Assembly (NCBI GenBank): GCA_964036195.1
Contig: OZ038459.1
Coordinates: 5,639,206-5,703,205, forward strand
Source: Sphaerolaimus hirsutus
Lineage: Eukaryota > Nematoda > Chromadorea > Monhysterida > Sphaerolaimidae
Direction of reading: 5' to 3'
DNA: 64,000 bases
The notes beneath the pieces are model-generated. The model was not told the DNA's origin. It made no database searches and worked only from the letters and a program-made list of their open reading frames with translations. This document shows, in pieces, positions 1 to 64,000 of the stretch. The position numbers and the translations under genes were made by a program. Numbering within the stretch: the first letter of the stretch is position 1; each line of letters begins with the position of its first letter.

Positions 1-1052
1 ACATTTTTGCGATATTTATTTCATAAACTCGTTGTTTTATGGTGTAGGGTACGCCGAACATTTGAATTATGCTTTCAAACGTTTTTGTTCCGCAATTGCG
101 GAAATTAGTTTTTCAAAAAGTAGTGTTTTTAGTAAAGATACAGGAGACACTCATTGCGGAAATATTTAATGAATTTGTAATCCTTCGCGCGATTAGCACA
201 TTTTTTTTGCCCGTACAATGCGTTGTGTTCAGTAGATTTTTCATTTCTTCATTTTTTAGTTCCGCATGCAAAATTTCAGAGTAAACCATGTGCCGCCGTT
301 AGGTGGAGTGCTTTCCAAGCATGTATCTATTTATTTTGTAACTTTAAAAAACATAATGTGGTATTTTTTATGTTAATGTTGTACCCTGTGCTGCGCTTTT
401 CAACAATTTGTTTTACTTTTGACAAAAGTACGAGTCGATGGACTTTTCCCTATAAAATTTTGTTCCACTTAGGTATGATTACTTATGTCTTGAATTTGAA
501 AGGACGGATTCCATTCGGTTTTCAATTGATTTTTTTCAATCCTACCTTTTAATAAGCAAACAATCTACATAAATAATTTTTGGCCGGCTGCCAACATTTC
601 GTAATGTGCTTGAAGGGGCGCGTCAAGGATGACGAGGGCGTTTTGTTGGACTGTTTCATTACATAGAATTGTGTAGTGGAAAGTCAGTCGACTAATGGAG
701 AACGGTTTTTGTATAAATACGTTACTTACATGAAGCATTTGAATCTAAAACTTACATATTTATATTTTTAACTCTTTCTTTATTTTTTCAAAAGATAACA
801 AAGTGCGTGTGTATTTATTTTTCTTACACATAAATACCTATATGTAGGTAGGTACTTACAGGAATTATACATAATACAAAAATAGTAAAGCGATCTACCT
901 CCGTCATGAACAAATAAAGCCCATGCAAAAACTGATAAATCACAATCGTTAACATGGTAAATATTTATCAGAGATTGTGCCCAGCGCCATTGGAATGGTT
1001 TATCCAAACAAAAAATTATCGAAAAAATCACTAGAAAATTGATCAAATGGTA
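1..1052. other. AT-rich non-coding stretch
   Basis: No convincing exon. The short open frames are AT-rich and lack splice or start context. The right-hand part probably holds the 3' UTR of the mesothelin-like gene. Confidence 0.5.
779..819 (-). terminator. Candidate polyadenylation signals of the mesothelin-like gene
   Basis: AATAAA occurs on the minus strand at 814-819 and again at 779-784, about 235-270 bases after the TGA stop. Which one is used cannot be told. Confidence 0.4.
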
Positions 1053-1206
1053 TCAAAGACATGAATTTTTACTCAGCATTATACTGTGAAACAGTAGGAT
1101 GAAAGTGAGGAATAGACTGGTGACAAAAGAGACATTTCCATGGAAGTTGCCAGCTGCACTTGCATCTTGGTTGTCGATCTTCGCACCCGCTAGCCACGCT
1201 GCATAT
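1053..1206 (-). CDS. Mesothelin-like gene terminal exon with GPI-anchor-like tail
   Basis: Acceptor TTTGGCAG|A restores phase. Encodes [19 protein letters not shown], then a hydrophobic segment [13 protein letters not shown] and a short polar end before TGA. The small residues around DASAAG are a plausible GPI attachment region, but a type I membrane anchor with a very short tail cannot be excluded. Confidence 0.72.
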
Positions 1207-4200
1207 CTGCCAAATGGAAAAATATTATAATTAGATATACATTTTTTTCTCAAAGTTTTTCAACAGAGATTGAAATTGTTCCTTAATTTTTTGTTCCTGG
1301 TCCTGTTAAGTTTGCTTCAGGGGCAATTTATGGACTTATCAACCTTGAGGACTCATCAACCTTTCAATTAACCTATCATCTTCTTGTGTTTTTTTCCATA
1401 AAAATGTCAACAAATTATCAACTTTTCGTACGATTTTGACTAAACTTCTTGTAACCCTTCTTTTGCAAATTTCTCAGAGAATGGGCGGGACCACTTCTTG
1501 ATGTCATTTCCGATATCAGTACTTAGGTAACTCAATTTTGGATTTATCGACTTTATTGAAAAATGGACGCCTCGATCGCGTAGCACTAGCCGCGCCACAA
1601 CGATAAGACGCCACAAACACACACACACACGCACCTTTGTTCCTTGTCCATCTTGGCGAGGTGTCGCTCGCCGAGGCACATGGCCGCGTGCAGGTTCAAG
1701 TGGCGCACGTTGGCCGCGGGCAGCGCGTGCAGCTGGGCGCCGGACATGGCCGAGATGGCGCTGCACCGCACGCCGCTCATGGCTGTGGGCCGCAGCTGAG
1801 GGGGGGGGGGGGGCATTTTTGTTGGTTTCTTATTTGGGTTTAGGGTATTTTGATGTATGTGGCCATGACCAATTGTTATGTTGGCGCTGCACACACTAGT
1901 TTACTGCCAGTAAATGGAGAATTTAGTGAACTCATAAATCAACTTTGAATGGGATTTGAATTCAATGGATCATCCTCAACTACAGTTGACAAATAGTAAA
2001 ATAACTCACTGCAGCAAACTCAAATGCATTTGTGACTGATTTATGAGTTTACTAATTTTTATAATTTCATTATTAAACCAGTATGTGAAGCGACACAAGC
2101 TCTCATGGCAAAAATATGGAATCGGTAAAAATGCCCAAAAAGTACCCGCACGGCTGCACATACTAGTTTACAAATTAAATTTTGAAATTTTTTATAAATT
2201 TTACCTACTTATAAATAAACTTTGAATGTGTTTAAGCTTGCAGAATTACTTTTTACCTCCAACTGTAGTTAACAGACACTTCTTTCTGGTAAACTCAGAT
2301 TCTATTCAAAACTCATTTACAAGTTTACAAAAATGTTAAGTTCACTAAAAGTAAACTAGTGTGCATAGCACTAAGTGTCAACTCAATCCCACCTTTCCCA
2401 TCTGTTCAAAGTCCAGCCCTGCCACCAGCACTCCCAAAGTGTCAACTAGTGCTGCAGACCAATTCTCAATTTCACCATACTGTCTAACAGCCATTTGTGC
2501 CATATGCCTCATGGGTCTGTGGCTACAGCTCGCTGGCAACTTGCCAATTTGAACTATAGATTGGTGGAAGGCAGTTGGGGCTAGCTGGGATAGTTGAGTT
2601 GTTGTGAAGCCGCACATGATTGTGCCGATGGAGGTGATGTCTGTAGGGTTGAACATGAGTTTTTAGGAATGAAATTGGGATCCAATTGACATTGAATCCA
2701 ATGACATCCGATTTATCATAAAGTCATAAACTGGAGTGTGATATTATTGAACAATGTGAAGCCTTGATTTCAGTTATCAATGAAACATTCATTAACTGCA
2801 CTACTTTATAGTTGGCACAGATACAAAAAAATGAATAAAATTTTCTGATAATTATCTATTCACATGTGAACTTGATTACCATTGCATACTGGCGGCATTC
2901 ATACCGAGCCTGTGCCTCTCCGAATGTATACCCGCCCCGAATGTATACCCGCACCGAATGGAAGCATACCCGCTCCGAAGGTAAGCCCGGCCCGAAGGTA
3001 ACTGATGCTACCTTCGGGCCGGGCTTACCTTCGGAGCGGGTATGCTTCCATTCGGTGTGGGTATACATTCGGGGCGGGTATACATTCGGAATAGGCCTTG
3101 GTCATTCATACCACATATTTATTACCAACACTCATGTCACAATCTATTTCGCACTTTTTGCCCATTCCCCCACTAAAAAACCTGCAGCATCCCAACTCTG
3201 TATAGATCTGTCATAAGTTTTCACCACCCTGTCAGCCAGCGTGATTAGCTGATTCTCAGTCCATCCAGGAATTTGGCCAAAAACTTGGACATAATCGATG
3301 CCGTGTGGCCCAGAAAAGTTCAATGCGTACAATTCTTGTTCTGACATTGCCAGCAATAGGTTGCCCAATGTTTCAAGTTCGGCCATACCGGGTGTTCCAA
3401 GTTCACGTTGCAGTCTGGAATTTTGGAATGATTAACTCAGTTCCCCCACCCAAAATGTCCAGCTATCTATCCTTTCCAGGTACCAGTCTCGCACCCTGTA
3501 ATGTGTAAAAAAACAACCCAAACACAACTTGTGTACAAACCTGTTCCACAAAATCTCTGCCTTCTTGATTGGCCACACCATGGTGCCCAAATGTGGTGCA
3601 CACCTGACCAATTGATCAGTGCTTATCACTGAATTATCACTGAGTATCGCATCGGGAAGTGATAAGACATGCGTGCCAGCAGCCAGCAGCCATGCACATG
3701 TGATGTTTGGCTTTTTTGTCTCTTTACTCATCAATTTCGGCCGCAACATTTCAACCAATTGAAATGCATCATTCATAATCATATTGGGTCCTTTTGATGG
3801 CTCTACAAAAAGATTGTTTCCGGCAAGAAAAGCTAGTCTGGTGTTCAAGTTTTCTATCCGAGATGAGAGGCTGGTCAAGTCGTCTCGTTCCATGTCCTGA
3901 AAAATTTCTTATCTTATTTAGTGTAGACAAGAAATTTTTGTTTTTAAAAAGATATGCGATTTATGATAAAATGTTAGGTCTAGATGCACTCAGTGGACTG
4001 CAAAGTATGCATCCAAAATTACTTATGCCTTAGTCGATAATGCTCCAGCAGGATACTTATGCAGGCATCCTAACAATGAGAGGAAAATATTTGAAAAATA
4101 GAAAGGCGGAGTCATGTCGTTTTACAAGCGATGAACGTTTTTTCTCCTGAAACGTTTTTTTCCTTTTCTTGGAAACCATTTTGATTTTATAAATGGTGAC

Positions 4201-7200
4201 GTCATGCTGGAGTCTTTCATAGCATTCGATCCGCGGAATAAACACAAAAAAATTTAGACGCCATGTAACCTAGGTAGTCACTCTCCCACTTGTGTAATTC
4301 CCCACATACAGGGATGGGCATTTTCAGTTACCGCTGGAAAAACGCGATAGCTTGAGCTACGGTTTTTACAGTTTTTAGTGTAATTTTGTGACTTGACCCC
4401 CGTTATCTCAGGACTGGGGGACTATTCGAGAAAAACAAAGAATTTGGTTGTAGCCCCGACCCCAAAGGCCCAAACCCCAACATACTCAAAGGGCATCCAA
4501 ATCGGCCAATGTACGACAGAATGGGACAACACCAAAGACCGGTGACCCCCCCCCCCCCCCCCTCAAATGCCACCCTCGATTTATCCTATGGGTGACGCCT
4601 AGTCACAAAATTACACTAAAAACGGTGTGTTCCACTACTCACCCAAAATGTGGCCGTTTGGGTTGCAAACTTCAGAATAGGTGTCCTATGGAGTCTACTC
4701 TATTGTGTTAAAATTTCACTGTGATAGCTCAACCGTAGCTCAAGCTATCGCGTTTTTCCAGCGGTAACTGAAGATGCCCACCCCTGTATTTATCTCCCAC
4801 ACGAGAGCTGCCCGATTCAACACACCTTTTCACAAGCGCGCCGCCTTTCCATACCCCCAGCCGCGTTCCAACAGGTGCTCAGAAAGTGCACGTAGGGCTG
4901 CACGGCGGCGTCGGGCACCAAATTGACCCGATGCTCGTCCATCTCGTACAGCAGGCAGCCCATGGCGGCCACCTCGCTTTTTTGCCATTTTGAGGGATTG
5001 TCGAAAACCGAGTCGATTTTGGCGGCCAGCCCCAGTCTGGAGGAGTGGGAGAGGCAACCCCCTTGGAAGTAGTGCAGGTGCGAGTAGAATGTTTGGTCGG
5101 GCACTAGGGCGTAGACTCTGCGCGGCAGCTCGCTCAACGCGTATTGGAGACTGCTCGCCTGTGATTAACGCCGTGTGTCGACAATTTGTCATTGAGGTTG
5201 TCACAATTTTTGCACAAAAAATTGCATATGTTTTCAAAATACCTGTGATAATGTAAGATTTTCACATTTCTTTTAGTAGAATTCTTATTGCATTCTATAT
5301 TTTCAATGATTTTGTTACCAGTGGGATTCTCACTGGACCAGAGTTGTTAAAAGTACCAAACTTTTTTCAAAGTATACGTAAACGTAAAGTATTTATTTTT
5401 TACTCACCTCTTGAGTACAGAAAACGTAAAGAAATTTTTTTTTACTTTTACTCATGAGTAAACGTGAGTAAACGTACTTTTCCCCGCAGAAAACGTAAAC
5501 GTGAGTACTTTTGCAAAATGTCGCCAAAATTTTCGAGAAATGTCTCTCAAAATTAGCTATTTTCAAGACTTTTTGCCTATTTTACACAATTTGTGACTAT
5601 ATTTTTGGCGCTATACCCAGTTTCTACTAGTTTCATGTATTTTTAGCTAATTTTCTCCGTTTTTTCCCTTCTATGCCTTTAAAACCTATATAAAAGGCTA
5701 TCTAAAATACGTTTTCTGTACTCGAGTACTTTCAAAAAGTATGCGTAAAAGCGAGTACCAGAACTTTTTTTGAAGGAAACGTAAATGTATTTACTCTGTA
5801 CTCGAGTATACGTATTTATCGAGTAAAAGTAAATACGTTTTAACAACTATGCACTGGACCTTCTGTCTGGTAATGCAGTATTTACTAGGTGAGTTTAGTG
5901 TGATGAATCATGCCCAAGTTAGCAAGCGTGCATTGACATTGACAAACCTGAGAATCACCGACAACATTGCTGGTTCTGAAAACACAAGCCAGGCTGGCTG
6001 CAATCAAACTGTGGCGCCTTCTTTTTGGCCTTACTGTCAGTTGAAGTTGGGATGCATGTGTAAATTGAAATGCCCTCCTGGTGAATGTGGCACATGCCCT
6101 GGCGTCCATGGATCTGATAATTAAAATTACTGTGAAATTATCATGTTCAACTTAAAGGTAGAGTAGAGAAAATGGTTATTATTGGTGGATAATGTTTTAT
6201 TGGGAATTTTGAAACATTGGTGTGTCCCAACATGCTATTTTAAAAGATTTTCTAAAAAATAAGGTGTTGTAAAGTTTGTTTTCTAAACTCTCAGTGGCAA
6301 CACAGTAATTTATAACCTGTGTAATTTTTCTACTTAAAACTCAAACACTCCAAAACAAAAGCCAAAATCACCCACAAACCTGACATCAAAGCTATCAAAC
6401 TGCCTGAGCACGTCAGCTGGCACAGCCTCTATAACCTCAGGCCACAGGCCACCCTCAGCTTGGATGTCAGCGCCCAGCCACTGCACACTGGCCAGTTGGA
6501 TTTTGGTGCGCAGACACCAGGCGGTGGTTGAGATCAGGTTTACTTGCCCTGGATCGGATTGGCTCATTTTGAGTGGAATTTGAAGTGTGTGAAGTATTAG
6601 CATTGGAAAATGCATGCTTTTGAAATGATTATTTTATATCATGTCTCATCAAATCTTACAAAAACTAAATATAGGTCTTTAAATTTACGTGAAAAAGCCA
6701 GAAAAACTATAAACAAATATAAATGCATATTTATTTCTATTTACTGTTATTGTTTTAATCTCAGGAAATATCTCCAAAATTAATCAAATTAGGAAAATAT
6801 AAAAATGTAAAAAATATGTTTTTATATTTACTAATATGTATTCAATATAAACCTAGAGATTTCTTCAATTCTAGCTGCAATGATGACTAGTGGTGTTCTT
6901 TGCAAATCCATAGCAGAAACTGATTTAACAAATAATTATCCACACTCAACCAGAGTAAACCCACAATCAGTTATAAATGCCATCAGCTGGGGAATCTCTA
7001 GCAGTGATATTTTTTCCAACATATCACAATCAAGGCCTGACAATAGCTTTGCAGCCCGTATTGGACCATTTTGTTTGAGAAATAGCCCATAGTTATACTG
7101 ATGTTTTGTCAATTCTCTGTTCAGTCTGACATTGGCTTGCGGCCAACTGAACTCCTGAATTGTATCTTCTGGTATTGTTGAGTTGATTTTTGCTAAATCT

Positions 7201-10200
7201 GAACAAGGAATCATGTGGGCCATCTTTTTGGGAATGGTTATGTTTCCATCAAATGCAGCCTGGAAAAATGGTTTAGAGTTTTTGGTTACAGTTACAGTTC
7301 AGTTATATTTGCGTTACTGTTGGTTGTGGTGCATATCACAATCTGTCACTTGCTCAGGCCTCTCTTACCCATTTTTCATAACAATGTACTCATAAGTTTT
7401 TAAAATTCAACCATTCAGCAATTTTTGATGGGGGTATAAATGAAACGATATTTTTGTAAGCTCATACAGGGTGAATACATTTAGGAGAATCGTCCAAGAC
7501 AACATACACTATAAATATTCACTTAGCACACACTGTCACCCACCAGTAGACAAGAAAAAGTCAACTCAACTCAATGCAAAAGTCAACTCACTTGCAGGAA
7601 CATTTCCGTAGATCTAGCTGCTGTGAGCGCCTGCATAGTTTGCACTGGTGTCAAACCTAATTTTGTGCCTGCAGCCCTGGCAAATGCCAAAATGGATGCT
7701 GGTTGCAATAGGGCACCTGGCACCAAGTGCTCTCTAAGTAGAGATGATGCCAGGCCAGGTAAAAGTGATGTTGGCATTTTGCCAAGTTCCACATGTGTCC
7801 ATTTGACATTGCTGCCATCCACTTTTTGAGTCTGCCAAGCCTGGGCCAGATGCATGGCCAGCACGCGAGCCTGTGAATGTAGTGGCAAAAATGGATTTTA
7901 ACTTCTAATGCATGTGTATGTGTGCCAAAAGAACCTGAAAGTGAACTTAAAACTGAACTTAAAATCAATGCCAAACAGTGTAGTGTGGATTTCAACATTT
8001 TATCAAGAAAAGGTATAATATTGAAGGATAAATATCCAACCATCTACCTAATGAAGGCCACCCACCTGAGTTTGTGAAAAGTCTGCACAACCAAAGTTAG
8101 CCCTTATCTCCTGATTCTGCTCATCTGCTTGGGTACCATCAGTTTTCTTGTCAGTTTCAACTGCATTCACCAATGCAGTTGGTTTTATTTCAGCCAATTG
8201 AATGGGGGGAATAAATCGCATGAGGCATCCAATTTGGGAGATGTCTTTGCCAGACCATTCCATTATTGGCTTTGTTGGATTGTGCCATGTGAATACCTGG
8301 TGATTTTGTGTTGAATTTGGAAAGGAATGAGGTTGTTTTTTTGTCATTTTTCCACTTAGGTCTTTATCAACTGGATACCATTTCTGTATCCACCACTTGG
8401 GTATCTACCACTAGGGTATTCACCACTTGGGTAATCACCACTTGGGTATTCACCACTTGGGTATTCACCATTTGGCTTATTACCACTTAGGTATCCTAAA
8501 TAGATTGGCAGGTTTTGTGGGATATCTAACAAATCATGCCAATTTTTCAGAACACTTTCTATGCTTTGGTTGTTTTCCCACTGAGTTTACATATTTACTC
8601 TGTGTTTCACTGTTTTTAATCTTTATGTACTGTATTTAATAACAATCCTTGTCATGGAAACTGTGGCCTTCCTCTAACAAAACCAGAATTCTTCATAAAG
8701 TAGGTTATTTTTTATTTACATTTCTAACTTTCCACACAATTATTTCAAATCTCAGAGTTGTGAACCAGAAAGTCCCATATGATACAGTCCCATATCCTCA
8801 CCTGATATGCAGCTTGGAAACTTTGAGTGCAGTCATGTTTGCAAAACTCCATCTTAAACTTGTCACTGACACCAGGCTTCAACATCGATTCTTGTGGAAT
8901 GGCCTCCCTTAAAATCTCGGCTGGCATATAATGCATCAGGGCTCCACTTGAAGCCTCAATGGTGCCACTTTCAAGTATTTTCTTATTTTGCAACACACTG
9001 CGCCATAGGGATTCGGCTTGAGCCCTACTTAGGGCTAGCATTGATGCAGTGTGAATTTGTTCATCCTGCGAATTATTTTTGTGTTCAATTTGAAACGGGG
9101 AATGGCGTGTGGTTGATTTTGGTAGATGCGATAATATCCGAAAAAACTATGGCGGAGTTTTTCAATGTGCTAATGTGATACTTATAACAAAAACAAAATT
9201 TGATCCCGACCTGGTGCCACTCCCACGTCCTGTAAAATACCCTGTAAAGTGTAAAAGACCCTGTAAAGTGTCAAATGTCATGTAAAAGACCCTGTCAAGT
9301 GTCATATGTATCCTAATCTTATTTTATCATATCCAAATATTATGTTTTTTGTATCCAAATCTTACTTTTTGACAAAAACAAAAACATAAGATTTGAATAC
9401 GATCAAATTGGATTAGGATACACATGACACTTTACAGGGTCTCAAGGAAAATCCTAATTCTTCCACAATTCCCCAACAAAGGCAGTAGGTAACTTCAAAT
9501 TCCAATCTAAAATTCACTATTTGAATAAATCCCACTCACAGTGTGCAACATTTCAGCGGGTAAATTCGCCAGCACACTGGTCGGAGCTCCAGCCAGCAAT
9601 TTTCCCATCATTCCATCAGCCCCATCCAAGCCGACTGCCCTGTATGCGCCGATAAAAAGTGCCCTCTGCGTGCATTTGCCCAATTTTGTCAATTTTTCAT
9701 CGCTGCTTTGGCCCTGATCTGATGCGAAATGGTCGGAAACGACTGGATCAGTTGACAAAAGTGCCCTGAGGGCAGTCCCAGACCCTGTAAAATGCCGTGT
9801 AAAATGTCAAATGTCACGCAAAGTGTCAAAAATCATGTGAAATGACCGGTAAATTGGCAAACGTGTTTGCTATTTTACCGGACATTTTACATGACTTTTG
9901 ACACTTTGCATGATATTTGACATTTGACAGGGCATTTTACAGGGTCTGGGACTGGCACCTGATCGCCAAGGGGGCCAAAGTTTGGGGCAGATCGTAGAAA
10001 TTGGAACAGGGCATGGCATCGAGCCAATTGCTCACTAGCGCCAAAGAATCTCTGCGCGCGTTTATGTCAACTGTGAATGTCTACTTGAAAAGTTTCATTT
10101 ATGATGCAGCGCTGATACATAAATACCGACACCAACAAACTGGCAACAAGATAAAAATGTGATCTAGTGTGCAGGACTAATATTCTACCGTATTTGCTTC

Positions 10201-12120
10201 AATAACTCACATGGGGATACTTATTCACGGGGAGTAATTAAGATTTAGTCATAAATTATCAACCGTGTTTGTATCAACTGCATTCCACGAAATACGATTT
10301 ATTAACTCAATAACATGCCATCCCATATTTGTTCAAATTGAACACAACAAATTGATTATAAGCTTTAAGTGGATTTATTCAAAGGGGGAATTAGTTTTTC
10401 CTCAAATGTTTTACAGGGGGGAATTTTTCAAGAGGGGGGATTCTTCACGGGGAATTTTTCAAGCAAATACTGTAGTTTTGCCATTTGCTGTTCGTCCTAG
10501 ACACCAAGGCTGATCAAAATCGAGGCGTCACACGTCACGAAACTTTCAAATTTCGTGACAAAAACAAATTTCGTGATCACAGAAAAGCACGCAAATGCCA
10601 GCCAGAATCTCACCTCCCCCACCCAGTGTGCGAGCCCCAGTGAAGCCTGGCGCTAGCTAGAATAACTCTCTTCGAACTACTCTCCAATGGATCGGGACTG
10701 GCGGCGAAAATCAAATTCCTATTGACCAGTTCCAAGATTCGATCGAATCTGCGCCTGCCCAGCTGTCTGAGGACATTTGAGCACGCGACTGGATCATTTG
10801 CGTGCGTCATCAGAAGCCAGCGGCCATTCCCAGACCCTGCAAAGTGCCCTGTAAATGTCAAGTGTCATGCGAAGTGTCAAAAGTCAGGTGAAATGGGTTA
10901 TTTTGTAAGAATATAATTAAATATAATGCCAGAAATTTTCTCAAAAGGTAGAATATACCTAATTAAATCTCTGTGAGAAGACATAAAATTTATAAATAAA
11001 TATAAATGAGATATTTGTAAATCTTATTATTTTTTTGAAAACATCAGAAACGTCTCAAAAACCAATTCCATCTCACTGAAAACTCCTGGAAAAAAATAAA
11101 TATAAAAAATCTCATATTTTCTGATTTTTAAAAAACAATAAACATTTCCCCTCCGCAATGCACGACATTTGACACTTTGCACGACACTTGACACTTGACA
11201 GGGGCACTTGACAGAATCTGAGACTGGCACCAGGCCAACTGGGCATCGCTCAGAGTAGCCACGGCGGCGTGTCTCCAACTCCTGACAAGAGGGGCGGACA
11301 TGGCGCCCAGGCCCGACGGCGGCACCGACTCGTAGTTGCCCGACTGCACGGCCGTGCGCACGCTGGACGGCACCGTGGACAGCCACTGTTCCAGCGAGCT
11401 ACGTAAGGTGGCCTGCGGGTTTGGGGGTGTTATTTGGAGGGGGCGATTTGAGTGCCCTGTTTTCTGAGTACCTGCGCTGGCTCACTACGTTGGCTAATTT
11501 ATTTCTGGAAAGTATTTAGAAAATTGCCAGTGTTTTTTTTGCACCATAATTTTGGGACACTATTTAGCTGTAATTTGTTGTCTAAAATGAGTTATCTTCA
11601 GAAAATAAAATTAACATATTCATTGTAAAAGGAAGTCCGGTTCTATTTTTTCATCAAATGTTTTTTATCTGTCGTTGTATTGGGGGCTGCTGTTTTTCTC
11701 ACTTGAAATTTGTAAAATTTGCAGTAAAATCGTTTTAAATTTATACTTTAATTAAATACCTACCAAAATAGAGCTTACTACCTCGTCTATTCTCGTCTCG
11801 TCTATTACAATGCACAAATTAATTCTTTTCCGCAAAAAACACCAACCTCACAACAGGCCCTGATATGCCTGGCAGGGCACACCCCGCATCTATTAGCCAA
11901 CCCCTGTCCATTCGTGAATGCTGGCACTCTGCCAGGAGGCTCTCCTTCTTGGTTTTGTTGCGTTTTGCTGCCAATTTCCACAATGACCCCGCTTTCCGTG
12001 TCCGTGTACTCAGTTGGCTTTTCAGCCAATGTGCTGAGTTTATCGAATTCAGGCTGAGCTGGGTGCTTTGTGGTTGATGGCGGGGGTTTTCTGCGGGGGT
12101 TGTGAATCGAGTTTTGGGCA
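1053..12120 (-). CDS. Stereocilin/otoancorin/mesothelin-like GPI-anchored protein gene (17 exons)
   Basis: Multi-exon minus-strand gene. Exons in transcript order: 12120-11847, 11412-11231, 10817-10614, 10051-9959, 9765-9540, 9065-8802, 8296-8066, 7870-7592, 7259-6965, 6548-6380, 6113-5948, 5158-4826, 3896-3541, 3414-3182, 2640-2393, 1795-1635, 1206-1053. Reading phases agree at every junction and give about 1,290 codons ending in TGA. Seen: repeats of a helical pattern such as [46 protein letters not shown] and [19 protein letters not shown], then a hydrophobic C-terminus ([13 protein letters not shown]) with small residues before it, typical of a GPI signal. Known of the family: stereocilin, otoancorin and mesothelin are extracellular superhelical proteins built of such repeats; otoancorin and mesothelin are GPI-anchored. 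Inferred: a cell-surface or apical-matrix adhesion protein. The 5' end is uncertain, and one junction (10818) lacks AG. Confidence 0.68.
1614..1630. repeat. CA microsatellite beside a splice donor
   Basis: (CA)n run directly next to the donor of exon 1635-1795, on the intron side. Confidence 0.85.
1635..1795 (-). CDS. Mesothelin-like gene exon
   Basis: Preceded by a long C tract and CTCAG acceptor. Encodes [19 protein letters not shown] and [14 protein letters not shown], and ends in phase 2 at AAAG|GTGCGT next to a CA microsatellite. GC-rich. Confidence 0.75.
1884..2373. repeat. TIR element with CACACTAGTTTAC ends, in an intron
   Basis: The left end reads GCTGCACACACTAGTTTAC and the right end is its approximate reverse complement (GTAAACTAGTGTGCATAGC). 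It occupies most of the intron between exons 2393-2640 and 1635-1795. Confidence 0.6.
2393..2640 (-). CDS. Mesothelin-like gene exon (superfamily repeat)
   Basis: Acceptor CCTACAG|AC completes an Asp codon. Contains [16 protein letters not shown] and [16 protein letters not shown]. Donor AAAG|GTGGGA, phase 0. Confidence 0.78.
2919..3090. repeat. Near-perfect 82-bp palindrome in an intron
   Basis: Left arm 2919-3000 and right arm 3009-3090 are reverse complements with very few mismatches around an 8-base loop. Each arm is built of short GC-rich units such as CCGAATGTATACCCG. Confidence 0.9.
3182..3414 (-). CDS. Mesothelin-like gene exon (superfamily repeat)
   Basis: Acceptor AATTCCAG|A, ends in phase 1 at GCAG|GTTTTT. 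Contains [16 protein letters not shown] and [14 protein letters not shown], the clearest superfamily signature in the gene. Confidence 0.78.
3541..3896 (-). CDS. Mesothelin-like gene exon
   Basis: 356 nt, acceptor TTTTTCAG|GAC, ends in phase 2 at AACAG|GTTTGT. Encodes [39 protein letters not shown] and [17 protein letters not shown]. Confidence 0.75.
4311..4786. repeat. hAT-like TIR element, CAGGGATGGGCA ends
   Basis: Begins CAGGGATGGGCATTTTCAG and ends with the reverse complement (CTGAAGATGCCCACCCCTG); the inverted match continues through ACGCGATAGCTTGAGC. The CAGGGRTGGGCA end is typical of hAT elements. No clear 8-bp target duplication. A second copy lies at 59341-59890. Confidence 0.75.
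4826..5158 (-). CDS. Mesothelin-like gene exon
   Basis: 333 nt, phase 0 at both ends (AATCACAG|GCG and AAAAG|GTGTGT), strikingly GC-rich. Encodes [19 protein letters not shown] and [19 protein letters not shown], a good match to the superfamily repeat rhythm. Confidence 0.75.
5339..5851. mobile_element. hAT-like non-autonomous element with 8-bp target duplication
   Basis: Ends CAGAGTTGTTAAAAG and CGTTTTAACAACTATG, flanked by CACTGGAC at 5331-5338 and 5852-5859. The interior is made of TACTCGAGTA, ACGTAAACGTA and similar words. It sits in an intron of the mesothelin-like gene. Confidence 0.88.
5948..6113 (-). CDS. Mesothelin-like gene exon with basic RPKRRR stretch
   Basis: Acceptor TTATCAG|A restores phase. 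The exon is open for 55 codons, includes RPKRRRHS, and ends in phase 0 at CTCAG|GTTTGT. A shorter 28-nt exon from an internal TTTTCAG (5976-5978) would also keep the frame. Confidence 0.55.
6380..6548 (-). CDS. Mesothelin-like gene exon
   Basis: Acceptor GATCCAG|GG, encodes [31 protein letters not shown] and [12 protein letters not shown]. Ends in phase 2 at GTCAG|GTTTGT. Confidence 0.66.
6965..7259 (-). CDS. Mesothelin-like gene exon
   Basis: Acceptor TTTTCCAG|GCT, phase 0. Encodes [18 protein letters not shown] and more. Donor GATT|GTGGGT leaves phase 1, which matches the next exon. A second GT at 6950 would leave phase 0 and break the frame, so it was not used. Confidence 0.68.
7592..7870 (-). 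CDS. Mesothelin-like gene exon
   Basis: 279 nt, phase 0 at both ends (TTCACAG|GCT and CAA|GTGAGT). Encodes [29 protein letters not shown] and [12 protein letters not shown], consistent with helical repeats. Confidence 0.75.
8066..8296 (-). CDS. Mesothelin-like gene exon
   Basis: 231 nt, phase 0 at both ends (TCACCAG|GTA and CTCAG|GTGGGT). Encodes [18 protein letters not shown], then an acidic, Gln-rich stretch, possibly a loop between helical repeats. Confidence 0.72.
8389..8491. repeat. 18-bp tandem repeat
   Basis: About six copies of a CACCACTTGGGTATT-type unit, with a few substitutions, in an intron. Confidence 0.85.
8802..9065 (-). CDS. Mesothelin-like gene exon
   Basis: 264 nt, phase 0 at both ends (TTCGCAG|GAT and CAG|GTGAGG). 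Encodes an Ala- and Leu-rich helical segment including [18 protein letters not shown] and [13 protein letters not shown]. Confidence 0.75.
9214..9450 (+). repeat. Introner-like element, GTGCC end, inside an intron
   Basis: Starts CTG|GTGCCACTCCCACG and runs through CCTGTAAAATACCC to an inverted counterpart TTTACAGGGTCTC. The 3' end is degraded. It lies antisense within the intron between exons 8802-9065 and 9540-9765. Confidence 0.65.
9540..9765 (-). CDS. Mesothelin-like gene exon
   Basis: Acceptor CTGCCCTCAG|G is the 3' end of the introner. Encodes [19 protein letters not shown] through [11 protein letters not shown], donor ACT|GTGAGT, phase 0. Confidence 0.72.
9766..9958 (-). mobile_element. 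Introner: element that is exactly an intron
   Basis: On the minus strand it begins GTGCCAGTCCCAGACCCTG right after ATCAG and ends GGACTGCCCTCAG right before the next exon. The two ends are inverted repeats (CAGTCCCAGACCCTGTAAA) except at the outermost bases, which form donor and acceptor. TCAG is repeated on both sides. Removing it restores an uninterrupted phase 2 codon. Confidence 0.85.
9959..10051 (-). CDS. Mesothelin-like gene exon
   Basis: 93 nt, acceptor GCGCGCAG|A, in frame from the previous phase 2. Encodes [15 protein letters not shown]. Donor ATCAG|GTGCC is the 5' end of the introner at 9766-9958. Confidence 0.62.
10614..10817 (-). CDS. Mesothelin-like gene exon
   Basis: Encodes [20 protein letters not shown] and continues open to donor GGGGGAG|GTGAGA (phase 2). 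The upstream boundary fits the frame only if the intron ends in CTG instead of an AG dinucleotide. Confidence 0.6.
10818..11230 (-). mobile_element. Introner-like intron with non-AG end and internal insertion
   Basis: Starts GCCTG|GTGCCAGTCTCAG and ends GGGTCTGGGAATGGCCGCTG|G. Frame is kept only if splicing occurs after CTG. CTG is present on both sides. The central 200 bp or so are AT-rich and unlike the ends, probably a later insertion. Confidence 0.65.
11231..11412 (-). CDS. Mesothelin-like gene exon
   Basis: Acceptor CCCGCAG|GCC, phase 0. Encodes [18 protein letters not shown] through SDAQLA. Ends in phase 2 at GCCTG|GTGCC, where the donor is the first bases of an introner-like element. 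It is GC-rich compared with its surroundings, as expected for a coding exon here. Confidence 0.7.
11847..12120 (-). CDS. Mesothelin-like gene, first exon of the main model
   Basis: Open frame rich in Pro, Thr and Glu, then a Cys-containing end ([15 protein letters not shown]) and donor GAG|GTTGGT in phase 0. The acceptor CCCCAG|T at 12121 is tentative. It sits at the edge of an introner-like element lying in the opposite orientation. Confidence 0.5.
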
Positions 12121-12130
12121 CTGGGGTCAG

Positions 12131-12281
12131 GTGCCAATCCCAGATCCTGTAAAGTGCCCTGTAAAATGTCAAATGTCATGCAAAATGACAACCGAGTTGG
12201 CATTTTCCATTATTTTTGACACTTTCCATGACATTTGACATTTTGAGGGCACTTGACAGTGTCTCGGACGGACTGACCCAG
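12131..12281 (+). repeat. Introner-like element antisense to the local gene
   Basis: Plus-strand ends GTCAG|GTGCCAATCCCAGATCC and GACTGACCCAG|GTCGG, with inverted CCTGTAAA motifs inside. CAG flanks both sides. Confidence 0.75.
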
Positions 12282-12596
12282 GTCGGTTTAAAAAAAAGTA
12301 GAAAAACTATTTCTGAATGAGAAGTAATTTAAACATGGTGAAGGAAATTTAATTATGGAAACGAGTGGTGAAATGGAAAATAATGGAAAATGGAGCTCAA
12401 ACATTTGTCGTTCACTTATTTGGGATGCAATGGACAATGCAGTTTATACAAGCACTAGTTTTGAACAATTTTTTTGAAAACTCAACACTGAACGCATTTT
12501 GCTTTACCAGATTTGTGTGGCTGTCAATTATTCACAGTTAATGAGGATTAGAAAGAACTCATTTCGGTAAACTCCGTTCAATGCGTTCAAATCTGA

Positions 12597-12602
12597 TTTA
12601 TT
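12597..12602 (-). terminator. Candidate polyadenylation signal of the signal-peptide exon pair
   Basis: AATAAA on the minus strand about 60 bases after the TAG stop of the 12663-12844 exon. It supports the separate small-gene model. Confidence 0.4.
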
Positions 12603-12662
12603 AGGTCCCAAAATTTTGGTTGAAAACTATTGTGTGTAGGCAAATTCTCACATAAATATTTC

Positions 12663-12844
12663 CTACAAATAAAATTGTGAAACAGACTGTTTTGGCCAAT
12701 GTTTCTTGGCCATATACTCTTTCTTCTCACCACCACTTTCGATCACGCCAGCAACTTGATCAGTGCTCAACAATTTTATATATCTATCGACAAATTTCTG
12801 AATATCTTCTGGCGACGGCATATTTGTCGGGTCCAGAAGGCCAC
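12663..12844 (-). CDS. Second exon after the signal-peptide exon
   Basis: Acceptor TTTTAG|GT completes the Gly codon of the previous exon. Encodes GLLDPTNMPSPEDIQKFV and more, up to a TAG stop. An internal GGTG|GTGAGA could be an alternative donor. Confidence 0.5.
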
Positions 12845-13169
12845 CTAAAATGAGGGCATTTTGTTGGAATTTCCTTGAAATTCAGGCTATTAATTTGTTA
12901 CCCATACCTGGCTTCAACGCATTTATTAACGGGTCGTCATCGCTGCGAACAGTTTCAATCGTGTAGGCTGCGTTTGCCAACTTTCCGAGCAATTCTCCGG
13001 TTCTAGTCAGATTGGCTCTGTTCAATGTTGGTGCCAATTTTGACTTTAATCGCTCAAAAAGACGTCTGGCATCGTCTTTTAACGAATCAGTTTCCTCTAA
13101 AAATTCTACGTAGCCATCAGTGATGAAGCATAGGCTTAGATATAGAAATATTAGACAAAATAGCTTCAT
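12663..13169 (-). CDS. Signal-peptide exon pair: 5' end of the mesothelin-like gene or a small secreted protein
   Basis: Exon 1 (13169-12908) starts with ATG and a strong signal peptide (MKLFCLIFLYLSLCF), followed by a charged helical region. Its donor CCAG|GTATGG is in phase 1 and joins exon 2 (12844-12663, acceptor TTTTAG|GT) in frame. Read to its own stop, the product is about 147 residues, and AATAAA lies about 60 bases downstream. That supports a separate small secreted protein. Alternatively, exon 2 ends early at an internal donor and splices into 12120, supplying the signal peptide that the mesothelin-like gene otherwise lacks. No phase-matched strong donor was found for that joining, so both models remain open. 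I do not recognise the short protein. Confidence 0.55.
12908..13169 (-). CDS. Signal-peptide exon
   Basis: 262 nt, starts at ATG and ends in phase 1 at CCAG|GTATGG. It encodes the signal peptide and a segment rich in Lys, Arg, Asp and Glu, including RLFERLKSKLAPTLNRANLT. Confidence 0.6.
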
Positions 13170-13347
13170 TTTCCCGAATAATCCGTCAGTTTCGTCGGAC
13201 AAAATGTGGCTCGAATTTCGAAAATCGTTTTGCAATTAATGAACAATTCGAATGTAAATAATCAATCTACCTACTTCACAATTCAAATATGCAAACTGTG
13301 TCACTTGTCTCGACAATCGACATTCTTATTTGCTCTGTTTGTATATA

Positions 13348-13798
13348 CCGTATTTCCTCGAAATACCCCCCGGGGGGTGATTGTTTCATAGTGGTCCCGA
13401 GAGGGGGGGGGGTTAAACGAGGGGGGGGGTATTTCGAGGGGGGGGGGTGATTGTTTCACAAGAAAAATTTTGAAAACCAAGTACGAAATTGTCGTCTGAA
13501 ACGTACGCAGACGTCGAAAAATGCAACAAAAACCGCCATTTATAAGGTTCTGTAGACTAATATTAGTATGTAGATGGTATGTACACTGTTCTAACGTGAT
13601 TCCGACATTGTTTTAACGTGTGTTCTGCACTACGTAGAACACAAACTGCTGTATTTGTCATGTACGTTCTCTTTACACTCAATTTGGGGGGGGGGTATTT
13701 CGAGGGGGGGGGTGATTGTTTCATAGTGGTCTCGAGAGGGGGGGGGTCAAACGAGGGGGGGGGTATTTCGAGGGGGGGGGTATTTCGAGGAAATACGG
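13348..13798. mobile_element. MITE with CCGTATTTCCTCGAAATA ends and TA flanks
   Basis: Perfect terminal inverted repeats CCGTATTTCCTCGAAATAC, TA on each side, with G-homopolymer runs inside. TA duplication suggests a Tc1/mariner or pogo-type mobiliser. At least a dozen relatives occur in the window. Confidence 0.8.
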
Positions 13799-14571
13799 TA
13801 TATAAAATGGATATATATGTAGCACATTCTGAGGATTGCGACCTTGTACGGGCCGACACGCAATGTTTGTCTCGTTGCATTTCTGGGTTTTTACACTACA
13901 TGACACTTCGAAATTTATCCCCAAATAATTCCGCATTGTTTCCTTTTTCGGGCATTGCTGCAAGTTTAAATTTGTCAAATGGAAGTACCGGGTTTTGGTG
14001 GAAATGTGTGCATTTAATTGTGCTTGACTTGACGTAATTTATTTTATCATTTATGGTAAGCTATACTTAAATATGCTTTTTATTATTGTTATGCTTTTAT
14101 GAGAGTTATTTCAACGTAATTTTTACTGTGTGGATCGTTTCGTTTATTCGTTGTGTCCGTTTATTCAAGGAATACATTGTTCACCATTTTTCAGTGGTAT
14201 CGAAAGTACAGTCCTCTGCAATCAATTCATTTGAAATCTAAATTTAATATCGATTCAATCGCTTTGTGACTTTTACCATCTTTTATTTAACTCCGCCCAC
14301 TTTTTGCGGAAATTTTCCTCCAATGCATTTCCAATGGAAGTGTGAACTTCGGAACCGAAAATATAATGGGTACGGTTGCGCAATGATCAATTCAATCCAA
14401 TTTCAGTAGTTTCCCGCAACATTTAATCCATCCACATTCCACAATGCAAACAATGCCAAATCTATTTCCGAGTCGTTTAAAAAACTATTTATTTGTCCCA
14501 GATTCATAGTGTTTGAAATTCATTGAGTTGAAATAGCACCAGACGCCCAGTGCGCCACACAAATATAGCGC

Positions 14572-14756
14572 CAGGGTACAGTTCCGTACTCTCTAAAGTG
14601 CCAAATGCGATGCAGAGTGTCAATAAAAAAGATATTACAACAGAGCATTTGACACTTTGCATGACATTTGACAAATTTGTTTGACAATTTGCGTGACATT
14701 TGGATTTGACACATTTGCTTGACATTTGACACCGTACTTTACACTTCTCATGGTAC
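14572..14756 (-). repeat. Introner-like element
   Basis: Minus strand starts CTG|GTACCATGAG, has inverted GTGTAAAGTACGG / CCGTACTCTC ends, and a TGTCAAATG-rich interior like the 9766 family. Confidence 0.55.
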
Positions 14757-14837
14757 CAGGGGTATCTTGAATTTTGACCCTCCGAGTGGTTGGATAGATA
14801 GCAAATCGCTCCTGGAGGGATAGATAGCTGAACAATT

Positions 14838-15265
14838 TTCTGGGGGGGGGGTTGGGGGGGGGTTGTGGTGGTTCGATATATAGGCTTTTTCGGGGCATAG
14901 AAGGAAGAAGAGGGCGAAAAATCCCTAAAAGTACGTGTAAAATGGCTCAAAATGGGTATACAAGAGCATATAGTACTAAATATAGCTAAAAATAGGCAAA
15001 TAGGAACGATAACCATGATTTTGGAAGTGAAAATCTATAAAAAGGTATGAAAAATAGCGATTTTGGGCGAAAATTGGAGTATAGTTTCGCAAAAATCGCT
15101 CCAGATAGGTAGATAGCTGGGCGATTTGGGGGGGGGGGGGGTTAGGGGGTAGTAGCCCAAAATTTTGCCTCCTGGATAGATAGATAGCTGAGCGGCCTCC
15201 GGGATAGATAGATAGCTGGGCGGTTTGGGGGGGGGTAACCACCCCCCCCAACCCCCCCCCCCCCA
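14838..15265. repeat. G-run and GATAGATAGCTG repeat tract
   Basis: Several copies of GATAGATAGCTG alternate with runs of 8-12 G or C. No gene is visible here. Confidence 0.7.
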
Positions 15266-15299
15266 TTCGAGACCCCTGCATGGTACTTTACAGATGGAA

Positions 15300-17080
15300 G
15301 TGCGCCATACGCCATAAATAATTAACAATAGTGACGTCGCGTAATGTCATCGCCAGTGCCAAAATTATTTACTTATTTTACTCGAATAATTCCACCTCGA
15401 TTTGTGGGCAACCCCGCATCTTGTAAAGTGTGATGTCAAGTGTTAAATGGAATAACATTCCAACAGAGCAAAGTGAACAACATGCATCCCTTAAACGACA
15501 ACCACAAATACATACAACCATGTCCAATAGAACATCACAAAACACAACCTGCAAAAACACAGTCTCGGAGTCGGAGCTGAAATCAACTTAATAATTGTCT
15601 ACCAAATTGCTAATTATCACTCACAATGGCCGATAAATTCAATTTTTCTATAATTTAAGTGGGAATATTCAGACAATCAATAGAATGAAGACAGTAGACA
15701 TATGAAATATGGGGTTTGTTCATCAAAGTGACTAGTAGACAGTATTTTCATTCAATTAAATTGTATACAGCCAACACATGGGTCTTGATCTTTTCTTAGA
15801 AACTGTCCCAGCAGATAAACTGACCCAACAGTCTTTTTCATCCAATGTTTTTCATTCAAATTAGAATTTCACATCTTGCACATGATAAATTTCTGTGAAA
15901 ATTGAATATTGAACATGAATTATGAATAAACAACTTAAAAACATGAAAATAATGAATTTTTGATGATGTTTTCCTTGTCATTCACTTTTTATTTGTTCAT
16001 TATGCTGTATCCCCACCTTTAGACAGAGATAATTTCACACCTTTACTTGCTTGGGTTCCAGACACCCAGGCCACTGCGGGCCAAAGTACCCTGAACCTGT
16101 CAGAAATATGTTTCAATGATTATTACCATTCAATGATTGCTTTTTGTAACACTTTATTCCCCAGCAAATTGAACTTAGTGCCTAGTGGTTCTGTATTTTT
16201 AGAGAGTAACCGCCATCTGTTGAGCTGCACTTGTTGGGTCATACTCATACCCAAATGTCATGGCTGCTGAGGCTCCAAAATGGTGAAAAATATTTTTTGC
16301 AGCCGACCCGCCCGGCCCGCATCTAAATCTACCGGGCCCGCAACAGAACCCTGTCCACATCCATAGTGCCCCCCCAAATTTGAGGGTGTTATACATGATA
16401 GCCGGGCGTGTCTAGCCGCATTGGCGACCGCCCCTCCCCCCCCCCCCCGCAGCTGCAGAGTGCAGACGTGCAATGGAGACTGCCCAGCGCGGAGCGGCGC
16501 CTAAAGATGAAAGACTTTTGCCGACAGCTGGGCGTGTCTAGCGGCGGAGAGTGTTTACTTGTAAAATAATTAATTAATTAGAATTGTAATCAGCGCTGGG
16601 CACAATATAAATTAGAAGAATGCAGCGTGCTGCGGTGCGGCCGCAGAATCAAAAAAATGTCGGCGTGTGGCCGCGCGGCGTATCAGTCAAAAACTTTTTA
16701 CTCAAATGAAACTACGCATTATGATGTTGCTGATGATGGGGCGTAGAATGCGGTTCGTTTCATTTGTGTACTAAATTCCGCTCGGCACCAAACCGTTCCG
16801 ACACTCAGCTTCTCCAATTTTTTTTTTTTTTTTTGGGGGGGGGGGGGTTATTAGATTTAGATGTGCGCCGGCACAGGTTCACGTAAACTTTTTAAATGCG
16901 ATTTGTGCAAAATGCAAATTTTGGACTTATTGGCCGTTAGAAGCCGACGCCTCACTTTCCGTTATACAAATTTCACAAACATGGACATGTGTGTAAATAT
17001 TTAATCTATTAACGTGATGACAGCCAAATGGATTGCGAAACTAATAACGTTTTAAAGGCACTGTTGTAAAAAGCGCCAGG
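15300..17080. other. No recognisable gene
   Basis: AT-rich, with a GC-richer patch at 16240-16720 that contains short open frames in several directions but no consistent exon structure. Confidence 0.45.
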
Positions 17081-17082
17081 AC

Positions 17083-17395
17083 TTTGGCGCCAAGCGCAAA
17101 AAGCGCCATGGCGCTTTTCCGACCCCCAGCGCAAAGCGCCAGTGGCGCCAGAGCAAAATGGCGCCAAAAGCGCCATGGCGCTTTTTGCTTTGGCGCTAGC
17201 GCAATGTGCCAGCGCCAGGTGTTTTGTTTCTGGCGCCTGGCAAAAATAGCGCCAAGTGCCAAACACGCCATGGCGCTTTCAATGGGCATGGCGCCAAGCG
17301 CCAATGGCGCCACAGCAAGATACTGGCAAGCGCCAAAAGCGTCATGGCGCTTTTTGCTTTGGCGCCAGCGCCACGGCGCATTTACATCACTATTT
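17083..17395. repeat. GGCGCC-rich palindromic element
   Basis: Dense GCGCCAAGCGCCATGGCGC words in both orientations, ending near ACATCACTA. Related to the element at 51285-52215. The long open frames here are by-products of the repeat. Confidence 0.75.
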
Positions 17396-17606
17396 ATAAG
17401 AGTATTATACTGAATTTACGTATTACCATGTGCCTGGTGCCTGGTGCATGTGGAATAACATATAAAAGATGCAGATAAACATTATTGGGTAGGTATTTTA
17501 CCTTTGAACCATAAGCTGAATTTTTAAGGCATGATGGAAATTTACTTTACAACGAATCTTGAATGTGCATTGATGCAACAATGTGCATTGATTGATACTT
17601 ATTGCG

Positions 17607-17768
17607 AACACACACACTAATTTACCAACATGAAATGCTCGACTATTTTGGGAAACTGTTTTGACAAAGCAGTACAAAGCACTGTACAGAGTTGTACGGT
17701 GTTTCGTAATGTTTTGTCAAAACAGTTTACCATAATCGTCGAGCATTTCATGTTGGTAAACTAGTATA
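17607..17768. repeat. Foldback element
   Basis: Arms reading TTTACCAACATGAAATGCTCGA and its reverse complement TCGAGCATTTCATGTTGG, flanked by CACTAATTTAC-like and GTAAACTAGT-like ends. Confidence 0.75.
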
Positions 17769-17930
17769 TGTGCCCATTACGTATCAAAGTCCCATCAAAC
17801 GAAAATACTCGACCTGTCAGACACCTGCATTAGACGTGCGGCGCAACACGCCGCAACAGATTAAATTTTTAGATCTTTATGCAACATGCACCTAGGTGAA
17901 CATATGTCATCGTCATGTATCCTGTATACC

Positions 17931-18293
17931 ATATTGCCCCAAAATACCCCCCTCGAAATACCCCCTCAAAATGGCTACTTTTAATTAATAAACCCCTTCC
18001 TCGAAAATCGAAATACCCCGTCTGAAATAATGCACATGATGTATTTACCTACATATATACTGCTGCCAGTTTGCATCGCTGCTACATAGTTTGTGTAGCG
18101 ATGTTCGTTGATATGTCCAAATATATCATACTTGGCATATTTATTACTGGTTTTGGCTACTTAAATGCATTCTTTACCACGAATTTCACGAAAATTTCTG
18201 ACGAAATAATACAACCCCCTCGTTCAACTCCTCCTTAACGTTGCACCATGAAAAAATAAACCTTCGGGGGTATTTCGAGAAAATACGGTATAA
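17931..18293. repeat. CCGTATTTCC-type MITE, degraded left end
   Basis: Left end ATACCATATTGCCCC and right end TTTCGAGAAAATACGGTA, with ACCCCCCTCGAAATA inside. Confidence 0.65.
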
Positions 18294-18391
18294 ACTGTTT
18301 ATATGCACGTTCAAACCTTGTGTTACCGCAATATACTGAAGCTTTCATGGAGAAATTGTCAGAAGATTGGCGAATGAAAGTTGTTCACCAT

Positions 18392-19140
18392 GTGCCGGTT
18401 CCGCAAGTGGACAAGTTAAGAGTTAAAAGTTAAGAGTTGAGTAAAAAGACAAATGGCAAGTTAAGAGTAAAGTTTAAGTTTAAGAGAAAAGTTAAAGTTT
18501 AAGAGAAAAGTTAAAATTTAAGAGAAAAGTTAAAAGTTGAGTTAAAGGTTAAGAGTTGAGTTAAAGGTTAAAAGTTGAGTTAAGAGTTAAAAGTTGAGTT
18601 AAGAGTTAAGAGACAAGTGGAAAATGAAGGTAAAAAAATATAAAAAAATAAAAATATGAAATTGGTATCGATACGGCTGTTCGCTGGCATGGTGCCAATG
18701 TTGTATGCACGTCATTTGAAAATAACGTATCCAAAAAAATTATCGCTAAAAAAAGAAAAAATCGCCGAACGTTGTTTCGAAATGGCCGTGCGGGGACAAA
18801 ATATGATTGAAGATCAGCGTATCGCGCTTCTGCAACGAATGACCCATTTGTCTTTTAAATCAACTTTTAACTCACACTTTAACCTTTAACTCAACTCTTA
18901 ACCTTTAACTCAACTTTTGACTCAACTTTTAACCTTTAACTCAACTCTTAACTTTTAACTCAACTTTTGACTCAACTTTTAACCTTTAACTCAACTCTTA
19001 ACTTTTAACTCAACTTTTGACTCAACTTTTAACCTTTAACTCAACTCTTAACTTTTAACTCAACTTTTGACTCAACTTTTAACCTTTAACTCAACTCTTA
19101 ACTTTTAACTCTTAACTTGTCTACTTGCGGAACTGGCCCC
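18392..19140 (+). mobile_element. Long inverted-repeat introner-like element with conserved insert
   Basis: Ends GTGCCGGTTCCGCAAGTGG and CTTGCGGAACTGGCCCC. The left half is an array of AGTTAAAAGTTGAGTTAAAG words and the right half is its reverse complement, so a transcript could fold into a hairpin. Between the arms is a unique stretch (about 18656-18850), also found at 26164-26363 and, inverted, at 58358-58561. Confidence 0.8.
18656..18853 (+). other. Conserved insert with an open frame, coding status doubtful
   Basis: Open for 66 codons (starts MKLVSIRLFAGMVPML, includes ARHLKITYPKKLSLKKEK). The copy at 26164 is open too, but the copy at 58358-58561 is frameshifted after the lysine-rich stretch. 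It could be a captured gene fragment. No family was recognised. Confidence 0.3.
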
Positions 19141-19876
19141 ATGTTTACTTGGGTGAGCGCATATGCAATTCATTTTTCTACGCTTTGTAGATTACTGGAG
19201 ATCACTATAACACTGAATATTGATGCTTAGCATTGAAAAATGGAGGATTTTGACAAAATTTTATGAATAAAGTAGTAGTCTCCAAAAACCGGGCCGGCGG
19301 GTAAAAAAGAGGACGAAAAATGTAGAAGGGTGCCCTTCTCTATATTATAAGAAATACGGTATTACTAGCGGTATTTGCTAAGTGTGCGCTGCGCCATTTT
19401 ATAATCAATAATTACCTAAATGTTAATTTTCAATGATTACTTAGTGTTCATCCATTGGCATTTGTTATAGCGGGGGCGGGTTGAGTGAGCGTGATGTAAA
19501 ATGTGCATTTAATTTGTCACAATATTCATAAAAACAATACATTATGGACAAATGTTTTACTACTGATGAGGTGTGGGTGGACTTGATGAATGTCAAGAAA
19601 TTAAACAGGAAAATAGATTTGCTTATGCACGTGTTTTCTCTATTTTCCTGCTATGGCTTTAAAAAAGACCTTGATCTGAAATACGTTTTCTGTACTTGAG
19701 TACTTCCAAAAAGTCAACGTAAAAGCGAGTACAACAATTTTTTCGGGGGAATGTACAGCAAATCTGTACTCGAAGTCGAGTATACCTATTTATCGAGAAA
19801 AAGTAGATACGTTTTAACAACTATGCTCACCCCCTGAGTACAGTGTTGTAAATACCAGTATTTTTACTGAGTGTAA

Positions 19877-20738
19877 ATGAGGCATCTAGTTCCGAATGTC
19901 GGTATCTCCATCATTTTAGGTTTTTCCAAAATTGCATTTGAAAATTCCCGAGCGGGCAACTTTAAAGTGACAAGTCTCGCCCAAGACTTTTTGAAAAGCT
20001 TATGAAATTGTCTACATTTTCCATATTTTCGACCCTGCGGCCGACGTATATAGCTGGAGTTATGATGATTTGATTGACAGCAGGTCAGCAAATTCAGTGG
20101 AGATACCCTGTTTCGAGTGATTTTTTATATGAAAAATCACTCGAAACAGGGTATCTCCACTTAGTACATAGGATTGACTGGGCGGTGGTGGTGCACCCTC
20201 TTGGAGTCAATGGTGCCACTCCATGAGAAGTGCCCCACTTGAGAGTAAATTTTGAGTGGAGATACCCTGTTTCGGACAAAGATTTTTTGGAGATACCCTG
20301 TTTCGGACAAAGATTTTTTTGGAGATACCCTGTTTCGGATGATTTTTTTCAAAAACTGACTGGGAATTCTATACCGTAATTCGGATGATTTTTTCTGTTT
20401 TGTATGGGAATTTGGACTGATTGCTTCAAATCTATACCGTAATTCGGAGGATTTTTTCCGTTGGTGGAGATACCCTGTTTCGAGTGAAATTTTTGGTGGC
20501 TTTTTTTGGAGATACCCTGTTTCGATTGAATTTTTTCGAATTTGAGGGTGGAGATACCCTGTATCGGATGATTTTTTTGTTTTTTTTCTAAAAATCGGCA
20601 TATATATATCTCGGGAACGGTATAAGATATTGAGAAAATTCTTTTGCTATCATGAAGAAATAAGTGCACGTATCACAGATCCGCACTTAACTCATTTTTT
20701 TCCACTTTGGTCTTTATTGACATTCGGAACTAGATGCC
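19877..20738. mobile_element. TIR element nested in a hAT-like element
   Basis: Ends GAGGCATCTAGTTCCGAATG and its reverse complement at 20718-20738. The interior is dominated by a degenerate repeat of GGAGATACCCTGTTTCG. Confidence 0.8.
20098..20590. repeat. GGAGATACCCTGTTTCG repeats and hairpin
   Basis: About ten irregularly spaced copies of GGAGATACCCTGTTTCG(G/A). At 20098-20160 two copies face each other as a 28-bp perfect inverted repeat. Confidence 0.85.
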
Positions 20739-21562
20739 TCAAATGTAAAAGCAATAATTGTTTTCGATTTTGTACCTACGAAGATGTAAAAATGATTATA
20801 AGTAAAAGTGAGAGTAGTCGCTTTCCCTACCTATCGCAACTTCTACCATTTCCTCTCCCATTTTTGCAGCCGTTTCAATTTGTTTCAGTGGTTTTATCTT
20901 TTTATGGAGCCTAAATTTTCATCGCAATTACGTTTTCTGTACTCGAGTACTTTCAAAAGTATGCGAGTAAGTAAGTACGGGTATTTTTTAGTAAGTGAGT
21001 TAGTACAGGTACGTAAAGGTATTTATGCAGTACTCGAGTATACGTATTTTTCGAGTAAACGTAAATACGTTTTAACAACTATGCTCGGGTGGATGATTGT
21101 TGAATAATAATTTTCAACAACTTTTCTATCAATCGCTTGAGTGCACAATGTTCTAGAAAGAAGTTATTGTGATAATTTTTGAAGTGCATTATTTTCTGTC
21201 GCTGAGGGCCACCCTGTTCGTGGGCGTTACTGAAGCCTTAAACCGTCGACATAAATAAATTAGATAGAGTGAGTGACTTTTGAAACCATTTGCCCTATAT
21301 AAAATGTGAACACACATTATTCTGTCGAATTAATTGGCTTTGCGACACATTGATCATAAGCACAGTGACCACGCACTTTACAATGAAAAATGTCATATTC
21401 CATCAAAAAAAATTTCATCAAAAAAATTCTTTATCACTGTCTCAAAAAATTCTTAATCACAAATCTCGAGAGATATAAATGTCAAAAAATATAACATTAT
21501 ATCAAACATTTTATATATTTTTATAATTTCTCTCGGTTTTTCCAGATAGATTCAATCAGGTA

Positions 21563-21584
21563 TATATATATATATATATATACG
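21563..21584. repeat. AT microsatellite
   Basis: (TA)n run in an otherwise AT-rich stretch (21100-22250) that holds no visible gene. Confidence 0.8.
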
Positions 21585-22257
21585 GCTATATTTTATGAAA
21601 CTTTAAGAAAATCGCTCATTCATATTTTTTTAATGTTTATTTAGGCTTTCTTAGCAATATCCAAGATAGACTTAATCATACTTTAATTTTTTGAGATTTT
21701 TTTATATTACCTATATTGTATCATATTTTCTGAAAAACACCCATTTTCGAACGCTAACTGTATAGGTATTGTAATTTTTTTGCAATTGTTAATCCCCTTG
21801 TACATCAAAATTTGGTTTCACACCCTGCACTTAATCATAATTCACTATTAAATTTTGAGGTCTGAAAATCGGTTATTTGGTGCTCAGTTTCTCGCATGCG
21901 AATTTCTCATTCATCGAAATACGGTAACATTTTTTGTATGGACTATGGATGGAGTTCAATTCGGTTTTAGTTAATAAGGTAACATTTATTTTGACTAATA
22001 GATGTTCGTTAATCTACAACGACGTGTAGGTTGATTTGACGCAACTGCGAGCCATTATCAAAAATGTTTTATGTTCCTGAGTCAGCGCACTAATCATATT
22101 TCCCTACAAATACCCATCAGATATTTACATCTGATGAATTGTTACAAAATTTTGTTTTCTTTTAGCAATTTCCAGTCAAAAATCGGATTTTAATGCACTC
22201 ATTTTAATTGTTTGATCGTTTTTACAAAACTCACTCTGCCTGAAACCGTGTTGACGT

Positions 22258-22365
22258 CATTGTGGCGCCATTTTAGGCGCCAGGCGCCAAGCGCCAATGG
22301 AGTGATGGCGCGGCGCCCTTTGACGCACTGAAATGGCACCAGCGCCATTTCGCCATACCATCACT
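22258..22365. repeat. GGCGCC-rich fragment
   Basis: GCGCCATTTTAGGCGCCAGG and similar words, ending CCATCACTA, the right end of the GGCGCC element family. Confidence 0.7.
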
Positions 22366-22370
22366 ACCCA

Positions 22371-22738
22371 CAGTACTGGGGCCAGTCCCGCAAGTGGACA
22401 CGTACTTTACCCTTGACGTTTGACTTTTTTCTTGATTTTTCACTTTATCTTGACTTTTCCACTTGCGGAACCAGCACTAGGGGGCAGTCCCAAGGTGTCG
22501 TTTGTGTATCCATATCTTACGTTGAACACAAGATTTGTATAGAAAAATATAAGATTAGGATACTAACATAAGGTTTGGATACACAACCGACACTTTGGGA
22601 CTGCCCTCTGGTGCTGCTTCCGCAAGTGGCAAAGTCAAGAGTAAAGTGAAAAATCAAGAACAAAGTCAGGAGTCAAGTCAGAGTCAGAGAGTCAGAGTAA
22701 AGGTACTTGTCAACTTGCGGGACTGGCCCCAGTACTGT
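22371..22738. mobile_element. Introner-like element with 8-bp duplication, hosting a second element
   Basis: Ends GGGCCAGTCCCGCAAGTGG and ACTTGCGGGACTGGCCC, flanked on both sides by CAGTACTG. At 22483-22612 it contains a second element with ends GGCAGTCCCAAGGTGTCG and CGACACTTTGGGACTGCC. Confidence 0.75.
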
Positions 22739-22787
22739 GTTTGTGTTGATGTTGGGTGCGTTGACTGCAACAGATGTTAGGCCTGGG

Positions 22788-23060
22788 GCCAGTTCTGCAA
22801 GTGGTAGAGTAAAAAGCAAAACTTTACTCTTTGCTCTTCACTTCACTCTTTACTCTACTCTTTACTTTTTACTCTACTCCTTACTTTTCCACTTGTGGAA
22901 CCAGCATCAGGGGGCAGTTCCGAAGTGTCAACTATGTATTCAAATCTTACGTTTTTGTATCCAAATCTTATGTTTGATAATAAGATTTGGATAATCAGTT
23001 GACACTTTGGGACTGCCCCCTGGTGCTAGTTCCACAATGGCAAATAAGAGTTGAGTAAAG
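22788..23060. repeat. Nested introner-like elements
   Basis: GGGGCCAGTTCTGCAAGTGG opens one element. Near its far end lies another (about 22911-23024) with ends GGGGCAGTTCCGAAGTGTC and GACACTTTGGGACTGCCCC, as at 22483. Confidence 0.65.
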
Positions 23061-23166
23061 AATAAAGTGAAGAGAATCCTATTCCCCCCAATTCGTAATA
23101 TTCGTATGCCCTTCATCCATACAAATAAAAATCTGAATATACCGTATTTGTTCGAATAATTTCCCA

Positions 23167-23359
23167 GGGGGCAGTCCCAAGCCCTGTAAAGTGTAAAGTA
23201 AAGTGTCAAATGTAAAGTCAAATGCAAAGTCAAGTGTCAATCAAAAGAAAAAAGAAAAAATTTTATTACTGAACTTTGCATGACAATTGACAGTTTACTT
23301 TGCACTTGACTTTACATTTGACACTTTACTTTACACTTTACAGGGCTTGGGATTGGCAC
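23167..23359 (-). repeat. Introner-like element inside a MITE remnant
   Basis: Minus strand: GAGCAG|GTGCCAATCCCAAGCC to GGCTTGGGACTGCCCC|CTG, with inverted CCTGTAAAGTGTAAAGTAA ends. It splits a CCGTATTTGTTCGAATAATTT sequence. Confidence 0.75.
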
Positions 23360-24163
23360 CTGCTCGAAAAATTCCCAAACGTAGCTTACTCTCATTACTC
23401 GAGACCCGGGTATAATTCATATACCTCGCTCATTAGGAAAACTTGAAAGTTTTCTCGTGTCAGTTGCAACACGTCAACATGGATCCTATAACTGTTCACA
23501 TGTTACAGTATTCTTTTTTCCCCAACCGCTTTTTACCTAAGCTTCAAATAACTTAATATTTGTTTTGCTCACTGCAAATTTGATCGAATGCGAGTTTTCT
23601 TCCGATCCGAGAAGCCACTGATTTTGTTGCAAGCACGATACTTGTTTTTTTTTAATTGTGTAAAAAATTACCAAGTAACAAAGTTCAAATTTTCAGCTGT
23701 CAGAATCAGAATGATAAAACATTTGTCAGCTGTCACAAATAACAAATCGTAAAGGCGAAATATTTCGTTTGCCAGAAATTTCAATGCAAACAGTAAAAAT
23801 TGCTGGAGATCGGAAAGTCGTGTTGGAAATCTCATTGCATCTTAACATTAGTTTTACATTAGTTTCTGTTTTTGGCTGGGTGGTCCCGAAACATTGGGTT
23901 ACAAATTGAAACAAATTGCACACATTCGAGCGGTTCACACGGTTTGTCATGAGGCACTAAATTTTTTTTTTATGCGAAAAAACCCCTCAGCTCTCTATTT
24001 ATTCAATCAAAATGTAATCATACAGCTTGAATCTACATGGCTGATTGCGTTACGAAATGACGTATGTAAGTACTGAGCAAAGATAAAATTACATCAGAAA
24101 ACTGCTCCACGCGCAATTCAAATAACATAGATAGAATACAGGAAAAACACCTACTCCATCCAG

Positions 24164-24328
24164 GTACTAGTCCCAGGCCCTGTAAAATGCGCTGTCAAAT
24201 GTCAAATCTCTTGCAAAGCGTCAAAAGTCATGTAAAATGACCCGTAACTCGGTTGCCATTTTGCAGGGCATTTTATATGATTTTTGACACTTTGCATGAC
24301 GTTTTACAGGGTCGGGGACTGCCCCCTG
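24164..24328 (+). repeat. Introner-like element, intergenic
   Basis: CAG|GTACTAGTCCCAGGCCCTG to GGGTCGGGGACTGCCCCCTG, TGTCAAATC-type interior, same architecture as 9766-9958. Confidence 0.75.
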
Positions 24329-25176
24329 TTTCCTGTTTGACACATCGTCGTTCAAGTTACAATTGAATCAGCCATTCAGTAATATGCAACACTATATAGG
24401 ATATGTACTTCAAATCATGTTGAAACCTTCAAATCAGGCTAGGGCTCGACACCAGGAAGTTTCCAAGCCTTGAACTTGCGTTTGAAACCAAGTTTTCGCC
24501 TGAACAATTTATAATGGAGGGTCACTCCCAGACCGTGCCATGCAAAGTGACAAAATCCATGTACCGTATTTCCTCGAAAGACTCCCATGGGGTTTATTTT
24601 TTCAGAGTGAAAATTTTGAGATGGAAGTTTTGAGATGGAAATTTTGAGGGGGTTATTATTTTGTCAGAAATTTTCGTGAAATTCATAGTGAAGAATATGC
24701 TTTACATACACAAAACCAGTAAAAAATGAGACCAAATAGGATATATTTTGATGACTGAGGCCTAGTACACATCTAAAACCATTACACATCTAGACCTGCC
24801 ACCCATCTAATCCTACCCATTATCCATCTAGCATAATTACACATGTATTTTATTTTTACATTTAATTTAATTATGTTAATTAATACTAAATATTTAAATA
24901 AACTGTTAAGAGAAATAAAGGTATGTGAAAAATGAAATACATGTGTAATGGGTCTTGATGGGTAATGGGAAGAATTAGATAGGTGCTGGGTCTATTTGTG
25001 TGATGGGTTTAGATGTGTACTGACACAGGGCCATTTTTTCCATATACTTGGCGAACATGATACTCTACCACCGCAAATATTTATGTACCTTTTTTATCAA
25101 AATCAAATATTTAAGTCAAGTTGAAAATTTTGAGGACGGACCTTCCACAAAAAAAGTAAGAAAAGCATAGATTTGC

Positions 25177-25822
25177 TTGTATGCCGGCCGACCCTGCTAT
25201 TTTCAAGTAAATAGCATATCCGTAGCCAGAAATATTCCTATTTATCTTGAGCGGAACTTATCGCATGTTTTTTCATCATGCGGCGAAACGTTTAGAAAGT
25301 GGCCTTTAGAATCAGGAAATATTCCGTTCCGACAACATATCGAAGCCGCGCATCACACAATATCGATTTGATCGATCGTCAATTCCCGATTATCTTTTCT
25401 TTGTACCACACCAGAACGAGTTGGACAGCGGCGAAAATTTATGACGTACAAGTGTTTCCTCAGGAAAATGTACGGCATAAAGTAACCAGAGTATATCAAC
25501 GTTCTCTCACTGGTATACGTGCAGCTGCGATGCAAACTGGCAGCAGTAGAATACATCAGCGGCAGACTAAATACATAATGTAAATTGCATAAATCATTCA
25601 ATTCAATTTCAATTAGTTTACTCGGCGCGGACTGTTCAAGTCAAAGTAAAATTCAACAACATACACCCGTCGGCTACCCTTACTGCGGTCATATTTGGTG
25701 AGATTGTAACCTTGTTGCATAGCACTACAACACAGAAATGGCATGTGATTGTGATTGTGAATGAGATAACAGGTACTGCGACTACCATTGAAGGAGAAAT
25801 CATGTAAATACATCCCATACAT
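25177..25822. other. Stretch with several medium open frames, no clear gene
   Basis: Less AT-rich than its surroundings and open on both strands for 60-95 codons, for example minus 25613-25822 (Met start, Cys-containing). Stops break every attempt at a longer product. Possibly a decayed transposon gene. Confidence 0.25.
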
Positions 25823-25886
25823 ATATCATTCCAGATGGCGGGTATTTCAAAGTGGAGTTATTTTTTCTTCAGCTCGCTCAGACCAG

Positions 25887-26601
25887 GTGCCGGTTCCGCA
25901 AGTGGACAAGTTAAGAGTTAAAAGTTAAGAGTTGAGTAAAAAGACAAATGGCGAGTTAAGAGTAAAGTTGAAGTTTAAGAGAAAAGTTAAAGTTTAAGAG
26001 AAAAGTTAAAATTTAAGAGAAAAGTTAAAAGTTGAGTTAAAGGTTAAGAGTTGAGTTAAAGGTTAAAAGTTGAGTTAAGAGTTAAAAGTTGAGTTAAGAG
26101 TTGAGTTAAGAGTTAAGAGACAAGTGGAAAATGATGGTAAAAAAAATATAAAAAAATAAAAATATGAAATTGGTATCGATACGGCTGTTCGCTGGCATGG
26201 TGCCAATGTTGTATGCACGTCATTTGAAAATAACGTATCCAAAAAAATTATCGCTAAAAAAAGAAAAAATCGCCGAACGTTGTTTCGAAATGGCCGTGCG
26301 GGGACAAAATATGATTGAAGATCAGCGTATCGCGCTTCTGCAACGAATGACCCATTTGTCTAATTAAATCAACTTTTAACTCATTTTTTAACCTTTAACT
26401 CAACTCTTAACTTTTAACTCAACTTTTGACTCAACTTTTAACCTTTAACTCAACTCTTAACTTTTAACTCAACTTTTGACTCAACTTTTAACCTTTAACT
26501 CAACTCTTAACTTTTAACTCAACTTTTGACTCAACTTTTAACCTTTAACTCAACTCTTAACTTTTAACTCTTAACTTGTCTACTTGCGGAACTGGCCCCT
26601 G
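25887..26601 (+). mobile_element. Long inverted-repeat introner-like element, second copy
   Basis: CCAG|GTGCCGGTTCCGCAAG to TTGCGGAACTGGCCCCTG. Nearly identical to 18392-19140 through arms and central insert (26164-26363). Confidence 0.8.
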
Positions 26602-26604
26602 GGT

Positions 26605-28225
26605 AGATAATTCAAGGAGGGGATGTTTCAAATACGGTTAATATGATAAATTGCCCTGGAAAGTGTCTTATGTCATGTAAAATACCCCCCCACCCCACCC
26701 CCCCCCCTGGATACGTCTTTGATGTGTGTATAGTATTTTAATATGTATTTACATGAGTCATAAAAACAGGCTCTCAATAAACATGTTTCTGATGAGCTGA
26801 CATGCTTTTTGCAAAAGAATGTGATGATTTGATGAAAAAAAGATTTTGCTGCTGTCAAGTTTTGGTGTGGTTTTGGAGACAAGGCGGTGTACTCAGCATG
26901 CCAGTGTCCACTGGCGGCGTGGAGCATCCCTTGAGCCCGTGCCCAGTGATATTAAGTGCTAAGCATGTCCGTATGAACCCATTTTCTCTTGAACGTGATT
27001 TTAAATTGAAATTTAATATGAGGTGTTTTGGGACGGGTAAGTAGTTCAGATACGTTGAAGGCTTCAACGGATGTGCATGTTCAAGTATAGTTGCAGTTTA
27101 AATCATACAGTACAACATACAGTGCACATCCATTGAACTATTTTATCGTACAGTGTGAATTGTCGTTTTTTGACATTTTTTATTCTTATGCTGTGGGGTG
27201 GACATGCTTATTTTTTGATTTTGTGGACTGTTGCGGACATTTTTGTGGACTTTTTGACACATGAACGAATATGCAGATGCTCAATATGTGGAACATCTAT
27301 ATCAGCAAAACCTATAGCAAAACCTATATATGATAAGAAAACCCCTGTTTCACATCAAAATGCTGTAAAATGCAAATTTTTGTATGAAAACATGAGTTTT
27401 TACCAATTTTTTTTGGCGTTTTTACTAAAAAAACATGAGTTTTACCCAAAAAACTTAAGTTTTTAAGAGAAAACTTGAGTTTTTCAAAAAACACAGAAAT
27501 AAAACACAGAAACTCAAGTTTTTTTTCATGAAAAAAACTCAAAACACACGTATTCATTTTTGAAAAACTCAAAACAGAAAGTGTTTTTTATTTGAGAACT
27601 TACCCATCGTTAGGTATCTTACATTACTTTTGACACTTTACATGGCAATTGATACTGCAGGGCATTTTTCATGGTGATGGTCTGGGTCACATAAAGTTCA
27701 GGAGAACTATTTCAAGAATGTGCGGTATTTTCTAGGTGTGTGAATGTTCGAGGTCTATAAAAGCATTGGTACATGTTTTATGGGTAGTTCGAGTGCCTTG
27801 ATGGATGTCAAATTGCATTAGCCCATTTCACTACTGCATTTTTGTGCGGTACATTGCTTACGTGCCACCCACACACTGTAGTATTTATGGTTTGTCTTGG
27901 AAAAATTGACAACAAATCGAAGTTTGAATGACCTTTTTTAAACTGCAAGAATTTTGACGTCTAATTAAAAGTGGCGAAATATGTGACCAATTAGGTAACT
28001 ATACCCAGTTTTGGATTTTCTGCTTCGATCATATTTTAATTTGTTTTGGTTCAAAGTTTTGTTACAAAAAGACATATCATGATCAATTTTTTGTTGCATA
28101 TTTTCAGTGGATATTTATTTTTGTTTTTGTATGTTTCTGTTATATATTTTAAACGCACGATTGAATTTTCAGATTAGGTGACAAAAAAAAAAAAACCTAC
28201 AGTACTGTATTGTTTGTGGCCACAG
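26605..28225. other. No recognisable gene
   Basis: AT-rich. At 27360-27600 there are repeated AAACTCAAGTTTTT-like self-complementary words. A degraded introner-like end (CATTTTTCATGG near TGTCAAA-type words) lies at about 27620-27690. Confidence 0.4.
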
Positions 28226-28226
28226 A

Positions 28227-29540
28227 GACTAGTTTTCATGAAACCAAAATGAAAACTGGTTCCCATCCCAATTCAAAGCTTGCTGAGGAGCCGACGAACG
28301 ACGTTCAAATCTAAAAGTGTTGAATTATGTTGCTAACAAAGTTAAGTGTTGAAAAAAATATTGCGGTATGCGCAGCGGTACAAAGCTAGTATGATATAAA
28401 TATATGTGTGCAATTACCGTATTTTCTCGAATTATCCCCCCCCCTTGAATTAACACCCCCCCCCCTCGAAATACCCCACCTAAAATTCGGCTGAGGAAAT
28501 AATAAACCCCCCCCCTAAAATTGAGTGTAAAGAGAACGTACATGACAAATACCGTAGTTTGTGATCTGTACAATGCAGAACACGCGTTAAAAGTGATGGC
28601 TAAGTGACGTTAGGGAAGGGTTTATGTGTATATACAGTTATATATAAAGTCGGCGGACATTTCACCCTACAAAATCGGAGAGTTAGAATTCGCTCGCGAA
28701 TAGAGCGAACAACGAAACTTGTGTCCCACGCGGACGCTAGAAATTGAAAAAGAAAATCATATTAAAAGAAAAATGGACGTTTCGCTGCGTCCGCGCGTGC
28801 CACGCCCTAGTTATCTACATTTTCAACGTTGCTCGTATAGAATTTGACCGTTCGAACTACCGTTTTACCGTTGAAACTACCGTTTTTGTTTTTATTTTAT
28901 TTTTCATTCGTTGGCTCCGTTCCAACAAAAGAGAACTTGGCAGCCGGCCAAAATTTCGAAATCCGCTATTAATATGAATAAAATAGGCTCATAATAGCTA
29001 TATAACCATGTATATAAACAAAAATAGCGATTATGAAGGTGGAAATTGGCAAAGCGAAGCAAATTTTAACGATTTTTAGCTAACTTTCAGTTTTCACTCT
29101 CATTTGTATAATACGCAACTGGTAACTGGGATAAGGGCAAAGTTTCATACGTGACCCGATCTATTCCAATCGTTAAAATATTGCGTCAAAACTCACAATA
29201 CCTAATGCCGTCATGCACTCTCCACTGGAGAGACTGACGCAAATGTTTGTAGGGCGATACGTCTGCCAACTTTACCTATAAACACGTATACATCTACGTA
29301 ATTGTTCGATTTTTCTACGTCTGCGTATGGGGAATTTCCGAAAATTTCTGGCGAAATAATAGACCCCCCCCTCGAATAAACCCCCCCCTCGAATTATCCC
29401 CCCCTCAAATTTTGCTGGCGAAATAATAAACCCCCTGGGGGTATTTCGAGGTAATACGGTATGCGTAGTGTTACTCGTCAGCAAGCTTTGAATTGGGATG
29501 GGAACCAGTTTTCATTTTGGAATTATGAAAACTAGTCTGT
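28227..29540. mobile_element. 1.3-kb TIR element with nested MITEs
   Basis: ACTAGTTTTCATGAAACC to AGCTTGCTGAGG at the left reappears inverted at 29480-29540 (about 55 bp). Inside are two CCGTATTTTC-type MITEs (28416-28556 and about 29340-29460). Confidence 0.65.
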
Positions 29541-29818
29541 GTAAATACTCAAGACGACCTACACCTGCTCAACACATACTCCTGCTCAAGACCTACTAAA
29601 ATCATTATTACTTCCACCTGTTCATTCAATATTAAAATCTACAGGATATTGATTTCTTTTTATATATTTATCTACCATACATCCCTGATTAAGCCCCCCC
29701 CCCCCTCGAAAAACTCCCCCTCACATAACTCCTCCTGTTAGATGTCTGAGGAAAAAATAACACCCCGCCCAGTAAAATACCCCCCCCCTTTCATTGGTGG
29801 GAATTTTGTCCATATGGA

Positions 29819-30293
29819 GCGATTACAGCTCGGACATAAAATTGCAGCGTAAAATTCCATCGCAAAATTGATTACATGAAAGTGGATGACGATTCAGGTC
29901 TGCAATTTTTCATGGACAATATGTTTATCAGTACCTTCATTGTGACCAAGGGTCATCGTCCACGGTCACTTCTATTTGATTCTGAAAATTCAAAAATTTC
30001 TATTTTACGCTGCAATTTTACGCCAGCTGAAGAAAAATCAATTCTACGCTATGTCATTGCATGCAATCACCTGGCGTAGCTGATTTATCGATTGATTTTT
30101 CTTCAGCTGGCGTAAAATTGCAGCGTAAAATAGAAATTTTTGAATTTTCAGAATCAAATAGAAGTGACCGTGGACATGAAGGTATTGATAAACATAATGT
30201 CGATGAAAACTGACCTGAATCATCATCCACTTTCATGTAATCAATTTTGCGATGGAATTTTACGCTGGAATTTAACGTCCGAGCTGTAATCGC
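29819..30293. mobile_element. Foldback element, GCGATTACAGCTCG ends
   Basis: Two arms of more than 200 bp, reverse complements of each other with small indels, opening GCGATTACAGCTCGGAC and closing GTCCGAGCTGTAATCGC. Confidence 0.88.
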
Positions 30294-30695
30294 AGCATAA
30301 AAGACGTTTTTTTCATATTTTCTGTAAAAAGCATGTATTCATTTCCATGCATTGTTGACGTTGTTACAAGTCTGCAGGTTAATGGAACTAATTTAACCTA
30401 ATTCATTTAATATATTGATAATTAATTTACTTGAAATTTCTGACCCTGGAATAACTTCCTCCTCAAATAACTCCTCAGTCAAAAGAGTCTGACGAAAAAG
30501 TTTCTCCGCCATGACTTATTCGAGTATTTACGGTATTTTGTTTCGAATCATACTACCTAATTGAAATGTACCGATTTCCTCAACCCCCCTTGAATTAACC
30601 CCCCCCCCCTCAAAATACCTCAAAATACCCCCCTCGAGTTTGGAATAAGGTACATGATGTATTGATCGATGCCAAAATGCATCGCAGCTACACAT

Positions 30696-31181
30696 CACAG
30701 TTGTTAAAACGTATTTACGTATACTCGCGTACTGCGTAAATACGTTTACGTTTCCTCCCGAAAAAAATAGCGGTACTCACATACTCACATACTTTTTGAA
30801 AGTACGCGAGTACAGAAAACGTATTTTAAGGGGACAGAAAATGTCATTTTGTCAGACAGAAACTGACAAACCTTTTCCTAAGAAAAGAGGAGATTTTCCT
30901 AAGAAATACTTATCAGGAGAGAAAAACACATCTTTGATGTATTTCAGGGTAAAAATTACAAAAATAGCGATTTTTGTGGGAAAAATACTCACTTTTACGT
31001 TTTCCTTGAAAAAACCCCTCATTTTTTACGTTTTCTCTGGCAAACAGTATTTTACTCACCTTTTACGCAGTGTAAAAGAAAAAAAAATACTTAACGTTTT
31101 CTGTACGCATGTGTGAATAATATAAAAATACTTAACGTTTACGTTTACTTTAAAAAAAGTTCAGTACTTTTAACAACTCTG
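30696..31181. mobile_element. hAT-like element with 8-bp target duplication
   Basis: CACAGTTGTTAAAACG to TTTTAACAACTCTG, flanked by CTACACAT at 30688-30695 and 31182-31189. It is inserted into a MITE whose interior resumes on the other side. Confidence 0.88.
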
Positions 31182-31705
31182 CTACACATAAGACTAGTTT
31201 GTGTAGCCATCTACGTTGATGCATCTAAATATATCGTGTTGTGTCACTTTTATTACCAGTTTTGGGTATGTAGCAGCCCATCCTTACTATGATCCGTTTC
31301 GAAAATTTCTGGCGCAATAATAACCCCCCTCGAATAAGCCCCCCCCTTCTTCGAAATACCCCACTAAAAATATGCACACTGATAAAATAAACCACATGGG
31401 GGTATTTCGAGGAAATACATGCTAATAAGCTGTCGCACATCAACAAGAACTAAATACGCTTCAATACGTCAATATTGGGTGGGTGTGGGTACGTGGCTAG
31501 TCAATGTGCGTGGGTGTCAATCCAGTAAAATTACTACTATTCAAATTAATTTTCCTACACACACTCATTGACAATGACAACTCGCAGGCGTCAACTGAAC
31601 CGTCTGGTTTTAGTCCCAGTCAGGTTTTAGTTGATGCAACCACGCACAATCGCACATGGCGTATCAATTCCCTTTCAAAATTTCTCATGTGCAGTTGAAA
31701 ATTGA

Positions 31706-32030
31706 CCTGGGGGCAGGGCAGTCCCAAGCCCTGTCAAGTGAAAAGTAAAGTGTCAAATGTAAAGTCAAATGCAAAGTAAAGTGTCAATCAAAACAAAAAA
31801 GAAAATATTTTATTACTGAACTTTGCATGACAATTGACAGTTTACTTTGCATTTGACTTTACATTTGACACTTTACTTTGCATTTGACTTTACATTTGAC
31901 ACTTTACTTTGCATTTGACTTTACATTTGACACTTTACTTTGCATTTGACTTTACATTTGACACTTTACTTTGCATTTGACTTTACATTTGACACTTTAC
32001 TTCACACTTTACAGGCCTTGGGATTGCCAC
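31706..32030 (-). repeat. Introner-like element with 31-bp tandem array
   Basis: Minus strand CTG|GTGGCAATCCCAAGGCC to GGCTTGGGACTGCCC. The interior carries about five exact copies of a 31-bp unit built from ACTTTACTTTGCATTTGAC. Confidence 0.75.
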
Positions 32031-32067
32031 CAGGTCTGAGCTAGCTTATGAAAAAATTACCCCCCAC

Positions 32068-32859
32068 CAGAGTTGCGAAAGTGTATTTACACTTACCCGA
32101 AATACCCGGGTAAATGGGTATTTATATTTACACTTACACTTACACTTTCATAAAATACCCATACACTTTTTTTACACTTTCCTGAGCAAAATACCCGGGT
32201 ACAGAATGTGTATTTTTTTCTTTCAGATGGCCCTGTTTTATGCTTTTGAGAAAGCATAAAATAGCGTCATGTACAAAAAAGAACTGCACAGTGCACACAT
32301 GCAGTTATGCATTGAATGTACAAAATATGGCAAATGTACGTACTGGCCTTTGATCTCCAACCTTTGATCAGTACTCATGGTATTCTACAGTTGCATCATA
32401 CTTTTGTAAAAAGGACAAGATCAATGGAAATTCACCAGCTGGACACAAAGTCAACTGGCTTTTGCATTGACATTTGCTGCATGTCCAATCTTGCATTTAA
32501 GCAGTGTGTATTGCATTGCTTAATCAGTAAATATCAACACTGAAAAAGTGCCATTATTAGTGAACTTCATACCACTACAGTATTTGCTACAGTCTGAAAT
32601 GTTTCATAATAGGCAGTGAAATGTGAAATGATGTACAACAATGACAAATATATTGATCTAAAGGTGAAAACAGTGGTGTATTCTAATGCTCAACAGTGAG
32701 AGCTCTTTCAAAAAAACATTTTTACACTTACACTTTTTTTACACTTTCCTAGGTATTTTTAAAATACCTTACACTTTTGGTATCCATACTCAAAATTTGG
32801 AAAGTGTATTTACACTTACACTTACACTTTCCAAAAATACAGGTATTTTAACAACTCTG
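32068..32859. mobile_element. hAT-like element with 8-bp target duplication
   Basis: CAGAGTTGCGAAAGTG to TTTTAACAACTCTG, flanked by CCCCCCAC at 32060-32067 and 32860-32867. The interior has TTACACTTACACTTT words. No transposase frame. Confidence 0.85.
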
Positions 32860-32876
32860 CCCCCCACCCCCGAAAT

Positions 32877-33797
32877 ATTAGGTTGTAAACTAAATAACCT
32901 TAATTTTTTGCGATTTCACATTCCTGCGTCCCATTCTGTTGTACATTGGCGGATATTAATGCCGTTCGAGTATGTTGGAGTTTGGTGTTGGGGCTATGAC
33001 GAAATTATTTTGTTTGCTCAAATAATCCCCCAGTCCCGAGATAATGGGGGTCTATAAAAAGGTGGTCATTTTGAATATCCGATCTGGACGTTGAATTTGA
33101 AGCTCCATAAATCGGCCATTTCCAGGCCGATTTGAATCAGTTAACACTTAAAATGATCGGTAAAACCCACAGATTCCATTTTTGGTGTCGGATGAGTGAT
33201 GTTTGAATTTCGTATGCTGATTTGACCTGGTCTTTCAACACCAGAAATTTGTGTTTCTGACCATGCTATCATAAACTTTAGATAAAGAGAATTCATCTGA
33301 CGCAAAAATTTTTTAATATCTCTTTCCAATCAAACGTTATAGCACTTTGAAATTTAGCCTCCTAACTATAGGAAAAGGTAACCGCATAAGCGACGGGAAT
33401 GCAACTTCTCCATATGTATATCCTTTACGCATCTCTGATGGGAGAAGATTTGCTTAACTTACATCACTAATCCGACCACAAAAATGGAATCCGCAAGTTT
33501 TATTGATCATCTTAAGCATTGATCGACCCAAATCGGCCCAGAAATGGCTGATGTATGGAGCTTCAAATATCCGTCCAACATCCAGATTGGCCATTCAAAA
33601 CAACCACCTTTTTATAGACCCCCTTATCTCGGGACTGGGGGATTATTTGAGCATACAAAAAAATTTCGTCATAGCCCCAACCCCAAACCCCAACATACTA
33701 GAACAGCATTAACTTCCGCCAATGTACAACAGAATGGGACGCATGAATGTGAAATCGCAAAAAATTAAGGTTATTTAGTTTACAACCTAATACTATC
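32877..33797. mobile_element. TIR element with about 120-bp inverted ends
   Basis: ATTAGGTTGTAAACTAAATA at the left reappears inverted at the right (TATTTAGTTTACAACCTAAT) and the match continues past ACAGAATGGGACGCA. The interior shares the CCCCCAGTCCCGAGATAA motif with 4311-4786 and 59341-59890. Confidence 0.8.
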
Positions 33798-34149
33798 CCC
33801 GCCCAGGGACGTAGCCAGAGTTTTTGAGCGGGGGCGGATTGTATACAGAGCCCGGCGAACGCGAGCGCCAGAAAAAATGGCGCCATGGCGCCATTAGGAA
33901 ACAGGTAAATTAGCTAGGTAAACAGCTAGCTTATAAATAGGCTAGCTGTATAATATCCGCATGACCGTCAAATTTCTGCAAATTATAAACTGTAAGGCCG
34001 TTTCTGTCGCTGACAGATGTCGTTTGTGTGCTGATAGTTTGGAGGAATTACCATTTCATTTTCAGGACACCCATTTTCTCTAGTAAACAACTGCGGTCTA
34101 TTTAAATTTAGATTTTTATTTTAAGACTACAGAGCAACCTAATCAGGAG

Positions 34150-35270
34150 ATGTACCGTATTTCCTCGAAATACCCCCCGGGGGGTGATTGTTTCATAGTG
34201 CTCCCGAGAGGGGGGGGGTTAAACGAGGGGGGGGGGTATTTCGAGGGTGGGGTTATTGTTTCACAGGAAATTTTTCGAAATCCTAGTACAAAATCGTGGT
34301 TTGTGCGCTGGGGTAGAAAATTGCATCAATAACTGACATGCATCAACTCCTGTATACTAATATTAGTACGTGGATGGTATAAACACTGTTCTAACGTGAT
34401 TCCAACATTGTTTGAACGTGTGTTCTGCACTACGCAGAACACAAACTGCAGTATTTGTCATGTACGTTCTCTTTACACTCAATCTGGGGGGGGGGGTATT
34501 TCGAGGGGGGGGGTGATTGTTTCATAGTGGTCTCGAGAGGGGGGGGGGTATTTCGAGGAAATACGGTATTCAGGTACTTTTAAATTTATAATTATATTCA
34601 ATTCGTTTAAGAGACGGAAATAAATTTACCGTATTTCTTCGAATTACCCCCCTTGAATTGACCCCCCTCAAAATGCCTCCAGGTTTGAACGAGCTGAGAA
34701 AAACATAAGCCCCCTCGAAATACCCTCCGGGGGGTGATTGTTTCATAGTGCTCCCGAGAGGGGGGAGGGGTTAAACGAGGGGGGGGGTATTTCGAGCGCG
34801 GGGTTATTGTTTCACAGGAAATTTTTTCGAAATCCTAGTACAAAATCGTGGTTTGTGCGCTGGGGTAGAAAATTGCATCAATAACTGACACGCATCAACT
34901 CCTGTATACTAATATTAGTACGTAGATTTTATAAACACTGTTCTAACGTGATTCCAACATTGTTTGAACGTGTGTTCTGCACTACGCAGAACACAAACTG
35001 CAGTATTTGTCATGTACGTTCTCTTTACACTCAATCTGGGGGGGTATTTCGAGGGGGGGGTGATTGTTTCATAGTGGTCTCGAGAGGGGGGGGGGGTATT
35101 TCGAGGAAATACGGTATTCAGGTACTTTTAAATTTATAATTATATTCAATTCGTTTAAGAGACGGAAATAAATTTACCGTATTTCTTCGAATTACCCCCC
35201 TTGAATGACCCCCCTCAAAATGCCTCCAAGTTTGAACGAGCTGAGAAAAACATAAGCCCCCTCGAAATAC
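34150..35270. repeat. About 550-bp tandem duplication containing MITEs
   Basis: The stretch around TTTCATAGTGCTCCCGAGAG recurs 550 bp further on, and AGGTACTTTTAAATTTATAA 548 bp further on, so two nearly identical MITE-containing units lie head to tail. Confidence 0.85.
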
Positions 35271-36319
35271 CCCCATCTGTAATAATATAGGTCATGTATG
35301 CAATGGACATAAATTATGTACTAATTGCTGCCAATTTACATCGCAGCGACACAAAGACTAGTTTGTGTAGAGTAAAAATGGACATACCGTATTTCCTCGA
35401 AATACCCCCCGGGGGGTCATTTTTCAGAGTGGAAATTTTGAGGGTTTTTTTGGTGAAGGTGCATAAGTATCGCGCTGGCGTGCGTGGGTGTCTAAAATAG
35501 GAGTATTTATGAGTGGATGCATAAATGGCTAGGTTAAGAGCCCGATGCAACTCATTTCATGTCTGGTTTTCCACTGATCATAAATACGGATAATACATAT
35601 GCATGCAGCAGTTTGTCTACAAACTTAATTTTATGGTTTCATTTCAATCAGCTGAGCGGGATTTATGAGGCATGCGGATTTACGGAGAAACGAGAGCTTA
35701 CACCCACCCACCGACCTTTACAAAACCCATTTTATATTGTAATGGCGCCACACGAGCTAGTTTTTATGGTTCCAATTTGAAAATTCAACGGACACCCAAA
35801 GTGAAAGTTCTTGTCACACATTCCATAACTGTCGAGTAACTGTCGAATTTATGTAAAAGATGTCGTTCATTTTTCCAAATACTTCAACGTATTATGTTGG
35901 TATTCAAACTTTTACAGCAAGATCTAATACAAAAATGTAAAAATAAAAAAAATTATAAAAAAAATTCAATTTACAACAGATATTATTTACATCATAATAA
36001 AATATTTAGTACCACGATTTCGTGTAATCGGATTTTCACTGTCACGGATTTTCTCCAGGGAAAAGCTAATTGAATTTGTATTTCAGATGGGGCATTGATT
36101 TAATTGTGATTAAATTAAAACCGGTGCAATTCATTTACATTCAGTATTTCATAGAATTACTATCCGGATAAACTTCTAGTGAATCACCATTTTCCAAACA
36201 TCCCTGCGAGTAAAAACTACGGCGGACCGCAAACTTATGCGTCCAAAATTACTTATGTCTTAGTGGATTAGGTAGGTGTGAGCAGGATACTTATGCATGT
36301 ATGCGCTTCAAAAAAGAAA

Positions 36320-36720
36320 TGATATTGTATACTCGGCGGACCGCAAAGTATGTGCCCTAAATTACTTCACAAAAAAATATATACCAAAAAAGAAAAGGCG
36401 GAGTCACGTGCAAGCAACAAATGTTTTTCTCCTGGAACGGTTTTTCCTTTTGTGTAAAATTTTTTTTCTATTGACGATGACGTCATGATGGAATGTTTCC
36501 TTCAGAAAAATGCATAGCGGCCGGTCCGCGGAGTATAAAAAGAAAAGGCGGAGTCAGATAAATATGACCAACATACGTTTTGTGCTCAAAATAATATTTT
36601 TATAGTTTGTTACTTAGTTATTATTTGGTGTAGCTTTATTTTATTGATGATGACGTCATGATGGAGTGTTTCATTTAGGAAAATGCATAGCTTGCAGTCA
36701 GCAGACTATACTAAGTGTAT
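36320..36720. repeat. Two repeats carrying TGACGTCATGATGGA
   Basis: GATGACGTCATGATGGA(A/G)TGTTTC occurs at about 36474 and 36652, each preceded by AAAGGCGGAGTCA. Relatives lie near 4195 and 40858. TGACGTCA is the consensus CREB/ATF site, but here it travels with a repeat. Confidence 0.6.
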
Positions 36721-37819
36721 GAAATCGTATGGCTCATAGCCTGAAATGTTTTGTTAATCACAACTCTGTTAAATTCAATCAGCACATCCTACGCTGATGT
36801 CCGGGACACTTATTTTGTATTTTCTGCATGCTTATGGTGTCTCAAATTCAATTGAGGCACCTGCTGTTTATAAAATACCATTTGCATTCATTTAGTCGAA
36901 TTGCGTCACTTTCACACATATTTACTAGTGTGTTTACTTTGAAAGCCAATATAACAAATGCAAAAATAGAAATGTTTCCATGTTATTGGCAGTTGTTGAG
37001 GTTAAATTACTCGGAGATAATCCGCAATAAAATTTCATTACGTAAATGGCCTGGAACTTCAGCGCAATAAATAAAAAGCTCTATAAGGACAGAAAATTGA
37101 AACGTATTTAACTGTGGGACGAGTCTACTAAATAACAGAGTTGTTAAAATCCTCATATTTTTTGTATAAACATAAACGTAAATACCTTTTCCTGAGTTTG
37201 TGTATTTATATGTACCTAACTATAAAAATTATAAGAAGTGCACAAAAAAGTTCCAAAGCACAATTTTCCAATTTGCAGGCATGTATGAATGATTTTTATT
37301 CGCATGCTCAATGATTTTAAAATTTAAGTGACCTAATTTTAATGCATTAATTTTACTTTTTTGACAGTGGATGCTGTCAGAGATTTTTCAAAAATATTTT
37401 AAAAATATATTTTCAAAAATGACCTGAGAGATTGAATTATATTTTTTCTTGAGAGATTTTCTGAGATAATATTTTAATTATATTCTCTCAATACCAGCTA
37501 TTTTTTCAATGATAGACGCATGACGCCAGCAGAATCTATAAACTGGTAATCTATAAACAAATTAATGAATGTTTCAGTTTCATCATGACAGAATTTTTCG
37601 TTTGATTACTACTGCCACTCACAGAAATTCTGCACACCATTTCATTTTGTCAACAAGCTAAAGCTATAAAGCCTAAAGCCATTTGTGTCATTTACAGCCC
37701 AAGTGCTGTCTCTACTTGAATCATTCCTCCCACTTGAAGAATTCCCCTTTGTTAGACGAGTTAAGAAAAATTAATTCCCCCACTTGAAAAATCCCCCCTA
37801 ATAATAGTTTTTATAAGTT

Positions 37820-38212
37820 TCCTCGAAATACCCCCTTGAATTAACCGCCCCCCTCGAAATACCCCCAGGTGTTTTTGGCTGGGGAAAAATACTCCCCCCC
37901 TCGAAATACCCCTGTCTGGAATGATGTACATCATGTATGGATTGTACATGATGAATATATTGGTCGCAGTTTGCATCGCAGATACTAGTTTGTGTAGCGA
38001 TGCACGTTGATACGTCCAAACACCCTACTTGGACACGTTGATTACCGGTTTTGGGTTTTACAGGCGTACCCTTACTATGAATTGCGTGAAAATTTCTGAC
38101 GAAATGATAACCCCCCCCCCTCGAATAAGCCCCCCCCCCCTCGAAATACCACCCTCAAAATTTCCACTCTGAAAAAATAAACCCCCTGGGGGTATTTCGA
38201 GGAAACACGGTA
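37820..38212. repeat. CCGTATTTCC-type MITE
   Basis: Left end TTTCCTCGAAATACCCCC (start degraded), right end GGGGGTATTTCGAGGAAACA. C runs inside. Confidence 0.65.
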
Positions 38213-38615
38213 CACTACAGCTCAGAGACCTTAGCGATATTTATCCCTAAATTGACATGATGAAACTAACCGAAATCGATATTTAGGTATTTACATATAA
38301 ATTATTCGAAAAAAACTTCAGTATTTCTTGAAATGTGAATTTTACAGATAAATTGCACTATTTGTCAACAATTCCAATGAAAAAATGTCCCCAACAAATT
38401 GTCAAAGCATGCTGCAAAATTCATGTATCGAAAAATACTGGCTATTTTTGGATGATTTTTAGATATGACGATATCTGTAAGCGTTCTGTGTACCTATTTG
38501 TACTTGTAATTTGTCGGAACTGAATTTGTCGTTTCACCTTTTATTTTAACGCTATGCTGTAAATCACAGTTGTTTAAATACTGGTACTTTTGGAAAACGT
38601 AAACGGTCCCGTGTT

Positions 38616-38911
38616 TAGTGGTGGAAGAAGCGCCAGGCGCTTTTCCGAACCCCAGCTCCAAGCGCAATGGCGCCAAGCGCCATGGCGCGTTTTGCTTTGG
38701 CGCTAGCGCCAAGCGCCAGCGCCAGGCATTCTGTTCCTGGCGCCAGGCAAAAATAGCGCCAAGCGCCAAAAGCGCCATGGCCTTTTTATGGGTGTGGCGC
38801 CAAGCGCCAATTGCGCCACAGCAAAATCACGCAAATCGCCAAAAGCGCCATCACGCTTTTTCCTTTGGCGCTAGCGCCAGGCGCCAGCGCCACGGCGCTT
38901 TTCCATCACTA
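38616..38911. mobile_element. GGCGCC hAT-like MITE
   Basis: TAGTGGTGGAAGAAGCGCC to GCGCTTTTCCATCACTA, flanked by CCCGTGTT and CCCGCGTT (7 of 8 match). It lies within a larger CACAGTTG...GACTCTG hAT-like element (about 38569-39077). Confidence 0.8.
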
Positions 38912-39257
38912 CCCGCGTTGGTAATCGTTTTTTTTTGTTTTCTCTGGTACCCGGGGTAATTGTGCCAGAAAACGTAACACAGTGTAACGGTATTTTTTGA
39001 AAATGTAAACGTAAGTATAAATAGCCGGAAAATTTGGGTATTTCGGGTAAACGTAAATACGTTTTTGCGACTCTGCCTATGCCTGTAAATCCACCTTTTG
39101 CAAAGCAAATGCATGAATTATTTTAATAGCATTTATAATCAATTAAAAATAATAATAAAGACAATAATTGACGCATGTGCTCACATTCATTGCGGGGTTT
39201 GGTTCACTGGCACGGGCGCCTTTTTGTGGTGCCATTGGCCACTGGTGCACTGTCTCT

Positions 39258-39718
39258 AATGCTGCGATTACAGCTCGGGCGTAAAATTGACTGGGCGTAA
39301 AAATGATTTTGAGCGTAAAATTAATTACAGATGAATGGATAAAGATACGACATTGTTATTTCAGTCATTTATTTAAGAAAGTATAGATGCAGACGTTTCT
39401 TGTGTCCAAAGCTCATGAATTTATTTTAATCGTACTAGAAGTTATGAATTTTAGCACAATTTTTCCAATTATGCGCTGTAAGTTGCGTAAAATTAGGGCG
39501 TAAAATCAAAAAGATATGCGCCAAAATTCATAACTTCTAGTACAATTAAAATAAACTGATGAGCTTTGGAGTTGGACACAAGCAACATCTGCATGTGCGC
39601 TTTCTTTGACTGAAATTACAACGTTGTATCTTTATCCATTCACCTGTAATTAATTTTACGCCCAGAAATCAATTTTAAGCCTGGTCAATTTTACGCCCGA
39701 GCTGTAATCGCAGCATTA
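39258..39718. mobile_element. Foldback element, GCTGCGATTACAGCTCG ends
   Basis: Arms are reverse complements: TAATGCTGCGATTACAGCTC at the left and GAGCTGTAATCGCAGCATTA at the right. Same family as 29819-30293. Confidence 0.88.
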
Positions 39719-39874
39719 AAGCTACAAAAATGCCCGCTTGTAAAATACTTGGTGGTCCGCTTTGACTTACACTTAAAACTACCTACATGTCGTTGATATT
39801 ACCCCATTACCCCAGATTTTTTTTACCCATTTTGAGCGTGACATCGTGTTTTTCCTGGCGCTGCTCCTCATCAC

Positions 39875-40299
39875 TAGGGTGTCAACTTTCCGTTTCCGTT
39901 CCCGTTTTCCGAAGGCAAATTTATTCCGTTCCGTTTTCCGGCCGCTGAATTTTTTTCCGTTTTCCGGCTACTAACTTTTCCAGCTTAACTGTCTGTTTTC
40001 TGTTTCAGCCAAACGGGTAAACATGCATGCAGGTTTTCAATTATGTCAATTTTTTTCCATCAAAATTTCATCAATTTTTACCATTTCCAGCAAATTTCAG
40101 CAATATTTTCTGTTTTCCGGCAAAATTTCAACAATTTTTACCATTTCCAGCAAATTTCAACAATTTTTTTTCCATTTTCCAACAAAATTTCAGCATTTTT
40201 TTCTGTTTCAATGCAAATTTCATTTTTCCGTATGCTGTTTTCCGGCCTTGTTTTCCATTTTCCGGCCACTGAATGCCAAAAAAAATTTTTGACACCCTA
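39875..40299. mobile_element. TAGGGTGTCAA TIR element with 8-bp target duplication
   Basis: TAGGGTGTCAACTTTCCG to TTTTTGACACCCTA, flanked by CTCATCAC at 39867-39874 and 40300-40307. The interior is full of TTTTCCGGC and AAATTTCA words. Another copy's right end forms the end of intron 3 of the neuropeptide gene. Confidence 0.85.
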
Positions 40300-41157
40300 C
40301 TCATCACTGAATGATTGGAACATAATTTTTCACATCGGTGACTCGTTCAGTGGTTTCTCGGCGGCTGTTTGTCTAATTTATTCATTCTAATTTCTAACGT
40401 TTCCTGTGTTTTTTATTCATTCAATAAATGCTAATTGGATTAATTAGTCATGCAGAGAGAGTGACGCAAGCAAGTTCCTTGGAAACCGCATTCATTTGAA
40501 GAATGATTATTAAATTTTCGAACGCATACTAGTTTAAACCCAAACTTGAGTGTGCATAAATCAGCTTTGAAAGTAAATATTTGAGTTTTATTTTGAGTTT
40601 ACTTTATAATCTTCAGTTGACGTAGATTACAAAGTAAACTTAAAACTAAATACTCAAATACGTTCAAAACTGATTTATGAGTACTCAAATTTTAGTTTAC
40701 TGGTGTTAGTAAACTAGTATACTCGGCAGACATGATATTCTACAAATAGATATGATTTATGTCTTCGGCTGGCAGAAAGCCAACCAAAAACTTATGAACC
40801 GATTGCCCACTCCACTTCATCCCGACTCGAACCGGTTCCGTCAGCCACCAACTGTGGTTATGACGTCATGATGGAGTGTTACCTCCTGCAAAATGTAGGC
40901 TGTAATGTCGCCCGAGTATATGTGCATCGACCGTTTACCTAGCTCAAAATCATATCTAGTTTGCAATATTTTCCAGATGCTTGGAAACGTGCTCAGCGCG
41001 AAAGTGATGCACAAAAGTTATTGTTAATCAAATGTTTCGTTAATTTTTAATTTTGCTACTACCATCTTGCTAACAAAATAATCACTTCCAGCGGAAAATT
41101 TATTCTTAAAATTTTATTGATTTCTATTCTATCAGAACTTCTATTCTCACAGAAGTT

Positions 41158-41205
41158 ATGGCAAATTACGGAGCAGTCACACATGCAATTTTCGTTGCCA
41201 TTTTC
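41158..41205 (+). CDS. Neuropeptide gene exon 1 (start of signal peptide)
   Basis: ATG to donor TTC|GTGAGT, 16 codons, phase 0. The hydrophobic run continues across the junction into exon 2, which supports both exons. Confidence 0.75.
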
Positions 41206-43312
41206 GTGAGTTTGAAATTTTGTCAACGCCAAGTATTTTTTGCAGGCAGGACTGTTTAAATGTATTTACCGCGTACTCGTTCGTGTACGCGTATTTTTCG
41301 AGTAAATGTACATGCATTTTACCAACTGTGCAGACTACTTACTTAACTAATGAAATTTACAAAATGATTGTATTTAGGTAATCATTAAACAGCCTTGAAC
41401 GCATTTGAGTTCAGCTGAATGAGTTGTTTTTACTATTTGTCAACTGTAGTTGATGAACATCTAATTCGAGTAAACTCAATTTCAAAGTTGATTTATGAGT
41501 GTACTAAATTTTTTGTTTACTGGTAAATATTTAGTACACTAGTGAGTGAGTGCAGCGACAATGCATGTATTTACAGCACCATAAAACACAGGAGCTAATT
41601 TCAAGTGCGGCTGTCTTTCTTAAAACTGTAAATAGCACCCAGTTGTGTACGTAAATAACTCGCAGACAATTGTGTGCTTGCAATCAGCGCACGGCCGGCC
41701 GGCGGTGCTCTACGCGCTCGTTCCCGTCGACTCGCTGGCCGACGCGGCCTACAGCGACGCCTTGCCCCAGCTCGGCATCGAGCCCGCCGACGAGAACGAC
41801 CGGGCCGTATTGAGTTTGGCTGAGAATCTGTCCATGCCGAGTCTAGTGCAGGTGCCACTCCCGGACACTGTAAAAGACCCTGTCAAATGTTAAATGTCAA
41901 AATTTTACCGGGCGTTTTACATGACTTTTGACACTTTGCATGGCATTTGACATTTCAGAGGGTCTTTTACAGGGTCTCGGACTGCCCTCAGGACAAGGTG
42001 AAGAGAACGTTGGACTTGGTCAATGCGGGCGCTTCGCACCACGGATGGGGCAGGATGGGCAAAAGAGACGCGCTGGTGGAGGGCCCCGCTTTCAGTGACG
42101 CCGACTACTTCCATCGCGTTCCACCCGTCTGTTTGGGGGGGGGGGCTATCAGTGCGCTGGATGCGTGTCAAGCATAGTTTTTAAAACGTATTTACGTTTA
42201 CTTCATAAATACGTATACCGCATTTCCTCGAATTACCCCCCCCCTCGAAATACCCCCCTTCGAACCCCCCCCCCCCCCGAGCTCTACAAAATTGGAGCAC
42301 ATTTCAAACTACTTTCCAAGTTCTGTTCATAGCACCCTGGTGCAATGCAAATCACGGGGTGCTATGCTATGTTTGTTCTATACCGATAGATACTTAAGGT
42401 AATGATACTGACTGATTAACTTTTATATAATTCATATATCAATTATCAAATTGGGTTCACTTGGGTTCACCATGAATATCTATTTGCTTTATTTACCTAT
42501 TTGTATCTACCTAACTATGTGTTGCAAAACTATGCTTGGTGATGTTGAAATGGCAATATTCCCACACCCCACAGATCTCTGAACACAGGCGCCACTTCAA
42601 GTTGCTCTGGTGAATTACACCAGAAGCATTTGATGTAGCCGCAGCATGCAATTTAATAGGCATATGTGTGCAAAAGAACGCCTCTCGCCATGCAAAAAAA
42701 CTCTTATGCAACATATGGTCCTGTGATCTTCCCTTTTAGTATTATTTAAGTATTATTTACGCTAAGAGATGATCACCAAATTTTTTCGGGTGAGAAGTAA
42801 AGCACCCAGGTGCTTTACATGGAACATTTTGCACAGCATAGCACCCGAGGAGCTTTGAACGGGGGTGCTTTGATCAGAGAAAAATGTCTAGAAAACAGAA
42901 TGGAAAATGGAAAAATAGATTCAGCGGCCGGAAAACGGAAAAAAATTTGCCTGTGGAAAACGGAAATTTGACACCCTATTCCCAGGCATCCTCCTTGCAC
43001 TGGAAACGCTCGTTGGACATGGTGAACGCGGGCGCCACCCAGCCCATGTGGGGCAAGCGGTCACTGGACATGATTAATGCGGGCGCCACCCAGCAGATGT
43101 GGGGCAAACGGTCACTGGACATGATCAATGCTGGTGCCAGCCAGCAGATGTGGGGCAAACGGTCACTGGACATGATCAATGCTGGTGCCAGCCAGCAGAT
43201 GTGGGGCAAACGGTCACTGGACATGGTGAACGCAGGGGCCACCCAACCCATGTGGGGAAAACGGTCACTGGACATGATCAATGCCGGCGCCGGCGCGCAC
43301 ACGTGGGGCTGA
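41158..43312 (+). CDS. Multicopy W-amide neuropeptide precursor
   Basis: Four exons, all introns in phase 0: 41158-41205, 41666-41851, 41992-42126, 42986-43312, about 231 residues. Seen: signal peptide (ANYGAVTHAIFVAIFTIVCL), acidic spacer, then seven peptide units cut by Lys-Arg. Six in the last exon follow SLDM(V/I)NAGA(T/S/G)xxxWG and one in exon 3 reads TLDLVNAGASHHGWG. The Gly before Lys-Arg or the stop predicts C-terminal amidation, giving 14-residue W-amides. Known: such layout is typical of neuroendocrine prohormones. I cannot place the peptide in a named family; it resembles neither W(X6)W-amides nor orcokinins closely. Intron 2 is an introner. The donor of exon 3 (CCC|GTCTGT) is weak. 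Confidence 0.85.
41666..41851 (+). CDS. Neuropeptide gene exon 2 (end of signal peptide and spacer)
   Basis: Acceptor CTCGCAG|ACA, 62 codons. Encodes TIVCLQSAHG, a likely signal-peptidase site, then an acidic spacer with LPQLGIEPADEND. Ends GTGCAG|GTGCC. Confidence 0.8.
41852..41991 (+). mobile_element. Introner: 140-bp intron of the neuropeptide gene
   Basis: GTGCAG|GTGCCACTCCCGGACACTG to AGGGTCTCGGACTGCCCTCAG|GAC. The ends are inverted repeats apart from the splice bases, and the interior has the TGTCAAATG words of the 9766 family. It splits two codons cleanly in phase 0. Confidence 0.88.
41992..42126 (+). CDS. Neuropeptide gene exon 3 (first peptide copy)
   Basis: Acceptor CCCTCAG|GAC. 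Encodes DKVKR, TLDLVNAGASHHGWGRMGKR and a spacer. The 3' boundary is inferred from phase; the G-rich tract just downstream is not conserved coding sequence. Confidence 0.75.
42986..43312 (+). CDS. Neuropeptide gene exon 4 (six peptide copies)
   Basis: Acceptor TTCCCAG|GCA, 108 codons and TGA. Six 17-codon units; two (SLDMINAGASQQMWGKR) are identical even at DNA level. The last unit ends in Gly before the stop, still suitable for amidation. Confidence 0.9.
   Translation, partial: ASSLHWKRSLDMVNAGATQPMWGKRSLDMINAGATQQMWGKRSLDMINAGASQQMWGKRSLDMINAGASQQMWGKRSLDMVNAGATQPMWGKRSLDMINAGAGAHTWG
43006..43309 (+). repeat. 51-bp coding tandem repeat
   Basis: Six head-to-tail copies of a 51-base unit encoding one peptide plus its Lys-Arg. 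Near identity between units points to recent unequal exchange. Confidence 0.9.
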
Positions 43313-43391
43313 CAACTTGACGATTCACGTTCATTTTTCGTCCATACATCTTTATGTCAAGTTGCCCACTAATTGACAATCGATTTTTGTC

Positions 43392-43397
43392 AATAAA
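43392..43397 (+). terminator. Polyadenylation signal of the neuropeptide gene
   Basis: AATAAA 80 bases after the TGA stop. Confidence 0.65.
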
Positions 43398-43656
43398 ATG
43401 TGAAAAAGATTCATTTGTGAATTTACCATCGCTAGGCTATGGCGAAATGGATCTTTAATTGGGAATTTAGTGTCAGATTTACTGTCGATGCTGTGTAAAG
43501 TGTGATACAGTAAGTGGATGCTGATAAATACCGACTTTGAAAAAGTTCCCATCCCTTAAAAAAACCACAAGTCAACTAGGCGAGAAAACAAACATCCAAC
43601 AATCAAGAGATAAGTGTCAAGTAAAAAATTTAACTGATATCACCAATACAAATATA

Positions 43657-44099
43657 CCGTATTACCTCGAAATACCCCCATGGGGGTTTATTATTTCGCC
43701 AGCAAAATTTGAGGGGGGGTTAATTCGAGGGGGGGGTTTATTCGAGGGGGGGTTTTATTATTTCGTCAGAAATTTTCGTAAGGATCGTAGTAAATAGTAG
43801 GCATTTGCGTACCCAAAATAGGTAATAAACGTGTCCGAACAGGATATATTTGGACATAAAAACGTAGATAGCTACACAAACTACTCTAAGTGTAGCTGCA
43901 ATGCAAATTAACAGTAATATACATCATGTACATTGTGTACATGACGTATTTATTATGTACATGACGTACATCATTCCGAAGGGGGGGGGTATTTCGAGGG
44001 AGGGGGGGGGGTTATTATTTCCCCAGCCCATTTTGAGGGGGGGGTTAATTCGAGGGGGGGGGGGTTAATTCAAGGGGGGGATAATTCGAGGTAATACGG
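43657..44099. mobile_element. CCGTATTACCTCGAAATA MITE with TA flanks
   Basis: Left ATA|CCGTATTACCTCGAAATACC, right GAGGTAATACGG|TA. Multiple G runs and ATGTACATGACGTAC words inside. Confidence 0.8.
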
Positions 44100-44146
44100 T
44101 AACTAGAAAGTACAAGTTTTCTTCAATGGAAATCCATGGTCCACAA

Positions 44147-44888
44147 TTGGCCCACACACACTAGTTTTCACTGTGACTTCTGTGTGAAAACTCAATTTGG
44201 TTTTCACATTATGAATCAATGTTGCATTCAATTTGCACATTATGTATGCATGACAAAAAAACTTGCCAAATGCATGCCATTTGGAAAACTACAACAAACA
44301 TTGCATACCATATGTGTAAACTGTATAGCCATTTTTTGCCATTTCAGTTTTCACACAAGTCACGGTGAAAACTAGTGTGTGTAGGCACAATGTGGCCACA
44401 CAAGCTAGTTTTCACTGTTACTTTTTGAAAACTCAATTGAAAACTGAGTGGTGAAGCATTGCCGATATTCAAAACTTGTAAATTTTGTATTTTTTGGTTT
44501 TCAAAACATGCCATCATTTTTGATTAGTGGTTTCGGCAAGTCACAGCGATGTGCTGCCACTCTTGGCATAGTTTTCAGATGTTCATGCACATTTTGAAAA
44601 CTGACTGGTGTCATGTCACCACTGTCGTGAAAACTAGCTTGTGTGGTGCCAATGTGCCTACACACACTAGTTTTCACTGTGACTGATGTGAAAACTGAAA
44701 TGGCGACATGGCAACATCCAGCCTACTCTTATTATATGCTATGTGTTTTAGTTTTCAAATTTTCAATTTTTAACTTTCATTTATTTAAATCACATCAAAT
44801 CATTCAACTGTGTTCATTAATTTGCATCTGAAAAATTTTTTTAAGTTTTCACAGGAAGTCACGGTGAAAACTAGTGTGTGTAGACACA
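44147..44888. repeat. Three adjacent ACTAGTTTTCACTGTGAC elements
   Basis: Units at about 44149-44386, 44390-44646 and 44647-44888, each with inverted ends of the CACACACTAGTTTTCACTGTG type. Neighbours share boundaries with only a few bases between. Confidence 0.75.
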
Positions 44889-45501
44889 ATAACCCGCCAT
44901 GATGAACAACGACTCCGAGCCCAGGTGAACTTTTTGAAGGAATGCGGTAGTGATAATTCTGTGCCAATATAACCTGTGATTTGATTGAAAATAAGATCAA
45001 AATGTCGCGAGAAAATGTGGAAAAAAATGTACAAATCGTGTCGAAATGTCACTTTGATTTCTTTTACCATAAAATCTACCATAATTTCCCATTTACGATG
45101 ATGCAATCATTCGCAAATCGCGACACGAATTACTTTGATTTATTATTTTAAAAAAAGGGTTTCAGTCACTGCGGTCACGTGGTGATCATTAGCACATGTG
45201 TGCAGTTCTGCACCCTGTAGATGAAATGTCAGACAAAATGTCAATTATAATACTAAATAGCATAAAGAATTACTTTGCTTGCATTTCCATAAAATTTGAC
45301 ACTTCATTTTACACTTTACAGGGTGCAAGACTGCCAGTTGGAGATAAGTTCAAAGACATGCAAAATATTAATTAATAAACAATCAGACAATAATTGCCTG
45401 CGCGCGCTCACCCTGTGCTGTATGTCCAAGCAACATGCACTTTATGGCCAATGAACGTTTTGTGTAGCTGTTTTTGAATGAATGATATCAATTTACCCAA
45501 C

Positions 45502-45930
45502 CTGGGTGCATTCCCAGATCCTGTAAACGACCCTGTAAAATGTCATGTCTCATGTAAAAGACTTATGTAAAATATCATGTGTGATGTAAAAACCCTGTAC
45601 AGTATCAAATGTCATGTAAAAACCCTGTAAAGTTTCATGTGTATCCAGATATTTTTTATCATAAGATTTGGATACGATAAAACGAGATTTGGATACACAT
45701 GACACTTTACAATGTATGTTACATGACATTTGACACTTTACTGGGGGGGTTTTCATGACACTTTACAGGATGTTTTACACTTTACAGGGTCTTTTACACT
45801 TTACAGGGCCTTTTTACACTTTACAGGGTCTTTTACACTTTACAGGGTATTTTACACTTTACAAGGCCTTTTGCACTTTACAGGGCCTTTTACACTTTAC
45901 AGAGTCTTTTACAGGGTCTGGGAGTGGCAC
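45502..45930 (-). repeat. Introner-like element with intact GT and AG ends
   Basis: Minus strand AAG|GTGCCACTCCCAGACCCTG to GATCTGGGAATGCACCCAG|GT. The interior has repeated TTTACACTTTACAGGG words and an inner inverted pair around AAGATTTGGATAC. No exon is recognised on either side. Confidence 0.7.
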
Positions 45931-47111
45931 CTTGTATCCACTAAAATTACCGCCCAAAATGCATTGGAATCGTTTTCTAGTTTCACTGCACACCAATCCA
46001 GCGACTTTTCCAAACATATTTACAAGTTCTTTTTCACACACTTAGGATGGGAGTTGCGCCAGCTGTTGCGGTCACTGGCTGCTCGCAGGGGAATAGTCCC
46101 CGTATGATGACTTGGGAACTTGCCAAATTTTTTGACATTGTTATAAATAAAAATAAAGTAGGGTAAAAATAGGTATATAACCATATTTATATACCTATAT
46201 ATATATATATAAATAGCGATTATGAAGATGAAAATTAACAAAATTGAGCATATTTTAGCGATTTTGAACAAAATATTAGGGAAACATCGCTCGGACTTGG
46301 ACATGGGTCAAATCGCTTGTGTAAGTTGTCCACTGGAACAAGTCATCATAATAAAATACGTGACCCGATCCCTGGCAGCTACCAGCTTTGTAGCTGATGG
46401 TTGTCCTCTGAAAGCCTACATTTATTTTATTTAAACAAGAAAATGGGAAAGGGTGTAATGATCACATCGCGGATGAGAATGTTGATGTGCAGCTTTCGTT
46501 TGAATACAGTTTTTCTTCCAATGGATGAGACAAACCAAACATGACGAGAAACGTGTAACAAGTCGATGTGGGTTTTAAATTTCGAGGGGGGTTATAAATT
46601 CATAGCGGCCATTTTGAGGGAGTATTTCGAAGGGGTGGGGGGGGGGGGTATTTCGAGGAAATACGATCATTGTATATTTTAGACATCATTTTTATTTTTT
46701 TATCCATGCATCGCAAACAGATAATTCATCAAACTCAACCACAGAAAACGTCGAATCACAATTACAACTTTTTTCACAAATCCACGCTCTCCCATCATTT
46801 TTTATCACAAGATTCACAAGTTACAATAAACAAGGCGAAATTTACACGTTTCTTTCGGCCAGCCCGATTCTTACATGCGTTACGTTAAAAATTCAGGTGG
46901 AACGCCTCTGATTAACGCCTCATCTTAAATCTTAAAGGCTCCCATAATATTCTCATGACTAAAATGGAACCCCCAGGGAGATACGGTATAAATTCTCAGC
47001 CACGAACTCGAATTTGGCTGAAATTCTAATCTAACTTCAGAAACAGTGTGTCGGGCTGCCCAAAATAACATTACCTATTTTAATTCAAATTCAGATGTCC
47101 AATTTTTTCAG

Positions 47112-47214
47112 CTAGAACTTCGGAAATTTGCGAGAATTCGCCCTATGGCTTCCATGTTCCAGCAACCACCAACTGCCATGTTCCAGCCACTGGCAGTGCA
47201 ACGAGGTGTGGCAC
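47112..47214 (-). CDS. Paralogue A exon 4 (last two cysteines)
   Basis: Acceptor GCCCCAG|G. Encodes CHTSLHC, then a basic tail with a short internal duplication (WLEHGSW, LLEHGS), ending in TAG. Confidence 0.62.
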
Positions 47215-50105
47215 CTGGGGCGTGCGATTTGAATGAAAGGTGTGCCACACGCGAGAAGCATACAATTTCGCCCAGGTGCCCATTCCGCCGGGTGCCAATG
47301 CAAATGTTGACAAGTAAAAAAAACTTTTTTAATATTACCTAGTAATAAGTACAATTAAAAGAAAAGTAAATTTACAACTGACAGGTGAAATACCAATTAA
47401 AAAGTTAAATGCATTTTCAGAGTTTTCTTGTCACTAGCCACTATCTTTTTACTTCACTTTTCATTGCTATATTTACTTTTCATTTAACTTTCCACTTCTC
47501 ACAATTTACTTTTCGTTCAATTTTTACTTCTCACGTCAAAATAAAATACATACCGTATTACCTCGAATTACCCCCTCCTTGAATGAACTCTCCTCCAAAT
47601 ACCCCCAGGTCTTATCGTGCTGAGGAAAAAATACCCCCCTCGAAATACCCCCGGTCTGGAATGAGGTACGTCATGTAGGTATGCTATGTAAATACATGAT
47701 GCAATTTGCATCGCAACTATACATGACTACCTAGTTTGTGAAGCAATGTAGGTTTATATGTAGTAATATATCCTGTTTTGTCACATTTACTACCATTTTT
47801 GGGTATGTAAAACCGTGTAAATACTTTATTACTATCCATATCGAAAATTTCTGACGAAATAATAACCGACCACTCCCCGAAAAAGCCCCCCTCAAATTTT
47901 GCTGACGAAATAATACACCCCCATCGGGATAATTCGAGGTAATACGGTCAGGTTTTTTTACTTCTCAACTTGACTTGACCGGCTTTGAACGGAATCGACC
48001 CCAGGACGCACACACAATTGAGGCGTCCAATTCTAAAAGTCGAGAAGTTCAAAATATGAAAATTTTGAGTTATGCCAGGAAATGTCATCTGGGGCTACTC
48101 CCGCACATTTTACATAATTTTCCGTAAATTTTTTGACCTCACATGCCCATATGGCAAAGTGCCAAATTTGTCATTTTTGGGAGAAAATGCAAAAAATTTC
48201 GGCAAGAAGTCGACAAGTTCACTTCATAGGCGGTGCAAGGTCCCAATTTGTGCCTGTGACATTCACAATCACATTGGCCAAAATTAGACCTTGTGACACT
48301 TTTTACTAGGTAAACGAGGTATTTCTGCTTGTGACACCGAAAATTCCGCTTGTGACATTCACAAGCGCACAAGCACTTACGCCGCCTATGGTTCACTCAG
48401 TTTTGGGCTAAAAGTCTACAGGTGCACCTTCCGCAGCCATTTTTTTGGGGAAAAACGCAAGAAATGTGATCAGTCCATAAATTTTTCCATAAGGCAGGCT
48501 CTTCCTCCCCGGGAACAAATATGTTCTCGAGTGCAAGAAGTCGACAAGTCCATTTCCCTCCCCAAAACATTTTTGTTCTGTCCGAGTAGAATTTTATAGA
48601 CACCCATATTTTCACATATACATTGAGAGCAGGGGCTGAAAATTTGACACTTTAGTGTGAACATTTGGAACTTAATGTTGAGCACGAGAGAGCCACATTG
48701 AACACGCACCACGGACCTAGAATTGGAAATGAAGCTTAAAATGCGATTTACTCAAAATCGCATTTTGTGGACGTGTCGACTTTTAGACGCCTCAATTGTA
48801 TGCCTGACGCGCGCGACCTAACGTGCGCCTTGCGCTCGATCGAATTGAATTTGGCACCTGTAGGTGTCAATGTCCCAGCAGCAATACTTTGTAAGTGGGC
48901 GTGGGCCGCAGTCGTCGTTGGTTTGACACCTGTAATAAGGTTTTTCTAATGTTTCCACAATGATAATGTCTACTATCATTACAAAAGTTTTGTGATTTTT
49001 TGAGGATATCATTGACTAAGAATCAATCAATCAAGGCAAGAAAATCATGAAAAGTAAAAAAAACATTATATCTAGTCACAGGAAACGCATAAAATACTGG
49101 AAAATGTAAAATACTGGAAAATGTAACTACATCAATGTCATAGCATACCGTATTTCTTCCAATAGAAAGGTGTCTCCAATAGTCGGGCCGGTAAAAAAAG
49201 TTGACGAAAAATAGAAGGGCGCCCTTCTATTAGAAGAAATACGGTATCCATTTCACTCACACGCCCAAATTTGGCTCTGGAGGTTGGGCTTGAGCTAGAT
49301 CTAGTATTAGCCCGGTTACTAGGCCATGTATCAGCCAAGCCAGGCCGCCCGTACCGTAAATGTAATGACGCCGGCTGGAAATTGGGCAGCTGTTATTTAC
49401 TTTTGTTCTTAACTGGTAAAGAAAATGTCATTTCCAGATACTATCTCGCACCCTGTTAAGTGTCAAGTAAAGTGTAAAATGTAAGTTATTTTTACAGCAT
49501 ATTTGACACTCTTGGTGAATTTGTTTTATATTTTACATGACAAAGTTAATGCACATACATGCATGGCGTCAGTGTTTTGTATCGAACCCTGTCTTGTGCA
49601 TTTTTAACTGCATCTACCTAAACTAAAACTACCGTATATCCTCGAATAAGACCCCAGGGGAGTGACTATGTCGTCAGAAGTTATTCCATGCTATTCGTGC
49701 TATTCAAAGGAGGGAGTTTTTTGTTCCCCAAAACTTGCACTTTGTACATTGTTTGAATGCATTCAGTCAACTCATATTTTCCAGGTATTTCACAGTTCAA
49801 CAGCAACAAAACAAAGTATCCATGCTAAAATTCATGTTAATCAGCATCCAAATAATCCAAATACACATTGTGTATACACACATCAAATACTCAGAGAGGG
49901 GGGTTATTCAATAGGGGGAGTTATTCTTCCTCACCTGGCCAACAGGGGGGGGGGTCATGCAAGGATATAAGGTACTTTTTTGTTGCCCGTCAACTGACTT
50001 GATTGTATGTTTTCCCAGCTTTTGATCATCCTTCTTCAGTGGAAGTCCCTGGGCTGAAAAGGCTGACATCACCAAACTCAGCACAATCATAATGATGACC
50101 TTCAT
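47112..50105 (-). CDS. Secreted six-cysteine peptide precursor, paralogue A
   Basis: Exons 50105-49999, 49374-49261, 48929-48858, 47214-47112, all introns in phase 2, 131 codons plus stop. Seen: signal peptide (KVIIMIVLSLVMSAFSAQG), basic pro-region, an RR-initiated linker, then cysteines spaced C-x5-C-x8-CC-x7-C-x5-C. The C-C-CC-C-C order is that of inhibitor-cystine-knot peptides, also used by hormones, antimicrobials and venom peptides; function cannot be told from this. The same exon plan, phases and cysteine order in paralogue B make the model strong. Inferred: a secreted disulfide-rich peptide released from a propeptide. Confidence 0.72.
47553..47947. mobile_element. CCGTATTACC MITE in intron 3 of paralogue A
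   Basis: Ends CCGTATTACCTCGAATTACC and its inverse GAGGTAATACGG. Absent from the matching place in paralogue B. Confidence 0.75.
48021..48792. mobile_element. AGGCGTC TIR element with a sequenced empty site
   Basis: AGGCGTCCAATTCTAAAAG to CTTTTAGACGCCT, flanked by CAATTG at 48015-48020 and 48793-48798. Paralogue B has ACACAATTGCATGCCTGAC uninterrupted at 57196-57215, the pre-insertion state. No transposase frame inside. Confidence 0.88.
48858..48929 (-). CDS. Paralogue A exon 3 (first four cysteines)
   Basis: Acceptor TTACAG|G, donor CTACAG|GTGCC. Encodes CQTNDDCGPRPLTKYCC and WDIDTY. Reading past the donor reaches TAG 33 nt on, a possible alternative ending. Confidence 0.75.
49148..49244. 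mobile_element. 97-bp MITE near a splice donor
   Basis: CCGTATTTCTTCCAATAGAA to TATTAGAAGAAATACGG with TA on both sides, 16 bp into intron 2 of paralogue A. A relative lies at about 19270-19360. Confidence 0.8.
49261..49374 (-). CDS. Paralogue A exon 2 (RR linker)
   Basis: Acceptor TTTCCAG|C, donor GCGT|GTGAGT. Encodes RRHYIYGTGGLAWLIHGL and ends AQAQPPEPNLG. Confidence 0.75.
49632..49974. repeat. CCGTATATCCTCGAATAAGA MITE, copy in paralogue A
   Basis: Also present at 60355-60754 in intron 1 of paralogue B at the same relative place, so it was there before the segmental duplication. Confidence 0.75.
49999..50105 (-). CDS. Paralogue A exon 1 (signal peptide)
   Basis: ATG to donor AA|GTCAGT, 107 nt. 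Paralogue B has exactly the same length and donor. Beyond the donor the copies differ by an indel and a stop, which supports this boundary. Confidence 0.72.
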
Positions 50106-50837
50106 CATTTTAGTCATTTTTTGTCAGAGACCAACTTGTCAAGAATGTCAGAAGTTGTGAAGTGGGTGTGACTTTTAATTAGTGAATAAATAGCCACAAC
50201 ATAAAGTCATGGTGCTTTTCAAACCTTTAGATCCAAGTGCAAAATATGGTTTCATACAGCAAAAGCACCTGGGTTTTTTTGCCTGGCTTTTTGCCTTGAC
50301 TTAAGCAACAGGTGCCAGTTGCATGGCACTTTTGCGCAACTAAGGATTTTTTATGATGCCCGCCCACCCAACCCATGGAAAAAAGTGTTGAATTTCTTTT
50401 TGTTGTTTTTATTTGTTTCTGAAAAGATTTTTTTTCATTCATTAAAAATGGTTGGCAAAATAGATGGGTTTTTTGAAATTTTAGATTCTACATATTTTTA
50501 AACACTGAAAACATTTACGTTTGGAGTTTCAAGTTTTGGAGAAGCTCTCCAGACATATTTTCGTCGTCTCTGCGGACTTTCAGAAGACAATATTTATCAC
50601 GCAACTGATGGCTGATGCATCCAGGTGATTTGTGGATTCTTATTGTGTTGGCATGCATTTTTGACCACTCTGAAAAATATAGAAATTATCGCCAACTTTT
50701 CGATTTGGGGGGTAAAAATGATAATTGTTTTTCTCAACGAAATTTCTTTAAAAATCGGGAAAACACTTCGTTTAGTGATGCAATTCAACGGAAGAGTCCC
50801 GGTATACTCCGGTTACTTTACACCCTGCACGCATGGT

Positions 50838-51006
50838 TCCCGCTGGAAGTGTGCCAATGATGGTTAGCGCGTGCGAGTTACATAAAAGGATGACAAAATT
50901 GATTGTTGTTATCATGTTATTCATTAACATATTCACATCGATGAATTTTTTTCATCTTTTTGCGGAAATCACATGATTTAACAATCATTGGCACGCTTCC
51001 AACACG
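50838..51006. repeat. Short TIR element
   Basis: TGGAAGTGTGCCAATGAT at the left, ATCATTGGCACGCTTCCA at the right. The same ends bound the larger element at 52930-55381. Confidence 0.65.
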
Positions 51007-51284
51007 AGACATAAATCAGTGCGATGGCAGAGTATCATGTACGCCGAGTATATGATGACTTGTCACGGTGCCAAAATTTCGAAATCCGCTACAAATATGA
51101 ATAAAATAGGCTAACGCTAGCTATATAATCATGTATATAAACGAAAATAGCAATTATGAAGGTGGAAATTGGCAAATTGGAGCACATTTGAGCGATTTTG
51201 AGCTAACTTTGAGCTTTTAAGCTCATTCGTATAATACGCAAGTGGTAACTGGCCAGAGTGACAAGTCATCACACGTGACCCGAT

Positions 51285-52215
51285 TAGTGATGGAATGGCG
51301 CCATGGCGCTGGCGCCATTTGAGGGCGCCAAAGGGCGCCGCGCCATGGCGCCATTGGCGCTTGGCGCCCTTTTTCTGTGGCGCCCTTGGCGCCTGGCGCC
51401 CACTTTCTGAAAGGCGCCATGGCGCCCTTGGCGCTTGGCGCCCTTTCTCCGTGGCGCCCTTGGCGCCTGGCGCCCTGCCCTAAAAGGGCGCCAAAATGGC
51501 GCCAGCATGGTTTCAAGGTGAGTGCTGCGTGTATGAATAAAAAAGAAAAAACGGGTCTGTGAATGATCAAAATTCACTGGAAAATAGACAAAGTGGTGTG
51601 AGTGGATGTATACGTTTCATCCAATTTTTATCAGATGCGTGTAACGGATCAGAAGCTGAGCATTATAGACCGGTGAACTTGCAAACTCGTAAATCAACGG
51701 ATTGAAATTATCGGAATTCCGTTGTCGTCCGCTTCAAGAAAACATAAATTGGAAAATCTATTTGATGTGCATTCATTGTTTTGTCGAATGAGAATTTTCA
51801 AAGTGTTTGAATTGAATTTCACGTGTGAGTGCGGTTTTTGCACAAAAGGTTGTTGCTAGTCTCATTTTTGCTGATTACATCCTGGAGAATATGAATAAAG
51901 AAGTGAATGTGTGCACTACAGTGCTGGAGAAGCATTTTTAGCACACGCAGGGTATTCTACTCGCTTTTTTATCCTGGCGCCATTGGCGCCTGGCGCCCTT
52001 CTTTTCAATTGGCGCCATGGCGCCCTTGGCGCTTGGCGCCCTCTTTCCGTGGCGCCCTTGGCGCCTGGCGCCCACTTTCCGAATGGCGCCATGGCGCCCT
52101 TGGCGCTTGGCGCCCTTTTTCTGTGGCGCCCTTGGCGCTTGGCGCCCAGTTTCCGAATGGCGCCATGGCGCCATTGGCGCCTGGCGCCCTTTTTTCTGGC
52201 GCTTTTCCATCACTA
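51285..52215. mobile_element. GGCGCC hAT-like element with 8-bp target duplication
   Basis: TAGTGATGGAATGGCGCC to GGCGCTTTTCCATCACTA, flanked by GACCCGAT at 51277-51284 and 52216-52223. Two dense GGCGCC arrays (51292-51500 and 51972-52205) surround about 470 bp of ordinary AT-rich sequence. Long open frames in the arrays are artefacts of period-3 words. Confidence 0.88.
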
Positions 52216-52299
52216 GACCCGATCCAATTCAACGTAGCATCATCCACACTTTACGAAGTGATTTCTCACTTGTCATACCCTTCACATTTAGCCTGTCAC

Positions 52300-52450
52300 T
52301 TGACAAATTGCAGATGTATCTGAGAAGACCGTGCCCGGCTACTGGCTGCTGGAGTTGCTGGATTGGCTGGAGTTGCTGGCGTCGATGTCCTCGCTGCGAT
52401 CTGTCCTCTGAGGGCCCATGTGTCTTTTATTTAAACAATGAAATAGGAAA
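52300..52450 (-). promoter_or_regulatory. Conserved GC-rich block with TATA-like motif
   Basis: Minus strand: TTTAAATAAAAG followed about 30 bases later by a GC-rich start-like region (GACAGATCGCAGCGAGGAC). Recurs at 61380-61500 upstream of paralogue B, and partly at 46360-46450. It could be the promoter and first non-coding exon of the cysteine-rich genes, but no conserved donor was found. Confidence 0.35.
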
Positions 52451-52929
52451 GGGTGTCATGTTCACATCACAGGATGATTTTTTACATTCTGGATTTTGAT
52501 CAGATGCTGCATTCACTGGAAGACATTTTTATAAATATGATTTCCATTCCAATGGAAGAAGCGAACAGAAAATCATGACAACAACTACCTGCCTAATTGA
52601 CTTTTATAAATCTGCTTTTTGTTAATGTTTTTTTTCACAAAAACTTGTCCAAGAGTTTGTTTCTCAAATGCCTGATTGAGAGAAGGTCTATTGTTTTTGG
52701 TCTAGAATTTGTTGAATCACTTCGACTTTTTACCACGTGTTCGCTGACTTGATGATCAGTAAGACTTGATGACGCAGTGACTTAATGATCACTTTTCAAA
52801 TTGTCTTAAAGAGGCAGTGCCATTGCCGTTATAGCTGGTTGTTAGGGTTAGATATAGGGTTCAAACGAGACCCCGATCCCAAATCCCGAAAAAAATTTGT
52901 AATTTTGCAGTCTCGAATCAGATGTCTCA

Positions 52930-55381
52930 CGTTGGAAGTGGCCCAATGATAATTAAAGCATGCGTACGTTATAGACTACCGTGCAGAATAGTTGAGACTT
53001 TTCACACATAGAGAAACAGTAGGCTGGGGGTCCACTCTGGGGTCCACCACACTTTTTCGCTTCCCAGTTTCTTGTCCCTTGCCCAATTTTGATGCTGTTT
53101 GAGCATGTTGGGGTTTGATACTGGGGCTACTACGAAAAAATTTTGTTTGCTCAAATAACCCCCCAGTAACGATGGCAAAGCCCCCAGAAAAAAGTATTTA
53201 AATTTTTAAGTGTTTTTTCTAAAATGAATTTTCGAATTTTCGAATTTTTTCCCAAATTAATTTTCGAATTTCGAATTTAATTTTCGAATTTTCGAATTTT
53301 CGAATTTTCGAATCTTTTTTGTCAATTTTCGAATTTTTTAAGAAAAATATTGAATTTTAAGCCTAAAACACAGTATTTGGACTGTTTTCATGTTTAGAGC
53401 CCCTTTTAACTGTAATTTCACTGTGAGTAAAGCATGATATGACAATTTCACGTCACTTTAACATGACAAACGGTAGAAATACTAACTGTATTTCCTTGAA
53501 ATACCCCCCGGGGGTGATTGTTTCATAGTGGTCTCGAGAGGGGGGGTTAAACGAGGGGGTATTTAGAGGGGGGTTTATTTCTCCAGAAATTTGTTTTGAA
53601 ATCCCAGTACAAATTCGTTGTTTGTAATGTACGCTGAGGTAGTAAAATGCAACAATAACTGACATATATAAGGTTCTGTAGACTAATATTAGTATGTATA
53701 TGGTAAATATAAACACTCTTCTAACGTGACACCGACATTGTTTTAACGTGTGTTCTGCATTACACGGAACACAAACTACAATTTTTGTCGTGTACATTCC
53801 CTTTACACTCAATTTGGGGGGGTATTTCGAGGGGGGGGTGATTGTCTCATAGTGGTTCCGAGAGGGAGGGGGTCAAACGAGGGGGATATATCGAGGAAAT
53901 ACGGTATGTGGACTTATATGTCGGACAATTTTTTTGATGGTCCGGCGTCTGTTTTCGCGGAAGTAGAGCGCCGCGGTTCTAATTGTTCGGGCAGCTCTGT
54001 GCATTCAGTTCCTCAACTGATGTGTCGGACTCGGGCTTCGCGGCAGCCGCAGACGGACGCGATTTCAATGGATTTTTTTCATTACATCAGGCGTTTTCAG
54101 ACCCACCGCATATTAAATGTCGATTTATTTAGCACACTGAACTTAAGAGTGCGGTTTGTCGCCTTGAATCACCTGAAAAATGCGAAAACTATTTTCGAAT
54201 TTTTGAATTTTCGAATTTTCGAATTTTTTGAAAAATAAATCGATTTTTAAGTGTTTTTTCCAGGGGTGAAATAAAAATTCGAAAATTATGAAAAAATTCG
54301 AAAATTCGAAAATATTTTCGAATTTTTGAATCTTTTTTTGCCATCGTTACCCCCAGGCCCAACATAAGGGGGGTCTATAAAAAGATGGTCAATAAATATA
54401 CAAAAATGGGCAATCTGGATGAGTGTCTTTGAAGCGTATAAAGTCAACCATTTCTGGGCTGATTTGATAAAATGAAATAAAGGCATAAAATGATTGGAAC
54501 AACCTGCAGATTCTATTTTTGTGGGCGGTTTAGTGATACCTAAATTTCGTATGACGATTTGACCCAGTTTTTGAACATGAAGGAATATTTTTTGAACATG
54601 CTATCATATACTTGAGACAACGAGGATTCATTTAAAACAAAAATGAGTTCAATATCTTTTTCCAATCAAAAGTTATGGCATGTCAAAGTTTTCAATGGTG
54701 TCTTTATATTTTATGCTTGATTTACTGAGGTTTGCAGCATGAAAATTTTGTTATTGAACAGTCTATAAAATACTTTAGACAGGAAGAATTAATATGACAA
54801 AAACGTTTTTTCAATATGTCTTTCCAATCAAAAGTTATAGCACTTACAAACTTCCATCTTCATTCCATCCAGAATAATTGCACATTACTCATTCACAGTT
54901 GGGCCAACTTTTCTCCCTAAGAGCTTTCTCAACTTTAGAGCAAAGCCAAAACCTCAAATGTACATATCAAATAGCCCCACTCAGTAGTATGCCTACCTAC
55001 CCCTATTTCTGAGTTGCTGGCAATGAATGCAAAATTGCAGCAAAAATAAATAAATGCCACATTTCCATATATGCATTGCCATATGCCATAGACTTTAAAG
55101 TGAGATACTGGGTGGCTACTGCCCAAAACAAGAAAAGTCTCAACTATTCTGAAACATGAACAAACTGATGAATGTTTGTACACTAAGAATATATGCAGAT
55201 TTGAACTCAAGGGGCGGTCATCCCGGGCATGTGTAGTCAATCCCCCAGCGTACCCATGTATAGTATCCAAATGTTTTGCATGTCGACCATTTATGAAATT
55301 CTGGCAATATTAATCAGGCAGTGCAAAACGTCTCAACTATTGTGCACAGTAGTGTATATCGTTGGCACACTTCCAACGTGA
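52930..55381. mobile_element. 2.4-kb TIR element
   Basis: Left ACGTTGGAAGTGGCCCAATG through AATAGTTGAGAC, right the reverse complement (GTCTCAACTATTGTGCAC ... CTTCCAACGT), about 80% alike over 70 bp. No transposase frame. Other elements are nested inside. Confidence 0.6.
53167..54349. mobile_element. TAACGATGGC TIR element, nested
   Basis: TAACGATGGCAAA to TTTTTGCCATCGTTA with CCCCCAG on both sides. Rich in TTTTCGAATTTTCG words near both ends, and itself hosting a MITE (about 53487-53905). Confidence 0.78.
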
Positions 55382-55975
55382 ACCATCCATGATAAGTCAC
55401 TGGAATATAATGACTTACACAGCAAAAAATGAGTGTTTGGATGCGCGGTGAAGTGTTGTGAAATTTTGTCACACTGACGCTTCCCGACGCTTCAAGAACA
55501 TGCTCTGCGCTTCCTGCGCTCACCCTGTGCTGCATGTCCAAGTAAACATGCACTTTATGGCCAATGAACGTTTTGTGTAGCTGTTTTTGAATGAATGATA
55601 TCAATTTACCCAACCTTGGGGGCATGTATTTCCCAGACCCCGTATTTCGAAGTGGGGTATTCGAAGTGGTGTGGGGTGGGGTATTAGAGGAAATACTGCA
55701 ATTGTATATTTTAAACAAAATCGTCATTTTATTTATCCGTTATTTTATTTTTATACATCTCAGGCCCATCATTCATCAAACCCGACCACAGAAACCGTCG
55801 AATCACAAATTCATGAAAATTTTCAGAAATTCACGCTCTCCCATCATTTTTTATCACAAGATTCACAAGTTACAATAAACAAGGCGAAATTTACACGTTT
55901 CTTTCGGCCAGCCCGATTTTTGCATGCGTTACGGTGAAATGTCTGCTGGAAAAGTGCCTCTATTTCATTAAAGCG

Positions 55976-56492
55976 GGAATTAGAGCTCAGCGTCGATTCG
56001 ACGTGAAATGATGACGTGAAATGTTGTCGTGAAATTAATTACACGAGTGTGGATCATGCTACGGGTCTACAATTTTCTAAGGATAATATATGAATCAATA
56101 CCTTAATCGTGTCCAATACTGAGTGTTATCAGCCACAACTAGAGCGAATTGAAAAATTCAATTTTTATCATTCCACGTCATCATCATTTCACGTCACAGT
56201 GTCAGGGAACAACTTGACATTTCACGTCAGACTATTGCTTGCAATAGTCTGACGTGAAATGTCAAGTTGTTCCCTGACGTCAAATGATGACGTGGAATGA
56301 TAAAAATTGAATTTTTCAATTCGCTCTAGTTGTGGCTGATAACACTCAGTATTGGACACGATTAAGGTATTGATTCATATATTATCCTTAGAAAATTGTA
56401 GACCCGTAGCATGATCCACACTCGTGTAATTAATTTCACGACAACATTTCACGTCATCATTTCACGTCGAATCGACGCTGAGCTCTAATTCC
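55976..56492. mobile_element. Foldback element, ATTAGAGCTCAGCGTCGA ends
   Basis: Two arms of about 240 bp that are almost exact reverse complements, with TGACGTGAAATGATGACG words. Absent from the matching place in copy A. Confidence 0.88.
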
Positions 56493-56683
56493 GGCCTAAC
56501 GCCTCATCTCATAGACCCCCATATTTTTCCCACTAAAATTGTACCCCCAGGAAGATACGGTATAAATTGTCAGCAGCGAACTAAAATTTGGCTGAAATAC
56601 TGATCTAATTTAAGAAACAGTGTGTCGGGCTACCCAAAACTTAAAATTATCTAAATTCAAATTCAGATGTCCAAATTCTTCGG

Positions 56684-56774
56684 CTAGTTTGTACGCTTCA
56701 GAAGTTTGCGAAAAGACGGCACACTGTCATGTGGTTGCTCGCGGCGGCAGTACTTAGAATTAGAGTTGTAGCAC
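56684..56774 (-). CDS. Paralogue B exon 4 (last two cysteines)
   Basis: 91 nt, acceptor ACCCCAG|G. Encodes CYNSNSKYCRREQPHD and a basic end SFRKLLKRTN before TAG. Confidence 0.66.
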
Positions 56775-59700
56775 CTGGGGTCAAATTCGATTCGAATGTA
56801 AGGTGACCGACACGCGAGAAGCATAGAGTTTCGCGCAGGAGCCAATTCTGCCAGGTGCCAATGCCAATGCCCATGTTGAGAAGTAAACAATTTTTTTTAT
56901 TTACTGAGTAAGAAGTAAATCTACAAGTGAGAAGTGAAATGGCAATTAAAATCTCTTAAAAATTTAACAAATTTAAAGTTTAAAATTTAATACATTTTTA
57001 GCGTTTTCTTGTCACTTGTCTTTTACTATTTACTTGCTACTTCACTTTTCACTTCTAAATTGACTTTTCATTTAAATTTTTACTTAAAATTTCACTTCTC
57101 ACTAGTAAATTTACTTCTCACTTCTGAAAATATAAAGTTTTTCTACTTCTCAACTTGACTTGACCGGCTTTGAACGGAATTGACACCAGGACGCCCACAC
57201 AATTGCATGCCTGACTCGCGCGATCTCACGTCACGTGCGCCTTACGTTCGAATTGAATTTGGCACCTGTAGGCATCACCGTCCCAGCAGCAAGTGTCCGC
57301 ATGATTCCTAAGTTCGGTTGGGTTGCAGTCGGCGTTTCTTTCGCACCTGAAATATGTGAAATCATGCATTTGTGGGTTTTTTTATTGCAGTGATTTGAGA
57401 CCCATTTCTACTCTACATTACCATAACCTATAAGTCAAGCTCCCAGGGCTAAAACATTGAAAATTGTGAAATGATGCATTCGTGGATTTATAATTGCAAT
57501 GATTTGAAATGTGCACTCCATTCCATTCTGATACTACATTACTGTAACCCTGAAATCGAACCTCTGGGGCCAAAACTTTCGAGTTATGAAATGATGCATT
57601 TGTGGGTTTCTAATTGCAGTGATTTGAGATATGCACTCCATTTCTACCCTACATTACCATAACCCTTAATTCGAAACTGCCAAACAATTGGAAATTGTGG
57701 AATGATGCATTTGTGGATTTATGATTGCAATGATTTGAAAGATGCACTCCATTTTGACACTAGGTACATTACCATACACCTGAAAATGAACCCCTGAGGC
57801 CAAAAACTTTCACTTTGTGAAATGATGCATTTGTGAGTATTTTCGTGCACTGATTTCTAATATGCACTCCATTCTGGCACTACATTACTGTATCCATGAA
57901 ATTGAACCCATGGGGCCAAAACTTTCAAATTGTGAAATGATGCATTTGTGGGTTTCTAATCGCATTGATTTGAAATATGCATTCCATTTTCACCCTACAT
58001 TACCGTAGGCCTTAAATTGAATGGGGGAAAAATTAGAAATGATGCATTTGTGGGTTTCTGATTGCACTGATTTGAAATATGCACTCTGTTGTGACAAATT
58101 ACACACTGTACCCTCAAATTGAACACCAGGGGCCAGTTCCGCAAGTAGACAAGTTAAGAGTTAAAAGTTAAGAGTTGAGTTAAAGGTTAAAAGTTTAGTC
58201 AAAAGTTGAGTTAAAAGTTAAGAGTTGAGTTAAAGGTTAAAAGTTGAGTTAAAAGTTAAGAGTGGAGTTAAAGGTTAAAAGTTTAGTCAAAAGTTGAGTT
58301 AAAAGTTGAGTTAAAGGTTAAAAGGTGAGTTAAAAGTTGATTTAAAAGACAAATGGGTCATTCGTTGCAGAAGCGCGATACGCTGATCTTCAATCGTATT
58401 TTGTCCCCGCACGGCCATTCTGAAACAACGTTCCGCGATTTTTTTTTTAGCGATAATTTTTTTGGATACGTTATTTTCAAATGTCGTGCATACAACATTG
58501 GCAGCATGCCAGCAAACAGCCGTATCAATACCAATTTCACATTTTTATTTTTTACCATCATTTTCCACTTGTCTCTTAACTCTCAACTCTTTACTCAACT
58601 CTTAACTCAACTCTTAACTCAACTTTTAACCTTTAACTCAACTCTTAACATTTAACTCAACTTTTAACTCAACTCTTAAATTTTCACTTTTCTCTTAAAC
58701 TTTAACTTTACTCTTAACTCGCCATTTGTCATTTTACTCAACTCTTAACTTTTAACTCTTAACTTGTCCACTTGCGGAACCGGCACCAGGTGCCAGTTCC
58801 GCAAGTGGAAAAGTTAAGAGTTAAAAGTTAAGAGTTGAGTAAAATGACAAATGGCAAGTTAAAAGTAAAGTTAAATGATAAATGATGAGTTAAGAGGCAA
58901 GAGTAAAATTAAATGACAATGATCTCTTACAATAGATAAGAGTAGAGTTAAGAGTCAAGCAAGTGTATCCAAATCTTATTTTTCATATCCAGATCTAATA
59001 TTTTTGTATCCAAATCTTATGAGAGAACATAAGATTTGGATACAAAAAACATAAGATCTGGATACGAAAAAAATTTTGGATACACTTTCTTGACTCTTAA
59101 CTTTACTTTTACCTCTTGACTAATCATTTGTCATTAAACTTTACTGTTTACTTTCCATTTGTCATTTTGCTCAACTCTTAACTTTTAACTCTTAACTTTT
59201 CCACTTGCGGAACTGGCCCCTGTGTTTAAACATTGAAATAATGAAATAATGTTTGTTTTCTTGTTTTTTTTTCATAGAGTTAGAACACTGCGAAACCCGA
59301 CCAAAGGTCAGAGAGAATCCTGCTAGTAAATACATGTACAGGGGTGGGCATCTTCAGTTACCGCTGGGAAAATGCGATAGATTGAGCTACGGTTGAGCTA
59401 TCAGAATGAAATTTTAACACAATGGAGTAGACTCCATAGGACACCTATTCTGAAGTTTGCAACCCAAACGGCCACATTTTGGGTGAGTTGTGGAACACAC
59501 GGTTTTTAGTGTAATTTTGTGACTTGGCGTCACCCATAGGATAAATCGAGGGTGGCATTTGAGGGGGGGCATCGGTCGTTGGTGTCGTCCCATTCTGTCG
59601 TACATCGGCCGATTTTGATGCCCTTTGAGTATGTTGTGGTCGCGCCTACTACCAAATTCTTTTTTTACTCGAATAGTCCCCCAGTCCCGAGATAAGGGGG

Positions 59701-60889
59701 GTGAAGTCACAAAATTACACTAAAAACTGTGTGTTCCACAACTCCTCCAAACTGTGGCCGTTTGGGTTGCAAACTTCAGCATAGGTGTCCTATGGAGTCT
59801 ACTCTATTGTGTTAAAATTTCATTGTGATAGCTCAACTGTAGCTCAAGCTATCGCGTTTTTCCAGCGGTAACTGAAGATGCCCACCCCTGTATGTTATAA
59901 CATATCCACTTCACTCACAAGCGTGGGCTGTCAAAATATGTGTTCAATTCCTCCAAGCTAAGGCCCAGATTTAGCTCAGGAGGTTGGGCAGACTGCAGTT
60001 CTAGCATGAGCCTGGTGAGGAGGCCAGCCAGCAGCCAGCCCAGGTTGCCCACGGGGTCGGGGACGGGGTAATCACGCCGGCTGGAAATTTGGCTGATGTT
60101 TTTTACTTTTGTCACTTACCTACTTTGTGAAGAGAATGTGATTTGAGGGGAACTTTTCCGTCTCGAAAGCCTGTTAAGTGTCGAGTAAAGTGTAAAATGT
60201 AACATATTTTTGCAGCGTATTTAATATTTGTTTGTTTGTTTGTTTGTTTGTTTCATATTTTACATGAGGAAGTTCATGGACGTACATGCATGCAGTTAGT
60301 GTTTTGTATCCAATCCTGTTTTATGCTTTCTAAACTGCATGTAATTAAAACCTACCGTATATCCTCGAATGAGACCCCAGGGGAGTTATTTTTTCATCAG
60401 AAGTTTTGGAGGGGGAGTTATTCAAGGGGATGCCATTCAAGGGATGCCATTCAAGGGTGAGTTATTTGTTCCCCAAAACTTGAACTCTGTACATTGTATG
60501 AATGCATTCCGTCAACTCATATAATCCAGGCATTTCACAGTTCAACAGCAACAAAAATTAAGTATCCATGCTAAAATTCATGTTAATCAACATCCAAATA
60601 ATCCAAATACACATTGTGTATACATCAAATCATTGTGTATCAAATATTCAGAGAGGAGAGTTATTTAAGAGGAGTTTTTTCCTCACCTGGCCAACAGGGG
60701 GAGTTATTCGAGAGGGGGGTGTTATTCAAGGGTGTCTTATTCAAGGATATACGGTACCTATTTTTTTTGCCAGCCAACTGACTTGATTGTATGTTTTCCC
60801 AGCTTTTGATCATCCTTCTTTAGTGGAAGTCCATGGGCTGAAAAGGCTGACATCAACAAATTGAGCACAATCATAATGATGACCTTCAT
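56684..60889 (-). CDS. Secreted six-cysteine peptide precursor, paralogue B
   Basis: Exons 60889-60783, 60080-59919, 57346-57266, 56774-56684, all introns in phase 2, 146 codons plus stop. The signal peptide is almost identical to that of paralogue A. The linker exon is 16 codons longer and carries RRDYPVPDPVGNLGWLLAGL and an acidic LEELNTYFDS end. Cysteine spacing C-x5-C-x11-CC-x7-C-x7-C. Strong divergence of the mature part with conserved signal exon is a pattern often seen in secreted peptide families under diversifying selection; that reading is inference. Intron 2 is 2.6 kb and packed with tandem and introner-like repeats. Confidence 0.74.
57266..57346 (-). CDS. Paralogue B exon 3 (first four cysteines)
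   Basis: 81 nt, acceptor TTTCAG|G, donor CTACAG|GTGCC. Encodes CERNADCNPTELRNHADTCC and WDGDAY. Confidence 0.76.
57358..58118. repeat. Tandem repeat of about 115-120 bp in intron 2 of paralogue B
   Basis: Seven copies of a unit starting near AAATGATGCATTTGTGG and containing GATTTGA(A/G)ATATGCACTCC, with moderate divergence between copies. Confidence 0.85.
58130..58789 (-). mobile_element. Long inverted-repeat introner-like element, third copy
   Basis: Minus strand GTGCCGGTTCCGCAAGTGG to CTTGCGGAACTGGCCC. Carries the insert of 18392-19140 inverted and frameshifted (58358-58561). Confidence 0.78.
58790..59222 (+). mobile_element. Introner-like element placed back to back
   Basis: GTGCCAGTTCCGCAAGTGG to CTTGCGGAACTGGCCCCTG. 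It abuts the previous element in opposite orientation, with CAG at the junction. An inner inverted pair surrounds AAGATTTGGATAC. Confidence 0.75.
59341..59890. repeat. hAT-like TIR element, CAGGGGTGGGCA ends
   Basis: CAGGGGTGGGCATCTTCAG to CTGAAGATGCCCACCCCTG, same family as 4311-4786 and lying in intron 2 of paralogue B. Confidence 0.78.
59919..60080 (-). CDS. Paralogue B exon 2 (RR linker)
   Basis: 162 nt, acceptor TTTCCAG|C, donor GCTT|GTGAGT, GC-rich. Contains LLTRLMLELQSAQPPELN. Confidence 0.77.
60227..60253. repeat. TTTG microsatellite
   Basis: (TTTG)n, about six units, in intron 1 of paralogue B. Confidence 0.85.
60355..60754. repeat. CCGTATATCCTCGAATGAGA MITE, copy in paralogue B
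   Basis: Ends CCGTATATCCTCGAATGAGA and GTCTTATTCAAGGATATACGG. Orthologous to the insertion at 49632-49974. Confidence 0.78.
60783..60889 (-). CDS. Paralogue B exon 1 (signal peptide)
   Basis: 107 nt, KVIIMIVLNLLMSAFSAHG signal, donor AA|GTCAGT. Confidence 0.74.
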
Positions 60890-61379
60890 CTTTAAAGTCT
60901 TTTTGTCAGAGACCAACTTGTCAAGAATGAAGGGAAGTTGTGAAGTGTGTGTTAAGTGTGTGTAACTAGTGAACTAATTGTCACAACATACACTCCTGGA
61001 AATTTTTTTGATTTTTTTCAAACGCTGAGAAGCTCTCCTCTCCAGGCATATTTTCGTCGTCTCTGAAGACATATTTTCGAAGACAATGTTTTTTCTGCCA
61101 CTGATGCATCCAGGTTATTTGTGGATTCGTATTTTGTTGGCATTTGCACATGCATTTTGACCACCCTGAAGTTTTTTTGAAATGATATCCAACTTTTCAA
61201 ATTTTTTTTTTTTTTTTTGGGGGGGGGGGGGTAAAAATGATAATTGTTTTTGAGCGAAATTTCTTTAAAAATCGTCAAAACACTTCGTACAGTGATGCAA
61301 TGCAATGTAGGGTTACCCACACTTTACAAGTGATTTTTCACTTGTCTTCACATTCAGCCTGTCACTTGACAAGTTGCAG

Positions 61380-61500
61380 ATGTATACAGGTAGGTAGACT
61401 GGGCCCCGCTGCTGTTCGTTGGCTGTAGTTGCTCGTGCCGAAGTCCTCGCTGCGATCTGTCCTCCGAGGGCCCACGTGGCTTTTATTTAAACAATGAAAT
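61380..61500 (-). promoter_or_regulatory. Conserved GC-rich block with TATA-like motif, copy B
   Basis: Same TTTAAATAAAAG and GACAGATCGCAGCGAGGAC arrangement as at 52300-52450, about 560 bases upstream of the signal exon of paralogue B. Confidence 0.35.
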
Positions 61501-61794
61501 AGGGAAGGGTGTCATGTTCACACATCACAGGATAATTTTTTACATTCTGGATTTTGGTGAGATGCTGCATTCACTGGAAGTGGTTTTTATAAATATGGTT
61601 TTTTTCCAATGGAAGAAGCAAATAGAAAATAGTGATTGTTTCAGAGTTAGAATTTTGAGGGTGGGGGGGGGTCAAACGAGGGGGGGGGTGTTTCGAGGGG
61701 GGGGGCTTATTATTTCGCAAGAATTTTTTCTAGCTTCCAGTACTAATTTTTCGTTAGTAACGTGTACGCAGACGTAGAAAGATGCAACAATTAA

Positions 61795-62034
61795 GCTGGA
61801 ATTACAGCTCGACGGCAAATTATGGCACAACGGAAAATTATTTTTCCTACAAAATTAATTACTACATAAATAATATGAATGATGAAATGAAATTTACACA
61901 CATAAAAGACAATTTATAGCACTACTTAAATCTAAAGTTATAACACTGTATCTTTCTCCATTCTTCTGTAAATAATTTTGCGGTTAAAAATAATTCTCCA
62001 TTGTCATAATTTTCCGTCGAGCTGTAATTCCAGC
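61795..62034. mobile_element. Foldback element flanked by TTAA
   Basis: AGCTGGAATTACAGCTCGACG to CGTCGAGCTGTAATTCCAGCT, with TTAA on both sides. Related to 29819-30293 and 39258-39718 through ATTACAGCTCG. Confidence 0.82.
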
Positions 62035-62199
62035 TTAACTGCCATAGACAGACACCAATCCTGAACCCGAAAACTCAAAAAACCAATCCCGATCCCAAAC
62101 CCCAACAGTCGATCCCGTTTTAACCCTACGCAGATACATGCTCCAAATTGCAAGTAGGCATACTCAGCGGACAGCACACCTAGTATGAAAAGTTGAAAA

Positions 62200-62399
62200 N
62201 NNNNNNNNNNNNNNNNNNNNNNNNNNNNNNNNNNNNNNNNNNNNNNNNNNNNNNNNNNNNNNNNNNNNNNNNNNNNNNNNNNNNNNNNNNNNNNNNNNNN
62301 NNNNNNNNNNNNNNNNNNNNNNNNNNNNNNNNNNNNNNNNNNNNNNNNNNNNNNNNNNNNNNNNNNNNNNNNNNNNNNNNNNNNNNNNNNNNNNNNNNN
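62200..62399. other. Assembly gap (200 N)
   Basis: Run of exactly 200 N. AGTTGAAAA is found on both sides, so the gap may hide or duplicate repeat sequence. Open frames across it mean nothing. Confidence 0.98.
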
Positions 62400-62400
62400 A

Positions 62401-63415
62401 GTTGAAAACCTACCATAACTTTATGAATAAAATCTCGTGATAAATTTCGTAATTAATTATTCCATGGTAAAAACGAAATATTATGATGAAAAACTGTATA
62501 ATTTTGGTTCATTATTCAGATGGGTTTACGGTAGGTTTTCATACTAAGTGTGATGTCCGCCGAGTATACATTCCCACCACTTTCAATGACACATGGCCAC
62601 TTGATCGAGTATCGATGTGATGTAAAAACAATGTCACATAGGCGCTGCGCACACAGACGCACAGCACAGAAATTTGGAAACTCAAATCTGTTTTTAACAC
62701 TTTTGAGTTCACCAGAGTCTGGAGTCTGTTGACTAATGTTGACGGCAATCAAAAATTATTCACTGTGGTAAACTCTCAGCTCAAACACATAGCAATTCGT
62801 GAGTATCGCTATTGTTTAATTGTTTTTACATCACTAGTAATGACTGTAGAACATTCCCAAAAAGATTACAATCAATTCATTTGTTCAGTGGTTCTTTTGT
62901 GGCCTCAATATAAAACGGCCATAAAGTGATATATGCTTTTTGTAATACCTTTTGACTGCAAGGACTTTCTGTTGGTGGAAGCTAGGTATTTGTGTTTTGA
63001 ATGTATCAAAAAAATAATGTTTGCTCAGATAACTTTTTTCATACATCATCTCATCTCATGACTCTATTGTAGTGTTTTCCTCTTGACTTCTTATCATTTT
63101 GCTTGTTGTTTAAACTTGTTTTGATTCCCATGTTGAAAATTTTACTATCACTTGACGATGCATGCAAATGGCAACTAGAGATATTAGAATGTCAGCTAAA
63201 AATTGAAAAAAGATGAATGTTGTCACCGCAATATTTTTTTCTGTTGGACTGATTGGATGTGATTCGGGTAAGTATAGTCTTCTGAACAATGATTCAAAAG
63301 TGTAAATGTACAGTTCACACTGAAAACAGTTTACCACTAAAACAAAAATCAATTTATACCTAGTGGTATTAATGTGAACTGCTTTCACATCACCAATTTT
63401 GTATTTTTACGAGTG
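62401..63415. other. No recognisable gene
   Basis: AT-rich. At 62520-62570 lies TAGGTTTTCATACTAAGTG with GTCCGCCGAGTATAC, the inverse of the sequence left of the gap (TACTCAGCGGAC), so the gap sits inside a TIR element. Confidence 0.45.
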
Positions 63416-63422
63416 CCATGTC

Positions 63423-63632
63423 TAGTGATGGAAAAAGCGCCAGACTTTCGGCGCCAAGCGCCAAAAGCGCCATGGCGCTTTTCTTACCCCCAGCGCCAAG
63501 CGCCAATGGCGCCAGAGCAAAATAGCGCCAAGCGCCAAAAGCGCCATGGCGCTTTTCTGAACCTCAGCGCCAAGCGCCAATGGCGCCAGAGGGTAATGGC
63601 GCCAAGCGCCAATAGCGCCAGCGCCAAAAAAT
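63423..63632. repeat. GGCGCC-rich element
   Basis: Begins TAGTGATGGAAAAAGCGCC like 51285-52215. The right end is not recognisable. Confidence 0.72.
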
Positions 63633-63749
63633 TTGTTCTGCTATTTGTTAGTAGAATAATGAATTCGTAACTGTGACACACCGCTGATGTCGACGTACCT
63701 AGTCGATTTAACTTTATTAAAGTTCAATCAACCAATACAATGTTTCATA

Positions 63750-64000
63750 CATTGTTAAAATCCCAAGGGATGTACTTATTTTTCAGGCAAACAGCCGCAC
63801 ATTGATAGGTCCTATTATATCCCGTTTGGTCATGTTTATTACCAGTTACGGGTATGTAAACAACTATTTATTTACCTATTCTTTACACGATTGTTTAAGA
63901 AAATTCCTGGTGAAATAATAAACCCCTCCCACGAAATACCCCTCAAAATTCGCACTCTGAAAAATAAACCCCCTGGAGGTATTCGGAGGAAATACGATAT
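63750..64000. repeat. CCGTATTTCC-type MITE running off the window
   Basis: ATAATAAACCCCTCCCACGA and GGAGGTATTCGGAGGAAATA match the right side of the MITE family. The far end is outside the window or just at its edge. Confidence 0.55.

Follow-up and report, generated by a model that had tools for sequence, protein, structure and literature searches.

A short mobile element appears to have landed in the coding part of two genes, a neuropeptide gene and its neighbor, and each insertion seems to have produced a new intron. Both genes lie in the 64-kb window, that is, the whole stretch of DNA that was analyzed. We think it likely that the element belongs to a family of non-autonomous, MITE-like DNA transposons that makes introns on landing in coding sequence. 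This reading follows from the presence of many copies with common ends, the exact filling of an intron, the coding frame on both sides of it, and the same arrangement in a second gene. Two clear examples within 64 kb make this a probable introner family, a known kind of element. What makes it noteworthy is that the host is probably an animal and that a target site and one element end would jointly form the splice sites.

An element that makes up an entire intron of a neuropeptide gene

The neuropeptide gene was modeled with four exons, and the first of the elements, E1, accounts for its second intron:

41158..41205, plus strand: exon 1, beginning of the signal-peptide-like sequence; open reading frame and GTGAGT donor
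41666..41851, plus strand: exon 2, extends the signal-peptide-like stretch in frame and ends ...GTGCAG
41852..41991, plus strand: E1, 140 bp, GT...AG, the whole of intron 2; GTGCCACTCCC...GGACTGCCCTCAG
41992..42117, plus strand: exon 3, starts DKVKRTLDLVNAGASHHGWGRMGKR...; frame set by likeness to the exon 4 repeats, 3' end weakly supported
42986..43312, plus strand: exon 4, six SLDM(I/V)NAGA... repeats, then a stop

The junctions read exon ...CTAGTGCAG | GTGCCA...CCTCAG | GACAAGGTG, with CAG|GTGCCACTCCC at the start of the element and GGACTGCCCTCAG|GAC at its finish. When joined, the four exons form a complete open reading frame, which begins with the signal-peptide-like MANYGAVTHAIFVAIFTIVCLQSAHG..., passes through ...SLVQ|DKVKRTLDLVNAG... 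and six more peptide repeats, and reaches a stop codon directly after the sixth SLDM(I/V)NAGA repeat. The original prediction had taken 41852-41991 to be an entire intron of this gene, running from GT to AG, whose removal joins exons in frame; the coordinates were exact and the frame was as claimed. The peptide just downstream of intron 2, TLDLVNAGASHHGWGRMGKR, resembles the repeats of exon 4, and this likeness fixes the downstream frame. If E1 were retained, the upstream frame would run into a TAA inside the element, and thus removal of the intron is needed. The donor, GTGCCA, is weak. Intron 3 also has a weak donor (CGC|GTTCCA), which was chosen by hand.

The predicted precursor (41158-43312) contains seven related peptides of the form (S/T)LD(M/L)(I/V)NAGA...WG, five of which end in MWGKR. 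A precursor of this type points to an animal as the probable host. A protein search with the neuropeptide found no close relative, only two weak matches (E values 3.2e-3 and 5.7e-3) that had W-GKR repeats in common with it, and none of its peptide words was found in the literature searched.

Copies of the element elsewhere in the window

BLAST of 41852-41991 against the 64-kb window revealed relatives on both strands and in many places, the best matches being 9872-9954, 9766-9853, 12131-12269 and 24169-24247. We also scanned the window with the terminal motif CAGTCCCAGACCCTGTAAA, which was derived from the family itself. It had 19 matches with at most 4 mismatches and 29 with at most 5, part of the latter being internal sub-repeats and not element ends; ten first-order Markov sequences, each as long as the window, yielded totals of 1 and 8, respectively. 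The terminal-motif matches thus exceed chance. Eight whole paired elements (E1-E8) were delineated, which measure 129-418 bp between the outer edges of their motifs. In addition to E1, the family comprises:

9766..9958, minus strand: E2, a whole 193-bp intron of a minus-strand gene; flanks TCAGG/TCAGG
10818..11230, minus strand: E3, an older copy that encloses other sequence of about 250 bp; T-end at an exon edge
12131..12281, plus strand: E4, antisense to the minus-strand gene, within a provisional intron
9209..9458, plus strand: degenerate copy, antisense to the minus-strand gene and within its intron 9539-9066
23169..23358, minus strand: E5, away from the modeled genes
24165..24324, plus strand: E6, away from the modeled genes
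31711..32029, minus strand: E7, with internal 31-bp tandem repeats; away from the modeled genes
45506..45929, minus strand: E8, long, with internal 19-bp tandem repeats; away from the modeled genes

Five of the eight paired copies (E4-E8) are situated away from the edges of modeled introns, and, as had been proposed, copies of the element occur outside the two modeled genes as well. E1-E8 are short and multi-copy, have no coding capacity and carry terminal inverted repeats, which are the properties of MITEs. Both this anatomy and the copy number show that the sequence is a mobile element with inverted ends. It starts TGC-CAGTCCC... and finishes ...GGACTG-CCC, so that its termini, read inward, are TGC-CAGTCCC and GGG-CAGTCCC. 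In all eight paired copies an end starting with T is found at exactly one side, where the flanking base is G (the first three bases are TGC in six copies, TAC in one and TGG in one), and the other end of each copy begins, read inward, with G or A.

The termini of Transib and RAG-like transposons begin with a CAC-type heptamer. A transposon of this type, considered for a possible 5-bp GC-rich duplication, was rejected on account of the ends described above. Foldback-type elements have long inverted arms composed of short tandem sub-repeats, and E7 and E8 resemble them in their arms of short tandem units: the arm of E7 (31830-32002) consists of 31-bp units and that of E8 (45758-45913) of 19-bp units.

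It had also been claimed that the two ends of E1 are reverse complements except for the splice bases. This did not hold, as its two 65-nt arms agree at only 42 of 62 aligned positions. The RNA fold of E1 with 20-nt flanks had a predicted energy of -65.8 kcal/mol (z -4.47), and none of 200 shuffled sequences was equally stable. E1 self-complementarity alone is not rare in this palindrome-rich window, and the palindrome was dropped as stand-alone evidence because 19 of 3000 random 140-nt draws from the window equaled the 40-nt arm identity of E1. E2 is a near-perfect hairpin, with agreement at 77 of 87 arm positions and a fold of -138.3 kcal/mol (z -18.66). A role of the hairpin in hiding internal acceptors was considered and rejected, since it explains little: the sites at offset 121 in E1 and offset 174 in E2 are fully paired, and the terminal acceptors mostly are too (mean unpaired 0.26 and 0.09).

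Two terminal-motif patterns had no matches in the viral_contigs and genome_contigs sets, which hold viral and prokaryote sequence, and these zeros are barely informative. The 64-kb window gave no Rfam match and no tRNA. No report of the element was found in the literature searched, a body that leaves preprints and most subscription papers outside its coverage.

A second whole-intron copy in a minus-strand gene

E2 and E3 are located in a gene on the opposite strand:

6936..13169, minus strand: predicted secreted-protein gene, 10 exons modeled by eye; carries E2 and E3

This gene runs downward from 13169, has a signal peptide and probably extends below 6936; the stretch 12730-11413 of the model may hold more exons. 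Eight of its exons give a continuous 597-aa open reading frame that spans E2. Pfam scans of seven sequences encoded by the two genes, whole proteins or parts of them, assigned no family to it, and a protein search with the 597-aa protein found no homologue at E<=1.

The ends of E2 equal those of E1 (CAG|GTGCCA...CCTCAG|G). Thus, two copies of the element form whole introns, and both have in-frame junctions. The original prediction had proposed intron birth by transposition, that is, an introner. This second exact case (9958-9766), which had been missed earlier, supports the proposal, short of proving it. E1 and E2 are identical at 110 of 129 positions and, judging by this value, are not fresh insertions. 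The introns themselves are presumably young.

E3 differs from these two. Its T-end coincides with an exon edge (TG|GTGCCA), and its far end reads GCCGCTG|GCTTC, without AG; this 3' edge was placed by hand, at the flank site copy. The flanks of E3 are CCTGG and GCTGG. An origin of E3 as a duplicate of the E2 intron was also considered, as the flanking exons are similarly placed and both introns are in phase 2. The protein stretches could not be significantly aligned (E value 11), and this origin, though it may apply, was dropped.

As a control, we asked whether any window repeat touched the first six or the last six bases of the 12 modeled introns of the two genes (intron 3 of the neuropeptide gene was one base short in this input). 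A repeat was present at both edges of 3 of the 12 introns (E1, E2 and E3, the 3' edge of E3 having been set by hand) and at neither edge of the other 9, 5 of which hold repeats deeper inside. In these 12 introns from two genes, the sequence similarity of E1 and E2 extends to both splice edges and that of E3 to the donor edge. The three copies with the T-end at an exon edge are all in sense orientation; the other two copies within the gene, E4 and that at 9209-9458, are antisense and not at exon edges.

A probable CCWGG-like target site and the proposed origin of the splice sites

Short flanking sequences resembling CCWGG were found on both sides of the elements. In E1 they overlap the splice sites:

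41847..41852, plus strand: left site copy of E1, GCAGG at 41848-41852; its final G is base 1 of the intron
41988..41992, plus strand: right site copy of E1, TCAGG, source of the AG acceptor and of base 1 of the following exon

At 14 of the 16 flanks of E1-E8, at least four of the five positions match CCWGG at a fixed spacing of 3 nt, compared with a window background of 1.9%; the motif and the spacing were picked from the same 16 flanks, so that the tail probability of 8.8e-23 cannot be read as an unbiased test. The flanks that fall short are the right-hand ones of E4 and E7, where CCAGG occurs 3 and 5 nt further out. The two flanks of E2 match each other at 5/5 positions and those of E1 at 4/5. 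The mismatch in E1 (GCAGG/TCAGG) falls on the silent third base of a Val codon and would fit a mutation of the exon copy after the insertion. These observations strongly suggest that the element inserts at CCWGG-like sites. Agreement between the two flanking 5-mers was 4, 5, 4, 0, 3, 3, 0 and 4 positions for E1 to E8, with a sum of 23 against a shuffled mean of 22.1 (p 0.41), and with a nearly constant site and only eight copies, duplication is not separable from target preference by this measure. The middle base of the site, compared by eye, is equal within the element in 5 of 8 pairs and differs in E5, E6 and E7. CCWGG occurs 8 times in the 2,858 bp of modeled exons and 105 times in the remaining 61,142 bp, a slightly higher density in the exons. 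Transposition with duplication of the site is the process that we infer.

The original prediction had assigned GT and AG to the ends of the element itself. The positions were exact, but the first G and the TCAG come from the flanking target and the element gives the T. An arrangement with both splice sites wholly in the element was therefore rejected. In the mechanism that we propose, the element lies between two copies of the short CCWGG-like site. Insertion at a sense site nCAGG with the T-end upstream would produce ...nCAG|G+TGCC...CCC+nCAG|G, in which the donor would be composed of the last G of the first site copy and the T of the element, and the second site copy (TCAG|G) would supply the acceptor AG together with the next exon base. 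Excision of GTGCC...TCAG would leave a single nCAGG and an mRNA identical to that before the insertion. With CAG|G inside the site and a T at the start of the element, an nCAGG that receives the element in sense orientation would become CAG|GT...CAG|G, the arrangement of E1 and E2. A CCTGG site would give CTG|GT...CTG|G instead; E3, which is at CCTGG, ends in CTG without AG, in line with this prediction. Based on the reading frame in two genes, splicing probably occurs at exactly these ends.

We raise, as a tentative idea, that intron gain is ongoing in this animal genome and that the target preference of the element is the splice signal itself. A correctly oriented copy landing on CCAGG, read in the sense of the mRNA, would make GT...AG unaided, and one landing on CCTGG or in the opposite orientation would not. 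If this is true, the birth of an intron would be a by-product of target choice. Should RNA and related species confirm the present reading, this would be an animal introner with a simple rule, a CCAGG target plus a T-starting end; such a rule would predict which insertions become introns, E3 being an example that does not.

Alternative explanations

The insertions into coding sequence could be real and yet be spliced at other sites, partly inside the element, so that part of it is translated. In that case the ends given in the original prediction would be incorrect, and the intron would nonetheless come from the element. E1 contains an earlier acceptor in frame, TTTCAG at 41958 (offset 107), the use of which would add 11 codons, and in the predicted fold this site is more open than the terminal acceptor (mean unpaired 0.57 vs 0.26); moreover, with no AG at the far end of E3, another acceptor must serve there. 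In E2, however, five YAG sites were listed, the sole late non-terminal one (offset 174) breaks the frame, and those in frame (offsets 7 and 13) are too close to the donor for an intron. The exact-end solution, which is common to E1 and E2, argues against this alternative, and we regard it as unlikely.

Ancient introns might instead have been filled or replaced by the element at a later time. Many ordinary, element-free introns are present in the minus-strand gene, and E4 and the copy at 9209-9458 are inside introns, but such later insertions keep intron sequence on both sides, for example around 9209-9458, whereas E1 and E2 consist of the element from the T of the donor to the base before the acceptor site copy, with no remnant of an older intron. 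This makes conversion very improbable; as no non-element intron sequence is present, we infer that the introns arose by insertion. Finally, the exons may have been mis-modeled or the genes may be dead, in which case the match between element and exon edges would be an artefact of how the models were drawn. The exons were indeed drawn by eye, the minus-strand gene has neither a homologue nor a Pfam family, and the two weak matches to the neuropeptide came only through W-GKR repeats. Nevertheless, the frame of the neuropeptide is fixed downstream by six repeats and upstream by the signal-peptide-like stretch, and it is open up to the stop after the last repeat. An artefact of this kind is hardly credible.

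Relation to known introners

The origin of new introns is an old question, and introners are the best current answer to it. The introners of the algae Micromonas and Aureococcus, the subject of work by Huff and colleagues in 2016, are reportedly MITE-like, with terminal inverted repeats and one splice site derived from a target duplication. By this description, the present family is similar in being MITE-like with terminal inverted repeats and in having a splice site that probably derives from a target copy, and the algal introners differ in their hosts and in a reportedly longer duplication.

A survey of 3,325 genomes described 548 introner families in 175 of them, with only two animal groups as hosts (Gozashti et al. 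2022, PMC9860276). It also describes introner splice sites that are carried or co-opted in various ways. The introners with terminal inverted repeats and target site duplications shown there and the present family are alike in being multi-copy, similar up to the splice edges, frame-preserving and provided with inverted ends, and one splice site, co-opted there from the duplicated target, would have the same origin here. Among the layouts shown, the nearest are those of Fig. 2C (Chrysochromulina, 5' site carried and 3' site co-opted) and Fig. 2E of PMC9860276. Compared by layout, the family described here differs from these in its split donor, made of a target G and an element T, and in its 5-bp CCWGG-like site.

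The introners of Amoebophrya (Farhat et al. 2021, PMC7789003) also have inverted repeats at both intron ends and direct repeats of 3-5 nt over the exon/intron edges; they differ in their mostly non-canonical splice sites and their dinoflagellate host. The accessible portions of a tunicate paper (PMC13326754) and a human paper (PMC12124190) held nothing specific to the present case.

Other features of the window

Several further features were observed. A run of N at 62200-62399 is an assembly gap. At 3484-3540 (plus strand) a solitary element-like end, CCAGG-TAC-CAGTCTCGCACCCTGTAA, is located in an apparent intron of the minus-strand gene. The segment 22384-23035 contains nested and tandem relatives of the family, with the palindrome ends GGGCAGTCCC and GGCCAGTCCCGCAAGTGG, one within another. 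A separate palindromic family with CTTTTAACTCAA-type units is found at 18378-19144, 25882-26602 and 58116-58792, two copies of which are up to 96% alike.
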